A DNA stretch of 42,428 nucleotides from Bacilli bacterium. Its GTDB lineage: Bacteria > Bacillota_I > Bacilli_A > RFN20 > CAG-826. The stretch's first letter is position 1. The number at the start of each line of letters is the position of its first letter. Positions 1 through 42,428 of this stretch are shown here, in pieces. The notes under the pieces are model-generated. The model had not been told where the DNA came from. It saw nothing but the letters and a program-made list of their open reading frames with translations, and searched no databases. The position numbers and the translations under genes are program-made. The stretch covers positions 1-42,428 of the forward strand of contig JAGBLE010000020.1 in the NCBI GenBank assembly GCA_017635565.1, in the 5' to 3' direction.

Positions 1-226
1 AATACCAGGAATTGGAAGAAATACCTTATTTAGAATCTTAAGAAGTAGAAACATCCTTAATGATGAAAATAAGCCATATCGAGAATATATCGAAAATGGC
101 TGGTTTAAAAGTGTCGAAAGTGAATATACCACTAAAAGTGGTGTTCATGTCTCTTTTACTACTAAGGCAACAGTTAAAGGATTAGAAAATATCCGCCGCT
201 TATTAAAAGAATGGGGGTATTGCTAA
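1..226 (+). CDS. Phage antirepressor, KilAC C-terminal domain (5' end outside window)
   Basis: An open frame runs from base 2 to the TAA at 224-226 and gives 74 residues beginning IPGIGRNTLFRILR and ending RRLLKEWGYC. This resembles the KilAC domain at the C-terminus of phage antirepressors: the IGRN-xLF-xxLR opening, a 'PYREYIENGWF' segment, then a 'T..GVHVSFTTKATVKGLENIRRLL' close. In that family the domain binds DNA and the N-terminal part (Bro-N, AntA or Rha), here missing, differs between phages. The stop codon overlaps the start of the next gene by one base, so the two are probably translationally coupled. The family is clear from motif recall; the exact antirepressor class cannot be told without the N-terminus. 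Confidence 0.8.
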   Translation, partial: IPGIGRNTLFRILRSRNILNDENKPYREYIENGWFKSVESEYTTKSGVHVSFTTKATVKGLENIRRLLKEWGYC

Positions 227-408
227 TGGATTATAAAGTTACTTATTCCGTTAATGAAGTAATGGAAATATTAGGTTTATGCCGTAGAAGTATTATCCGT
301 TACATCAAAGCCAAGAAACTTGATGCCTTTAAAGTTGGAAGCCAATGGAGGATCTTTGGTGAATCATTAAAAGCTCTTATTGAAGGAGGCACATATCATG
401 GCGATTAG
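226..408 (+). CDS. Excisionase-like / MerR-type helix-turn-helix protein
   Basis: A 60-residue protein starting MDYKVTYSVNEVMEILG. The pattern (S/T)VNEVMEILGLCRRSIIRYIKAKKLDAFKVG followed by a W-R-I strand is the winged-helix HTH seen in excisionase-family DNA-binding domains: helix, turn, recognition helix with RRSIIRYI, then a KVGSQWRI wing. I prefer ATG 226 because it overlaps the upstream TAA (TAATG) and begins right before the conserved domain; an in-frame ATG at 211 would add five residues inside the upstream gene. The 3' end overlaps the next gene by 11 bases. It probably acts as a phage regulator or recombination directionality factor, but no integrase is in view. Confidence 0.75.
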   Translation: MDYKVTYSVNEVMEILGLCRRSIIRYIKAKKLDAFKVGSQWRIFGESLKALIEGGTYHGD

Positions 409-1246
409 ACGTTGCTTTTCTAAGAAAATCGTTAGAAGCGATGACTTTTTAGATTTACCTGCTACTACTCAGCTTCTTTATTTCCAACTTGGTATGGAAG
501 CCGATGATAGAGGCTACGTTAATAATGCTAGAAGTGTTATCAAGATAACCGGTTGTGGAGTGGGAGATTTAGAAATGCTTATCTCTAAACGCTTTGTCTT
601 ACTAAGAGAAGAAAGATTAATCCTCATTAAGGGATGGAGAATTAATAATACCATTCAACCGACTAGACTCTCTGAATCCTTATATGTCGATGATCTAAAG
701 AAATTATTCTTTGATGAACATGGCTCTTATACGGAAAAAGAAACACCTCTTCCAGTACTAGCGACAATTTGTCGACAAAATGATGACAACTTGTTGACTC
801 AAGAGAATATAAGAGAAGAAAAGATAATTAAAGATAACTTAATAGAAGATAATTTAGGTCAATCTAATTTAATCCAAAAGAATGAAACTGGGATTTTTAA
901 AGGGATAGAAGTAAGTAACGCTGCTAAGATCCTCTTCTTAAGTATTCCTACATCCTTTGATAGTGGTATTTCCAGCCCAAATAAGGATAGATATTGTTTC
1001 TATTTTGATTCTCTTTTAAAAGAAGGAATTGATGAAAGAGATATAAAAGATGCTTTAGAAGACATCTTTAGAGACTTAGATGAAGATGATATTGATGATA
1101 AATATCTCTATCTCACTAATAGATTAAATAAGATTCTTCTACTAAATAGTGATGAGTTTGAAGATGACAACCTAGCTACTACCGAGGTCGTGAATAATAA
1201 TTCTTTAGATGAAGTAGAGGTAAGCGATGATGATTTACCTTTTTAA
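398..1246 (+). CDS. Phage replication protein, DnaD-like / replisome organiser N-terminal domain
   Basis: A 282-residue protein starting MAIRRCFSKKIVRSDDFLDLPATTQLLYFQLGMEADDRGYV. This opening, with SDDFLDLP, TQ-LLYF-LGM-ADD-G-V and the later KRFVLLREERLILIKGW segment, is the conserved winged-helix module of phage DnaD-like replication initiators that bind origin DNA and recruit the helicase loader. The C-terminal half is acidic and low-complexity, with many Asp/Glu/Asn residues (EDDIDDKY and a DDDLPF end). ATG 398 is chosen over the upstream ATG 380 because GGAGG lies 8 bases before it and homology begins there. It overlaps the HTH gene by 11 bases. No DnaC/DnaI partner follows, so the replication module looks trimmed. 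Confidence 0.75.
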   Translation: MAIRRCFSKKIVRSDDFLDLPATTQLLYFQLGMEADDRGYVNNARSVIKITGCGVGDLEMLISKRFVLLREERLILIKGWRINNTIQPTRLSESLYVDDLKKLFFDEHGSYTEKETPLPVLATICRQNDDNLLTQENIREEKIIKDNLIEDNLGQSNLIQKNETGIFKGIEVSNAAKILFLSIPTSFDSGISSPNKDRYCFYFDSLLKEGIDERDIKDALEDIFRDLDEDDIDDKYLYLTNRLNKILLLNSDEFEDDNLATTEVVNNNSLDEVEVSDDDLPF

Positions 1247-1464
1247 AGAGTTCAAGAGTGCGACATTATCGCAGTCTTTAATCACATCTAAAAATAGTCT
1301 TAATACCTCTAATGTATATTATCGGTTATTAGGGATAGACATTATAGGACAATTAACTAGCTTATAAATCAAAGATTTAAGTGGTTAGTGATAGATGAAG
1401 AAAAGTTTCATCTAAGAAATGAATAAAGTTAATAATTACAGTTTTTAGGAGGAATAACTTCAAC
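1247..1464. other. Noncoding gap between phage genes, with a hairpin
   Basis: These 218 bases carry no convincing gene. A perfect 8-bp inverted repeat (TAGATGAA, loop of 7, TTCATCTA) lies at 1392-1414. It is not followed by a T-run, so it is not an ordinary terminator. A strong ribosome binding site (TAGGAGGAA, 1447-1455) precedes the gene at 1465. The gap sits where many phages keep further replication and recombination genes, so an old deletion is possible. Confidence 0.4.
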
Positions 1465-2058
1465 ATGAAGAAATTAGATACCTTTCAAGAGTGGGTCAAA
1501 AATGGTACTGCGGATACATATTTATCTTCTATAAGAAGATGGGTAAGCGATAACGCCACGCAAAAGCAAATCGCTAAAAGCCTTCATATTAGTGAAAAAA
1601 CATTAATAACGCTGAAACAAAAGCATAAAGAAGTTGCAGCGGCTTTTGATGAAGGAGATGACATCTTAAGAGTGGAACTAGAAAACGCCATATTAAAAAG
1701 AGCTAGAGGAATGAAAATCGAAGATGAAGTTCAAACCTATGAAATGGTTGATGGTGGTGGCTCTAGAAAGAAACAACGTATCGTTAAAACTAAAAAGGAA
1801 ATACCACCAGACACTCAAGCGGCTATTTATCTTCTTCAGACTAAATTTGGTCGTAAATATAATCCAAAGAAAGATCAAATCAACATCATGGAAAAGAAAA
1901 GTGAACCTGAACATTGGGTTGATATGTCTGATGAAGAGGAAGAACTAATTCATGAAATAGAAGTCTTAGAAGGTAAAAAGAGAATTAGAGCCCTTAAGGA
2001 TAAAAAGAAAGTATTAGAGAAAGAGGTTGGTCCTCTTCCTCCAAAAGATACTGATTAA
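1465..2058 (+). CDS. Phage HTH protein, terminase small subunit-like
   Basis: A 197-residue protein. Residues 1-60 (FQEWVKNGTADTYLSSIRRWVSDNATQKQIAKSLHIS, then EKTLITLKQKH) form a helix-turn-helix resembling the DNA-binding end of phage terminase small subunits and related proteins often named transposase or helicase in phage annotations. The middle keeps the family pattern: a variable-length 'LENAILKRARG' helix, a basic RKKQRIVKTKKEIPPDTQAAIYLLQTKFG stretch in which PPD-xAA-xxLL is typical, then a charged tail. The start has TAGGAGGAA 9 bases upstream. If correct it would recognise the packaging site, but no large subunit follows. The family is fairly sure; the packaging role is inference. 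Confidence 0.6.
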   Translation: MKKLDTFQEWVKNGTADTYLSSIRRWVSDNATQKQIAKSLHISEKTLITLKQKHKEVAAAFDEGDDILRVELENAILKRARGMKIEDEVQTYEMVDGGGSRKKQRIVKTKKEIPPDTQAAIYLLQTKFGRKYNPKKDQINIMEKKSEPEHWVDMSDEEEELIHEIEVLEGKKRIRALKDKKKVLEKEVGPLPPKDTD

Positions 2059-2076
2059 TATGAAAGGAATTGAAAA

Positions 2077-2421
2077 ATGAGTAAGAGAATGATAAAAACA
2101 TCTTTTGATGTTGAAGGCCACTATGTTGATGGGTGGTTAAATCCATTTCAATGCTATCTTGTCTTCGCAGTTAATAACGAATTAAAAATGTTTCCAGTGC
2201 ATTTTTGTGTTTGGAGAAAAATTAAAAAATACGTTAAGGATGGCTATAAAAAGTTTCATCTAAAATACGAAGACAAATTTATTAATAAAGACAATCAAGG
2301 CTTCTTCTGTCATGTGGATGCCTATGGTGATAACAAAGAAGATCATAGGTATGGTATGGGTGGTGAAGGAACGATTTATAAAAAATATCAAATCAAATAT
2401 GAAAAAAAGATAAAGCGTTAA
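2077..2421 (+). CDS. Hypothetical phage protein, 114 aa
   Basis: A 114-residue soluble protein starting MSKRMIKTSFDVEGHYVDGWLNPFQCYLVFAV, with AAAGGAATTG just upstream and only 18 bases after the preceding stop, so probably the same transcript. It is rich in Lys, Tyr and Phe and has no signal peptide or membrane segment. I do not recognise the family. It ends immediately before the GC-rich island at 2422. It is kept as a gene because of its ribosome binding site, tight spacing and coding-like composition. Confidence 0.55.
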   Translation: MSKRMIKTSFDVEGHYVDGWLNPFQCYLVFAVNNELKMFPVHFCVWRKIKKYVKDGYKKFHLKYEDKFINKDNQGFFCHVDAYGDNKEDHRYGMGGEGTIYKKYQIKYEKKIKR

Positions 2422-2500
2422 CCCTCCCCCCCGGTCATCTTCTGTGACCTATTTAGCAGTACCGATGGGCCCACCTCAGAAATACGCGAGGCCAAAATTT
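2422..2500. other. GC-rich island resembling a phage packaging-region sequence
   Basis: Directly after the preceding stop there is CCCTCCCCCCCCGGTCATC, followed by a block with GGGCCCACCTCAG and ACGCGAGGCC. It is far richer in G and C than everything around it and has no open frame. In phages of Firmicutes I recall similar C-run and GGGCCC motifs between the terminase-small-like HTH gene and the packaging genes. A cos-like or other packaging or structural-RNA role is inference only. Confidence 0.3.
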
Positions 2501-2536
2501 CAAAAAACCAAAATCAATTCTGGAAAAAGAAAAATA

Positions 2537-2564
2537 GGGGTGTTCTTATTAGGACATTCCTTTT
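2537..2564 (+). terminator. Rho-independent terminator of the phage HTH operon
   Basis: GGGGTGTTC (2537-2545) pairs with GGACATTCC (2552-2560) over 9 bp, including three G-U pairs, around a TTATTA loop, followed by TTTT. It would end rightward transcription from the phage genes before the AlbA_2 gene. Confidence 0.55.
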
Positions 2565-2617
2565 CATATAAAAGCTCTAAAAATAATCAAAGATTAATAG
2601 ATATGAACTAACGAATG

Positions 2618-2626
2618 TGATATTCT
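2618..2626 (+). promoter_or_regulatory. Extended -10 promoter for the AlbA_2 gene, likely leaderless
   Basis: TGA-TATTCT is an extended -10 element (TGn plus 4 of 6 consensus bases). It ends only 6 bases before the ATG at 2633, so transcription would start at or next to the start codon. There is no Shine-Dalgarno sequence before this ATG, which fits a leaderless mRNA. Confidence 0.45.
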
Positions 2627-2632
2627 TTAAAC

Positions 2633-3943
2633 ATGGAATTTGTTGAATCTCAAACACTAGAATTTAAAGAACAATTTAATGATTCTTGTAAGCACACAAT
2701 TGTGGCTTTCCTTTCTCATGGAAGTGGAACCATTTATATTGGCATTAATAAAAATGGCAAACCTGTTAAATTAGATGATATTGACGCTATTCAAAGAGAT
2801 ATTTCTAATTTCTTAATTGATCAAGTATCACCTAGATGTATTGAATTGGTTAAGACTTCATTAGAAGATGTTGGTGGATATACCGTTATTAAGATTAATG
2901 TCACTCAAGGCGATAAACTTTTCTATATTAAGAAGTACGGACTAAGCGTTAAGGGTTGCTATATTCGCGTTGGTTCTACAACTAGAGAAATGACTGATGA
3001 AGAAATAATGACCAAATATGAATCCAATCTTCCAGAACCATTAATGAGAGAATATGAATCACCAAGTCAAAAATTGACTTTTGATATTTTAAAAACATCT
3101 TTGAGAGAACACGGTTTTCATATTAATGATGGTACCTTCTTAGACAATTACAAGCTATTAACCAGTAAAGGTAAATACAATTTAATCGCTGATTTGTTTG
3201 CGGATGAAAATGACATATCTATTAAAATTGCCCGCTTTGAAGGAACGACAAAAGCAAAACTTATCGAAAGAACGGAATATGGCTACAAATCTATTATTCT
3301 TGCTATAAGGAGAACCCTAGATAGGTTTGAGGCTTTAAATATTACAAAAAGCACAATTAAAGTTCCTCAAAGAGTGGATAAAAAATTATTCAACATGGAC
3401 GCTTTAAGAGAAGCTTTTATAAATGCGATAGCGCATACAAAATGGACCGAGTTTAATCCTCCACAAATTCAAGTGTTTAGCAATAGAATAGAGATTATTT
3501 CTACAGGTAGACCAATCAAAGATCTTTCTAAAGAAGATTTCTTCAAAGGAGTCAGCAAACAAAGAAATCCAGAATTAATGAGAATTCTTCATGATTTGGA
3601 ATTTGTTGAGCAGACTGGTTTTGGTGTTCCTACTATTGTTGATGCCTACGGGACATCAGCATATGAATTCTTGGATAACTTTGTAAAAGTTACTATTCCT
3701 TTTGATGAGGAAGTTATGACCATGGTAAACAAGGATGTCACTGACAATGTCACTGACAATGTCACTGAGTCGGACGAACAAATAATAATTAAATTAATAA
3801 AAGACAATCCATCATGTACAAGAAATGATATGGCTAAAGCAATTGGAAAAACGGTTCGCACCGTGCAAAGAGTTTTAAATGCTTCGACAAAAATTAGAAG
3901 AGTTGGCGGAGATTATGGCGGCCACTGGGAAGTAGTGGATTAG
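2633..3943 (+). CDS. AlbA_2 (Schlafen-type) domain ATP-binding protein with C-terminal HTH
   Basis: A 436-residue protein. It opens with MEFVESQTLEFKEQFND, then SHGSGTIYIGINKNGKPVKL: the AlbA_2/Slfn putative nucleic-acid-binding domain (E-xxxLEFK, G-xxxxGI-xxG), about residues 1-120. Residues about 230-370 hold a GHKL-like ATPase region with AFINAIAHTKW (N-box-like) and a later QTGFGVPTIVDAY. The C-terminus (about 385-436) is a winged helix (SCTRNDMAKAIGKTVRTVQRVLN). A DVTDNVTDNVTE linker precedes it. Members are usually called transcriptional regulators or RNA-binding proteins, and some sit in defence contexts. The gene has its own -10 box and flanking terminators inside the phage remnant, so it looks like an autonomously expressed cargo gene (moron). 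Confidence 0.8.
   Translation: MEFVESQTLEFKEQFNDSCKHTIVAFLSHGSGTIYIGINKNGKPVKLDDIDAIQRDISNFLIDQVSPRCIELVKTSLEDVGGYTVIKINVTQGDKLFYIKKYGLSVKGCYIRVGSTTREMTDEEIMTKYESNLPEPLMREYESPSQKLTFDILKTSLREHGFHINDGTFLDNYKLLTSKGKYNLIADLFADENDISIKIARFEGTTKAKLIERTEYGYKSIILAIRRTLDRFEALNITKSTIKVPQRVDKKLFNMDALREAFINAIAHTKWTEFNPPQIQVFSNRIEIISTGRPIKDLSKEDFFKGVSKQRNPELMRILHDLEFVEQTGFGVPTIVDAYGTSAYEFLDNFVKVTIPFDEEVMTMVNKDVTDNVTDNVTESDEQIIIKLIKDNPSCTRNDMAKAIGKTVRTVQRVLNASTKIRRVGGDYGGHWEVVD
3736..3771 (+). repeat. 12-bp tandem repeat in the AlbA_2 linker
   Basis: The unit TGTCACTGACAA occurs at 3736-3747 and 3748-3759, with a degenerate third copy at 3760-3771. It encodes the VTDN linker repeat between the ATPase-like part and the C-terminal HTH. 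Such repeats can gain or lose units by slippage without a frameshift. Confidence 0.75.
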
Positions 3944-3967
3944 TTTATCGCCAATAAATTATTAATT

Positions 3968-3998
3968 ACCTTCTTGGTTTATCTGGGAAGGTTTTTTA
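3968..3998 (+). terminator. Rho-independent terminator after the AlbA_2 gene
   Basis: ACCTTC (3968-3973) pairs with GAAGGT (3987-3992) around a 13-base loop, followed by a run of T through 3997. It begins 24 bases after the AlbA_2 stop. Confidence 0.6.
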
Positions 3999-4050
3999 AT
4001 ATTATTTCTCTTTTGTTTTATAAAAATAAAAAACAATTGCAAAGTTAATT

Positions 4051-4130
4051 GGGGTAGGGGGGTCTAAATCTCTACGACTAAAAAAGTGGAAATCGGCGCA
4101 GGGTCTCACGCACAAAAATCGCGAAATCAA
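4051..4130. other. G-rich island resembling a phage cos/packaging sequence
   Basis: GGGGTAGGGGGGTCTAAATC followed by TCTACG, and later GGCGCAGGGTCTCACGC and ATCGCGAAAT, stand out in an AT-rich gap (3999-4241) with no gene. The order 'G-run, GGTCTAAATCTCTAC' is one I associate with the HNH/terminase boundary of siphophages, where cos sites lie. Neither an HNH nor a terminase gene is adjacent here. The cos interpretation is inference from recall. Confidence 0.35.
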
Positions 4131-4166
4131 ACATATGAATAGGAAAAAATCAAACAATTAAGTTTT

Positions 4167-4182
4167 TATATCTATAGATATA
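4167..4182. promoter_or_regulatory. 16-bp palindrome, candidate repressor operator
   Basis: TATATCTATAGATATA is a perfect palindrome. It is followed at once by TTGATA (4185-4190), a possible -35 box with weak -10 candidates around 4208-4222, upstream of the small-gene operon starting at 4242. The position suits a phage repressor or antirepressor target. Confidence 0.4.
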
Positions 4183-4241
4183 ACTTGATATATAGTCAAC
4201 ACTACGCGAATATATGTATGATCAAAAAAGGAGGTCAAAAC

Positions 4242-4445
4242 ATGCATTATATTGAAATAAAGAAGGGACTTGATGCTCTACTTAAAAGAACCAAAGAGTA
4301 TGGTGAAAAAGCTATTCACGAAGAAGGATCCAACCTTGATGAATTCACCTACTGGAGAAGGGTAGTGGAAGGCTGCATTAAAGAAGGCCTCGCAATGGAT
4401 GAAGTCGACTGGGAGAATGCACCAACCTGGTTTAAACCTTTATGA
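4242..4445 (+). CDS. Small phage-type hypothetical protein, 67 aa
   Basis: A 67-residue protein starting MHYIEIKKGLDALLKRTKEYGEKAIHEEG. I chose ATG 4242 because AAAGGAGG lies 8 bases upstream; the frame extends to 4185 but that extension is not preceded by a binding site. It is mostly helical and charged and ends NAPTWFKPL. I do not recognise the family. Its stop overlaps the next start (ATGA, 4442-4445), so it opens a run of four tightly packed small genes typical of phage early regions. Confidence 0.6.
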   Translation: MHYIEIKKGLDALLKRTKEYGEKAIHEEGSNLDEFTYWRRVVEGCIKEGLAMDEVDWENAPTWFKPL

Positions 4446-4699
4446 AAGGGACTCAAATAATGAAAAAGGAAGAATTAAAACTTGGCGATAAGGTCAAGGC
4501 TATCTTCAGAAAATATGGAAAGCACATAGTCATCGGTGAGGTATGGGAAATCTCCACCGATGAACATGCTCTAGATGGAACTTGGGTGTCAATTAAAGTC
4601 ACTGGAGGAGACATGAGCGATAAACATGTTTCTTGGATGGTGGCTAATAAAATTAACGTCATGGTTCCTATTAGTGATGTTAAGGAGGTAATTAGATAA
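4442..4699 (+). CDS. Small phage-type hypothetical protein, 85 aa
   Basis: Starts in an ATGA overlap with the preceding stop; a second ATG at 4460 with AAAGGGA 8 bases upstream is an alternative start and would remove six residues. The sequence KLGDKVKAIFRKYGKHIVIGEVWEIS looks like a short beta-barrel (SH3-like) fold, but I cannot assign a family. It ends DVKEVIR, and its stop shares a base with the next ATG (TAATG). The tight coupling supports it as a real gene. Confidence 0.55.
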   Translation: MKGTQIMKKEELKLGDKVKAIFRKYGKHIVIGEVWEISTDEHALDGTWVSIKVTGGDMSDKHVSWMVANKINVMVPISDVKEVIR

Positions 4700-5157
4700 T
4701 GAAAGATAGAATCAATATATCCACTTGGATAGATAATTTCCTAAAACGAAGATACGACAAAAAAGAATCATTTAACGACGATGTTAAAACCCAAATAGAA
4801 GCTGGTTGGTATGACTGGTTTTGTAAAGATAGTAGCCTCGCTAATAAAACTAAAAGAATGGGTAATATCATCGCTAAGCTAATTAAAGGCGGCAAAGTCG
4901 ACCTAGATAATAACTATGTTTGGTTTAAAAATAACTGCCCACTTAATGGTCCTTTATATGATGACTTCCGTTTTGCATCTTTAGAAACTGGAGAAGTCCA
5001 AATGACTATCCAATTAGATTGCTGCTGGAACAATCACCGCTACTCAGTGTGGGGAAGAAGACATCCTGGTGCTGATTTTGAGCACGATAGACCATTATTT
5101 GAAACCGATTCGGTTAGAGAATTGATTAATTGGTTAAATTCACCTTGGGAGGCCTAA
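4699..5157 (+). CDS. Hypothetical phage/mobile-element protein, 152 aa
   Basis: A 152-residue soluble protein starting MKDRINISTWIDNFLKRRYDKK. It is rich in Trp, Tyr and Asp and contains WYDWFCKDSSLANKT, VWFKNNCPLNGPLYDDFRF and a C-terminal DSVRELINWLNSPWEA. I recall similar proteins as uncharacterised neighbours on mobile elements of Firmicutes, but no function is known to me. Its start overlaps the preceding stop by one base with AAGGAGG 7-8 bases upstream, and the next gene follows 2 bases after its stop. Confidence 0.6.
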   Translation: MKDRINISTWIDNFLKRRYDKKESFNDDVKTQIEAGWYDWFCKDSSLANKTKRMGNIIAKLIKGGKVDLDNNYVWFKNNCPLNGPLYDDFRFASLETGEVQMTIQLDCCWNNHRYSVWGRRHPGADFEHDRPLFETDSVRELINWLNSPWEA

Positions 5158-5159
5158 AA

Positions 5160-5396
5160 ATGAATAAATTAGATATCATCATTAAGATAACAGATAACAA
5201 AGGAATTAAAATTGGTAGAACTGTCTATCTCTTCAATAAGCCAAGAATGGTAGTCGGATTCTGGAATAACTCATTAGTGTTTGCCACTGATAACCCTAAA
5301 ACAATGCCTGAGGCTCAAGTGCTTATTTATACCTCTGATGAACTCAAAGAATTCTATAAAGAGGGCAGTCTTCAAGGCTTAGTAGATATCGAATAA
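5160..5396 (+). CDS. Small phage-type hypothetical protein, 78 aa
   Basis: A 78-residue protein starting MNKLDIIIKITDNKGIKIG. ATG 5160 is chosen because GGGAGG lies upstream and it starts 2 bases after the preceding stop; the longer frame from 5130 would run into the upstream gene. The pattern of short strands with a conserved-looking FNKPRMVVGFWNN segment suggests a small beta-rich protein. I do not recognise a family. It is the last intact gene of the phage-like block. Confidence 0.55.
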   Translation: MNKLDIIIKITDNKGIKIGRTVYLFNKPRMVVGFWNNSLVFATDNPKTMPEAQVLIYTSDELKEFYKEGSLQGLVDIE

Positions 5397-5413
5397 CGTT
5401 TCATTTTAATTAG

Positions 5414-5467
5414 ATTAGCGTGTACATTTTTATCTTGGTGTGGAATAAACCCAAAGATCATGCTAAC
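5414..5467 (+). other. Structured RNA element ahead of the methylase fragment
   Basis: TTAGCGTG (5415-5422) can pair with CATGCTAA (5459-5466) with one G-U pair. Inside it, ATCTT (5432-5436) pairs with AAGAT (5454-5458) and continues with a G-G/C-C extension. The nested helices suggest a folded leader or inefficient terminator; no T-run follows directly. I match no known riboswitch. Confidence 0.3.
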
Positions 5468-5504
5468 CTATTTTAAGTTTATTAGTTCTAAAAGGAACAT
5501 ACAT

Positions 5505-5597
5505 ATGAGCTTACAATCTTTCGTTAAATGGGCTGGTGGCAAACACCAGATTATGGATAAACTTTTAGAGTTTAAACCAAGAGAAGATGTTATTTAA
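5505..5597 (+). pseudogene. Truncated Dam-type DNA adenine methylase (N-terminal 30 residues only)
   Basis: The frame starts at ATG 5505 with AAAGGAAC upstream and encodes 30 residues containing FVKWAGGKHQIMDKLLEF, then stops at TAA 5595-5597. FVKWAGGK is the SAM-binding N-terminal motif of Dam/D12-class adenine methylases, normally about 260-300 residues long. The rest (including DPPY) is absent. The sequence turns directly into the leader of the SGNH esterase gene, so this marks the right-hand breakpoint of the phage-like segment. The motif identification is strong; whether the break came from insertion or deletion cannot be told here. Confidence 0.8.
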
Positions 5598-5610
5598 TTT
5601 AGGAGATACT

Positions 5611-6207
5611 ATGAAGATTTTCTTTCAAGGCGACTCTATTACTGATGCTGGTAGAGATAGAAGCGATAATCACAATTTAGTGGGTTATTCACTATTAGTA
5701 AAAAACACATTAGGTGATAATTATGAATATGTAAATTACGCTTGCAGTGGTGATACATCTAGACAAGCCCTAAAAAGACATGAGGCTGAATTTGCCCGTG
5801 AAAAACCTGATATTTTGGTTTTGCTCATTGGTGTTAATGATGTTTGGCGGAATGTTGATAACATTGTTGAAAGCATGACTACAAGTGAAGAATTTATTGA
5901 TAATGTAACTAAAATTATTAATATTAGTAAAACGATTAATCCCCATGTAAAAATTATCTTTTTAGAACCATACCTTATGCCTGGTTCTTCTCAAGTATAC
6001 GAGCGTGGGCTATCTTTATATGAATATAATATTTCTTTGTTAAGAAAACATATCAAACCATTAGTGGATCAATATGTTGAATTACAAGATTATATACAAA
6101 AACATACAACCGAAGAATTTACATTCACATATGATGGTGTGCATCCAAATATAAATGGCCAACAGTATTTAGCGAAAAAAGTAGTGGACGCTATTATTGC
6201 TAAATAG
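5611..6207 (+). CDS. SGNH/GDSL-family esterase (hydrolase)
   Basis: A 198-residue cytoplasmic protein starting MKIFFQGDSITDAGRDR. Block I GDSITDAG gives the nucleophile Ser9; the oxyanion Gly lies in ACSGDTS; block III is LIGVNDVW (G-x-ND); block V DGVHPN gives Asp175 and His178. Length and blocks match small SGNH hydrolases such as carbohydrate acetylesterases. I start at ATG 5611, with TAGGAG upstream, not at the in-frame ATG 5587 that lies in the methylase remnant. It is the first gene of the glycan locus, and removing O-acetyl groups from imported sugars is the likely but unproven role. It converges with the GH29-like gene, overlapping by 8 bases. Confidence 0.85.
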   Translation: MKIFFQGDSITDAGRDRSDNHNLVGYSLLVKNTLGDNYEYVNYACSGDTSRQALKRHEAEFAREKPDILVLLIGVNDVWRNVDNIVESMTTSEEFIDNVTKIINISKTINPHVKIIFLEPYLMPGSSQVYERGLSLYEYNISLLRKHIKPLVDQYVELQDYIQKHTTEEFTFTYDGVHPNINGQQYLAKKVVDAIIAK

Positions 6208-7135
6208 TCTTTAATACTTTTTTAATTTCTTTTAATTGTTTTTGCTCGGCTTCTGGGATAGTACCATCACGATATAAGGCTATACCATAGGCAAATGTTC
6301 CACCTAATTCATTTACTTTTCTTATATAATCAATGACTTGTTCATCGGTGTACCTAGATATAACTTCGCCGGGATTTTCATGAACCCAGTTGTCATCCAT
6401 ATAGCAACATGAAAACCATTCAGAGCCACCTTCTCCAGAAAATCTTCCGTTTGGATAACGATCTAATTCATATAATTCACCAGCTTGATAATCTGAAATT
6501 CCTTTTAAATCGAATTTCCAAGGTTCTGCACCATTAATGTTAAATGCAACAATTGCATTTTTGTTTCCGCTTGTTAAGCATTCTTTATATTTTTTAAAGT
6601 CATATCTAGTGCCACATCTATTGTTATACTCAATTAAATAACAGCCATCAATCCACCAACCAGCAATACCTTCTTTATATTCGTCACTAATTGCTTTGGT
6701 GATTTTATAGCATATTTCCGCATGCTTTTGAGGATTAGAATGGAATTCACATAATTCTTGCCATTCACTATCTGTAAAACCATCTCCATTGAAATAAGCC
6801 ATGAATTCAATGCCATACGCTTTTAATTCTTCAATAATCTCTTTTAACAAGTCACGCTTAATTACTCTATTTGAAATCATTACTTCAAATTCTTTTAAAT
6901 AGAAAGGTAAAACAAAATCTGCATGATTTAATGTCATAACGACAAAATCAGCCCCCGTTTCATGCACTTGCTTTGCAAAAGTGTGGGCATCAAATTCGTC
7001 AACTGCCTTTTGATATAACTTGAATCTATTTTGAAAACAATCTGTGATGCGCTCTTTGTCATCTTTGTTTAAAGAAAATGATGTCCAACTGACAAATAAA
7101 CCATATTTTGATTGATACAAAAAATCTGTTTTCAT
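6200..7135 (-). CDS. Short GH29-like (alpha-L-fucosidase fold) enzyme
   Basis: A 311-residue protein without signal peptide. It keeps the order of GH29 motifs in divergent form: KYGLFVSW near the start (KFGIF-HWG in the family), FDAHTFAKQVHETGADFVVMT (FDA-xWA-xxAK-xAGAKY), a Lys/Arg-Asp 'VIKRDLLKEIIEELKAYGIEF' helix and GIAGWWIDG, where Asp163 sits at the family's nucleophile position (WFDG). The usual HHDGF motif is replaced by NHADF. It lacks the C-terminal beta-sandwich. It is read leftward, divergent from the AraC regulator, with AAGGAG ahead of the ATG and a good promoter. The fold is likely; alpha-L-fucosidase activity is less certain. Confidence 0.65.
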   Translation of the reverse strand: MKTDFLYQSKYGLFVSWTSFSLNKDDKERITDCFQNRFKLYQKAVDEFDAHTFAKQVHETGADFVVMTLNHADFVLPFYLKEFEVMISNRVIKRDLLKEIIEELKAYGIEFMAYFNGDGFTDSEWQELCEFHSNPQKHAEICYKITKAISDEYKEGIAGWWIDGCYLIEYNNRCGTRYDFKKYKECLTSGNKNAIVAFNINGAEPWKFDLKGISDYQAGELYELDRYPNGRFSGEGGSEWFSCCYMDDNWVHENPGEVISRYTDEQVIDYIRKVNELGGTFAYGIALYRDGTIPEAEQKQLKEIKKVLKTI

Positions 7136-7203
7136 GTGATTCTCCTTGTGCCAACTGCCTACTTTAATTTTATTTCAACGCCTAGACGCTAACGAGATAT
7201 TTA

Positions 7204-7232
7204 CCAAAATTGTATGAATTTCTTCCAAAATT
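7204..7232. promoter_or_regulatory. Two CCAAAATT direct repeats 21 bp apart, candidate AraC-type operator
   Basis: CCAAAATT occurs at 7204-7211 and 7225-7232, exactly 21 bp or two helical turns apart. This is the usual arrangement of half-sites for AraC/XylS regulators. The right copy overlaps the -10 box of the leftward promoter, between the regulator gene and the GH29-like gene. Confidence 0.5.
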
Positions 7233-7258
7233 ATAAAGGCACACAGTTATACTGCTAA
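7230..7258 (-). promoter_or_regulatory. Leftward promoter of the GH29-like gene
   Basis: Read on the minus strand: -35 TTAGCA (7258-7253), 17-bp spacer, perfect -10 TATAAT (7235-7230). The start point would be near 7223, leaving a leader of about 88 bases to the ATG at 7135. The candidate AraC half-site overlaps the -10. Confidence 0.6.
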
Positions 7259-7319
7259 AATGGTGCACAAAAGTGTATGTTTCAGACCTGTATTTGTATT
7301 TTTATGTAAAAAAAAGCAA

Positions 7320-7328
7320 TGCTAGAAT
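7320..7328 (+). promoter_or_regulatory. Extended -10 promoter for the AraC regulator and locus
   Basis: TGC-TAGAAT is an extended -10 (5 of 6 consensus bases plus TGn). No good -35 is seen. Start would be near 7335, about 25 bases before ATG 7360. Confidence 0.4.
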
Positions 7329-7359
7329 ATTTATGTAAATAGTCATTTGGATAATTTCT

Positions 7360-8169
7360 ATGAAAAACCTTTACATTGCGATAAACAGCTTTGTTAAACC
7401 TTATCATATCTTTTTGAAGTCTATTTATCAGACTCAGGGAAATGCTGGTGAAACATATTACTGCAAAAATAGTGGTGATATATATTATTGTTTTGTTTTT
7501 GTTGTCAGTGGCAAATTATCCTTAAAAGTTCCTAATAGTTCTAAACTATCTGTTTCCACTAATGAAGCAATATTCCTTTTAAGTAATGAAATTAAATCAT
7601 ACGTTTGCGAACAGGATACGACATATTTTTGGATTTATTTTTCTTATGATGGCACTCGTCTACCAATTAATATGAGTTTTGCTCTTGATGATCCTGAAGA
7701 AACTTTCAATTCATTGAGCGAATGCCAGATTTTATTAAATAAACAAGGCGAATTTTCTTTAATAAAAGCCAACAATATTTTTTGCAAATATTTCCTTGAA
7801 GGTACTGATAAACTATTTGGCCAAATCGCCAGTAGTGGTACCACAAATCTAGCAATTTTGGATTCAATTGAATATATCAATGAAAATTTATTTCACCTTC
7901 CAACTATCGAAGAAATTGCCGCAAAATTTGGCATGCCGATGAGAAGATTTCGCGAAGAATTTGAGTTAAGCACAGGTGTAACCCCTAGTAAATACATTAA
8001 AGAAAATAAGTTAATGATCGCAAAAAACTACTTAGATAACACTAATCTAACTTTAAAAGAAATCGCTGATTTAATTGAATTTAGTAGCCCTTATTATTTA
8101 TCAAAATGTTTTAAAGAACGTTTTGAAATAACTCCAAAGGATTATCGTAGTAACAAAAAGGTTGAGTAG
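7360..8169 (+). CDS. AraC/XylS-family transcriptional regulator
   Basis: A 269-residue protein. Residues about 20-120 look like a cupin sugar-sensing domain (CFVFVVSGKLSLKV, then a YFWIYFSYDG strand). The C-terminal 100 residues hold the paired HTH motifs of the AraC family: LPTIEEIAAKFGMPMRRFREEFE, TGVTPSKYIKENKLMIAKNYL, then the signature LTLKEIADLIEFSSPYYLSKCFKERFEITPKDYR. It is divergent from the GH29-like gene and 3 bases upstream of the oxidoreductase, so it probably senses a locus sugar and controls both directions through the 21-bp-spaced repeats. No clear Shine-Dalgarno sequence precedes the ATG. Confidence 0.9.
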   Translation: MKNLYIAINSFVKPYHIFLKSIYQTQGNAGETYYCKNSGDIYYCFVFVVSGKLSLKVPNSSKLSVSTNEAIFLLSNEIKSYVCEQDTTYFWIYFSYDGTRLPINMSFALDDPEETFNSLSECQILLNKQGEFSLIKANNIFCKYFLEGTDKLFGQIASSGTTNLAILDSIEYINENLFHLPTIEEIAAKFGMPMRRFREEFELSTGVTPSKYIKENKLMIAKNYLDNTNLTLKEIADLIEFSSPYYLSKCFKERFEITPKDYRSNKKVE

Positions 8170-8172
8170 TTT

Positions 8173-9405
8173 ATGGAACCAAAGAAACTCGTTGTATTCG
8201 GCTATGGCGCGCGTGGTCACATCTACGCGGATTTCGCTAAGAAATATCCTGAATTGTTCACTCTTGTTGCGATTATTGAAAATAATCCAGAAAGAATTAA
8301 AGACGCTGAAAATAATTACAAAGATATTCCTATTTTTAGCGACTACCATGATTTTTTAAAAAGAAAAATGGCTGCGGATGTGGTTGCTATTTGTACACAA
8401 GATGCTGATCATAAAGAACATGCTATTGCTATGATGGATGCCGGATATCATTTATTATTAGAAAAACCAATAGCCAATAATGAAGAAGACTGTAAAAAAA
8501 TATATGAAGCAAGTATTAAAAACAATTCGCGAGTTATCGTGTGCCACGTTTTAAGATATTCTCCGTTTTATTCAACAATTAAAAGAATTATTGATGAAGG
8601 AAAAATTGGGGAAGTGGTTTCTATCCAAGCAAGCGAAAATGTTGGATATTACCACCAAGCCCACAGCTTTGTCAGAGGCCCGTGGAAGAATTCCAAAGAA
8701 TCAAGCCCTATGATTTTAGCTAAATGTTGCCACGATATGGATATTATTAGATACCTGATTGATGAAAAATGCATATCAGTTAATTCTTATGGTAGCCTCT
8801 TATTCTTTAATAAAGAACACGCGCCTATAGGGAGTGCAGAATATTGTTCAGATTGCAAATGTAAAGACTGCATTTATAACGCCCAACATCTTTATTTAGA
8901 AACCGACGCAAAAATGTTTGTTGGATATTTCACTAATGGAGAAATAAATAATCAAAACATCCTTAAATGTTTAAAACATTCAGATTATGACAGATGCGTT
9001 TTTAAATCCAATAACGATGTAGTCGATCACGAAGTAACAATTATGAATTTCGCTAACGGAAAAACCGCTTGTCACACAATGGCAGCTTTTAGCAAAGACA
9101 TTTACCGCGATATTAAAATCTATGCTACAAAAGCCCAATTAATTGGCTTAATGGAAGATAATCGAATTGAAATTAAATATTTTAATGGTGAAAACGAAAT
9201 CGTTGATGTTGATATTTCTAAAGCAAATGTCGGTGGTCATAACGGTTCTGATTACTTTATGATGAATAGCCTTTATAAAACATTAGATGGTGAAAAAGCT
9301 CCTGGAGTAACTTATTTAGATGTTTCTCTTGAAAGCCACCTCATCTGCTTTGCCGCGGAAAAATCAAGAACCAACAACGGAATGACTGTTTTTATTGGGA
9401 AATAG
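8173..9405 (+). CDS. Gfo/Idh/MocA-family NAD(P)-dependent oxidoreductase
   Basis: A 410-residue protein. The N-terminal Rossmann fold shows LVVFGYGARGHIYADFAKKYPE and VAIIENNPER; the active-site lysine motif is LLLEKPI; VCHVLRYSPFYSTIKRII follows, and the conserved C-terminal histidine-type segment is AKCCHDMDIIRYLI, later GGHNGSDYFMM. An unusual inserted cysteine cluster, CSDCKCKDC, lies near residues 225-235 and may bind a metal. It starts 3 bases after the AraC gene and 2 bases before the phosphorylase. In this family the protein may oxidise a sugar or work as an NAD-dependent glycosidase (as in GH109 and GH188); the GH109 hallmark residues are not evident, so oxidoreductase is the safer call. 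Confidence 0.85.
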   Translation: MEPKKLVVFGYGARGHIYADFAKKYPELFTLVAIIENNPERIKDAENNYKDIPIFSDYHDFLKRKMAADVVAICTQDADHKEHAIAMMDAGYHLLLEKPIANNEEDCKKIYEASIKNNSRVIVCHVLRYSPFYSTIKRIIDEGKIGEVVSIQASENVGYYHQAHSFVRGPWKNSKESSPMILAKCCHDMDIIRYLIDEKCISVNSYGSLLFFNKEHAPIGSAEYCSDCKCKDCIYNAQHLYLETDAKMFVGYFTNGEINNQNILKCLKHSDYDRCVFKSNNDVVDHEVTIMNFANGKTACHTMAAFSKDIYRDIKIYATKAQLIGLMEDNRIEIKYFNGENEIVDVDISKANVGGHNGSDYFMMNSLYKTLDGEKAPGVTYLDVSLESHLICFAAEKSRTNNGMTVFIGK

Positions 9406-9407
9406 AT

Positions 9408-11693
9408 ATGGAAAGTGGATATTTTAAAGACAAAGAATTTATTATCACAAACATGAGGCCAATCCGCAACTTGTTCAATTACTTGTGGAATGATTCTTCT
9501 CTATGCCAATGCGACCATTTTGGCAACGGTTATTTCTTTAGAAATGTTGGCACTCAAAGAAGAAATATTGATAATGGAGAAAGAAATGTCTACATCAAAG
9601 ACAAGAAAACAGGATTGATTTATAGCGCAAATAGAAATTATGACAATTTACCTTTTGATAAATACGAATGTCATGTTGGATTAGGATATCAAGAGATTAT
9701 TAGTGAATATAATGGAATGCGTGTCATTTTCTCTCTCCTTGTGGCTAAAGATGACCCAGTTTTACTTTTCAATGTAAAAGTGGAAAACATTTCAAACGAG
9801 AAAAAAGAATTCGATTTATATTTTGAAAATTGTCCAACCCCTGATACGACATGGCACGCTGCTTATAGTTATGCAGAATATGATAAACAAATAAATGGCA
9901 TTATCTATCATCATGATGCTTTTAATCCACCTAATGAATATGCAAAAATATTTGTTTCTTGCGATAAAAAATTTGATGGCTTTGAGACAAGCAAAAATAG
10001 ATTTATTGGAACATATAATGATTTTAGTAATCCTGAATCATTAATTAAGGGAAAGCTCTCTTCCCTTGGAACTACTTTTGACAATTTTATTGCAGCGTTT
10101 TCATTCTCACTCTCGCTTAATCCTCAAGAACATTTTGAAGTAACATTTTCTACTGCAACCACAATTAATATTGATGAATGTTATGAATTAAGCGCGAAAT
10201 ATCTTCGCAAAAACGCCTTTAATTTAGAAAAGCAAAAACAAATTGAATTAAATGATAGTTATATAGATATTTTCCACTTAGATAGTTCCGATGAATATTT
10301 AAATACACAAGTAAATATTTGGCTAAAAAGACAATTATCTTTAGGAAAAACATGGGGAAGAATATATGGAAAAGGTTTTAGAGATGTTATGCAAGACATT
10401 ACAGCGTTCATTTCTTTTGACTGTGAATTAGCTAAAAATAAAATCCTCCACGCCCTTAAATATCAATATGAAGATGGAAATCCTATAAGAATGTTTGAAC
10501 CAAACTTCAAATATCCATATAACGATGGTGGGATTTGGATTCCAGAAGCGATTTTAGCTTATATCAATGAAAGTGGAGATTTAAATATTTTAGATATTGA
10601 TGTTCCTTATCTTAAAGGCGATAGTTATGAAAACGCTATCCCATCTGATGCCTATTTCACCGAAGAATATGTAAGCGGCCAAAGAAAAGGAAATGTCTTT
10701 GAACATATACAAGCCGCAATGGATTATTTAATTGGTTGTCGTGGTGAGCACAATCTTGTTTTGTGGCGCGGGGGAGATTGGAACGATAGCATAAATAATG
10801 CTGGCAATCGTGGAATCGGAGAAAGCGTTTGGCTATCAATTGCAACTGTAAAAGCCCTTAATGATTTTTTGGATATTTTAAATCTAATTGATAAAAAAGA
10901 TTTGGTCCAAAAATATATTGCCGCTAGAGACGAACTCAAAGCCGCGATTAATAAATATGGAAGAATAAATAACTACTATATTTATGGAATCAATGATGAC
11001 CATGAAATTATTGGCGGAGAAGAAAGGATGTTCTTAAATCCGCAAAGCTGGGCTGTTTTTGCCGATTTATCTTCAAAAGATGAATTAACAAAAACGATGG
11101 ATAAAGTTGAAGAAAAATTAAAATGTGATTATGGATATGTTTTATGTTCTCCAAGCTTTACAAAAGGAAAAGACAATATCGGTAGAGTATCATACTTCCA
11201 ACCAGGATTAGTGGAAAATGGTGGAGTTTATAACCATGGTGTTGCCTTTAAGATCATTGCAGATTGCTTGCTAAAAAGAGGCGACATTGCCTATAAAACA
11301 CTTAAATTAATCTCATGCGATAATCCAAAACTAGCCAATAGCGGTGTTGAGCCATATGCTGTAACAAATATGTATATCGGACCAGAAAATAAATATTTTG
11401 CTGGTTTTGCTCCAATGTGTTGGGTTACGGGTACGGCTGGATGGCTATATAGAGCGGTCACAGAATATATTTGTGGAATTAAAGCTACGATAAATGGCTT
11501 AAAAATTGATCCATGTCTTCCTTTGGAATGGGATGAAATCAAAGTTTCTCGAATATTTAGAAATAACAAATACGAATTTGTCATAAAAAGAGGAAAAGAT
11601 AAAGGAATATACGTTGATGGAAAATTAATTAACGGAAACGTTATAGATATTCCTTCTCCTAATAAATTAATTAAATGCGAAGTTATTATTTGA
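9408..11693 (+). CDS. GH94-family glycoside phosphorylase
   Basis: A 761-residue cytoplasmic protein. The N-terminal beta-sandwich (about 1-270) contains HFGNGYFFRN and VLLFNVKVENISNEKKEFDL. The (alpha/alpha)6 barrel carries GKGFRDVMQDITAF, matching the GFRD-xxQD motif of GH94, and LVLWRGGDWNDSIN, where Asp460 aligns with the general acid of cellobiose phosphorylase (WND-CLN). SGVEPYAVTNMYIGPEN and GTAGWLYRAVTEYICGI are also typical. Members phosphorolyse beta-linked disaccharides into an alpha-sugar 1-phosphate plus a sugar. The substrate is unknown; position beside NahK and hexosaminidase genes suggests a HexNAc-containing disaccharide (inference). It follows the oxidoreductase by 2 bases and precedes the permease by 7. 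Confidence 0.88.
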   Translation: MESGYFKDKEFIITNMRPIRNLFNYLWNDSSLCQCDHFGNGYFFRNVGTQRRNIDNGERNVYIKDKKTGLIYSANRNYDNLPFDKYECHVGLGYQEIISEYNGMRVIFSLLVAKDDPVLLFNVKVENISNEKKEFDLYFENCPTPDTTWHAAYSYAEYDKQINGIIYHHDAFNPPNEYAKIFVSCDKKFDGFETSKNRFIGTYNDFSNPESLIKGKLSSLGTTFDNFIAAFSFSLSLNPQEHFEVTFSTATTINIDECYELSAKYLRKNAFNLEKQKQIELNDSYIDIFHLDSSDEYLNTQVNIWLKRQLSLGKTWGRIYGKGFRDVMQDITAFISFDCELAKNKILHALKYQYEDGNPIRMFEPNFKYPYNDGGIWIPEAILAYINESGDLNILDIDVPYLKGDSYENAIPSDAYFTEEYVSGQRKGNVFEHIQAAMDYLIGCRGEHNLVLWRGGDWNDSINNAGNRGIGESVWLSIATVKALNDFLDILNLIDKKDLVQKYIAARDELKAAINKYGRINNYYIYGINDDHEIIGGEERMFLNPQSWAVFADLSSKDELTKTMDKVEEKLKCDYGYVLCSPSFTKGKDNIGRVSYFQPGLVENGGVYNHGVAFKIIADCLLKRGDIAYKTLKLISCDNPKLANSGVEPYAVTNMYIGPENKYFAGFAPMCWVTGTAGWLYRAVTEYICGIKATINGLKIDPCLPLEWDEIKVSRIFRNNKYEFVIKRGKDKGIYVDGKLINGNVIDIPSPNKLIKCEVII

Positions 11694-11700
11694 GGTCAAA

Positions 11701-12624
11701 ATGGAAGCAGTAAAAGGATTAAAACTAAAAACTGAAACCAAGAAGAATAAAAGAAAAGAAGTTTTATTCCTTTTTGCCATGCTTGCGGTACCAGTTGCTA
11801 ACTGGTTGGTCTTCTGGCTTTATGTTAATTTCTCTTCCATTGTATTAGCATTCCAAGATGCTAGAACAGGTGCTTTTACACTTAATAACTTTGTTACTTT
11901 CTGGGATAATTTGACCATGCCTGGTGGTGAAATTGGTATAGCAGTTAGGAATACTTTCTTATACTTTGCTACATCTTTGTTTATCATCATGCCTATTTCC
12001 TTGTTTATTAGTTATTTCTTATACAAGAAGATATTCATGTATAAAATTTTCAGAGTCATATTTTATTTACCTGCTATTATTTCCGGTGTTGCTTTAGTAG
12101 CGGTTTATTCTAACTTTATCAATCCAAGTGGTCCATTAAGTTATATTTTTAAGTTATTTGGAAAAGTCATTCCACCTGAAGGACTTCTTGCTCGACCTGA
12201 AACCGCGACTAACACCATTATTGGTTATTGCATATGGACAGGATTTAGTGGATATATCCTTCTTTTCAGTGGTGGCATGTCAAGAATTCCGGAAGAAGTA
12301 TTAGAATCAGCAAAACTTGATGGTTGCGGTTCTATCAGAGAACTCATTCAAGTTATTTTGCCAATGATGTGGCCAACTGTTTCTACTCAAATAATCCTTT
12401 TATTTTTAGGATTATTTAGTGCTTCCGGACCTATTCTTCTATTCACAAATGGAAATGCAGAGACAACGACCATATCTTTCTGGATATTTAAACAAGTTTA
12501 TGGTGACGCTCTTAATTCATATAACATCGTTTCCGCCACCGGTCTTGTTTTCACCATTATCGGTGTCCCAATTATTTTATTTGTCCGTTGGTTAATGGAT
12601 AAAGTTGCTGTAGTGGAGTATTAG
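11701..12624 (+). CDS. CUT1 ABC sugar transporter permease (LplB/UgpA type)
   Basis: A 307-residue integral membrane protein with about six hydrophobic helices, the first near residues 22-45. The cytoplasmic EAA loop that contacts the ATPase reads EEVLESAKLDGCGSIRELIQVILPMM. This is the first permease of a CUT1 oligosaccharide importer. A GAGG ribosome binding site overlaps the stop of the phosphorylase gene, and the second permease follows 9 bases later. The lack of an ATPase gene directly beside the permeases is usual for CUT1 systems; the MsmK-type ATPase at 28490 or the one at 25716 would drive it. Confidence 0.92.
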   Translation: MEAVKGLKLKTETKKNKRKEVLFLFAMLAVPVANWLVFWLYVNFSSIVLAFQDARTGAFTLNNFVTFWDNLTMPGGEIGIAVRNTFLYFATSLFIIMPISLFISYFLYKKIFMYKIFRVIFYLPAIISGVALVAVYSNFINPSGPLSYIFKLFGKVIPPEGLLARPETATNTIIGYCIWTGFSGYILLFSGGMSRIPEEVLESAKLDGCGSIRELIQVILPMMWPTVSTQIILLFLGLFSASGPILLFTNGNAETTTISFWIFKQVYGDALNSYNIVSATGLVFTIIGVPIILFVRWLMDKVAVVEY

Positions 12625-12633
12625 AGGTTAGTT

Positions 12634-13557
12634 ATGTTGAAGCCAAGATTTAATGACATCCCTCGTCGTAGATTATTAACTCCTCGATCCATTAAAGGAA
12701 GAGCCCTTTTTGCTGCGGTTTTCGTTTTGTTCTTTATTTACGCTTTATCTTTATTAGCACCATTCTTATTCTTATTTGTCAATTCTCTTAAAACCCCAAC
12801 AGAATATCTAGCCGACTCAATTGATGGAAATATATTTAATTTCCCGCAAGGTTGGAGATTTAGTAATTGGGTGGAAGTTTTTTCAGAGATGAAAATAATC
12901 GACAGTAAAGGCGATTATGTATATTTCCCAACTATGCTTCTTAATAGTTTGTGGTATTCAATGGTTTTAACTCTTGGTGGATTGTTGGCAAGTTCTCTGA
13001 CCGCTTATTGTTTAGCTAAATACAAATTTAAATTACGCGGTTTTTTATATGGTATTGCCATTGTTACAATGACCATCCCCATTATCGGATCTACTGGTGC
13101 GATGTTTAAACTTACCTATGATATCGGTATTTATAACACTCCTTTATACCCAATATTGACTAGTTTAGGTGGTTTTGGTTTTAATTTCTTAGTCCTTTAT
13201 GGATTCTTTAAAAATATTTCTTGGAATTACGCGGAAGCTGTATTTGTTGATGGCGGTGGCCATTTTACTGCCTTCTTTAAAATCATGCTTCCACAAATTT
13301 TCCCAGCCTTATTAACTTTAGGAATTATTGCCTTTATTGGGGCGTGGAACGATTATACAACTCCTTTACTCTTCTTACCTGATTATCCAACCATTGCTTC
13401 AGGTATTTATAACGTGCAAGTTCATTTAAAAAGAACTGGAGATTATCCACAATATTTTGCTGCTTTAGGAATATCTATTATTCCTATCATTATATTATTT
13501 GCAACATTTTCTGATTCTTTAATGAAGAATCTATCAGTCGGAGGACTTAAAGGATAA
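12634..13557 (+). CDS. CUT1 ABC sugar transporter permease (MalG/UgpE type)
   Basis: A 307-residue membrane protein with about six helices. Its EAA loop reads YAEAVFVDGGGHFTAFFKIMLPQ, followed by LGIIAFIGAWNDYTTPLLFL, the usual C-terminal pattern of MalG-like permeases. The periplasm-side loop after helix 1 (LKTPTEYLADS) is typical too. It pairs with the preceding permease to form the transmembrane channel. A canonical ribosome binding site for the binding protein follows its stop. Confidence 0.92.
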   Translation: MLKPRFNDIPRRRLLTPRSIKGRALFAAVFVLFFIYALSLLAPFLFLFVNSLKTPTEYLADSIDGNIFNFPQGWRFSNWVEVFSEMKIIDSKGDYVYFPTMLLNSLWYSMVLTLGGLLASSLTAYCLAKYKFKLRGFLYGIAIVTMTIPIIGSTGAMFKLTYDIGIYNTPLYPILTSLGGFGFNFLVLYGFFKNISWNYAEAVFVDGGGHFTAFFKIMLPQIFPALLTLGIIAFIGAWNDYTTPLLFLPDYPTIASGIYNVQVHLKRTGDYPQYFAALGISIIPIIILFATFSDSLMKNLSVGGLKG

Positions 13558-13574
13558 ATATAGGAGGTATTATC

Positions 13575-15176
13575 ATGAAAAAGACAAAATTTTTGGTATT
13601 AGCCGCTGCTCTCATGTCCGTTGGAGCGTTAGCTGGCTGTAAAGGTAATCGAGTAAAAGATACACCAGAAACCCTTGAAATCTATATTTGGAACGGCGGA
13701 TATGGAACAGAATGGCTGACCAATATGATTGAAGTTTTCAAAGAACAAAGTTGGGTTAAAGAAAAATACCCCAATTTGGAAGTATTATCGCCAGTTGTTA
13801 ATGATGTTTATTCTTATGCTACAAGTAGATTGAGTATGGGAACAAGAAATACCATTGACTTGATGTTTTCTCCAGGTGCCAGAGAATATTTTGGTTCTTC
13901 TGGTTCTTTAGTAGAACTAACTGAGCCAGTTTATAATCAAAAAGTCCCAGGTGAAGATGTTTTATGGAGAGATAAAGTTAATCAAAGCTACAACTTATCA
14001 AATAGATATATCGATCCCAAAAATCCTACAAAAGAATCATATTATTGTGTTTCTTGGGCCGGAGGAATGGGCGGAATCATTTATAACGAAACCATTTTAA
14101 ATAGCCTAGGAATTAAGGTTCCTAACACCACTAATGAACTTGTGCAAGCTTGTGCCACCATTATGGGCTATAAAGGCAATAGCGAAGGCAAATATAACAA
14201 AGGATATTCTTTCCTTCAAAGTTATGACGCCGTGGAATATTTTGAATATTTATTCCCGCTTTGGTGGTCACAATATGAAGGTGTTGAAGGCTACAATAAT
14301 TTCTATAACGGAGTGGATAATAACCGTTATTCAAAAAACATCTTCAATCAACAAGGCAGAAAATATGCTTTAGAAGTATTTGATAGCATTTTGAAATATA
14401 GTAACGGCTATTTAGCTCCTGAAACATTTAGATATGAATATATGCAAAGTCAACTCTTATTCCTCCAAGGAAATGGTGTTTTCCACACTAATGGTGACTG
14501 GTTTGAAAATGAAATGAGAGAGCTCTCAAAAGATATTCAAAACATGGATACTTTTAAAACAATGAGGACTCCAATTATTAGCAAACTTGGAGAAAAACTC
14601 GGCATTACTGATACAGAACTTTCTAAATTAATTGATTATGTTGATGGTAATGGTGAACTCATCGATTTTGAATCAACAACTGGTTATTTAGATAATGAAG
14701 TTATTGAAGAAATTACTTCTGCTAGAGGAATAGTTCAATCTATTGGTCCTAACCATCAAGCAATTATTCCAAGTCACGCAGAAGGAAAGGAAGTCGCAAT
14801 CGATTTCTTACGTTTTATGGCTACTGATATTGCTTTAGAAACATATATTAAAGCAACTGGTGGTAACTCATTACCATTTGATTACAATGTCAAAGAAAAA
14901 AATATGGAATTATATAACTCTTTAAGTCCGATTCAACAATCAAGAATTGATTACTTTAATAACGGCAAATTTTCCATATATACTCTTCCAAGCGAGTCTG
15001 GTTTTGCTTTATATAACTACTCTGGTTTAAAACCATTCATTAAAACCAATTATTTCGAAACATTCTCCGCGAATGGAAATAGCAAAACACCTGATGATTT
15101 TATGCAAGAAACAATAGATTATTGGACAGATGCAAGATGGGCAAAAGCTCTTAGAGATGCCGGTCTTTCTTCATAG
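13575..15176 (+). CDS. ABC sugar-binding lipoprotein
   Basis: A 533-residue lipoprotein. The signal peptide ends in the lipobox LAGC (Cys22), which would be lipidated and hold the protein outside the membrane. The mature part begins with ETLEIYIWNGGYGTEWLTNMIEVF, a typical family-1 solute-binding opening, and has the ESYYCVSWAGGMGGIIYNETIL hinge segment in which the ligand-binding domains alternate. At about 530 residues it is longer than monosaccharide binders and similar to oligosaccharide binders. GGAGG precedes the ATG by 8-9 bases. It follows the permeases directly and should determine which glycan is imported; the sequence alone does not reveal the ligand. Confidence 0.9.
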   Translation: MKKTKFLVLAAALMSVGALAGCKGNRVKDTPETLEIYIWNGGYGTEWLTNMIEVFKEQSWVKEKYPNLEVLSPVVNDVYSYATSRLSMGTRNTIDLMFSPGAREYFGSSGSLVELTEPVYNQKVPGEDVLWRDKVNQSYNLSNRYIDPKNPTKESYYCVSWAGGMGGIIYNETILNSLGIKVPNTTNELVQACATIMGYKGNSEGKYNKGYSFLQSYDAVEYFEYLFPLWWSQYEGVEGYNNFYNGVDNNRYSKNIFNQQGRKYALEVFDSILKYSNGYLAPETFRYEYMQSQLLFLQGNGVFHTNGDWFENEMRELSKDIQNMDTFKTMRTPIISKLGEKLGITDTELSKLIDYVDGNGELIDFESTTGYLDNEVIEEITSARGIVQSIGPNHQAIIPSHAEGKEVAIDFLRFMATDIALETYIKATGGNSLPFDYNVKEKNMELYNSLSPIQQSRIDYFNNGKFSIYTLPSESGFALYNYSGLKPFIKTNYFETFSANGNSKTPDDFMQETIDYWTDARWAKALRDAGLSS

Positions 15177-15187
15177 GGGTGAACAAT

Positions 15188-16615
15188 ATGAAAAAAATTA
15201 ACAGCTTTCTTTTGTCTATTGGATTTATTGCGGGATTAGTTTCTTGTGCTTCTAATGGATCTGGTAACAATAATTTAGGTCCAGTTGATATTTGGGGGGC
15301 ACCAGCAACAGAAAAGATTTTGCAAGATGTTCATGGCATTTATGACAATATCCGCACCGATGCATCGATTAATATTGTCGCTGCCAAAGGTGAATATGAA
15401 TCGCAACACATTATCCTTACTTCAAAAGGAGCAAGAGCTTTTTATGAAATCGAATATTCCGAATTGAAAAGTCAAAATGGAGATATTTTTAAGAAAGAAA
15501 ATATAGATATATTCCATGAGAAATATTTGGAATTAACAAATAATTTCGATAGAACTGAAATGCCTACTGGCCGCTATCCAGACGCTCTTATCCCTTATGA
15601 TGGAATAGTGAAAGCTAAAGAGAATTATGTCGAAGCGGGATGTAATCAAGGATTATATTTCAGATTTAATGTTCCTCTCGGTCAAAAAGAAGGAACATAT
15701 ACTGGTTCAGCAAAAATAACCGTTGATGGTAATAGCTATTCTATACCCATCACTCTTGTAGTGGAAAATCTTGTTGTCAGTGAAGTAAACCACGCTAAGA
15801 GCCAATTTTTAACACGTTGGTTCCAATCAAGAGGTGAACTTGATACAACTCAAGAAATGCACGATAAATATTCTCGTTTCTTATATGAATATCGCCTTTG
15901 TGGAAGCGATCTAATTTTAGATAATTCCCATAGCAAAAAAGAAATCGATGAATACGTTGATTTAGCTTATGATCACATGCAAAATCCAAAATGTTCAACA
16001 GTTTCTATTCCCTGTAGGAAAGCTGCTGATGTTGGCTTTGATGGTAGCTCTTTAAGATCATATTTAACCGCTTTTGCTAAAAAATCTTTCGAAACCGGTT
16101 ATAACATGATGAAAAAATTAACATTTTATAATAACTATGTTGATGAGCCACAATTCTGGGGCCCTGGCGGACTTCCTGCCACTCAAACCATGTCTACGAG
16201 ATATCGTGGAGTTATTAAATCTTTAGCAGATACTTTAGCTGCCGATACCTCAATCACGGCTGCTAACAAAGATGAAGTCATAGCTTCATTAAGAGATGTA
16301 CCGAATGTCATCACATCTTGGTATGACCTTGATTATGCACCTTGGGTTGATACTTGGTGTCCAGAATTCAATCACTATGATGCGGAATATTCAAGAGCCA
16401 ATTATGATTCCCAAAAAGAAAAATGGTGGTATGGATGTATTGATCCAAAAGCACCTTATCCAACTTATCATATTGAAGATACTCTTCTTTCCGCTCGATT
16501 AGAACCTTGGATGAAAGCGGAATACGATGTCGTTGGAAGTTTATATTGGGCCACGACGGTTTATGCGGAATATGACGGCTCAAAATATAACGATATTGAA
16601 GATTACTATAGGTAG
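15188..16615 (+). CDS. GH123-type beta-N-acetylgalactosaminidase lipoprotein, 5' part of a frameshifted gene
   Basis: 475 residues from ATG 15188, preceded by AGGGGTG; the GTG at 15179 is less likely. The signal peptide ends in the lipobox LVSC (Cys20). An N-terminal beta-sandwich (about 25-205) is followed by a catalytic barrel with LTFYNNYVDEPQFWG, where Asp319-Glu320 match the D-E catalytic pair of GH123. This family hydrolyses terminal beta-GalNAc using the substrate acetamido group. The frame stops at TAG 16613-16615 just where the conserved GDG-LLYPG segment should come, and that segment continues in another frame. It is the only clearly exported glycosidase of the locus. Confidence 0.8.
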   Translation: MKKINSFLLSIGFIAGLVSCASNGSGNNNLGPVDIWGAPATEKILQDVHGIYDNIRTDASINIVAAKGEYESQHIILTSKGARAFYEIEYSELKSQNGDIFKKENIDIFHEKYLELTNNFDRTEMPTGRYPDALIPYDGIVKAKENYVEAGCNQGLYFRFNVPLGQKEGTYTGSAKITVDGNSYSIPITLVVENLVVSEVNHAKSQFLTRWFQSRGELDTTQEMHDKYSRFLYEYRLCGSDLILDNSHSKKEIDEYVDLAYDHMQNPKCSTVSIPCRKAADVGFDGSSLRSYLTAFAKKSFETGYNMMKKLTFYNNYVDEPQFWGPGGLPATQTMSTRYRGVIKSLADTLAADTSITAANKDEVIASLRDVPNVITSWYDLDYAPWVDTWCPEFNHYDAEYSRANYDSQKEKWWYGCIDPKAPYPTYHIEDTLLSARLEPWMKAEYDVVGSLYWATTVYAEYDGSKYNDIEDYYR

Positions 16616-17645
16616 TGCATCTCGTTTCCCTAGAGTTAATGGAGACGGATGGTTGTTATATCCTGGAGCCAAATATGGAATCGATGGTCCTCTTCCTTCT
16701 TTGCGCATAGAAGCAATTAGAGATGGGCTTGAAGAATATGAACTTCTTTACGCCTTGAAAAATAATTATAAAGATCTAAAAACTGCGCTTGGAGAAGAAG
16801 TTGATGTTTCTATTGATAAAATGTTTTCCCTTCTTAGATCATCTTTATATTATGGAACAAGAGTAACTGCGAAAAATGATACATTCTATGAAGCTAGGAA
16901 GGTGTTATTTGATTTGGCAAAAATAAATCAAAATACATTAACTTCTATCGTTGATTATTATGATGATTCATATGGTAATTATGTCTTTACTATTCTCGCT
17001 CCAACTGGCACAGAAATAAAGGCCAATAATATTACTTTATCACCAGAAAAGAATATTGGTGGATATAACAAATTTACTGCAGAAGTTAAATTAGATAATG
17101 ATAAAAACTACTTCAATTTAACCGCAACTAAAGATGGCAAATCTTATGATTATTCACAATATATCGGCGGTAAAGTTTTAGTTAATAATGTTTCTAATGC
17201 CAGTACTTCTGATTTCACTAAAGAAACAGTTACCCCAACCGCAACATTAATTAATGCTAATACAGTTGATGAATCTCTTACTGGTAAATTAATGCAAGTT
17301 GATGTTCCTCAATCAAATAGCAATTCTGAACAAGCATTTAGATTAAAAGGTTCATTATTAAATGGAATTGGCGAAGCGTCTTCTAAAGTTGTCTTCCATC
17401 TATACTATCAAGGAGAAGATAATTTGAAGTGCATTTTCGCTGCAAAATACATGAATAACCCCGTTTATTTTGACCTCGCTAATGTGAATTTGAAAAAAGG
17501 TATGAACAACATTGAGATTACCTTCGAAGAAAAAGATTGGTCGATTTCTGGAAACATCGAATATCTTTCCGTTTATTTAGGTGAAGGTAATGGACAACCA
17601 GCTAGAACAATTTATCTATCTGATTCAGTTGTCTATGGAAAATAA
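16527..17645 (+). CDS. GH123 gene, 3' part in the shifted frame (DUF4091 end plus a C-terminal module)
   Basis: The frame is open from 16527, but homology begins near 16606 with SASRFPRVNGDGWLLYPG and KYGIDGPLPSLRIEAIRDGLEEYELLYAL, the DUF4091-type end of GH123 barrels. From about 16950 a further beta-rich module of some 230 residues follows, perhaps carbohydrate binding. No ribosome binding site or signal peptide is seen at its own ATG, so it is almost certainly the rest of the gene that begins at 15188. The switch needs a +1 shift around TAT-AGG-TAG (16607-16615). Either the gene is broken, or the assembly has a one-base error, or frameshifting occurs. Confidence 0.75.
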   Translation: MSLEVYIGPRRFMRNMTAQNITILKITIGSASRFPRVNGDGWLLYPGAKYGIDGPLPSLRIEAIRDGLEEYELLYALKNNYKDLKTALGEEVDVSIDKMFSLLRSSLYYGTRVTAKNDTFYEARKVLFDLAKINQNTLTSIVDYYDDSYGNYVFTILAPTGTEIKANNITLSPEKNIGGYNKFTAEVKLDNDKNYFNLTATKDGKSYDYSQYIGGKVLVNNVSNASTSDFTKETVTPTATLINANTVDESLTGKLMQVDVPQSNSNSEQAFRLKGSLLNGIGEASSKVVFHLYYQGEDNLKCIFAAKYMNNPVYFDLANVNLKKGMNNIEITFEEKDWSISGNIEYLSVYLGEGNGQPARTIYLSDSVVYGK

Positions 17646-17659
17646 GGAGGGGAAAGGCG

Positions 17660-18991
17660 ATGAAAAATAATAGATTTTTAACAAACACATTGTTATTTGT
17701 TACAACCACAGCATTATTTTTGACAAGTTGCAATAAACAATCCTCTTCTGAAGAGAATAAAAAGCCATCTGATCCTAATGTTGTTGATTTTATTGATTTT
17801 GAAGAATTCGAACCTGATTTCCAATTATTAAGATTACAAAACTATTTTGGCAAAGTCAGCGTTAATGAAAATAAAGAATTCGTTAAAAGTGGTGAAATGT
17901 CTGCCAAAATACAACCTTTAGGCTCTTATGCCTTTGACACAAAACCACTCCTTTATTTCGAACTTACAAGTGAAAAATACGAATATAACTACAGTGATTT
18001 AGACTACCTATATTCTATGAGTTTATGGATTTACAACGCTCAAAACGAAACTAAAACCATGAACGTTGGAGTAGTCACTGCATTTAATGGACTAGAGCAG
18101 GGCGTATCAATAGATGGAGGAATGGAATATTACCTTAATCAAGGTTGGAATAAGATTACATATTTTATCGACCTTGAAGAATTGTTTATTCCAGATGGAA
18201 GTCATATTGTTAGAGGTTTATACCTTGAATTTGACAATGTTAAATCAAGAAATTTAGAAGACGCACCTGTTTATTATTTAGATGATGTAAGTTTAAAAAT
18301 TAAACCAGATTTTAAAGAAATTATCATCACTAATAACAATATTGGTGTTCCCAATGAAGGAGAAACTGTCTTTGTTCCTAATGCCTCTATTGATGGTGGA
18401 ACAGTTACATATACTGTTTATCATGGCGACATGATTATCAATGCAGAAAATGGTCATTTTGTCGCGGATGATGGTGGCGATTATAAGATTGTTTATCAAG
18501 CAATAGTGGGCGATTTTATATATAAGAAAACCATTAAATTCTTTGTAAAACCTGCACATTCTGTGGATATTGTCAATTTAGACGACGCTAATGATATTAA
18601 TCGCTTAAAAGCACGTGGAGTTATTGAATCAATCGATTACGTCGATTCATTTGAAGGCGAATATGGCGCCGCAAAAGTTGTCATCAATCGTGACTGGCCA
18701 TCTTTCACATTTACTCCTAGAGATAATAATGTCAATAGCTATGAAGGTTGCGATTATCTTGTTATGAGAACCTATCTAAAGAGTGGTGTTAATAGCTTAA
18801 GATGGTTCAGTCTTAACGATAGAGCAGTTTCTGTTGATTATGAAGGATATTATCAACTAGATAGTTGGATAGTATTAAAATTCCCCATTAAATCATTCTT
18901 AGACAATATTAATACATCATATATCGTCGGTAATTCCACCGATTATGTTAATTTTGGTGTTTTCTACATCGCAGAAATCTTTGCTATGTAG
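17660..18991 (+). CDS. Surface lipoprotein with beta-sandwich domains, 443 aa
   Basis: A 443-residue lipoprotein with the lipobox LTSC (Cys24) and a strong AAGGAGGGG binding site. After a short Ser/Lys linker there are probably three domains: a jelly-roll at about 40-215 (VDFIDFEEF opening and APVYYLDDVSLKI close, as in carbohydrate-binding modules), an Ig-like domain at about 220-300, and a second jelly-roll-like domain at about 305-443 (VDIVNLDDANDINR, then YLVMRTYLKSG). The layout parallels the 953-residue lipoprotein that follows. No catalytic motif is seen. A role in catching glycans at the cell surface is inferred from the domain types and the neighbours. Confidence 0.7.
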   Translation: MKNNRFLTNTLLFVTTTALFLTSCNKQSSSEENKKPSDPNVVDFIDFEEFEPDFQLLRLQNYFGKVSVNENKEFVKSGEMSAKIQPLGSYAFDTKPLLYFELTSEKYEYNYSDLDYLYSMSLWIYNAQNETKTMNVGVVTAFNGLEQGVSIDGGMEYYLNQGWNKITYFIDLEELFIPDGSHIVRGLYLEFDNVKSRNLEDAPVYYLDDVSLKIKPDFKEIIITNNNIGVPNEGETVFVPNASIDGGTVTYTVYHGDMIINAENGHFVADDGGDYKIVYQAIVGDFIYKKTIKFFVKPAHSVDIVNLDDANDINRLKARGVIESIDYVDSFEGEYGAAKVVINRDWPSFTFTPRDNNVNSYEGCDYLVMRTYLKSGVNSLRWFSLNDRAVSVDYEGYYQLDSWIVLKFPIKSFLDNINTSYIVGNSTDYVNFGVFYIAEIFAM

Positions 18992-19025
18992 TTATATACG
19001 ATAATACTCAAGAAAGGAGAATCCT

Positions 19026-21887
19026 ATGAAAAAGAGAAGTATTATTACAACAATTTCTGCAGTTGTTCTCGCAATGGCCACTGTTACATTAGCAGGATGT
19101 GCTGGTAACAATAATAAAAGCGGAACAACACAAGAATCCACTTCTGTTGTTGACTCAGTCACATTGGTTGACTTTGATAATATAACAGCTACTGTGGAAC
19201 TTGGCAGCACGTATTCTTTGCCAAACATTGCAACGGATACCAATGGAAAAGATTATCAAGTAGTATATAGTGCTACTGATGAATCTGGTCAAGCAGTTGC
19301 TGTTAATAAAAACAGCTTTGTAGCAAGTAAAACTGGAGTATTTACTATTACTGCTAAAGTTGCATTTAGTGATGGCAAATCTGCTAGCCGTACAATTACC
19401 TTGACGGTTAACGACACAACCGCTCCAACTGTTACTATTGGAAAAGTTAAAACTGGTTATATAGGCGTTGCCTATAAATTACCAACAGTCACTTACGAAG
19501 ATGTTTCGGGGGATTGTGAATTAAATGTCAAAGTCTTTTTAACTGGAACTGGCGAAAAAGAAATCACAGTTGAAAACAATCAATTTACACCAACTGAAGC
19601 CGGTAATTACGAAGTTAGAGCCACCGCCAAAGATGCTTCTGGAAATATCGGAAGAGAAACCAAAGCCTTTGTGGTTAAAGCCGAAAAAGATCCTGCAGCT
19701 CCTGAAGAAGTTATTGATTTTAATGATGAAGATGAAACTTGTGTTAGAAAGAATCCAGCCAGAGATGCGGCGTATACTTTTGAAATTCTTGATGAATTTG
19801 AAAATGAAGAAGGTGTTTTAAAAGTTACAACATCTGATGACTGCACAACTATCATTCTTAATCAAATGGCTCATGAGAAATCACATTATGCCGAATATGA
19901 TAATGTTATCTTTAGAATGTTCATTCCATCAGATAAACGTGTCCATCATATGCACATGAATTCTGAAACCAGCCAAAAATCTTATTATGATCTTGATGGT
20001 TCAGTTTCTCAAATCGTTTATGATGAATGGCATGATTATAAGTTTGAAGCTAGCGCATTATTAAATACCGCTAATGATATTTATCCAAATATCTTCCTTT
20101 ATACTTATGAAGCTAAAGAAAGTTCACTTTATATCGCTGATATTAGTGTTGAAAAAGTAGCTCAAGTAAGCATTGCTTCCCCAGCTACCGGAACTGTTGG
20201 TGAAGAATACACCTTGCCAGAAGTTACTACTAAAAACTTTATTGGTACGCCAACCATTGATATGAAATTATATTTACTTGGCGAAGGCGGAAGCGAAACA
20301 GAAGTGACAATTACTAATGGAAAATTCACTCCATCAGTTGCTGGACAATATCTCATTAGAGTTACCGTTTCCGATGAAGCTGGAAATGTTGTTACTAAGA
20401 CAGCTGAATTTACAGTTACTGAAGTTGTCGATGTCATTAGAGAAAATGAAGTTATCGACTTTGATGAAAAGAGCGATATGAACCTCGTTGATGATGGTGG
20501 TAGACCAGCCGGAAGAAATGAACTTACTTGGTTAGAATCTTATGAAGGTGAAACAGGTGTCTTAAAACTCCATACCATGGATGATCAAAGCCGTTTCAGA
20601 ATCAATGAAATGGCTCATGAAAAGGCCGATTATGCCGACTATAGTTATGTCGTATTCACAATGTTTATTGATTTAGGTGAAAAACCAAGTTATCACCATA
20701 TGTGGATGAATGCTGCTGAAGTCGGCGAATCTTATTATGACAATGGCAGTGGTTTAGGAAAACTTGTTTACGGAAAATGGGTTGAATATGGATTCCCAAT
20801 TGCTAGATTAACTGAAGTTGATGCTCCATACATTAGTTTCTATAATGAACATTTTGAAAGATGGGCAGATATTTATGTTTCTGATGTTAGAGTAACAAAA
20901 GGACTTCCTCCAGTTGATGTAAGAACTGATGAAGTCAATGGATTTAACAGAGAATCCAATATTGATCTCATTTCGTTTGGCGCAAGAGTAGCAGACGGAA
21001 GAAATGAATTTAGTTGGTTAGAAACATTTGAAAACGAATATGGTGTCTTAAAACTCCATACTTGCGATGATAACCCAATGATTCAATTAGAAGGATTCGT
21101 CAATGACAAAGAAGCTTTAAGTGCTTATGACAAAATTATCTTCAAAATGTTTGTAGATAAAGGCGAAAAACCAAGTATCCATCACATTTGGATGAATAAT
21201 GTTGAAGGTGAATCATATAGAGATGATGGTGGTTCTTTAGGTCAACTCGTTTATGGTGAATGGGTTGAACTTTCCTTCCCAATCGCTAGATTAACCGAAG
21301 CTGAAAAACCCGCTCTTAGATTCTATTGCGAACCTTATGGTAGTTGGGCCAATATCTATGTCGCTGATATTAGAGTGGAAATGTTACCAACTGATCCAGC
21401 AAAACCTGATGAAGTCATTGATTTTGATGAAGAAGTTGATTTGATGAATGTTACTTATGGTGATAGACCATCTGATAGAGCAGAAGATCCTGTTTGGCTT
21501 GATAATTATGAAGGTGAACAAGGTGTCTTAAAAGTCCGCACTATGGACGATAATCCAAGAATTAGAGTCACCTCTTACGCCAATGAATTCGATGCTTATT
21601 CTGGTTATCAATATGTCGTTGTTAGAATGTGGCTTGAACACAAAGGTACAAACGACCTTCACCACATTTATCTTAATGAAGAAGCTGGCGATATGTACTA
21701 CTTCAATGGCGGTGGAGCCGGACAAATCTATTATGAACAATGGGTTGATTATAGTTTCCCAATCTCTGAGTTAAGAGAGGGTGGATTTGAAGTCCGTATC
21801 TATAACGATAATTACGGATCATGGGCAAATATTTATATTTCTGATATTAGAGTAACAAATGAAAGACCTGCATTAATCGCAGAATAG
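19026..21887 (+). CDS. Large surface lipoprotein with Ig-like domains and four tandem jelly-roll-like repeats
   Basis: A 953-residue lipoprotein; signal peptide with lipobox LAGC (Cys25), AAAGGAGA ahead of the ATG. Two Ig-like domains (about 40-115 and 119-220) are followed by repeat 1 (229-378), a third Ig-like domain (379-475, EVTTKNFIGTPTIDMKLYL) and repeats 2, 3 and 4 (476-953). Each repeat is about 150-160 residues and shares VIDFDE at the start, a VLKLHTMDD strand, a YVVFTMF strand, HHMWMN, GKLVYGKWVEYGFPIARL and a closing WADIYVSDVRVT. This is the architecture of a multivalent binding protein. No enzymatic motif is visible. It is encoded between the import genes and the hydrolases, so glycan capture is likely (inference). 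Confidence 0.8.
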   Translation: MKKRSIITTISAVVLAMATVTLAGCAGNNNKSGTTQESTSVVDSVTLVDFDNITATVELGSTYSLPNIATDTNGKDYQVVYSATDESGQAVAVNKNSFVASKTGVFTITAKVAFSDGKSASRTITLTVNDTTAPTVTIGKVKTGYIGVAYKLPTVTYEDVSGDCELNVKVFLTGTGEKEITVENNQFTPTEAGNYEVRATAKDASGNIGRETKAFVVKAEKDPAAPEEVIDFNDEDETCVRKNPARDAAYTFEILDEFENEEGVLKVTTSDDCTTIILNQMAHEKSHYAEYDNVIFRMFIPSDKRVHHMHMNSETSQKSYYDLDGSVSQIVYDEWHDYKFEASALLNTANDIYPNIFLYTYEAKESSLYIADISVEKVAQVSIASPATGTVGEEYTLPEVTTKNFIGTPTIDMKLYLLGEGGSETEVTITNGKFTPSVAGQYLIRVTVSDEAGNVVTKTAEFTVTEVVDVIRENEVIDFDEKSDMNLVDDGGRPAGRNELTWLESYEGETGVLKLHTMDDQSRFRINEMAHEKADYADYSYVVFTMFIDLGEKPSYHHMWMNAAEVGESYYDNGSGLGKLVYGKWVEYGFPIARLTEVDAPYISFYNEHFERWADIYVSDVRVTKGLPPVDVRTDEVNGFNRESNIDLISFGARVADGRNEFSWLETFENEYGVLKLHTCDDNPMIQLEGFVNDKEALSAYDKIIFKMFVDKGEKPSIHHIWMNNVEGESYRDDGGSLGQLVYGEWVELSFPIARLTEAEKPALRFYCEPYGSWANIYVADIRVEMLPTDPAKPDEVIDFDEEVDLMNVTYGDRPSDRAEDPVWLDNYEGEQGVLKVRTMDDNPRIRVTSYANEFDAYSGYQYVVVRMWLEHKGTNDLHHIYLNEEAGDMYYFNGGGAGQIYYEQWVDYSFPISELREGGFEVRIYNDNYGSWANIYISDIRVTNERPALIAE
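19710..21870 (+). repeat. Four coding repeats (about 150-160 codons each) in the large lipoprotein
   Basis: Units begin near 19710, 20451, 20934 and 21414. The last three are spaced 483 and 480 bases apart; the first is separated by an Ig-like domain. Units 2 and 3 are most alike at protein level (for example the shared FPIARLTE segment), suggesting the newest duplication. DNA identity is too low for simple recent copying. Confidence 0.75.
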
Positions 21888-21916
21888 TATACTTGCTCAT
21901 CACAAAAATAATAAAA

Positions 21917-21950
21917 AGGGTTGCTATGATTCATTTCATGGCAATCCTTT
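21917..21950 (+). terminator. Strong hairpin between the lipoprotein and the GH20 gene
   Basis: AGGGTTGCTATGA (21917-21929) pairs with TCATGGCAATCCT (21936-21948) over 13 bp with two G-U pairs and a 6-base loop. It is preceded by AAAAA and followed by TT then GCG, so its T-run is weak. It could be a partial terminator or an mRNA-stabilising stem that lowers expression of the hydrolases relative to the surface proteins. Confidence 0.55.
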
Positions 21951-21980
21951 GCGTATAATAAAAGCAAGGAGATTGACAAT

Positions 21981-23594
21981 ATGAAAAAAGAATATTTTGG
22001 TGCGATGCTTGATATGTCTCGTAATGGTGTAATGAAAGTAGAAGAAGTGAAAAACTTTGCTTCCATTTTAAAAAAGATGGGTTATAACATGCTCCAACTA
22101 TATATGGAAGATGTTTATGAAGTCAGCGGAGAACCTTATTTTGGCTACCTTCGTGGGAGATATTCAAAAGCTGAATTAAAAGAAATTGTTTCTTATTGTG
22201 AATCTATCGGTATGGAAACTGTGCCTTGTATTCAAACCTTAGCACATCTAGAAAACGCGCTTAGATGGGCACCATATAAAGAAATTATCGATTATGAAAA
22301 TATCCTTTTAGTAGATGATCCTAAAACATATAACTTTATCGAAAACATGTTTAAATCATTAAGAGAATGTTTTAATAGTGAATTCATTCATATCGGAATG
22401 GATGAGGCCTATATGTTAGGATTAGGCAAATATTTAGAACTTCATGGATATCAAAATCGCGTAGAAATTCTTTCAAAACACCTACATAAGGTTATGGATT
22501 TATGTGAAAAATATCATTTTAAACCGCTCATGTGGTCTGATATGTTTTTTAGGCTCGCAAATAATGGCCAATATTATCCGGAAAATCCCACTTTGCCTGA
22601 AGAAACAATCAAATTAATTCCTAAGGATTTAGGATTAGTTTACTGGGATTATTACAACACTGATAAAGAATATTTTAAAAAGATGATGAAAGCCCATCTT
22701 TTAGCTGGTGATAACGTTTGGTTTGCTGGTGGAGGATGGACATGGGGTGGATTTGCTAGCGGCAATAAGTTCGTGCTAGAAACAATGGTGCCCGCTATGG
22801 AAGCTGCTAGAGAATGTGGATTAAAAAATATATTAATGACTCTTTGGGGTGATAACGGGAAAGAATGCTCATATTATTCTGTTCTTCCATCATTATTTAT
22901 GCTTAAAAAGATTTATGATGGTGAAACAAATGTCGATAAAATCAAAAAAGAATTCAAAGAAATCGTTAATGAAAATTATGACGATATGATGGATTTTGAT
23001 ATTTTGAACGATGTCGGTGGTAATAAATGTATTTTAGGAAGCGTTTGTAAGCAAATGTTATATAATGATCCATTCCTTGGGCATTTAGATTCGACTGTTA
23101 AAGATGGTGTAACTAGTGAATATAATAATCACACTAAATTACTTTTAAAACACGCTAAAGATAGCAAGAATTTCGGTTATTTATTTGAAATGGCAGCAGC
23201 GCATTCTGACCTATTGTCATATAAATATGATTTAGGGAAAAGAACGAGAGATTTATATAAAGCAAGCAATAAAGAAAAGCTCAAAGGGATATTAAGTGAC
23301 TACGATATTGTTTTAGAAAAAATTAATGTCTTCTATGAAAAATTTAAAACGATGTGGTTTAAAGAATGTAAACCAAATGGTTTTGAGACTCATGATATAA
23401 GAATTGGAGGCTTAAAACAAAGAATCATTCATTGCAAAGAAAGATTAACTAAATACCTTAATTCTGAAATAGAATCGATTCCTGAATTGGAAGAAGAGAT
23501 TTTAGATTTTTATGGAAATGGTAAAGAATATACGAAAAAGCCACCATATTATATGAATTGGGCTCCAATTGCGTTAATCAGTAAAGTATATTAA
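21981..23594 (+). CDS. GH20 beta-N-acetylhexosaminidase (GcnA-like)
   Basis: A 537-residue protein without signal peptide, preceded by AAGGAG. It is very like streptococcal GcnA in outline: [19 protein letters not shown], the [28 protein letters not shown] segment, [16 protein letters not shown] and [19 protein letters not shown]. Asp141-Glu142 of HIGMDEA are the GH20 catalytic pair that uses the substrate acetamido group. This type starts directly with the barrel and has a helical C-terminal region, as here. It would remove beta-linked terminal GlcNAc or GalNAc from imported oligosaccharides in the cytoplasm. It lies 3 bases before the GH95 gene. Confidence 0.92.
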   Translation: [537 protein letters not shown]

Positions 23595-23597
23595 TCT

Positions 23598-25712
23598 ATG
23601 AATTTTAATAAGAAAATTATTAAAGAGTGGAATGAAGCTATTCCTTTAGGAAATGGATATCTAGGCGGACTTTTATTTGGTAATGAAAACCAAATCACTC
23701 TTAATTTAGATTGCTCTTTATTGTGGGATTTAAGAACAAATGTTGCAATTAATGAAGGATCTTTTACTTTTAAAAAAATGCTTTCTCTTATTGAAAGTGG
23801 TGAGGAATATAACGCTGAGTTACAAGAACGATTTGGAAATTTTTATGAAAAGGATCCATTCCCGACAAAAATACCATCCGGAAAAATTGTTTTTAGCTGT
23901 AATCAAAATATAAGAGAGAACTTCTATCTTGATTTGAATCGCGCAATTGGCGGAGTAAAATTAATTGATAACAAACAAATAGACTGTTTCTTTAGCGCCA
24001 TTAATTTTTTAGGATATATTAGGTTTCCAAAAGAAATTGATTTTGATTTTGTCCCCCCTTCTTTTAATAACAAAGTAGATAAAGACGGATTATCTTTATT
24101 AGGATATGAAAAAGGAGAAATTATCAATAAAGACAATTTGATTATTTATCGCCAACCGATAAGTGATGGATTTTATTCAGTTGTTATTAAATCAATAGTC
24201 TGTGGTGATTGCAAAATAGCGGTATTTTCAATTATTCCTAGTTACTCATCTAAAAAAGAAAAAGAAGTGATAATTAAAATTGAAGAAGCGTTAAAACAAG
24301 GGTTTGATAGTGAATTCATCAGGCATAAAAAGTGGTGGAAAGATTATTTCAATATTACTTCAATAGAACTTCCTAAAACATATCAAAACATTCAAGACCA
24401 ATACTATTTTATGCAGTATCTATTTGGTTCTGGCTCCAGAAAAGGCTACCCTCCTATGCCACTTCAAGGTGTGTGGACCGCTGCAAATGATAAACTTCCT
24501 CCATGGAAAGGAGATTATCATTTTGATTTAAATGTTCAAGGAACGTATAATTGGGCATTTCGATCTGGAAAATATAATGAGATATATCCATTAATAGAAT
24601 ATTTTATTAAAAATTATGAAACTATTTCTTTAGCGTCTAATAACTTTTTTGAACAAGAAGATGTGTTTTTAATTCCGGGAGCAGCGGATTTAAATGGGCG
24701 AGTTATGGGAGGATGGGTCCAATATACCTATTCAATTGCGAGTTCAATATGGATGGTTATTATCTTGAATAAATGGTATGAACATACTTTTGATCAACAT
24801 TTTTTAAACAATTATTTATTACCAATTTTTAAAAAAACATTTGTCACCTTAAAAAATAATTTTCTAAAAAAGAAAAATGATAAATATGAATTGGTCATAT
24901 CCATTTCTCCAGAAATTAATAATAATTACTATTCTGCATGGCTCAAAAATAGCACATATGACATTTCTTTAATTAGAGATTTTTTAATTAGATATATTGA
25001 TAGATTAGAAGAAAATAGAGAAGACGCTGAAGAAATAAAAAACGTTTTAACTAATTTGGCTTTAGAATCGAGAGGTGAAGAAGGATATTTGCTTTCTGAA
25101 TCTTTCTCATTAAATCAATCACACCGCCATTTGTCACATTGTATGAATATATTCCCTCTTCAATATTTAGATTCGCTTAATAAAAGTGACTATCATTTAA
25201 TGAAGCAAACGATAAATAACATTGAAAAATATGGCACTTCTGAGTGGGTTGGATTTACTTTTACTTGGATGGCGTCCTTATTTGCGTGTTCCAATAATGG
25301 TGAAGAGGCGATTAAATATTTAAATTATTTTTTAGATGCTTTTGTTAGTGATAATGGTTTCCATTTAAATGGAGACTATAAGAAGAAAGGATATAGTAAT
25401 TTTGATTATCGTCCTTTTACTTTAGAGGCCAATGGAATGTTTAATGATGCAGTTCAAGAAATGCTTATGCAATATCATCATGATATTTTGAGATTATTCC
25501 CCGCCATACCAAAAAAATGGAAAGAAGAAGGCTGTTCCTTTAAAGGCTTTTATATTAATAAAAACATCTATGTTAGTTCCAAAATAAAAGACAAAAATGT
25601 TGAATGTGAAATAAATTCATCTAAAGAATTTGAAATAACTATTTCTTTATATAATAAAATATATAAAAGGAATATTATGGTTGGAAAAAACATATTCACT
25701 TTCAAAATCTAA
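23598..25712 (+). CDS. GH95-family (alpha-L-fucosidase family) enzyme with altered active-site motifs
   Basis: A 704-residue protein with no signal peptide. Family marks: AIPLGNGYLGGLLFGN at the N-terminus, MPLQGVWTAANDKLPPWKGDYHFDLNVQGTYNW, ISPEINN (Glu439, general-acid position) and SHRHLSHCMNIFPL. Two positions differ from characterised 1,2-alpha-L-fucosidase AfcA as I recall it: the N-x-N pair that positions the water reads D-x-N here (Asp310, Asn312), and the FQIDGN motif reads FTLEANG (Glu610 for Asp). These changes could alter specificity (for example towards L-galactose or another sugar) or activity. Family membership is strong; fucosidase activity is less sure. No canonical Shine-Dalgarno sequence is seen in the 3-base gap, so it may be translationally coupled to GH20. 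Confidence 0.85.
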   Translation: MNFNKKIIKEWNEAIPLGNGYLGGLLFGNENQITLNLDCSLLWDLRTNVAINEGSFTFKKMLSLIESGEEYNAELQERFGNFYEKDPFPTKIPSGKIVFSCNQNIRENFYLDLNRAIGGVKLIDNKQIDCFFSAINFLGYIRFPKEIDFDFVPPSFNNKVDKDGLSLLGYEKGEIINKDNLIIYRQPISDGFYSVVIKSIVCGDCKIAVFSIIPSYSSKKEKEVIIKIEEALKQGFDSEFIRHKKWWKDYFNITSIELPKTYQNIQDQYYFMQYLFGSGSRKGYPPMPLQGVWTAANDKLPPWKGDYHFDLNVQGTYNWAFRSGKYNEIYPLIEYFIKNYETISLASNNFFEQEDVFLIPGAADLNGRVMGGWVQYTYSIASSIWMVIILNKWYEHTFDQHFLNNYLLPIFKKTFVTLKNNFLKKKNDKYELVISISPEINNNYYSAWLKNSTYDISLIRDFLIRYIDRLEENREDAEEIKNVLTNLALESRGEEGYLLSESFSLNQSHRHLSHCMNIFPLQYLDSLNKSDYHLMKQTINNIEKYGTSEWVGFTFTWMASLFACSNNGEEAIKYLNYFLDAFVSDNGFHLNGDYKKKGYSNFDYRPFTLEANGMFNDAVQEMLMQYHHDILRLFPAIPKKWKEEGCSFKGFYINKNIYVSSKIKDKNVECEINSSKEFEITISLYNKIYKRNIMVGKNIFTFKI

Positions 25713-25715
25713 CTT

Positions 25716-26447
25716 ATGCCAAAATTAACAATCGAAAATTTAAAAGTTATTTATAATAATAAAAAAGGGCAAGAAACCATTGCTCTTGATGGTTTTAGTT
25801 ATAGTTTTAATGAAGGTTCTTTGCACGCAATTATTGGATTTTCTGGTTGTGGTAAAACCACTCTATTAAGAGCGATATTGGGATTTGTTGATTACCAGGG
25901 AAAAATATTATTCGATAATGTTGATGCTATTGATTTAACAACCCAGGAAAGAAATATTTCTTATGTTTCTCAACAATATATTTTATATCCTCATTTAACA
26001 ATATTTGATAATATTGCTTCCCCCTTAAAAATCGCAAAAGCTCCAAAAGAAGAAATAAAAGAAAGAGTAAAAGCTGTTGCTCAATATCTAGGGATTGAGC
26101 ATTGCTTAACAAGAAAGCCAAGACACCTTTCTGGTGGTCAACAACAAAAAGTTGCATTAGCAAGAGCGATTATTAAAAAATCACAGCTCTATTTATTTGA
26201 TGAGCCTTTATCAAATTTTGATAAACAAGGAAGAAGCGAAGTTAGATTGATGATTAAAAAATTCATCAAAGAAAATAACGTCACTGCTTTATATGTGACC
26301 CACGATTTCCAAGAAGCGATGACAATTGCGGATAATATTGTGGTTATTAATAATGGTAAAGTTATTGCTTCTGGTAGTCCTAAAGAAATTTATGAATCAA
26401 AAAACCCAATTGTTAATCAACTGAAATGTGGTGTTAATGATGAATGA
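25716..26447 (+). CDS. ABC transporter ATP-binding protein (short, no TOBE domain)
   Basis: A 243-residue ATPase. Walker A is GFSGCGKTT, the Q-loop SYVSQQYILYPHLTI, the signature HLSGGQQQKVALARAI, Walker B LYLFDEPLSNFD, and the H-loop YVTHDFQEAM. It resembles the nucleotide-binding half of MalK/UgpC proteins but stops after the PKEIYES segment, lacking the C-terminal TOBE/OB regulatory fold. It starts 3 bases after the GH95 gene and overlaps the next membrane protein gene. It could energise the CUT1 permeases here or, with the three membrane proteins that follow, form a separate complex. Confidence 0.9.
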   Translation: MPKLTIENLKVIYNNKKGQETIALDGFSYSFNEGSLHAIIGFSGCGKTTLLRAILGFVDYQGKILFDNVDAIDLTTQERNISYVSQQYILYPHLTIFDNIASPLKIAKAPKEEIKERVKAVAQYLGIEHCLTRKPRHLSGGQQQKVALARAIIKKSQLYLFDEPLSNFDKQGRSEVRLMIKKFIKENNVTALYVTHDFQEAMTIADNIVVINNGKVIASGSPKEIYESKNPIVNQLKCGVNDE

Positions 26448-26943
26448 TATTTATTCATTGGAATATATAAATAAACTCTCAAAAACTAAGGCAAAATCAA
26501 TCGTGGCTTTTATATTGATTATTGTTTCATCTATCTCATTGAATATTGGGCTTCTTTTTTTGACTAACCAAAGCAATAAAATCATTATGATTATTGTTCT
26601 TTCACTAATATTTACATTAGCGGCATGGTTTGCCATATGGTTATTAATTGAAGGAATACTATTTACTAGTAAGAAAATAGAATTCATAAAAAACCTTTTT
26701 AATAGTGAATCTAAATTAATTAATGGTCGAGTTATTGAAATAAAAAAACCTATCACATTTTCTAAAGCAATAAGGTGTTATGCGGTTATTATTGATAGTG
26801 GACAATCAACAGATCAAATAATATATGTCGATGAAATGATAGGCGCTTTGCCTATTAAAAAAGAAGATAATGTACAGTTTTTAATATCAAAGAACTTTGC
26901 TATCCAGTATGAGGTTTTAAAAGATGATGAAGAAAAACTTTAA
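26437..26943 (+). CDS. Membrane protein of unknown function, two TM segments, 168 aa
   Basis: Starts at ATG 26437 or 26440 inside the end of the ABC gene; the frame also has GTG codons at 26428 and 26431. Two hydrophobic helices (about residues 20-42 and 50-75: AFILIIVSSISLNIGLLFL and a following IIVLSLIFTLAAWFAIWLL region) are followed by a soluble C-terminal domain with short strands (KLINGRVIEIKKPITFSK, then DQIIYVDEMIGALP). I do not recognise a family. Overlap with both neighbours shows it belongs to the ATPase module. Confidence 0.65.
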   Translation: MMNDIYSLEYINKLSKTKAKSIVAFILIIVSSISLNIGLLFLTNQSNKIIMIIVLSLIFTLAAWFAIWLLIEGILFTSKKIEFIKNLFNSESKLINGRVIEIKKPITFSKAIRCYAVIIDSGQSTDQIIYVDEMIGALPIKKEDNVQFLISKNFAIQYEVLKDDEEKL

Positions 26944-27520
26944 GAATCACATTTCTGGGTATTGGTTTTTATATGTTATCGCGGCTGTGATATCTGCGAT
27001 TCTTTGGAGTACTGTGGTTATTTTCTGGACTAAAGACAAAAAAGAAGAAGTGGTGTCTGTGTGGATTATGGCCTACGACGCTAAAGTAGGGGAATTAACA
27101 AATGAACTTGAAAATGAAAAACAAGAATATTTGAAACACATCAGATTAACTTTTAATAATTATGAAAATGAATTAACTAAAATCTCTTTTGATGGTTTAG
27201 GAAGCAATTATGATTTAGCTATCCTACCAGAAAGTTTTTTATCAAAAGTTGCTGTACAAAGAATATATACAAAATTAGATAGTAATCTTGTGGATACCAT
27301 TTTAGGTGAGCAAATCTATTACCAAATGGATGAATATAATTATGGTATAGAAATTTTTAATAAAAGCGATGATGATAACGGATTAATCACTTATACAAAA
27401 GAAGGAATCGAACCGGAAAATTATTACATTTTTATAAACAAAAATTCTTTACATATGGGTGAGATAAATAATAGTAAACATGATGGCGGAATATCTATTA
27501 TAAAGACATTATTAAAGTAA
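26924..27520 (+). CDS. Membrane-anchored protein with extracytoplasmic domain, 198 aa
   Basis: One N-terminal hydrophobic helix (about 13-36, WFLYVIAAVISAILWSTVVI) is preceded by basic residues, so the remaining 160 residues should face outside. The exposed part has SNYDLAILPESFL and a late ENYYIFINKNSLHMGE, phrasing that faintly recalls lobes of solute-binding proteins, but it is far too short to be one. The gene overlaps its upstream neighbour by 20 bases and the next follows after 2 bases. The family is unknown; a transporter accessory subunit is a guess from context. Confidence 0.6.
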   Translation: MMKKNFKNHISGYWFLYVIAAVISAILWSTVVIFWTKDKKEEVVSVWIMAYDAKVGELTNELENEKQEYLKHIRLTFNNYENELTKISFDGLGSNYDLAILPESFLSKVAVQRIYTKLDSNLVDTILGEQIYYQMDEYNYGIEIFNKSDDDNGLITYTKEGIEPENYYIFINKNSLHMGEINNSKHDGGISIIKTLLK

Positions 27521-27522
27521 TT

Positions 27523-28365
27523 ATGAAGACAAAAAAAGCGAAAAACGATTTTTTACAATCTGACCTTCCTTCTAATAGAAAAGAAGTGTTTTTTGACTCT
27601 ATCAAATTAAGATATGGTCTTATTTTTAAGATTGGTTTGATGATGCTTTTATTTTCCTTACCGCTTCTTGTCGTTTTGTTTTTTAAAGATTCTTATCTAA
27701 TTTCCATTGAATCTTCCTTATCTAAAGGAAGTATTAGTCAGGAATCTTATAACGAAATGTATAAGATGATTTGTCGAATTGCTTATGCGGTATGTGTTCC
27801 TTGTTTTGTGATATTTTCCATTGGTTTAGCGGGTTCTTTGCGTGTAATACGTCAACTAGCCTGGGGAGAAGGGGTATTTTTCATACAAGATTTCTTAGAC
27901 GGAATAAAAGCCAATTATAAACATTATTTGATATATTCTTTGTTGTTTGGCGTTATGCATTATTTAGGAAGAATGGCAATTCTTATTGATATTGATTTGA
28001 CTTTTATTAAAGTTTTGCCGTTGATCATTATTTTATCGGTTTTTTTACCAGTTATGCTTTTTGGAATATTTCAGTCACAAATCTACACAAATAAGATATG
28101 GCAAGAACTTAAAAATGGTGCAATATTATATATCAAAACTTTCTTTACGACTTTTTTAGCGCTTATCATTATCTGTATTCCCATCGCTTTTGCGTTTATT
28201 AACCTTTTCTTTATAAAAATGTTAGTGATGATTTTATATTTTGTATTTGTTGTTCCATTTATTCTATTGGGAGAGTTTTTATATTTTAATAGTGTTTTTG
28301 ATAAATATATCAACAAGAACAATTACCCAGATATATACGGAAAAGGAATTAATAATAAAATCTAA
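27523..28365 (+). CDS. YesL-like (DUF624-type) integral membrane protein
   Basis: A 280-residue protein with about five or six hydrophobic helices. The segment IGLAGSLRVIRQLAWGEGVFFIQDFLDGIKANYKHY resembles the conserved core of YesL/DUF624 proteins (GLAG-xx-x-xRxL, E-x-VF-xxDF-xx-IK-N), which are found beside CUT1 sugar transporters and whose function is unclear. It is the last gene of the first transcript; an AT-rich stretch follows with no clear terminator, then the promoter at 28401-28441. The call rests on the motif and context. Confidence 0.65.
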   Translation: MKTKKAKNDFLQSDLPSNRKEVFFDSIKLRYGLIFKIGLMMLLFSLPLLVVLFFKDSYLISIESSLSKGSISQESYNEMYKMICRIAYAVCVPCFVIFSIGLAGSLRVIRQLAWGEGVFFIQDFLDGIKANYKHYLIYSLLFGVMHYLGRMAILIDIDLTFIKVLPLIIILSVFLPVMLFGIFQSQIYTNKIWQELKNGAILYIKTFFTTFLALIIICIPIAFAFINLFFIKMLVMILYFVFVVPFILLGEFLYFNSVFDKYINKNNYPDIYGKGINNKI

Positions 28366-28400
28366 TTTTATGCTTTAAAAATATAATTTTTTGTTTGTAG

Positions 28401-28441
28401 TAATGATATAGAAATCATAATGATATAATTACAAGTAATTA
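28401..28441 (+). promoter_or_regulatory. Extended -10 promoter with overlapping operator-like repeats
   Basis: TGA-TATAAT (28421-28429) is an extended, perfect -10. TAATGATATA occurs twice as a direct repeat (28401-28410, 28418-28427). TAATTACAAGTAATTA (28426-28441) is an inverted repeat with 7-bp arms over the likely start point. This layout suggests a repressible promoter for the second transcript (28490-34282). Confidence 0.5.
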
Positions 28442-28489
28442 AGAAGATTTATTTGTCTATATAATCTAACGCATAAGGAGAAACATTTT

Positions 28490-30019
28490 ATGGCTACTCT
28501 AAACTTTAAAAACATCAATAAAATCTACCCCAATAAAGTTCAAGCTGTTTTTGATTTCAATTTAGATATCAAAGATAAAGAATTTATCGTATTTGTCGGC
28601 CCATCAGGTTGTGGCAAATCCACAACTTTAAGAATGGTGGCAGGTCTTGAAGAAATCACTAGTGGGGAATTATTAATTGACAATCGTTTAGTGAATAATA
28701 TTGAGCCAAAAGATAGAGATATTGCTATGGTTTTCCAAAACTATGCCTTGTATCCTCATATGACTGTATATGGCAATATGGCGTTCGCCCTTAAGCTTAG
28801 AAAAGTACCAAAGCCAATATATGAAGAAAATGAAGAAGTTAATCTTTTAAGACAAGAAAATCTCAAAACATTAAAAGAAATTAAATCATTATATAGATAT
28901 GTAAAAAAGCATAGCGATTCCAAAGAATCTTTTGAGAAGATTGAAACCATGTATCAAAAGATTTTTGAAAACGAAGATAAAATCAGTCAAATTGCCACTC
29001 AAAAAGTTGGCCGATATGAAGAAAGAATCGCCGAACTTAATAAACTTAAAGGCAAATTGGAAAAAGATATTATCTCCTATAAAAACGCTATCGAAAAAGA
29101 AACAGATGAAAAAACAAAAGAAGTATATTCATTTGGACTTTCTCAAAAAGAAAAACAACATGAAAATGTTTTAAAAGAGTTGGAATATTTAAATAACAAT
29201 GATGTTCCATTATTTAAAGCAAGAAAATTAAGTAAATACGAGATAGATTTAGAAATTCAAAAAGCCGCTCAAACTCTTGATTTAGGTCAATATTTATTCA
29301 GAAGACCGGCAGCATTAAGTGGTGGCCAAAGACAACGTGTGGCTTTAGGAAGAGCTATTGTTAGACATCCTAAGGTCTTCTTAATGGATGAACCATTATC
29401 CAATTTGGATGCTAAATTAAGAGTGCAAACAAGAAGCGAAATATCAAAAATCCATAAGCGTGTCGGTGCCACAACTATCTACGTTACCCATGACCAAACC
29501 GAAGCTATGACAATGGCAGATCGTATTGTTGTTATGAAAGATGGATATATCCAACAAATTGGAACGCCCAAAGAAATTTATGATAATCCAAATAACAAAT
29601 TTGTCGGTGGTTTCATTGGTAATCCTCCAATGAATTTCTTAAACGCACATTTCAATGGTGAAAAGCTTTTTGTTGATGGTGAAGAAAAGTTGGCTATTGA
29701 TATTGATAAAAATCAATTGAACACATTAAAGAATCATAAAGAAGGTTCATATGATGTTGTTATTGGTTTAAGACCAGAAAATGTTTATCTAAATGATGAT
29801 CACAACCTCAACAAAGATTCCCAAAAGATTGATATCGTTTGTGATTTTAGAGAACTTCTCGGTCAAGAAATCGTTATTTACACCTATATTTTAGGACAAA
29901 AGTTCTTGCTAAAAGTATCAAGCAAAACAGTTATTAATCCTGATGAAAAACTGACCATTGGTTTTAATAAAGATTCCTTATATTTTTTTGATAAAGAAAC
30001 AACAAAGAGAATTAACTAG
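28490..30019 (+). CDS. MsmK/UgpC-type sugar ABC ATPase with large coiled-coil insertion
   Basis: A 509-residue ATPase; typical members have about 370. Walker A GPSGCGKST (about 37-45), Q-loop VFQNYALYPHMTV, signature ALSGGQRQRVALGRAIVRHP, Walker B VFLMDEPLSNLD, H-loop YVTHDQTEAMTMA, then a TOBE/OB region (RPENVYL). Between KLRKVPKP (about residue 108) and YEIDLEIQKAAQTLDLGQ (about 245) is an insertion of some 135 charged, heptad-like residues, probably a long coiled-coil hairpin, where normal proteins have one helix. I recall such insertions in Mycoplasma MsmK-like proteins. AAGGAG precedes the ATG. It would power the CUT1 permeases of the locus and possibly others. Confidence 0.93.
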   Translation: MATLNFKNINKIYPNKVQAVFDFNLDIKDKEFIVFVGPSGCGKSTTLRMVAGLEEITSGELLIDNRLVNNIEPKDRDIAMVFQNYALYPHMTVYGNMAFALKLRKVPKPIYEENEEVNLLRQENLKTLKEIKSLYRYVKKHSDSKESFEKIETMYQKIFENEDKISQIATQKVGRYEERIAELNKLKGKLEKDIISYKNAIEKETDEKTKEVYSFGLSQKEKQHENVLKELEYLNNNDVPLFKARKLSKYEIDLEIQKAAQTLDLGQYLFRRPAALSGGQRQRVALGRAIVRHPKVFLMDEPLSNLDAKLRVQTRSEISKIHKRVGATTIYVTHDQTEAMTMADRIVVMKDGYIQQIGTPKEIYDNPNNKFVGGFIGNPPMNFLNAHFNGEKLFVDGEEKLAIDIDKNQLNTLKNHKEGSYDVVIGLRPENVYLNDDHNLNKDSQKIDIVCDFRELLGQEIVIYTYILGQKFLLKVSSKTVINPDEKLTIGFNKDSLYFFDKETTKRIN

Positions 30020-30034
30020 TCTAAGGGGATAATC

Positions 30035-31243
30035 ATGGAATTTGAATACATCAAAAAATTTAAAAAAATGGGTTTAGGACTTTTTGTCCACCTTGGTTTA
30101 TATAGCATTTTTCAAAAAGGAGAATGGTATTATAGTGTCCTTAATACAGAGGAACAAAGACAAGACTATTTCTCGAATATCAAAAAGTTTAAAATAGCGA
30201 AATCGTGGGCAAAGGATATTGTTGGCACTGCTAAAAAGCTCGGCGCTAAATACATTACTATTGGAACAAGACATCATGAAGGTTTCTCTCTTTTTGATAC
30301 CCATGGATTAACCGATTTTGATGTGATGCATTCTCCTACTAAAAGAGATCTTATGCAAGAGTTTGTTGAAGAATGTCGTAAAAATGATATCGTTCCATTT
30401 TTCTATCACACTCTTCTTGATTGGCATAACAAAGATTTCAATGATAATTTCCCAAAATACATTGATTACTTAATTGCGTCAGTGGAATTATTATGCAAAA
30501 ACTATGGCAAAATAGGAGGATTTTGGTTTGATGGGTTCTGGTCAAAGCCATACGAAAATTGGCAATTTGATCGTCTTTACGGAATGATTCGTAAATATCA
30601 ACCAGAGGCCATGATTATTAATAACACAGGGCTAGATGAAAGAGGAAAAGTGGGTCACTATGAAATTGATAGTGTTACTTTTGAAAGAGGTAAGCCATTT
30701 GATGTTTCTTCTGAAGACGGAAAAGAAAGAGCTGGTGAAGTATGTAATAGCCTTACCGATCATTGGGGCAACACTAAATTAGATTTAAATTACCTTAGCG
30801 TTCCTTATTTAATTGATTTATTGATTGATTGCCGATATAACGGATGCAATTTACTCATCAACGGAGGCGTTGATAAAAATGGTAAAATGAAAAGCATGGA
30901 TAAAGCAACTTTACAAATGTTTGGTATATGGGTTCATAAGCATGAGCATATTATTAGAGATTGCAAACCGAGCAAAATCACCGCTGATAACGCTTTAATA
31001 TTTGAAGATGGAAAATATTATTATGCCGTTATTAAAAACGTTCCTTTAATCGCGACTTTAAATGTCGTGGAGGCCAAATCATTACCTCGTATCACCATTC
31101 ATTCTGACAAAAAGGTAATTGAAGCTTGTTGCTATGATGATAAAAAAGCCAAAATTAAAATTGAAAAGAATTCATTCGCTATGCCTGCTTTCCCTTATGG
31201 TGTGAGCATGTGCGCTAGAATTGTAAGATTTAAATTAAAATAA
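30035..31243 (+). CDS. GH29 alpha-L-fucosidase
   Basis: A 402-residue protein lacking a signal peptide. Family marks in order: KMGLGLFVHLGLYSI with GEWYY, SWAKDIVGTAKKLGAKYITIGTRHHEGFSLFDT (KHHDGF region), SPTKRDLMQEFVEECRKNDIVPFFYHTLLDWH, and IGGFWFDGFW, where Asp166 is the expected nucleophile. DSVTFERG and CNLLINGGVDKNGKM follow as in the family. It has a short C-terminal beta domain and would hydrolyse alpha-L-fucosides in the cytoplasm. AGGGGAT precedes the ATG 15 bases after the ATPase gene. Together with the GH95 and GH29-like genes it makes fucosylated glycans the best guess for the locus substrate. Confidence 0.9.
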   Translation: MEFEYIKKFKKMGLGLFVHLGLYSIFQKGEWYYSVLNTEEQRQDYFSNIKKFKIAKSWAKDIVGTAKKLGAKYITIGTRHHEGFSLFDTHGLTDFDVMHSPTKRDLMQEFVEECRKNDIVPFFYHTLLDWHNKDFNDNFPKYIDYLIASVELLCKNYGKIGGFWFDGFWSKPYENWQFDRLYGMIRKYQPEAMIINNTGLDERGKVGHYEIDSVTFERGKPFDVSSEDGKERAGEVCNSLTDHWGNTKLDLNYLSVPYLIDLLIDCRYNGCNLLINGGVDKNGKMKSMDKATLQMFGIWVHKHEHIIRDCKPSKITADNALIFEDGKYYYAVIKNVPLIATLNVVEAKSLPRITIHSDKKVIEACCYDDKKAKIKIEKNSFAMPAFPYGVSMCARIVRFKLK

Positions 31244-31276
31244 TTAGGGGCTGTTAGAGTGTCGAGAAATACGCAA

Positions 31277-31437
31277 ATGATTAGAATTGGTTTGTTGGCT
31301 TAGGGCAAAGGGGCAGAGGAATGCTTAATGTCTTTTTTGCTTTTCCTAATATAGATGTTGTTGCGGTTTGTGATGTTTATGAAGATAGAGTTCAAGAAAT
31401 CTCAAAAACCAGTATTTGATGACGAAAAGGTGTTCTA
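31277..31437 (+). pseudogene. Remnant of a second Gfo/Idh/MocA oxidoreductase
   Basis: ATG 31277 begins MIRIGLLA, then hits a stop where G-x-G-xx-G is expected. After a shift, the next frame gives GMLNVFFAFPNIDVVAVCDVYEDRVQEIS, the classic end of the first Rossmann beta-alpha-beta unit of this family. A further frame change gives PVFDDEKVF, and the rest of the gene is gone. So only about 50 codons remain, with internal frameshifts and a large deletion. The intact NahK-like gene starts 4 bases later. The fragment shows that the locus once had another NAD-dependent sugar enzyme here. Confidence 0.75.
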
Positions 31438-31440
31438 AAA

Positions 31441-32499
31441 ATGAGTAATGAATTGATGCTAATTTTAAAATCATTTGATATATCAAGCGAATTAATTGAA
31501 TGTGCTCCTTTAGGTAACGGACATATCAATTCCACCTTTTTAGTGTGTGTGGATAATAAAAAATATGTTCTCCAAAAGATTAATAATTACGTTTTTAAAG
31601 ACGTTGATTTATTAATGAACAATTACTATAAAGTCACTGAATATCTTTATAAAAACAAAATCGAAACGATCCATTTAATTAAGGCTAATGACGAAAAACC
31701 ATATTTAAAAATAGGTGATGATTATTATCGTCTATATGAATATATTGATAACGCCATTTGGCATGAAGAGATTAGCAATCTTGAATTAGTTTATGAAGCC
31801 GCGAAAGCTTTTGGCCAATTTCATAAAACACTCAAAGGATTCAACGCTAAAGAACTGGGTGAAGTTATTCCTAATTTCCATAATACATATCAAAGATATG
31901 TTAATTTGCTGAACGCCATCAAAGAAGATAAAATGGATAGAGTAAAAGATTGCCTACCAGAAATTAAAATTGTTAATTCATTCGAGCAAGATTATAACAT
32001 TATTACTACTGCGATTAATGCTGGGTTAATTCCACTTGCTGTGACTCATAATGATCCGAAGATTAATAATGTTTTATTTGATAAAAATAGTGGTGATATA
32101 AGAGCGGTTATTGACTTAGATACAGTGATGCCAGGTAGTTATTTATATGATTTTGGTGACGCTTTAAGAAGTTTATTCACTGGAGATAATGAAGATAGTG
32201 AAGACTTATCAAAACTAAAAGTCAATTTTGATGTGTTTGAAACATACGCTAAAGGTTACTTAAGTGAGATGAAAAACGTTCTAACCAAAAGAGAAATAGA
32301 ATTATTGCCTTTTTCAGCTTTCTTATTAACCATCGAATGTGGAATTAGGTTTTTAGAAGATTATATCCGTGGCGATGTTTATTTTAGAATTAAAAAGCCA
32401 AATCACAATCTCATTAGGGCAAGAACCCAATTAACGCTCGCAAAAGACATTTATAAAAATTTAGATAAATTGAATGATATCATAGATAAACTTGTGTGA
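31441..32499 (+). CDS. nahK: NahK-like N-acetylhexosamine 1-kinase
   Basis: A 352-residue aminoglycoside-phosphotransferase-fold kinase. The match to bifidobacterial NahK (LnpB), from memory, is strong along the length: [57 protein letters not shown] (catalytic Asp205), [23 protein letters not shown] and the near-identical end [39 protein letters not shown]. NahK phosphorylates GlcNAc or GalNAc at C1, feeding UDP-HexNAc or glycolysis. In bifidobacteria it works with GH112 phosphorylase; none is here, but a GH94 phosphorylase is. The binding site AAAGGTG is weak. Confidence 0.88.
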   Translation: [352 protein letters not shown]

Positions 32500-32508
32500 G
32501 GATATAGT

Positions 32509-33333
32509 ATGAAACTCAATAAAGGAAACATTTATTTACCAAAAAATAGAAAATCTCAACCAGTCAAATGGCTTTGTATTTGTGCGCATCAAGATGATTG
32601 TGAAATCATGGCGATTGATGGAATTTTAAAAGGATATTATTCCAAAAAATATTCTTTTGCTTTAGTGGAGACAACGGATGGTGGAGGTTCTGCGAGAACT
32701 GGTAAATTCGCAAATTACACAGATGATGAAATGAAGCAAGTCCGTATCAAAGAGCAACAAGCTGCTTCTGAAGTTGGAAAATACAATTCTCTTTATATGC
32801 TCGACTATTCTTCAAAAGAAGTTAAAGATAGAAATAATGATGATATAGTCGCTGACTATGTGAACATCATTAAAGAATTAAAACCACAAGTTATCTATAC
32901 ACATTCCATATTAGATAAACATCCAACCCATATTGGTGTGGTCCTTAAGGTTATTAAAGCCTTAAGAAGTCTCCCAAAAGAAGAACAACCAAAATTATTC
33001 TATGGTTGTGAAGTTTGGAGAGGTTTAGATTGGATCTCCGATGAAAGAAAGATTGGCTTTGATGTATCTAGGAATGAAAGACTACAAAAGAAAATATTAG
33101 ATGTTTTTGAATCTCAAATCGCAGGTGGTAAAGCTTATACAAAAGCTTCAATAGGCAGAAGATATCAAAATGCGACTTATTTCCAATCTCATAGTGTGGA
33201 TTCATTCAAGATGATATCTTATGCGATTGATATGAAACCATTATTAAAGAATCCTCAATTAAGTGTTAAAGAATTTGCTTTGTCTTTTGTTGATGATTTA
33301 AGAAATGAAATCAGTGAATTAATTGGAGAATAA
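32509..33333 (+). CDS. PIG-L/LmbE-family zinc-dependent N-deacetylase
   Basis: A 274-residue protein with no signal peptide. The metal-binding motif CAHQDDCEIMAIDGIL (His27, Asp30; family AH-x-DD) and a second motif, LDKHPTHIGVV (His138-His141 region), place it in the PIG-L/LmbE family (CE14), which removes acetyl groups from GlcNAc-containing molecules. It lies 9 bases after NahK with GAGGATAT before the ATG. It likely acts on a free or phosphorylated HexNAc or small HexNAc glycan made by the locus hydrolases. The exact substrate cannot be read from sequence. Confidence 0.85.
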   Translation: MKLNKGNIYLPKNRKSQPVKWLCICAHQDDCEIMAIDGILKGYYSKKYSFALVETTDGGGSARTGKFANYTDDEMKQVRIKEQQAASEVGKYNSLYMLDYSSKEVKDRNNDDIVADYVNIIKELKPQVIYTHSILDKHPTHIGVVLKVIKALRSLPKEEQPKLFYGCEVWRGLDWISDERKIGFDVSRNERLQKKILDVFESQIAGGKAYTKASIGRRYQNATYFQSHSVDSFKMISYAIDMKPLLKNPQLSVKEFALSFVDDLRNEISELIGE

Positions 33334-33334
33334 A

Positions 33335-34282
33335 ATGTTTGCTCTTGGAATTGACATCGGTGGTACCTCAATTAAAGGTGGAATAGTTAACAATAAAGGA
33401 AAACTATTCGATACTTTTAAGATGCCTGTCACCAAAGATGAAAACCAAGATAAAACAGTTAAAAAACTGATTCGCTTAGTTAAGAGATTTCTTAAAGAAT
33501 ACCACTACAAAAACGAAGATATTATTGGTGTTGGATGTGGTGTTCCTGGAATTATTGACTCCACAAATGGAATTGTAACATTCTCTGGTAATTTAAAATG
33601 GCACAATTTCGCATTAAAGAGAGTATTAGAAGAAGGTTTGGGGTTTCCAGTTAAAATTACTAATGACGCGAACGCAGCTGCCTTAGCAGAGGCAAAATAT
33701 GGTTCAGGCAGTAAATATAAATCATTTCTAATGGTCACTCTAGGTACTGGAATAGGTAGTGGTATCTTTGTTGATGGAAAACTATATGAGGGTAATTTAG
33801 GAAAAGGTGCTGAGTTTGGCCATTCCCTTTTAGTAATGGATGGTAGACAATGCGCATGTGGAAGAAAAGGATGCCTAGAAGCTTATGCTTCTGCTACAGC
33901 TTTAGTTAAAGATACTAGAGCCATGATGGAATTTCATAAAGACTCTTTATTGTGGAAAGTCAGCGAAGAACTTGGTAGTGTAAACGCTAGAGTGCCTTTT
34001 ATTGCTGCCAGAGAAGGCGACAAATACGCAATTGAACTTGTTGATATGTATGTAAAATATCTCTCAGAAGGACTTATTAATTATTTCAATACATTTAGAC
34101 CAGAAGCTGTTATTCTTTCAGGTGGAATAGCTGAAGAAGGCGAGTTTTTGATATCAAAGATTAGAAACTACTGTCAGACTCACGATTATGGTTTAAAAAT
34201 GTGTCCTTCTGTGGATATAGTTAAATCATCCGTTGGATACGATTCTGGTAAAATTGGTGCAGCAGCCTTATTTTTTGATTAA
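33335..34282 (+). CDS. ROK-family sugar kinase
   Basis: A 315-residue protein starting MFALGIDIGGTSIKGGIV. The phosphate-binding motif is DIGGTSIKGG; GVGCGVPGIID, ITNDANAAALAEA and LGTGIGSGIFVDGKL follow; the ROK zinc motif is GRQCACGRKGCLE with the upstream His in EFGHSLL. It may phosphorylate glucose, GlcNAc or ManNAc at C6, and no HTH domain precedes it, so it is an enzyme rather than a repressor. ATG 33335 is preferred over the TTG at 33323 because GGAG lies 9 bases upstream; it starts one base after the deacetylase stop. Last gene of the glycan locus. It may also serve as the general glucokinase. Confidence 0.9.
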   Translation: MFALGIDIGGTSIKGGIVNNKGKLFDTFKMPVTKDENQDKTVKKLIRLVKRFLKEYHYKNEDIIGVGCGVPGIIDSTNGIVTFSGNLKWHNFALKRVLEEGLGFPVKITNDANAAALAEAKYGSGSKYKSFLMVTLGTGIGSGIFVDGKLYEGNLGKGAEFGHSLLVMDGRQCACGRKGCLEAYASATALVKDTRAMMEFHKDSLLWKVSEELGSVNARVPFIAAREGDKYAIELVDMYVKYLSEGLINYFNTFRPEAVILSGGIAEEGEFLISKIRNYCQTHDYGLKMCPSVDIVKSSVGYDSGKIGAAALFFD

Positions 34283-34302
34283 TCTATTCGCTTAACAATA
34301 GA

Positions 34303-34323
34303 TGTGCGAGGGTTTAACCCTCG
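34303..34323 (+). terminator. Inverted repeat after the ROK gene, possible terminator
   Basis: CGAGGGTT (34307-34314) and AACCCTCG (34316-34323) form a perfect inverted repeat just after the kinase gene, extendable by G-U pairs. A T-run (GTTTTT) begins only 11 bases later. A second, weaker hairpin (AGGGGTT with AACCCT) follows near 34342-34363. Its left arm shares 12 bases with the tRNA-Ser T-arm in opposite orientation. Confidence 0.4.
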
Positions 34324-34424
34324 TGTCTGTCCAGTTTTTATAAGGGGTTTAAAGAGTAACCCTATATGACTCTCAACCAGGTGTCCTAGAAATAGTAAAT
34401 ATGTTAAAAATCTTCAAAAAGTAA

Positions 34425-34452
34425 GAAAAAACACGCACTTTTTCGTACGTGT
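34425..34452 (-). terminator. Rho-independent terminator of tRNA-Ser
   Basis: On the minus strand ACACGTAC pairs with GTGCGTGT (8 bp, one G-U) around GAAAAA, followed by a run of six T. It lies 16 bases downstream of the encoded CCA end. Confidence 0.85.
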
Positions 34453-34467
34453 CTCGACAATCGATGA

Positions 34468-34558
34468 TGGCGGAGGAAGAGGGATTTGAACCCTCGCACA
34501 CTGTTACATGTCTACGAGCTTTCCAAGCCCGCCCCTTCAGCCTCTTGGGTATTCCTCC
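34468..34558 (-). tRNA. tRNA-Ser (anticodon GGA)
   Basis: Read on the minus strand the gene starts GGAGGAATACCCAAGAGGC and has a 7-bp acceptor stem (GGAGGAA with TTCCTCC), U8, a D-arm with AAGAGGCTGAAGGGG, and an anticodon arm CGGGC-TTGGAAA-GCTCG with GGA at positions 34-36. A long class II variable arm, a T-arm with GGTTCAAATCC, discriminator G and an encoded CCA complete it. The long variable arm and the anticodon both fit serine (codons UCC/UCU). It has its own promoter and terminator on the minus strand, between the glycan locus and the housekeeping block. Confidence 0.97.
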
Positions 34559-34592
34559 GTATGGCTGAACAATATTTGAACGTGCGAATAGT

Positions 34593-34620
34593 ATTATAAC
34601 AAAAAATTTAAATTAGTCAC
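34593..34620 (-). promoter_or_regulatory. Promoter of tRNA-Ser
   Basis: Minus strand: -35 GTGACT (34620-34615), 16-bp spacer, perfect -10 TATAAT (34598-34593). The tRNA begins at 34558. Confidence 0.7.
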
Positions 34621-34651
34621 TCTTTATTTAATAAAATAATTTTTTTACAAT

Positions 34652-35641
34652 ATGAATATGCGAATATTCAAGGTTCATCAAAGCGAAGAAGGACAGACAT
34701 TAGAGAAGTATATTCAAAAACTCCTTATGTCCGCTCCATCATCCTTTATATATAAAATATTTAGGAAAAAAGATGTTAAAGTTAACGGTCATCATGAAGA
34801 CCGTAGATTTAAATTATCTGAAAATGATGAAGTCGCAATATATATTACCGAAGATCAATTTAATGATTTTCTAAAAGAAAAAGCCTATCAACCTAATAAC
34901 AATATTAAAGATTGGATTATCTATGAGGATGATAATGTTTTATTCATTAATAAACCAAGAGGCTTATTGGTGCAAAAGAGTAAACCACAAGATGAATCAT
35001 TAGATCAAATGGTCGTGGAGTATCTTATCTATAAGGGTGAATATAACCCAGAAAAAGAAATCGCTTTCAAACCAGGCCCTGCTCATCGATTAGATAGAAA
35101 TACTTCTGGTATTGTGGCTTTTGGTAAAAACCATCAAACATTAGAACTATTATTTGAACTATTTAAGAATCACGATTTAATTAATAAACATTATCTTGCT
35201 TTAGTAGTGGGCCAAATGGAAAAAGATAAAGATAGTATCAATGTCCCACTCAAAAAAGATGAAAAGAATAATACAGTGACTGTCGCTCCTTTGAATAAAG
35301 GAGGAAAAACCGCTAAAACGGTTTATAAAGTCATCAAAAAGTATCAAGACTATAGTTTATTAGATGTCACTCTTTTAACTGGTAGAACACATCAAATCAG
35401 AGTGCATCTTGCTTATATTAATCATCCAATTATCGGGGATGAAAAATATGGTGACTTTACCGCTAATAGAATCTTCAAACAACAATATGGTTTTAATAAA
35501 CAATTCTTACATGCCTATAAGATTGGTTTTGGTGATTTACCAGCCCCTTTAACCAACTTAAGTAAAAAAGAATTCACCGCTGAACCTAACGAAGAAATTG
35601 CAAATATCCTAACTAAGTTAGACAATATAGATAGGGAGTAA
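34652..35641 (+). CDS. RluC/RluD-family 23S rRNA pseudouridine synthase
   Basis: A 329-residue protein. An S4-like RNA-binding domain (about 1-75; FIYKIFRKKDVKVNG) precedes the catalytic domain with IIYEDDNVLFINKPRGLLVQ, HRLDRNTSGIVAFGK (catalytic Asp in RLD), NKHYLALVVG, TGRTHQIRVHLAYINHPIIGDEKYG. This is the RluA-class fold of RluC/RluD enzymes that isomerise uridines in 23S rRNA. Starts possible at ATG 34652 or 34658; neither has a Shine-Dalgarno sequence, the upstream being AT-rich (TTTTTTACAAT). It is followed 5 bases later by the sugar mutase gene, which has GGGAG upstream. Confidence 0.92.
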   Translation: MNMRIFKVHQSEEGQTLEKYIQKLLMSAPSSFIYKIFRKKDVKVNGHHEDRRFKLSENDEVAIYITEDQFNDFLKEKAYQPNNNIKDWIIYEDDNVLFINKPRGLLVQKSKPQDESLDQMVVEYLIYKGEYNPEKEIAFKPGPAHRLDRNTSGIVAFGKNHQTLELLFELFKNHDLINKHYLALVVGQMEKDKDSINVPLKKDEKNNTVTVAPLNKGGKTAKTVYKVIKKYQDYSLLDVTLLTGRTHQIRVHLAYINHPIIGDEKYGDFTANRIFKQQYGFNKQFLHAYKIGFGDLPAPLTNLSKKEFTAEPNEEIANILTKLDNIDRE

Positions 35642-35646
35642 ACTTT

Positions 35647-37347
35647 ATGAGCACAAAAGAAAATTATTTACGCTGGCTTAATTCAGCTAAAGTTAGTGAA
35701 CAAGATAAAGAAATCTTGAGAAAGATGGATCAAAAAGAAATTGATGATGCTTTCTTTAAAGATGTTGAATTTGGTACCGCAGGCATGAGAGGTGTTCTTG
35801 GACCAGGTACTAATAGACTTAATAACTTCACAGTGAAAAAGGCCACTGTGGCGTTTGCTAAATACCTATTAGAACTATTCCCAAACGCTAAGCAAGAAGG
35901 TGTAGTAATTTCTCACGATAATAGACACATGTCGCGCGAATTTACTCTTTTAAGCGCTGAAACATTAAATGATTTTGGTATTAAAACATACATCTTTGAT
36001 GCTTTAAGACCAACTCCTGAATTATCATTCGCTGTCCGCTATCTTAAAGCCTGCGCTGGTATTATGATTACCGCTAGCCATAACCCAAAACAATATAATG
36101 GCTATAAAGTATATGACGAAACGGGTTGTCAATTAGTCCCAGATAAAATCAAACGCTTATTAGAAATCATTGCTTCTTTACCAAATGAATTAGAAGTGGA
36201 ATATGAAGTGGCAAAACAAAGAGGGGAAAATATCCTCTTAGATAATAAAGTTGATGATGAATATGTTAGATTAGTGGAATCTATTGCGATTAATAAGGAT
36301 TTAGATAAATCTAACTTCAAAGTGGTCTTCACTCCTAACCACGGTACATCCTATGTTAATTCCATGAGAATCTTTAAAGATTTAGGCTATCGGATTTATC
36401 CAGTTATGAGCCAAGTTGACCCAGACCCAGATTTCTCTGGTACATTATCTCCTAACCCAGAAGACGCTAGATCATTTATTGAACCAATTAAACTCGCTAA
36501 AGAGATTGACGCTGACTTAATTGTTATGACTGACCCTGATGGTGACCGTGTTGGTTTAGGCTATAAAGCAAAAGATGGAAGTTATCAAACATTAACTGGT
36601 AACCAAAGTGCAGCTTTATTAATGGACTATATCTTCTCCCAAAAGAAAGAAAAAGGTACATTAAGTGATAATGGTGTCATGTATTACACAATTGTTACCT
36701 CCTCCTTAGGGGGAGACATCGCTAGACACTATGGTGTTAAAGTCGAAGAATTCTTAACAGGTTTTAAATTCATTGGTAATCGTATTGATTATTATGAAAA
36801 ACTTGGCCATGGTCCAAAGTTTGAATTTGGTTATGAAGAAAGCTATGGTTGCTTAATCGCTCCATTTGCGAGAGACAAAGATGGTTGCCAAGCAATCTTG
36901 ATGTACTGTGAAATGGCGTTGTTCTATTTCTTAAAAGGTATGAGATTAGATGAAGCTTGGGATGACTTATGCAAACGCTTCGGTTATCACCAAGATATCA
37001 CCTACTCTATGGAATTCTTCGGTAGTGAAGGTCAAGCCAAGATGAATAACCTCATGAATACCTTACATAACGACCCATTTATCTCCATCAACGGCTTAAA
37101 AGTGGTGAAGGTTGATGATATTGAAAAAGGTGAAAGAATTACCAAAGATAAAAAAGAACCACTTAACTTACCAAAATCTAATGTTGTTAAACTTTATTTA
37201 GAAGATGGTAGTGTGGTCACTGTTAGACCAAGTGGTACTGAACCAAAAGTTAAATTCTATGTTGGTACAGTCTTAAAGGAAAAGCCAGTTGATAATTCTT
37301 TCCCAGATGCTTTATTCAAGAGTATCAAAGAAACATTGCACTTGTAA
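35647..37347 (+). CDS. Phosphoglucomutase/phosphomannomutase (PgcA-type)
   Basis: A 566-residue alpha-D-phosphohexomutase. Motifs: substrate-proximal EFGTAGMRGVLGPGTNRLN, the phosphoserine loop ITASHNPKQYNGYKVY, the metal loop MTDPDGDRVGLG, the sugar-binding GYEESYGCL and the phosphate-binding TVRPSGTEPKVKFY. Length and order fit bacillary PgcA, which interconverts glucose 1- and 6-phosphate. It could also process hexose 1-phosphate released by the GH94 phosphorylase upstream, though it lies outside that locus and behind a tRNA. It is in an operon with the pseudouridine synthase and ends at a hairpin terminator. Confidence 0.95.
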   Translation: MSTKENYLRWLNSAKVSEQDKEILRKMDQKEIDDAFFKDVEFGTAGMRGVLGPGTNRLNNFTVKKATVAFAKYLLELFPNAKQEGVVISHDNRHMSREFTLLSAETLNDFGIKTYIFDALRPTPELSFAVRYLKACAGIMITASHNPKQYNGYKVYDETGCQLVPDKIKRLLEIIASLPNELEVEYEVAKQRGENILLDNKVDDEYVRLVESIAINKDLDKSNFKVVFTPNHGTSYVNSMRIFKDLGYRIYPVMSQVDPDPDFSGTLSPNPEDARSFIEPIKLAKEIDADLIVMTDPDGDRVGLGYKAKDGSYQTLTGNQSAALLMDYIFSQKKEKGTLSDNGVMYYTIVTSSLGGDIARHYGVKVEEFLTGFKFIGNRIDYYEKLGHGPKFEFGYEESYGCLIAPFARDKDGCQAILMYCEMALFYFLKGMRLDEAWDDLCKRFGYHQDITYSMEFFGSEGQAKMNNLMNTLHNDPFISINGLKVVKVDDIEKGERITKDKKEPLNLPKSNVVKLYLEDGSVVTVRPSGTEPKVKFYVGTVLKEKPVDNSFPDALFKSIKETLHL

Positions 37348-37352
37348 AAAAG

Positions 37353-37378
37353 ACCAAGGATTCAATCCTTGGTTTTCT
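37353..37378. terminator. Bidirectional terminator between the mutase and trpS
   Basis: ACCAAGGA (37353-37360) pairs with TCCTTGGT (37366-37373) around TTCAA, with T-rich sequence to the right and an A-run (37346-37351) to the left, so it can end both converging transcripts. Confidence 0.85.
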
Positions 37379-38365
37379 TTAGATTTGTAATAAGCCAACG
37401 GCTTTTTGAATTCTTTTAAGCGTTTCGTTAGCAATCTTGCTAGCCTTTTCAGCGCCTTGTCTAAGGACGACTTCATAGCTCTTGTTAGCGATGATTTCTT
37501 TATAACGGTTTTGGAATGGTTCAAGTTCTTCAATAACCGCATCCGCGACCGCTTTTTTGAAATCGCCATAACGGTAGCCTTCAAATCTCTTTTCTGCTTC
37601 TGGGATTTCAATGTCCTTCATACAGCAATAGATTTGAATTAAGTTAGAGATACCTGGTTTATTTTCTGGGTCATATTTGACTTCACAACCCATATCAGTA
37701 ACCGCGGACATAATCTTTTTACGGATGACAGCTGGTTCATCTTTAAGGAAGACATCGCCCTTAGGGTCTGACTTACTCATTTTGACTGTTGGGTCACTTA
37801 AAGACATGATTCTTTTACCGACTTTGCGGAGTTCCGCTTTTGGCATTGTTAATAGTTCACCATAACGGTTGTTGAAGCGGTTAACTAGGTCACGTGTTAG
37901 CTCAATGTGTTGAACTTGGTCTTCACCAACAGGGATGATATTAGCGTCATATAGGACAATATCACACGCCATTAAGACTGGATAAGCAAACAAACCTAAA
38001 CCAATCGCGTTTTCTTTTAATTTAGCGGATTTATCTTTGAACTGCGTCATACGTGATAACTCGCCCATGTACAAATAGTTTTGCATAATAGCGTTAAGCT
38101 CTGCATGCGCGGAGACGCTACTTTGTAAGAACATTGCGCTCTTATTTGGATCAAGACCCGCCGCTAAATAGAAAGCTGCTAAGTCGATAGAATTTTGTCT
38201 TAATACTTCTGGATCAATTGGCAAAGTTAAAGCATGGAGGTCAGCGATAAAGATAAAACATTCGCCGCGTTCCATAGTCTTTTTTAAATTCTTTAAAACC
38301 GCAATATAATTGCCTAATGTTAATTGTCCAGTTGGTTTAATACCAGTTAATATACGTTCTGCCAT
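37379..38365 (-). CDS. trpS: Tryptophanyl-tRNA synthetase
   Basis: A 328-residue class I synthetase starting MAERILTGIKPTGQLTLGNYIAVLKN. TGQLTLGN is the HIGH-equivalent motif of bacterial TrpRS; PVGEDQVQHIELTRDL and the KMSKS motif in TVKMSKSDPKGDVFL follow. The length is normal. It charges tRNA-Trp. The leader has no T-box elements that I can see; a promoter lies at 38389-38417. It is a single-gene unit, convergent with the sugar mutase and divergent from spx. Confidence 0.97.
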   Translation of the reverse strand: MAERILTGIKPTGQLTLGNYIAVLKNLKKTMERGECFIFIADLHALTLPIDPEVLRQNSIDLAAFYLAAGLDPNKSAMFLQSSVSAHAELNAIMQNYLYMGELSRMTQFKDKSAKLKENAIGLGLFAYPVLMACDIVLYDANIIPVGEDQVQHIELTRDLVNRFNNRYGELLTMPKAELRKVGKRIMSLSDPTVKMSKSDPKGDVFLKDEPAVIRKKIMSAVTDMGCEVKYDPENKPGISNLIQIYCCMKDIEIPEAEKRFEGYRYGDFKKAVADAVIEELEPFQNRYKEIIANKSYEVVLRQGAEKASKIANETLKRIQKAVGLLQI

Positions 38366-38388
38366 AATATTATCCGCCTTGCTTATCT

Positions 38389-38417
38389 AGTTTAGTCTTA
38401 TACGAGACTAATTTCAA
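38389..38417 (-). promoter_or_regulatory. trpS promoter with an inverted repeat in the spacer
   Basis: Minus strand: -35 TTGAAA (38417-38412), 17-bp spacer, -10 TAAACT (38394-38389). TTAGTCT (38392-38398) and AGACTAA (38405-38411) form an inverted repeat lying between and across the boxes, a possible operator. Confidence 0.5.
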
Positions 38418-38428
38418 ATATATATTAT

Positions 38429-38456
38429 TTGTTTTCTTGAAGAAAATCGTTATACT
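38429..38456 (+). promoter_or_regulatory. spx promoter, likely leaderless
   Basis: -35 TTGTTT (38429-38434), 16-bp spacer, -10 TATACT (38451-38456; 5 of 6). The start point would be near 38463, two bases before the ATG at 38465, and there is no Shine-Dalgarno sequence, so a leaderless or nearly leaderless mRNA is expected. Confidence 0.55.
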
Positions 38457-38464
38457 ATCAACGT

Positions 38465-38899
38465 ATGATAAAAATTTACACTTCTCCTTCTTGTAGTTCA
38501 TGTCGCAAAGTCAAAAAATGGTTCATGGATCAAAACATCCCATTTATTGAAAAGAATATTTTCGTTGCGACTCTTAATGAACAAGAATTAACTGATATTT
38601 TAATGAAGAGTGAAAATGGTACTGAAGATATCATTTCCACTAAAAGCAAGATTGTTAAAGAAAACGATTTAGACATCGATTCCATGACAGTCAAACAATT
38701 AATTACTTTTATTAAAGAAAATCCGTCCGTTTTAAAAAGACCAATTATCGTTGATGACCATCGAATTCAAGTAGGTTACAACCCAGATGAGATAAGATCT
38801 TTCATTCCTCACGCTCGTCGCTTAGCGGAATGGGCATGTAAAAACGATAACTGTCCACAATATGAGACATGTGGTCACTCAGATGTTGAAGAGGCTTAA
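38465..38899 (+). CDS. spx: Spx family redox-responsive transcription regulator
   Basis: A 144-residue ArsC/Spx-fold protein. The redox switch is CSSCRK (Cys10 and Cys13) in TSPSCSSCRKVKKWF; the RPIIVDDHRIQVGYNPDEIRSFIP segment contains the conserved Arg-Pro and the GYNPDEIR helix that contacts the RNA polymerase alpha subunit. Spx controls thiol-stress genes by binding RNA polymerase. An extra C-terminal tail has CKNDNCPQYETC, three more cysteines, which may add metal or redox sensing. The gene has its own promoter, and its stop lies within a terminator shared with the convergent CYTH gene. Confidence 0.92.
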   Translation: MIKIYTSPSCSSCRKVKKWFMDQNIPFIEKNIFVATLNEQELTDILMKSENGTEDIISTKSKIVKENDLDIDSMTVKQLITFIKENPSVLKRPIIVDDHRIQVGYNPDEIRSFIPHARRLAEWACKNDNCPQYETCGHSDVEEA

Positions 38900-38917
38900 T
38901 TGTTATTAAGCTTTTTT
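38894..38917 (+). terminator. Rho-independent terminator overlapping the spx stop
   Basis: GCTTAAT (38894-38900) pairs with ATTAAGC (38905-38911) around TGTT, followed by TTTTTT. It overlaps the last codons of both convergent genes. Confidence 0.8.
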
Positions 38918-39507
38918 AATGTCGCCGCAATAGCGCGTCTGGCTTTACCAATATATTTTTCTTTAGAAAGAGTTAAGTTAAACTTTTTCGCGTATTCGAT
39001 TAAAAGTTCTTTTGCGTGATCAATACCAAGTTTAGATTCAATTTCTAAATTATAATCGACTTCATCTTCATATGTATTTTTATCAACCACTAGGGTGTAA
39101 TCATCAAATTCAATTTCTAAACGTCTATTATATAAAGAAGTAATACGATGATATTTGTCTAATGGATAGGGTAAAAGCATTAAACGATTTCTCACTTGTC
39201 CATATGGGAAAATATTTTGTTCAAGTAATAGTTCTTGTTCTTTTGGACTTAAACCATCAGTTATTTCATCGTCACCGTTTTTACCTTTAATCTTTAATGT
39301 GAGTTCACTTTTAACATCGTTGATAATTCTCACTCTTAAAGTCATATGATGATCTCTTAAATATAAGTCATCAGTATCAAAGTAGTGGTTAGTGTTTTGT
39401 AAGAAATGTTTATTAGGTTGAATGTTCATATAATAAGTCACAATAAAAAAGTATTGTTCCTCTGTTAACATTAATCTTGTCTCGTATTCTTTTTGTGTCT
39501 TTATCAT
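38896..39507 (-). CDS. CYTH domain protein (YjbK-like, putative triphosphatase)
   Basis: A 203-residue protein starting MIKTQKEYETRLMLTEEQY. CYTH (triphosphate tunnel) signatures are the E-x-R start, NHYFDTDDLYLRDHHMTLRVRI, SELTLKIKG, RRLEIEFDDYTLVVDKNTY and YNLEIESK near the end, with alternating charged residues lining the tunnel. YjbK-type proteins hydrolyse triphosphates or bind nucleotides; the substrate in Bacilli is not settled. I chose ATG 39507 with GGAAAAAG upstream over the TTG at 39519. It converges with spx and is divergent from the EIIB-like gene. Confidence 0.85.
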   Translation of the reverse strand: MIKTQKEYETRLMLTEEQYFFIVTYYMNIQPNKHFLQNTNHYFDTDDLYLRDHHMTLRVRIINDVKSELTLKIKGKNGDDEITDGLSPKEQELLLEQNIFPYGQVRNRLMLLPYPLDKYHRITSLYNRRLEIEFDDYTLVVDKNTYEDEVDYNLEIESKLGIDHAKELLIEYAKKFNLTLSKEKYIGKARRAIAATLKKLNNN

Positions 39508-39530
39508 TTCTTTTTCCAAACTTTTAGACT

Positions 39531-39539
39531 ATTATATCA
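39531..39539 (-). promoter_or_regulatory. Extended -10 promoter for the CYTH gene in a 39-bp divergent gap
   Basis: Minus strand TGA-TATAAT (39539-39531), a perfect extended -10; start near 39524 and ATG at 39507. On the plus strand TATTAT (39530-39535) could serve the EIIB-like gene at 39547, again with almost no leader. Confidence 0.45.
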
Positions 39540-39546
39540 TAAGGTT

Positions 39547-39915
39547 ATGAAATTCAATTTATTAAATAACACAACTTTACCAACATACGCTGTTGTACTC
39601 ATCGTCGCAGGATGTTTAGTCCTAGTCGCAATTTTAGTGTTCTTAGTCATCTTTTTTGGCAAAAGAAAAAAGAACCCAATTGTGGATGAATCCGCTTGGC
39701 TAAGTGCCTTAGGTGGTAAGGATAACATCAATAGTGTTTCTGCGATTGGTTCTCGCATTAATCTTTCCTTAAAAGATAAAGAAAAAATTGACCGCGAGAA
39801 GCTCACAAGCCTTGGGGTCAATAGTGTCCTAGTAATGTCTAATAAAGTCACCTTGGTGATTAATAATAATGCGGTTGATATCGCGGAAACAATTTCTAAC
39901 TCTATTAAAGAATAA
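39547..39915 (+). CDS. Membrane-anchored degenerate PTS EIIB-like domain protein
   Basis: A 122-residue protein starting MKFNLLNNTTLPTYAVVLIVAGC. One hydrophobic helix (about 13-37) is followed by a basic KRKKN stop, so the C-terminal domain lies in the cytoplasm. That domain matches the glucose-type EIIB fold: WLSALGGKDNINSVSAIGSRINLSLKDKEKIDREKLTSLGV. In active EIIB the LDACITRLR segment carries the phosphorylated cysteine; here it reads SVSAIGSRIN with no cysteine, so phosphotransfer is unlikely. It may be a sensor or scaffold. The start at 39547 fits the domain; the frame open from 39493 is not needed. It overlaps Maf at the 3' end by 11 bases. Confidence 0.75.
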   Translation: MKFNLLNNTTLPTYAVVLIVAGCLVLVAILVFLVIFFGKRKKNPIVDESAWLSALGGKDNINSVSAIGSRINLSLKDKEKIDREKLTSLGVNSVLVMSNKVTLVINNNAVDIAETISNSIKE

Positions 39916-40474
39916 AATTCTTTAAATCAATTAAAATCTGCTCAGTGGGAAAACCAATAATGTTATTGATACTCCCACTGGTTTTTTTAACTAATGGGAA
40001 TTTCTTATCGTTATCTTGTAAGCCATACGCTCCCGCTTTGTCCATAGGGGAACCAGTCGCGATATAAGCATTAATTAATTCATCACTTAATTCATTGAAG
40101 AAAACACTACTAATAGCGATACCTTGCACTAGTTTATCGCCTTGCTTAAGAGCGTAACCAGTGAACACGTGATGCTCTTTGCCTGATAATTCTCTTAAAA
40201 TCTTATAGGCATCTTCTTTATCTTTTGGTTTACCAATAATCTCATTACCTAAGACCACAACAGTGTCCGCGGCAATGACTAAATCATCTTGATGATCTTT
40301 CGCTACTTCTAAACATTTACGTAAAGAAATGTCTTTAACAATATCTTTTACATCGCTGTATTTCTTAAAGGACAATGATTCATCAATATGTGGCACAATG
40401 ACCACAAAAGAAGAGGAAATTTCTTTCCTCATTAATTCTTTTCTTCTTGGTGATGCACTCGCTAAAATAATCAT
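39905..40474 (-). CDS. maf: Maf-family nucleoside triphosphate pyrophosphatase
   Basis: A 189-residue protein starting MIILASASPRRKELM. SASPRR is the Maf substrate-binding motif; DLVIAADTVVVLGNEIIGKPKDKEDAYKIL holds the catalytic Asp and the conserved GKP; HHVFTGYAL and GSPMDKAGAYGLQ follow. The family hydrolyses non-canonical or excess dTTP/UTP and may affect septum formation. It lies one base after the RNase J stop and is probably cotranscribed with it. The ribosome binding site is weak (AAAGAATTAAA). Confidence 0.92.
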   Translation of the reverse strand: MIILASASPRRKELMRKEISSSFVVIVPHIDESLSFKKYSDVKDIVKDISLRKCLEVAKDHQDDLVIAADTVVVLGNEIIGKPKDKEDAYKILRELSGKEHHVFTGYALKQGDKLVQGIAISSVFFNELSDELINAYIATGSPMDKAGAYGLQDNDKKFPLVKKTSGSINNIIGFPTEQILIDLKNFIL

Positions 40475-40475
40475 T

Positions 40476-42146
40476 TTAATTCTTTGTAAGAATTACAGGG
40501 ATAATCATTGGATGAGAATGCGTTAAAGCAGAGAAATAACTATCTGTAATATCTTTAATAATGCTCTTAAGCTCCGCAAAAGAGGTCTTTGTTAAGAGTT
40601 TTTCTTTAATACCTTTTTCCACTAATTTGGCGCATGCATTGGTATTACGCTTACTGTGAGAAGCAACAACACCCTTTAACACAAATAGTGGAGCTTCAAT
40701 TAATTGGTTATTACGGGAATCAATGGTGATGGTAACAATAACCATACCATTACCAGTTAAAATGCGTCTATCCGCCATAACAGCGTCGGCTAAACCCTTA
40801 ATATCTTTACCATCAATATATGTATTACCATGTTCTACAGGATAACCACGAGAAATCTTACCTTTAGATAAAGTTAAGCAGTCCCCATTATCTAAAACGA
40901 AACTATGGTCTTCTGGAATACCAACTTCACTAGCGATCTTAGAATGGATTAAAAGCATTCTATATTCACCATGCATTGGCATGAAATATTTAGGTTTAAA
41001 TAGTTTTAAGACTAATCTTAATTCTTGTTTAGATGGGTGACCAGAGGAGTGGATATCATTAAGAATAGAGTTAGTAACAACATCCGCGCCACATCTTGTT
41101 AATTGGTTAACAACGTGGTCAATCATAATGCCGTTACCAGGAATCGCAGAACTAGAGAAGACAACAGTATCACCAGGAGCGATATGGATGTCTTTATGTT
41201 CGCCATTAGCAATCCTACTTAAAGCGGCCATTGGTTCACCTTGTGAACCGGTACAAATAACCACGATTTGATTACTCTTAAAGTCTTTAATCTTATCAGG
41301 TTCGATAATCATATCGTCAGGAATTTTGATATAGCCATAACTACGGGAGATATCCATGGCTTTTTCCATACTTCTACCGATAATTACAATCTTACGGTTA
41401 TATTTAGCGGCAACTTCACAGATTTGTTGAATACGGGAAATGTTAGAAGAAAAGGTAGAAACAATAAGTCTACCAGCCGCTTTAGAAAAGACATCATCGA
41501 TGGCATCTAAAACATTCTTTTCACTAGGTGTATAGCCTTCATTTTCTGCGTTAGTGGAGTCACTTAATAATAAATCAACGCCTTCTTGACCTAATTTAGC
41601 CATCTTGGTGAGATTGATATCCGGACCAATTGGTGTTAAGTCCACTTTAAAGTCACCAGTGGTAACAATTCTACCTTCAGGAGTATCCACAACAATACCA
41701 AATGAATCTGGGATGGAGTGAGTCACTCTAAAGAAAGAAACTTTAAAGTTACCAACATTAACGACAGTATCATCAACATATTCCACAAGTGGAAGTCTAT
41801 CAGACATACGACTTTCTTCCATCTTATTTCTAATAAGAGCGGCCGCTAATCTAGGAGCATAAATCACAGGGATATTTAAACTTTGAATTAAGAAAGGAAT
41901 ACCACCGATATGGTCTTCATGGCCATGCGTGATAAATAAGGCCTTTACTTTATTACGATTGTTTTTCAAATGTGTAAAATCTGGGACAACGTAGTCAATA
42001 CCTGGGAATTCAACACCAGGAAAACGCACACCACAGTCGATGATGATAATTGTTTCTTCATTTTCAATGCAGTACATGTTTTTACCAACTTCACCAAGTC
42101 CACCAAGGGCATAGATAGAAATTGGCATAGAAATAGTCTTATCCAT
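40476..42146 (-). CDS. rnj: Ribonuclease J
   Basis: A 556-residue metallo-beta-lactamase/beta-CASP nuclease. The metal motif is FITHGHEDHIGG; other marks are YALGGLGEVGKNMYC, DCGVRFPG, RVTHSIPDSFGIVV, the beta-CASP segment DLLLSDSTNAENEGYT, VICTGSQGEPMAAL and DIHSSGHPSKQELRL, MHGEYRML. It acts as an endo- and 5'-exoribonuclease in mRNA decay and rRNA maturation. I start at MDKTISMP, with AAAGGAG 6-7 bases before that ATG; an in-frame ATG 15 bases further upstream is inside the binding-site region. It is transcribed with maf and follows the peptide deformylase gene in the same direction. Confidence 0.96.
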   Translation of the reverse strand: MDKTISMPISIYALGGLGEVGKNMYCIENEETIIIIDCGVRFPGVEFPGIDYVVPDFTHLKNNRNKVKALFITHGHEDHIGGIPFLIQSLNIPVIYAPRLAAALIRNKMEESRMSDRLPLVEYVDDTVVNVGNFKVSFFRVTHSIPDSFGIVVDTPEGRIVTTGDFKVDLTPIGPDINLTKMAKLGQEGVDLLLSDSTNAENEGYTPSEKNVLDAIDDVFSKAAGRLIVSTFSSNISRIQQICEVAAKYNRKIVIIGRSMEKAMDISRSYGYIKIPDDMIIEPDKIKDFKSNQIVVICTGSQGEPMAALSRIANGEHKDIHIAPGDTVVFSSSAIPGNGIMIDHVVNQLTRCGADVVTNSILNDIHSSGHPSKQELRLVLKLFKPKYFMPMHGEYRMLLIHSKIASEVGIPEDHSFVLDNGDCLTLSKGKISRGYPVEHGNTYIDGKDIKGLADAVMADRRILTGNGMVIVTITIDSRNNQLIEAPLFVLKGVVASHSKRNTNACAKLVEKGIKEKLLTKTSFAELKSIIKDITDSYFSALTHSHPMIIPVILTKN

Positions 42147-42184
42147 AGCGGCTCCTTTCATTATTATGTTTGAAATCTTAAATT

Positions 42185-42193
42185 ATTATAGCA
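42185..42193 (-). promoter_or_regulatory. Extended -10 promoter of RNase J
   Basis: Minus strand TGC-TATAAT (42193-42185). Start would be near 42178, about 32 bases before the ATG at 42146. Confidence 0.55.
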
Positions 42194-42206
42194 AATAATA
42201 ATAAAA

Positions 42207-42428
42207 CTAGATAAGTTCTTCGTTCATAAGTTGAACATTTGGTTTATTTTTGTCAATACGGTCATAGAAGAATAAACCATCGAGATGATCATATTCATGT
42301 TGCAAAACAATCGCGTCAAAACCTCTCGCAGTAATGACGACTTCTTGATTAGTCAATGCGTCAAACGCTTTTAATTTAATCTTGTAGTAGCGGTGCGCAT
42401 AGCCAGGATGTTCAGAGTCAACAGATAA
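42207..42428 (-). CDS. def: Peptide deformylase, C-terminal part (5' end outside window)
   Basis: The open minus-strand frame runs in from the window edge and ends at TAG (42209-42207), giving 73 residues. The zinc-binding QHEYDHLDGLFFYDRI motif of peptide deformylase is present, preceded by HPGYAHRYYKIKLKAFDA. The enzyme removes the formyl group from nascent proteins. In Firmicutes it commonly lies next to RNase J, as here. The N-terminal motifs are outside the window. Confidence 0.93.
   Translation of the reverse strand, partial: LSVDSEHPGYAHRYYKIKLKAFDALTNQEVVITARGFDAIVLQHEYDHLDGLFFYDRIDKNKPNVQLMNEELI

Follow-up and report, generated by a model that had tools for sequence, protein, structure and literature searches.

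A small complex indel as the probable cause of a split GH123/DUF4091-type gene in a metagenomic contig of gut Bacilli

The locus considered here raises the question of why a gene that reads as a single enzyme should be spread over two reading frames. In the window, that is, the whole stretch of 42,428 nucleotides that was analysed, a predicted beta-N-acetylgalactosaminidase gene of the GH123/DUF4091 type spans about 15188-17645 on the forward strand. The frame opened by the ATG at 15188 (a GTG at 15179 is the start given for the same frame in the mechanical ORF list) terminates at a TAG at 16613-16615, preceded by TAT at 16607-16609 and AGG at 16610-16612. The +1 frame, open from 16527 to 17645, encodes NGDGWLLYPG at 16638-16667 (+), a segment that is conserved in homologues and absent from the truncated product. 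A sequence-only reading of this DNA had placed the end of the GH123 frame at this TAG, ahead of an NGDG-LLYPG segment continuing in the +1 frame, and had named three candidate causes, namely an event of recent date, faulty assembly and recoding.

The frames, the translation and the Pfam searches all confirmed that the gene is divided in this manner. The 5' part (15188-16615, +) comprises a lipoprotein-like signal, the N-terminal beta-sandwich domain and most of the barrel, and the search of this part found the GH123 N-terminal domain (PF22680, 31.7 bits) and showed that the last 50 positions of the catalytic profile were missing. Indeed, the truncated product scored 21.5 bits against GH123_cat (PF13320), for which the cut-off is 23.1 bits, and covered profile positions 174-273 of 324. 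The 3' part (16611-17645, +), which aligns to homologues from the junction residue G onward and encodes the final stretch of the catalytic domain plus the C-terminal region, gave no match when searched alone against Pfam. On the other hand, an allele that is open across the junction, found in the metagenome-assembled genome (MAG) RGIG9223 and described below, passed the cut-off with 48.4 bits over profile positions 174-323. Since the junction-open allele scores higher and is matched practically to the end of the profile, what the split takes away is the terminal portion of a single conserved domain, and a chance arrangement of frames does not account for it.

The key piece of information came from a scan of genome contigs, which identified JAGBLL010000079.1, a contig of 24,714 bases from the MAG Bacilli bacterium RGIG9223, of water deer rumen; contig C64 of genome G202, identical to it in sequence, was taken as the same record. 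The two contigs have 24.2 kb in common, with window positions 1638-21853 at 99.955% identity and the match continuing to 25869, and outside the region of a repeat-containing gene they differ at four sites only. Three of them are single substitutions: C/T at 6682, in a GH29-like gene (Glu to Lys), C/T at 20659, changing Thr to Ile, and A/T at 17088, changing Lys to a stop in RGIG9223. The fourth is the junction itself, where RGIG9223 reads TAT TCT GGT AGT (Y-S-G-S) in one open frame, as opposed to TAT A GGT AGT in the window. This makes the lesion a complex indel replacing three bases by one, TCT by A (the single A at 16610, +), with a net change of -2. This result contradicted the view of the shift as a one-base insertion, given that the window has two bases fewer plus one substitution. 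It also disposed of the suggestion that AGG followed by TAG recalls a "slow codon plus stop" site for +1 shifting, because both AGG and the in-frame TAG were made by the lesion: the TAG at 16613-16615 (+) is not an in-frame codon in the unshifted allele. The two halves had also been described as undamaged elsewhere, which is true of the window; RGIG9223, however, carries a different stop further downstream, a premature TAA at L005 7903-7905, where the window has AAA (17088-17090, +). The RGIG9223 ORF ends there, so that neither copy is full length, and this second, different stop suggests that the gene may be decaying in the population.

More distant relatives tell the same story about the junction. 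All nine further homologues (L002, L006, L007, L010, L011, L014, L015, L018 and L019) cross it in one frame that ends, in the alignment, in [N/A/Y]GDG-x(1-4)-YPG. The closest independent one, L006, is 54% identical over the first part of the gene and reads DYYGGSASRFPNVNGDG where the RGIG9223 allele reads DYYSGSASRFPRVNGDG, which indicates that the lost codon was part of the ancestral frame and fixes the ancestral spacing. A conserved shift at the junction was sought in RGIG9223 and the nine homologues, and none was found, each having one continuous frame. The sequence-only reading had named relatives with neither a shift nor a pattern at this position as grounds for refutation, and the near-identical copy (99.95% over 20 kb) and the nine homologues all lack the shift; of the three causes initially offered, recoding failed on this ground, while a recent event and an assembly error both stood.

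All these observations can be integrated by assuming that a disrupting complex indel has produced a loss-of-function allele, an overall explanation to which we assign a probability of roughly 60%. According to this model, the bacterium, an uncultured gut inhabitant of Bacilli type, would have a GH123/DUF4091-type gene of a glycan-utilisation locus disrupted by the replacement of TCT by A. Translation would end at the TAG at 16613, and the resulting product of 475 residues would keep the DE motif but be deprived of the final stretch of the catalytic domain and of the C-terminal region. The pattern in hand is that of a disrupting lesion in the window and an unshifted allele in a close relative, RGIG9223. 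The site itself has no special feature beyond the disrupting difference, whether this arose by mutation or as an artefact.

Between these two origins, we infer that the change is probably present in cells rather than made by the assembler. The lesion is the sole indel in the 24.2 kb compared with RGIG9223, the repeat region aside, which makes a generally indel-prone consensus unlikely and favours a real allele. The site lies outside homopolymers and simple repeats, and the separate premature TAA in RGIG9223 is what would be expected if selection on the gene were relaxed. The gene accounts for about a tenth of the DNA in common and contains two of the four differences (P about 0.05); this clustering is only marginally above chance, a hint and no more. 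The sole near-identical comparison is itself a MAG whose gene is also not full length, and in the family- and order-wide searches near-identical copies amounted to one independent comparison only.

The strongest competing explanation is that assembly or consensus building introduced a local error into the window contig, the gene of the living strain being intact or otherwise broken, and we consider it a real, if lesser, possibility. The window contig belongs to a fragmented genome (31 contigs, 73% complete), and short reads from a single population may give two assemblies that disagree; the RGIG assemblies, including the RGIG9223 contig, were built with MEGAHIT or IDBA-UD from 150-base Illumina reads (PMC8199421). 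Assembly differences do arise nearby, as the adjacent repeat region is unlike in the two contigs and the neighbouring repeat gene encodes 953 aa in the window versus 1113 aa in RGIG9223. Against such an error, a three-for-one replacement outside homopolymers is an atypical consensus error, and again this is a single indel within 24.2 kb, repeats aside. The repeat gene, which encodes a secreted protein and lies at 19026-21887, shows a difference in repeat number that could be real or due to assembly.

The assignment of the contig to its genome deserves a separate remark. Window positions 1638-25869 are 99.95% identical to the G202 contig, which belongs to a genome of another genus, and positions 32174-42428 (encoding RNase J, TyrRS and Maf) are only 86% identical to a different G202 contig, C108. 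The RNase J of the window is 92% identical to that of G202 and 78% to that of G042, both of genus g25, compared with about 67-70% to those of the window's own genus, g1. The window contig was probably misbinned in its genome (G000), and C64 may have been misbinned in G202, or the locus may have moved recently.

A further step would be to assume that the shifted allele is real and present at appreciable frequency and that, together with the RGIG9223 stop, it reflects the repeated loss of a secreted, predicted GalNAc-releasing enzyme from a glycan-utilisation locus that is otherwise intact, which in gut Bacilli would amount to a "cheater" pattern around a shared enzyme. This extension of the model appears unlikely.

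Programmed +1 (or -2) frameshifting, fusing both frames into one protein, is highly improbable. In its favour, the two frames are both of considerable length and conserved on either side of the junction, and AGG, with a stop next to it, is a minor codon, accounting for 15 of the 278 Arg codons in 18 ORFs of the window. However, the AGG-TAG site is missing from the near-identical allele and from every homologue examined, and none of the expected accompaniments was detected: there are no Shine-Dalgarno-like sequences within 40 bases upstream, the predicted fold of the 81-base stretch that begins at the stop is on a par with shuffled sequence (z = 0.49), an Rfam search gave no match, and the tRNA re-pairings required (TAT to ATA, AGG to GGT) would be poor by established pairing rules. 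No classical slippery site was found at the junction, as already noted in the sequence-only reading.

Equally improbable is that the TAG is decoded as an amino acid, or that the halves are two subunits produced through a restart. TAG is a normal stop in the window, closing 8 of the 18 ORFs counted, and readthrough would remain in the wrong frame and meet the next stop five codons later. An ATG at 16527 does open a downstream ORF of 372 aa, but initiation there would add 28 wrong-frame residues and was judged unlikely; no in-frame restart was found near the junction, and the first +1-frame start past it is a TTG within NGDGWLLYPG. Recoding, reassignment of TAG and restart are thus effectively excluded for practical purposes. 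Two other candidates were also rejected, namely phase variation by repeat slippage (there is no simple repeat at the site, and a three-for-one change is not revertible by slippage) and copying of the new bases from a template, as TATAGGTAG occurs once more, inverted, near 18004, at an estimated chance level in 42 kb of AT-rich DNA.

As for the product that would remain, its sequence VDEP (16139-16150, +; residues 318-321), located 5' of the lesion, is the candidate DE motif, as it aligns with the conserved DE of homologues; in the enzymes described in PMC11087588 this motif supplies the Asp that stabilises the acetamido group and the acid/base Glu. The segment missing from the truncated product reads NGDGWLLYPGAKYGIDGPLPSLR. 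In the related NgaLy, two conserved residues, Y466 and R478, form bonds with D95 in the N-terminal domain and are described as important for the integrity of the structure (PMC11087588); judging by spacing, their counterparts here may be, in our inference, the Tyr in LLYPG and the Arg in PSLR. By this analogy, the loss of both residues would leave a 475-residue product that is probably misfolded or inactive.

The identity of the enzyme can be refined to some extent. Its best relatives of solved structure are 8k2f (E 1.5e-23) and 8k2j (E 4.6e-21), annotated as oligosaccharide-releasing beta-N-acetylgalactosaminidases, while the GH123 structures 5l7v and 5l7r rank lower (about E 2e-4). Groups 1-4 of PMC11087588 include 8k2f and 8k2j, and GH123 sensu stricto is represented by NgaP, CpNga123 and BvGH123. 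Judging from sequence similarity, the window enzyme would be nearer to the oligosaccharide-releasing enzymes of that work than to GH123 sensu stricto, and the GH123 label is thus approximate.

The surroundings fit a role in glycan use. Two sugar ABC-transporter permeases and a solute-binding protein are encoded upstream of the GH123-type gene, and the surrounding genes specify GH94-, GH20C-, GH95- and GH29-like enzymes, a Gfo/Idh/MocA oxidoreductase, a MalK-type ATPase and a ROK protein; by its gene content, this appears to be a host-glycan utilisation locus. One GH29-like protein (6200-7135, reverse strand) has 311 aa, begins at about position 82 of the 345-position profile and is only about 27% identical to a second one at 30035-31243, possibly being a divergent short form. 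After the GH95 gene, four small genes in successive overlapping frames (25716-28365) encode an ABC ATPase followed by three products of 171, 198 and 280 aa that show hardly any match to known families; these overlaps look like translational coupling and not like frameshifts.

The immediate consequence is that the suspicious AGG-TAG, as a product of the lesion, is dropped as a candidate recoding site. If the lesions in both near-identical loci are real, the gene has been lost more than once within one population, and such repeated loss, if true, would be modestly interesting with regard to the ecology of host-glycan use. If they are not, the case illustrates that frameshifts seen in a single metagenome contig call for comparison with a second assembly.

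Programmed +1 frameshift sites are exemplified by CUU-UGA-C in prfB and CUU-AGG-C in Ty1. The window junction resembles them in that the shift point coincides with a slow codon or a stop and the frames are related by +1, and differs in that it has no conserved site, no slippage-competent P-site codon and no stimulator, and its relatives do not have the site. With the GH123/DUF4091 beta-N-acetylgalactosaminidases, the window gene shares the N-terminal beta-sandwich, the barrel, the DE motif and the NGDG..LYPG...SLR segment, the difference being that the window copy is split. Finally, frameshifted pseudogenes or loss-of-function alleles have the same features as those seen here, namely a small indel, a stop soon after it, unshifted close relatives and a second lesion elsewhere; apart from the complex nature of the window indel, three bases for one, nothing in this comparison is unusual.
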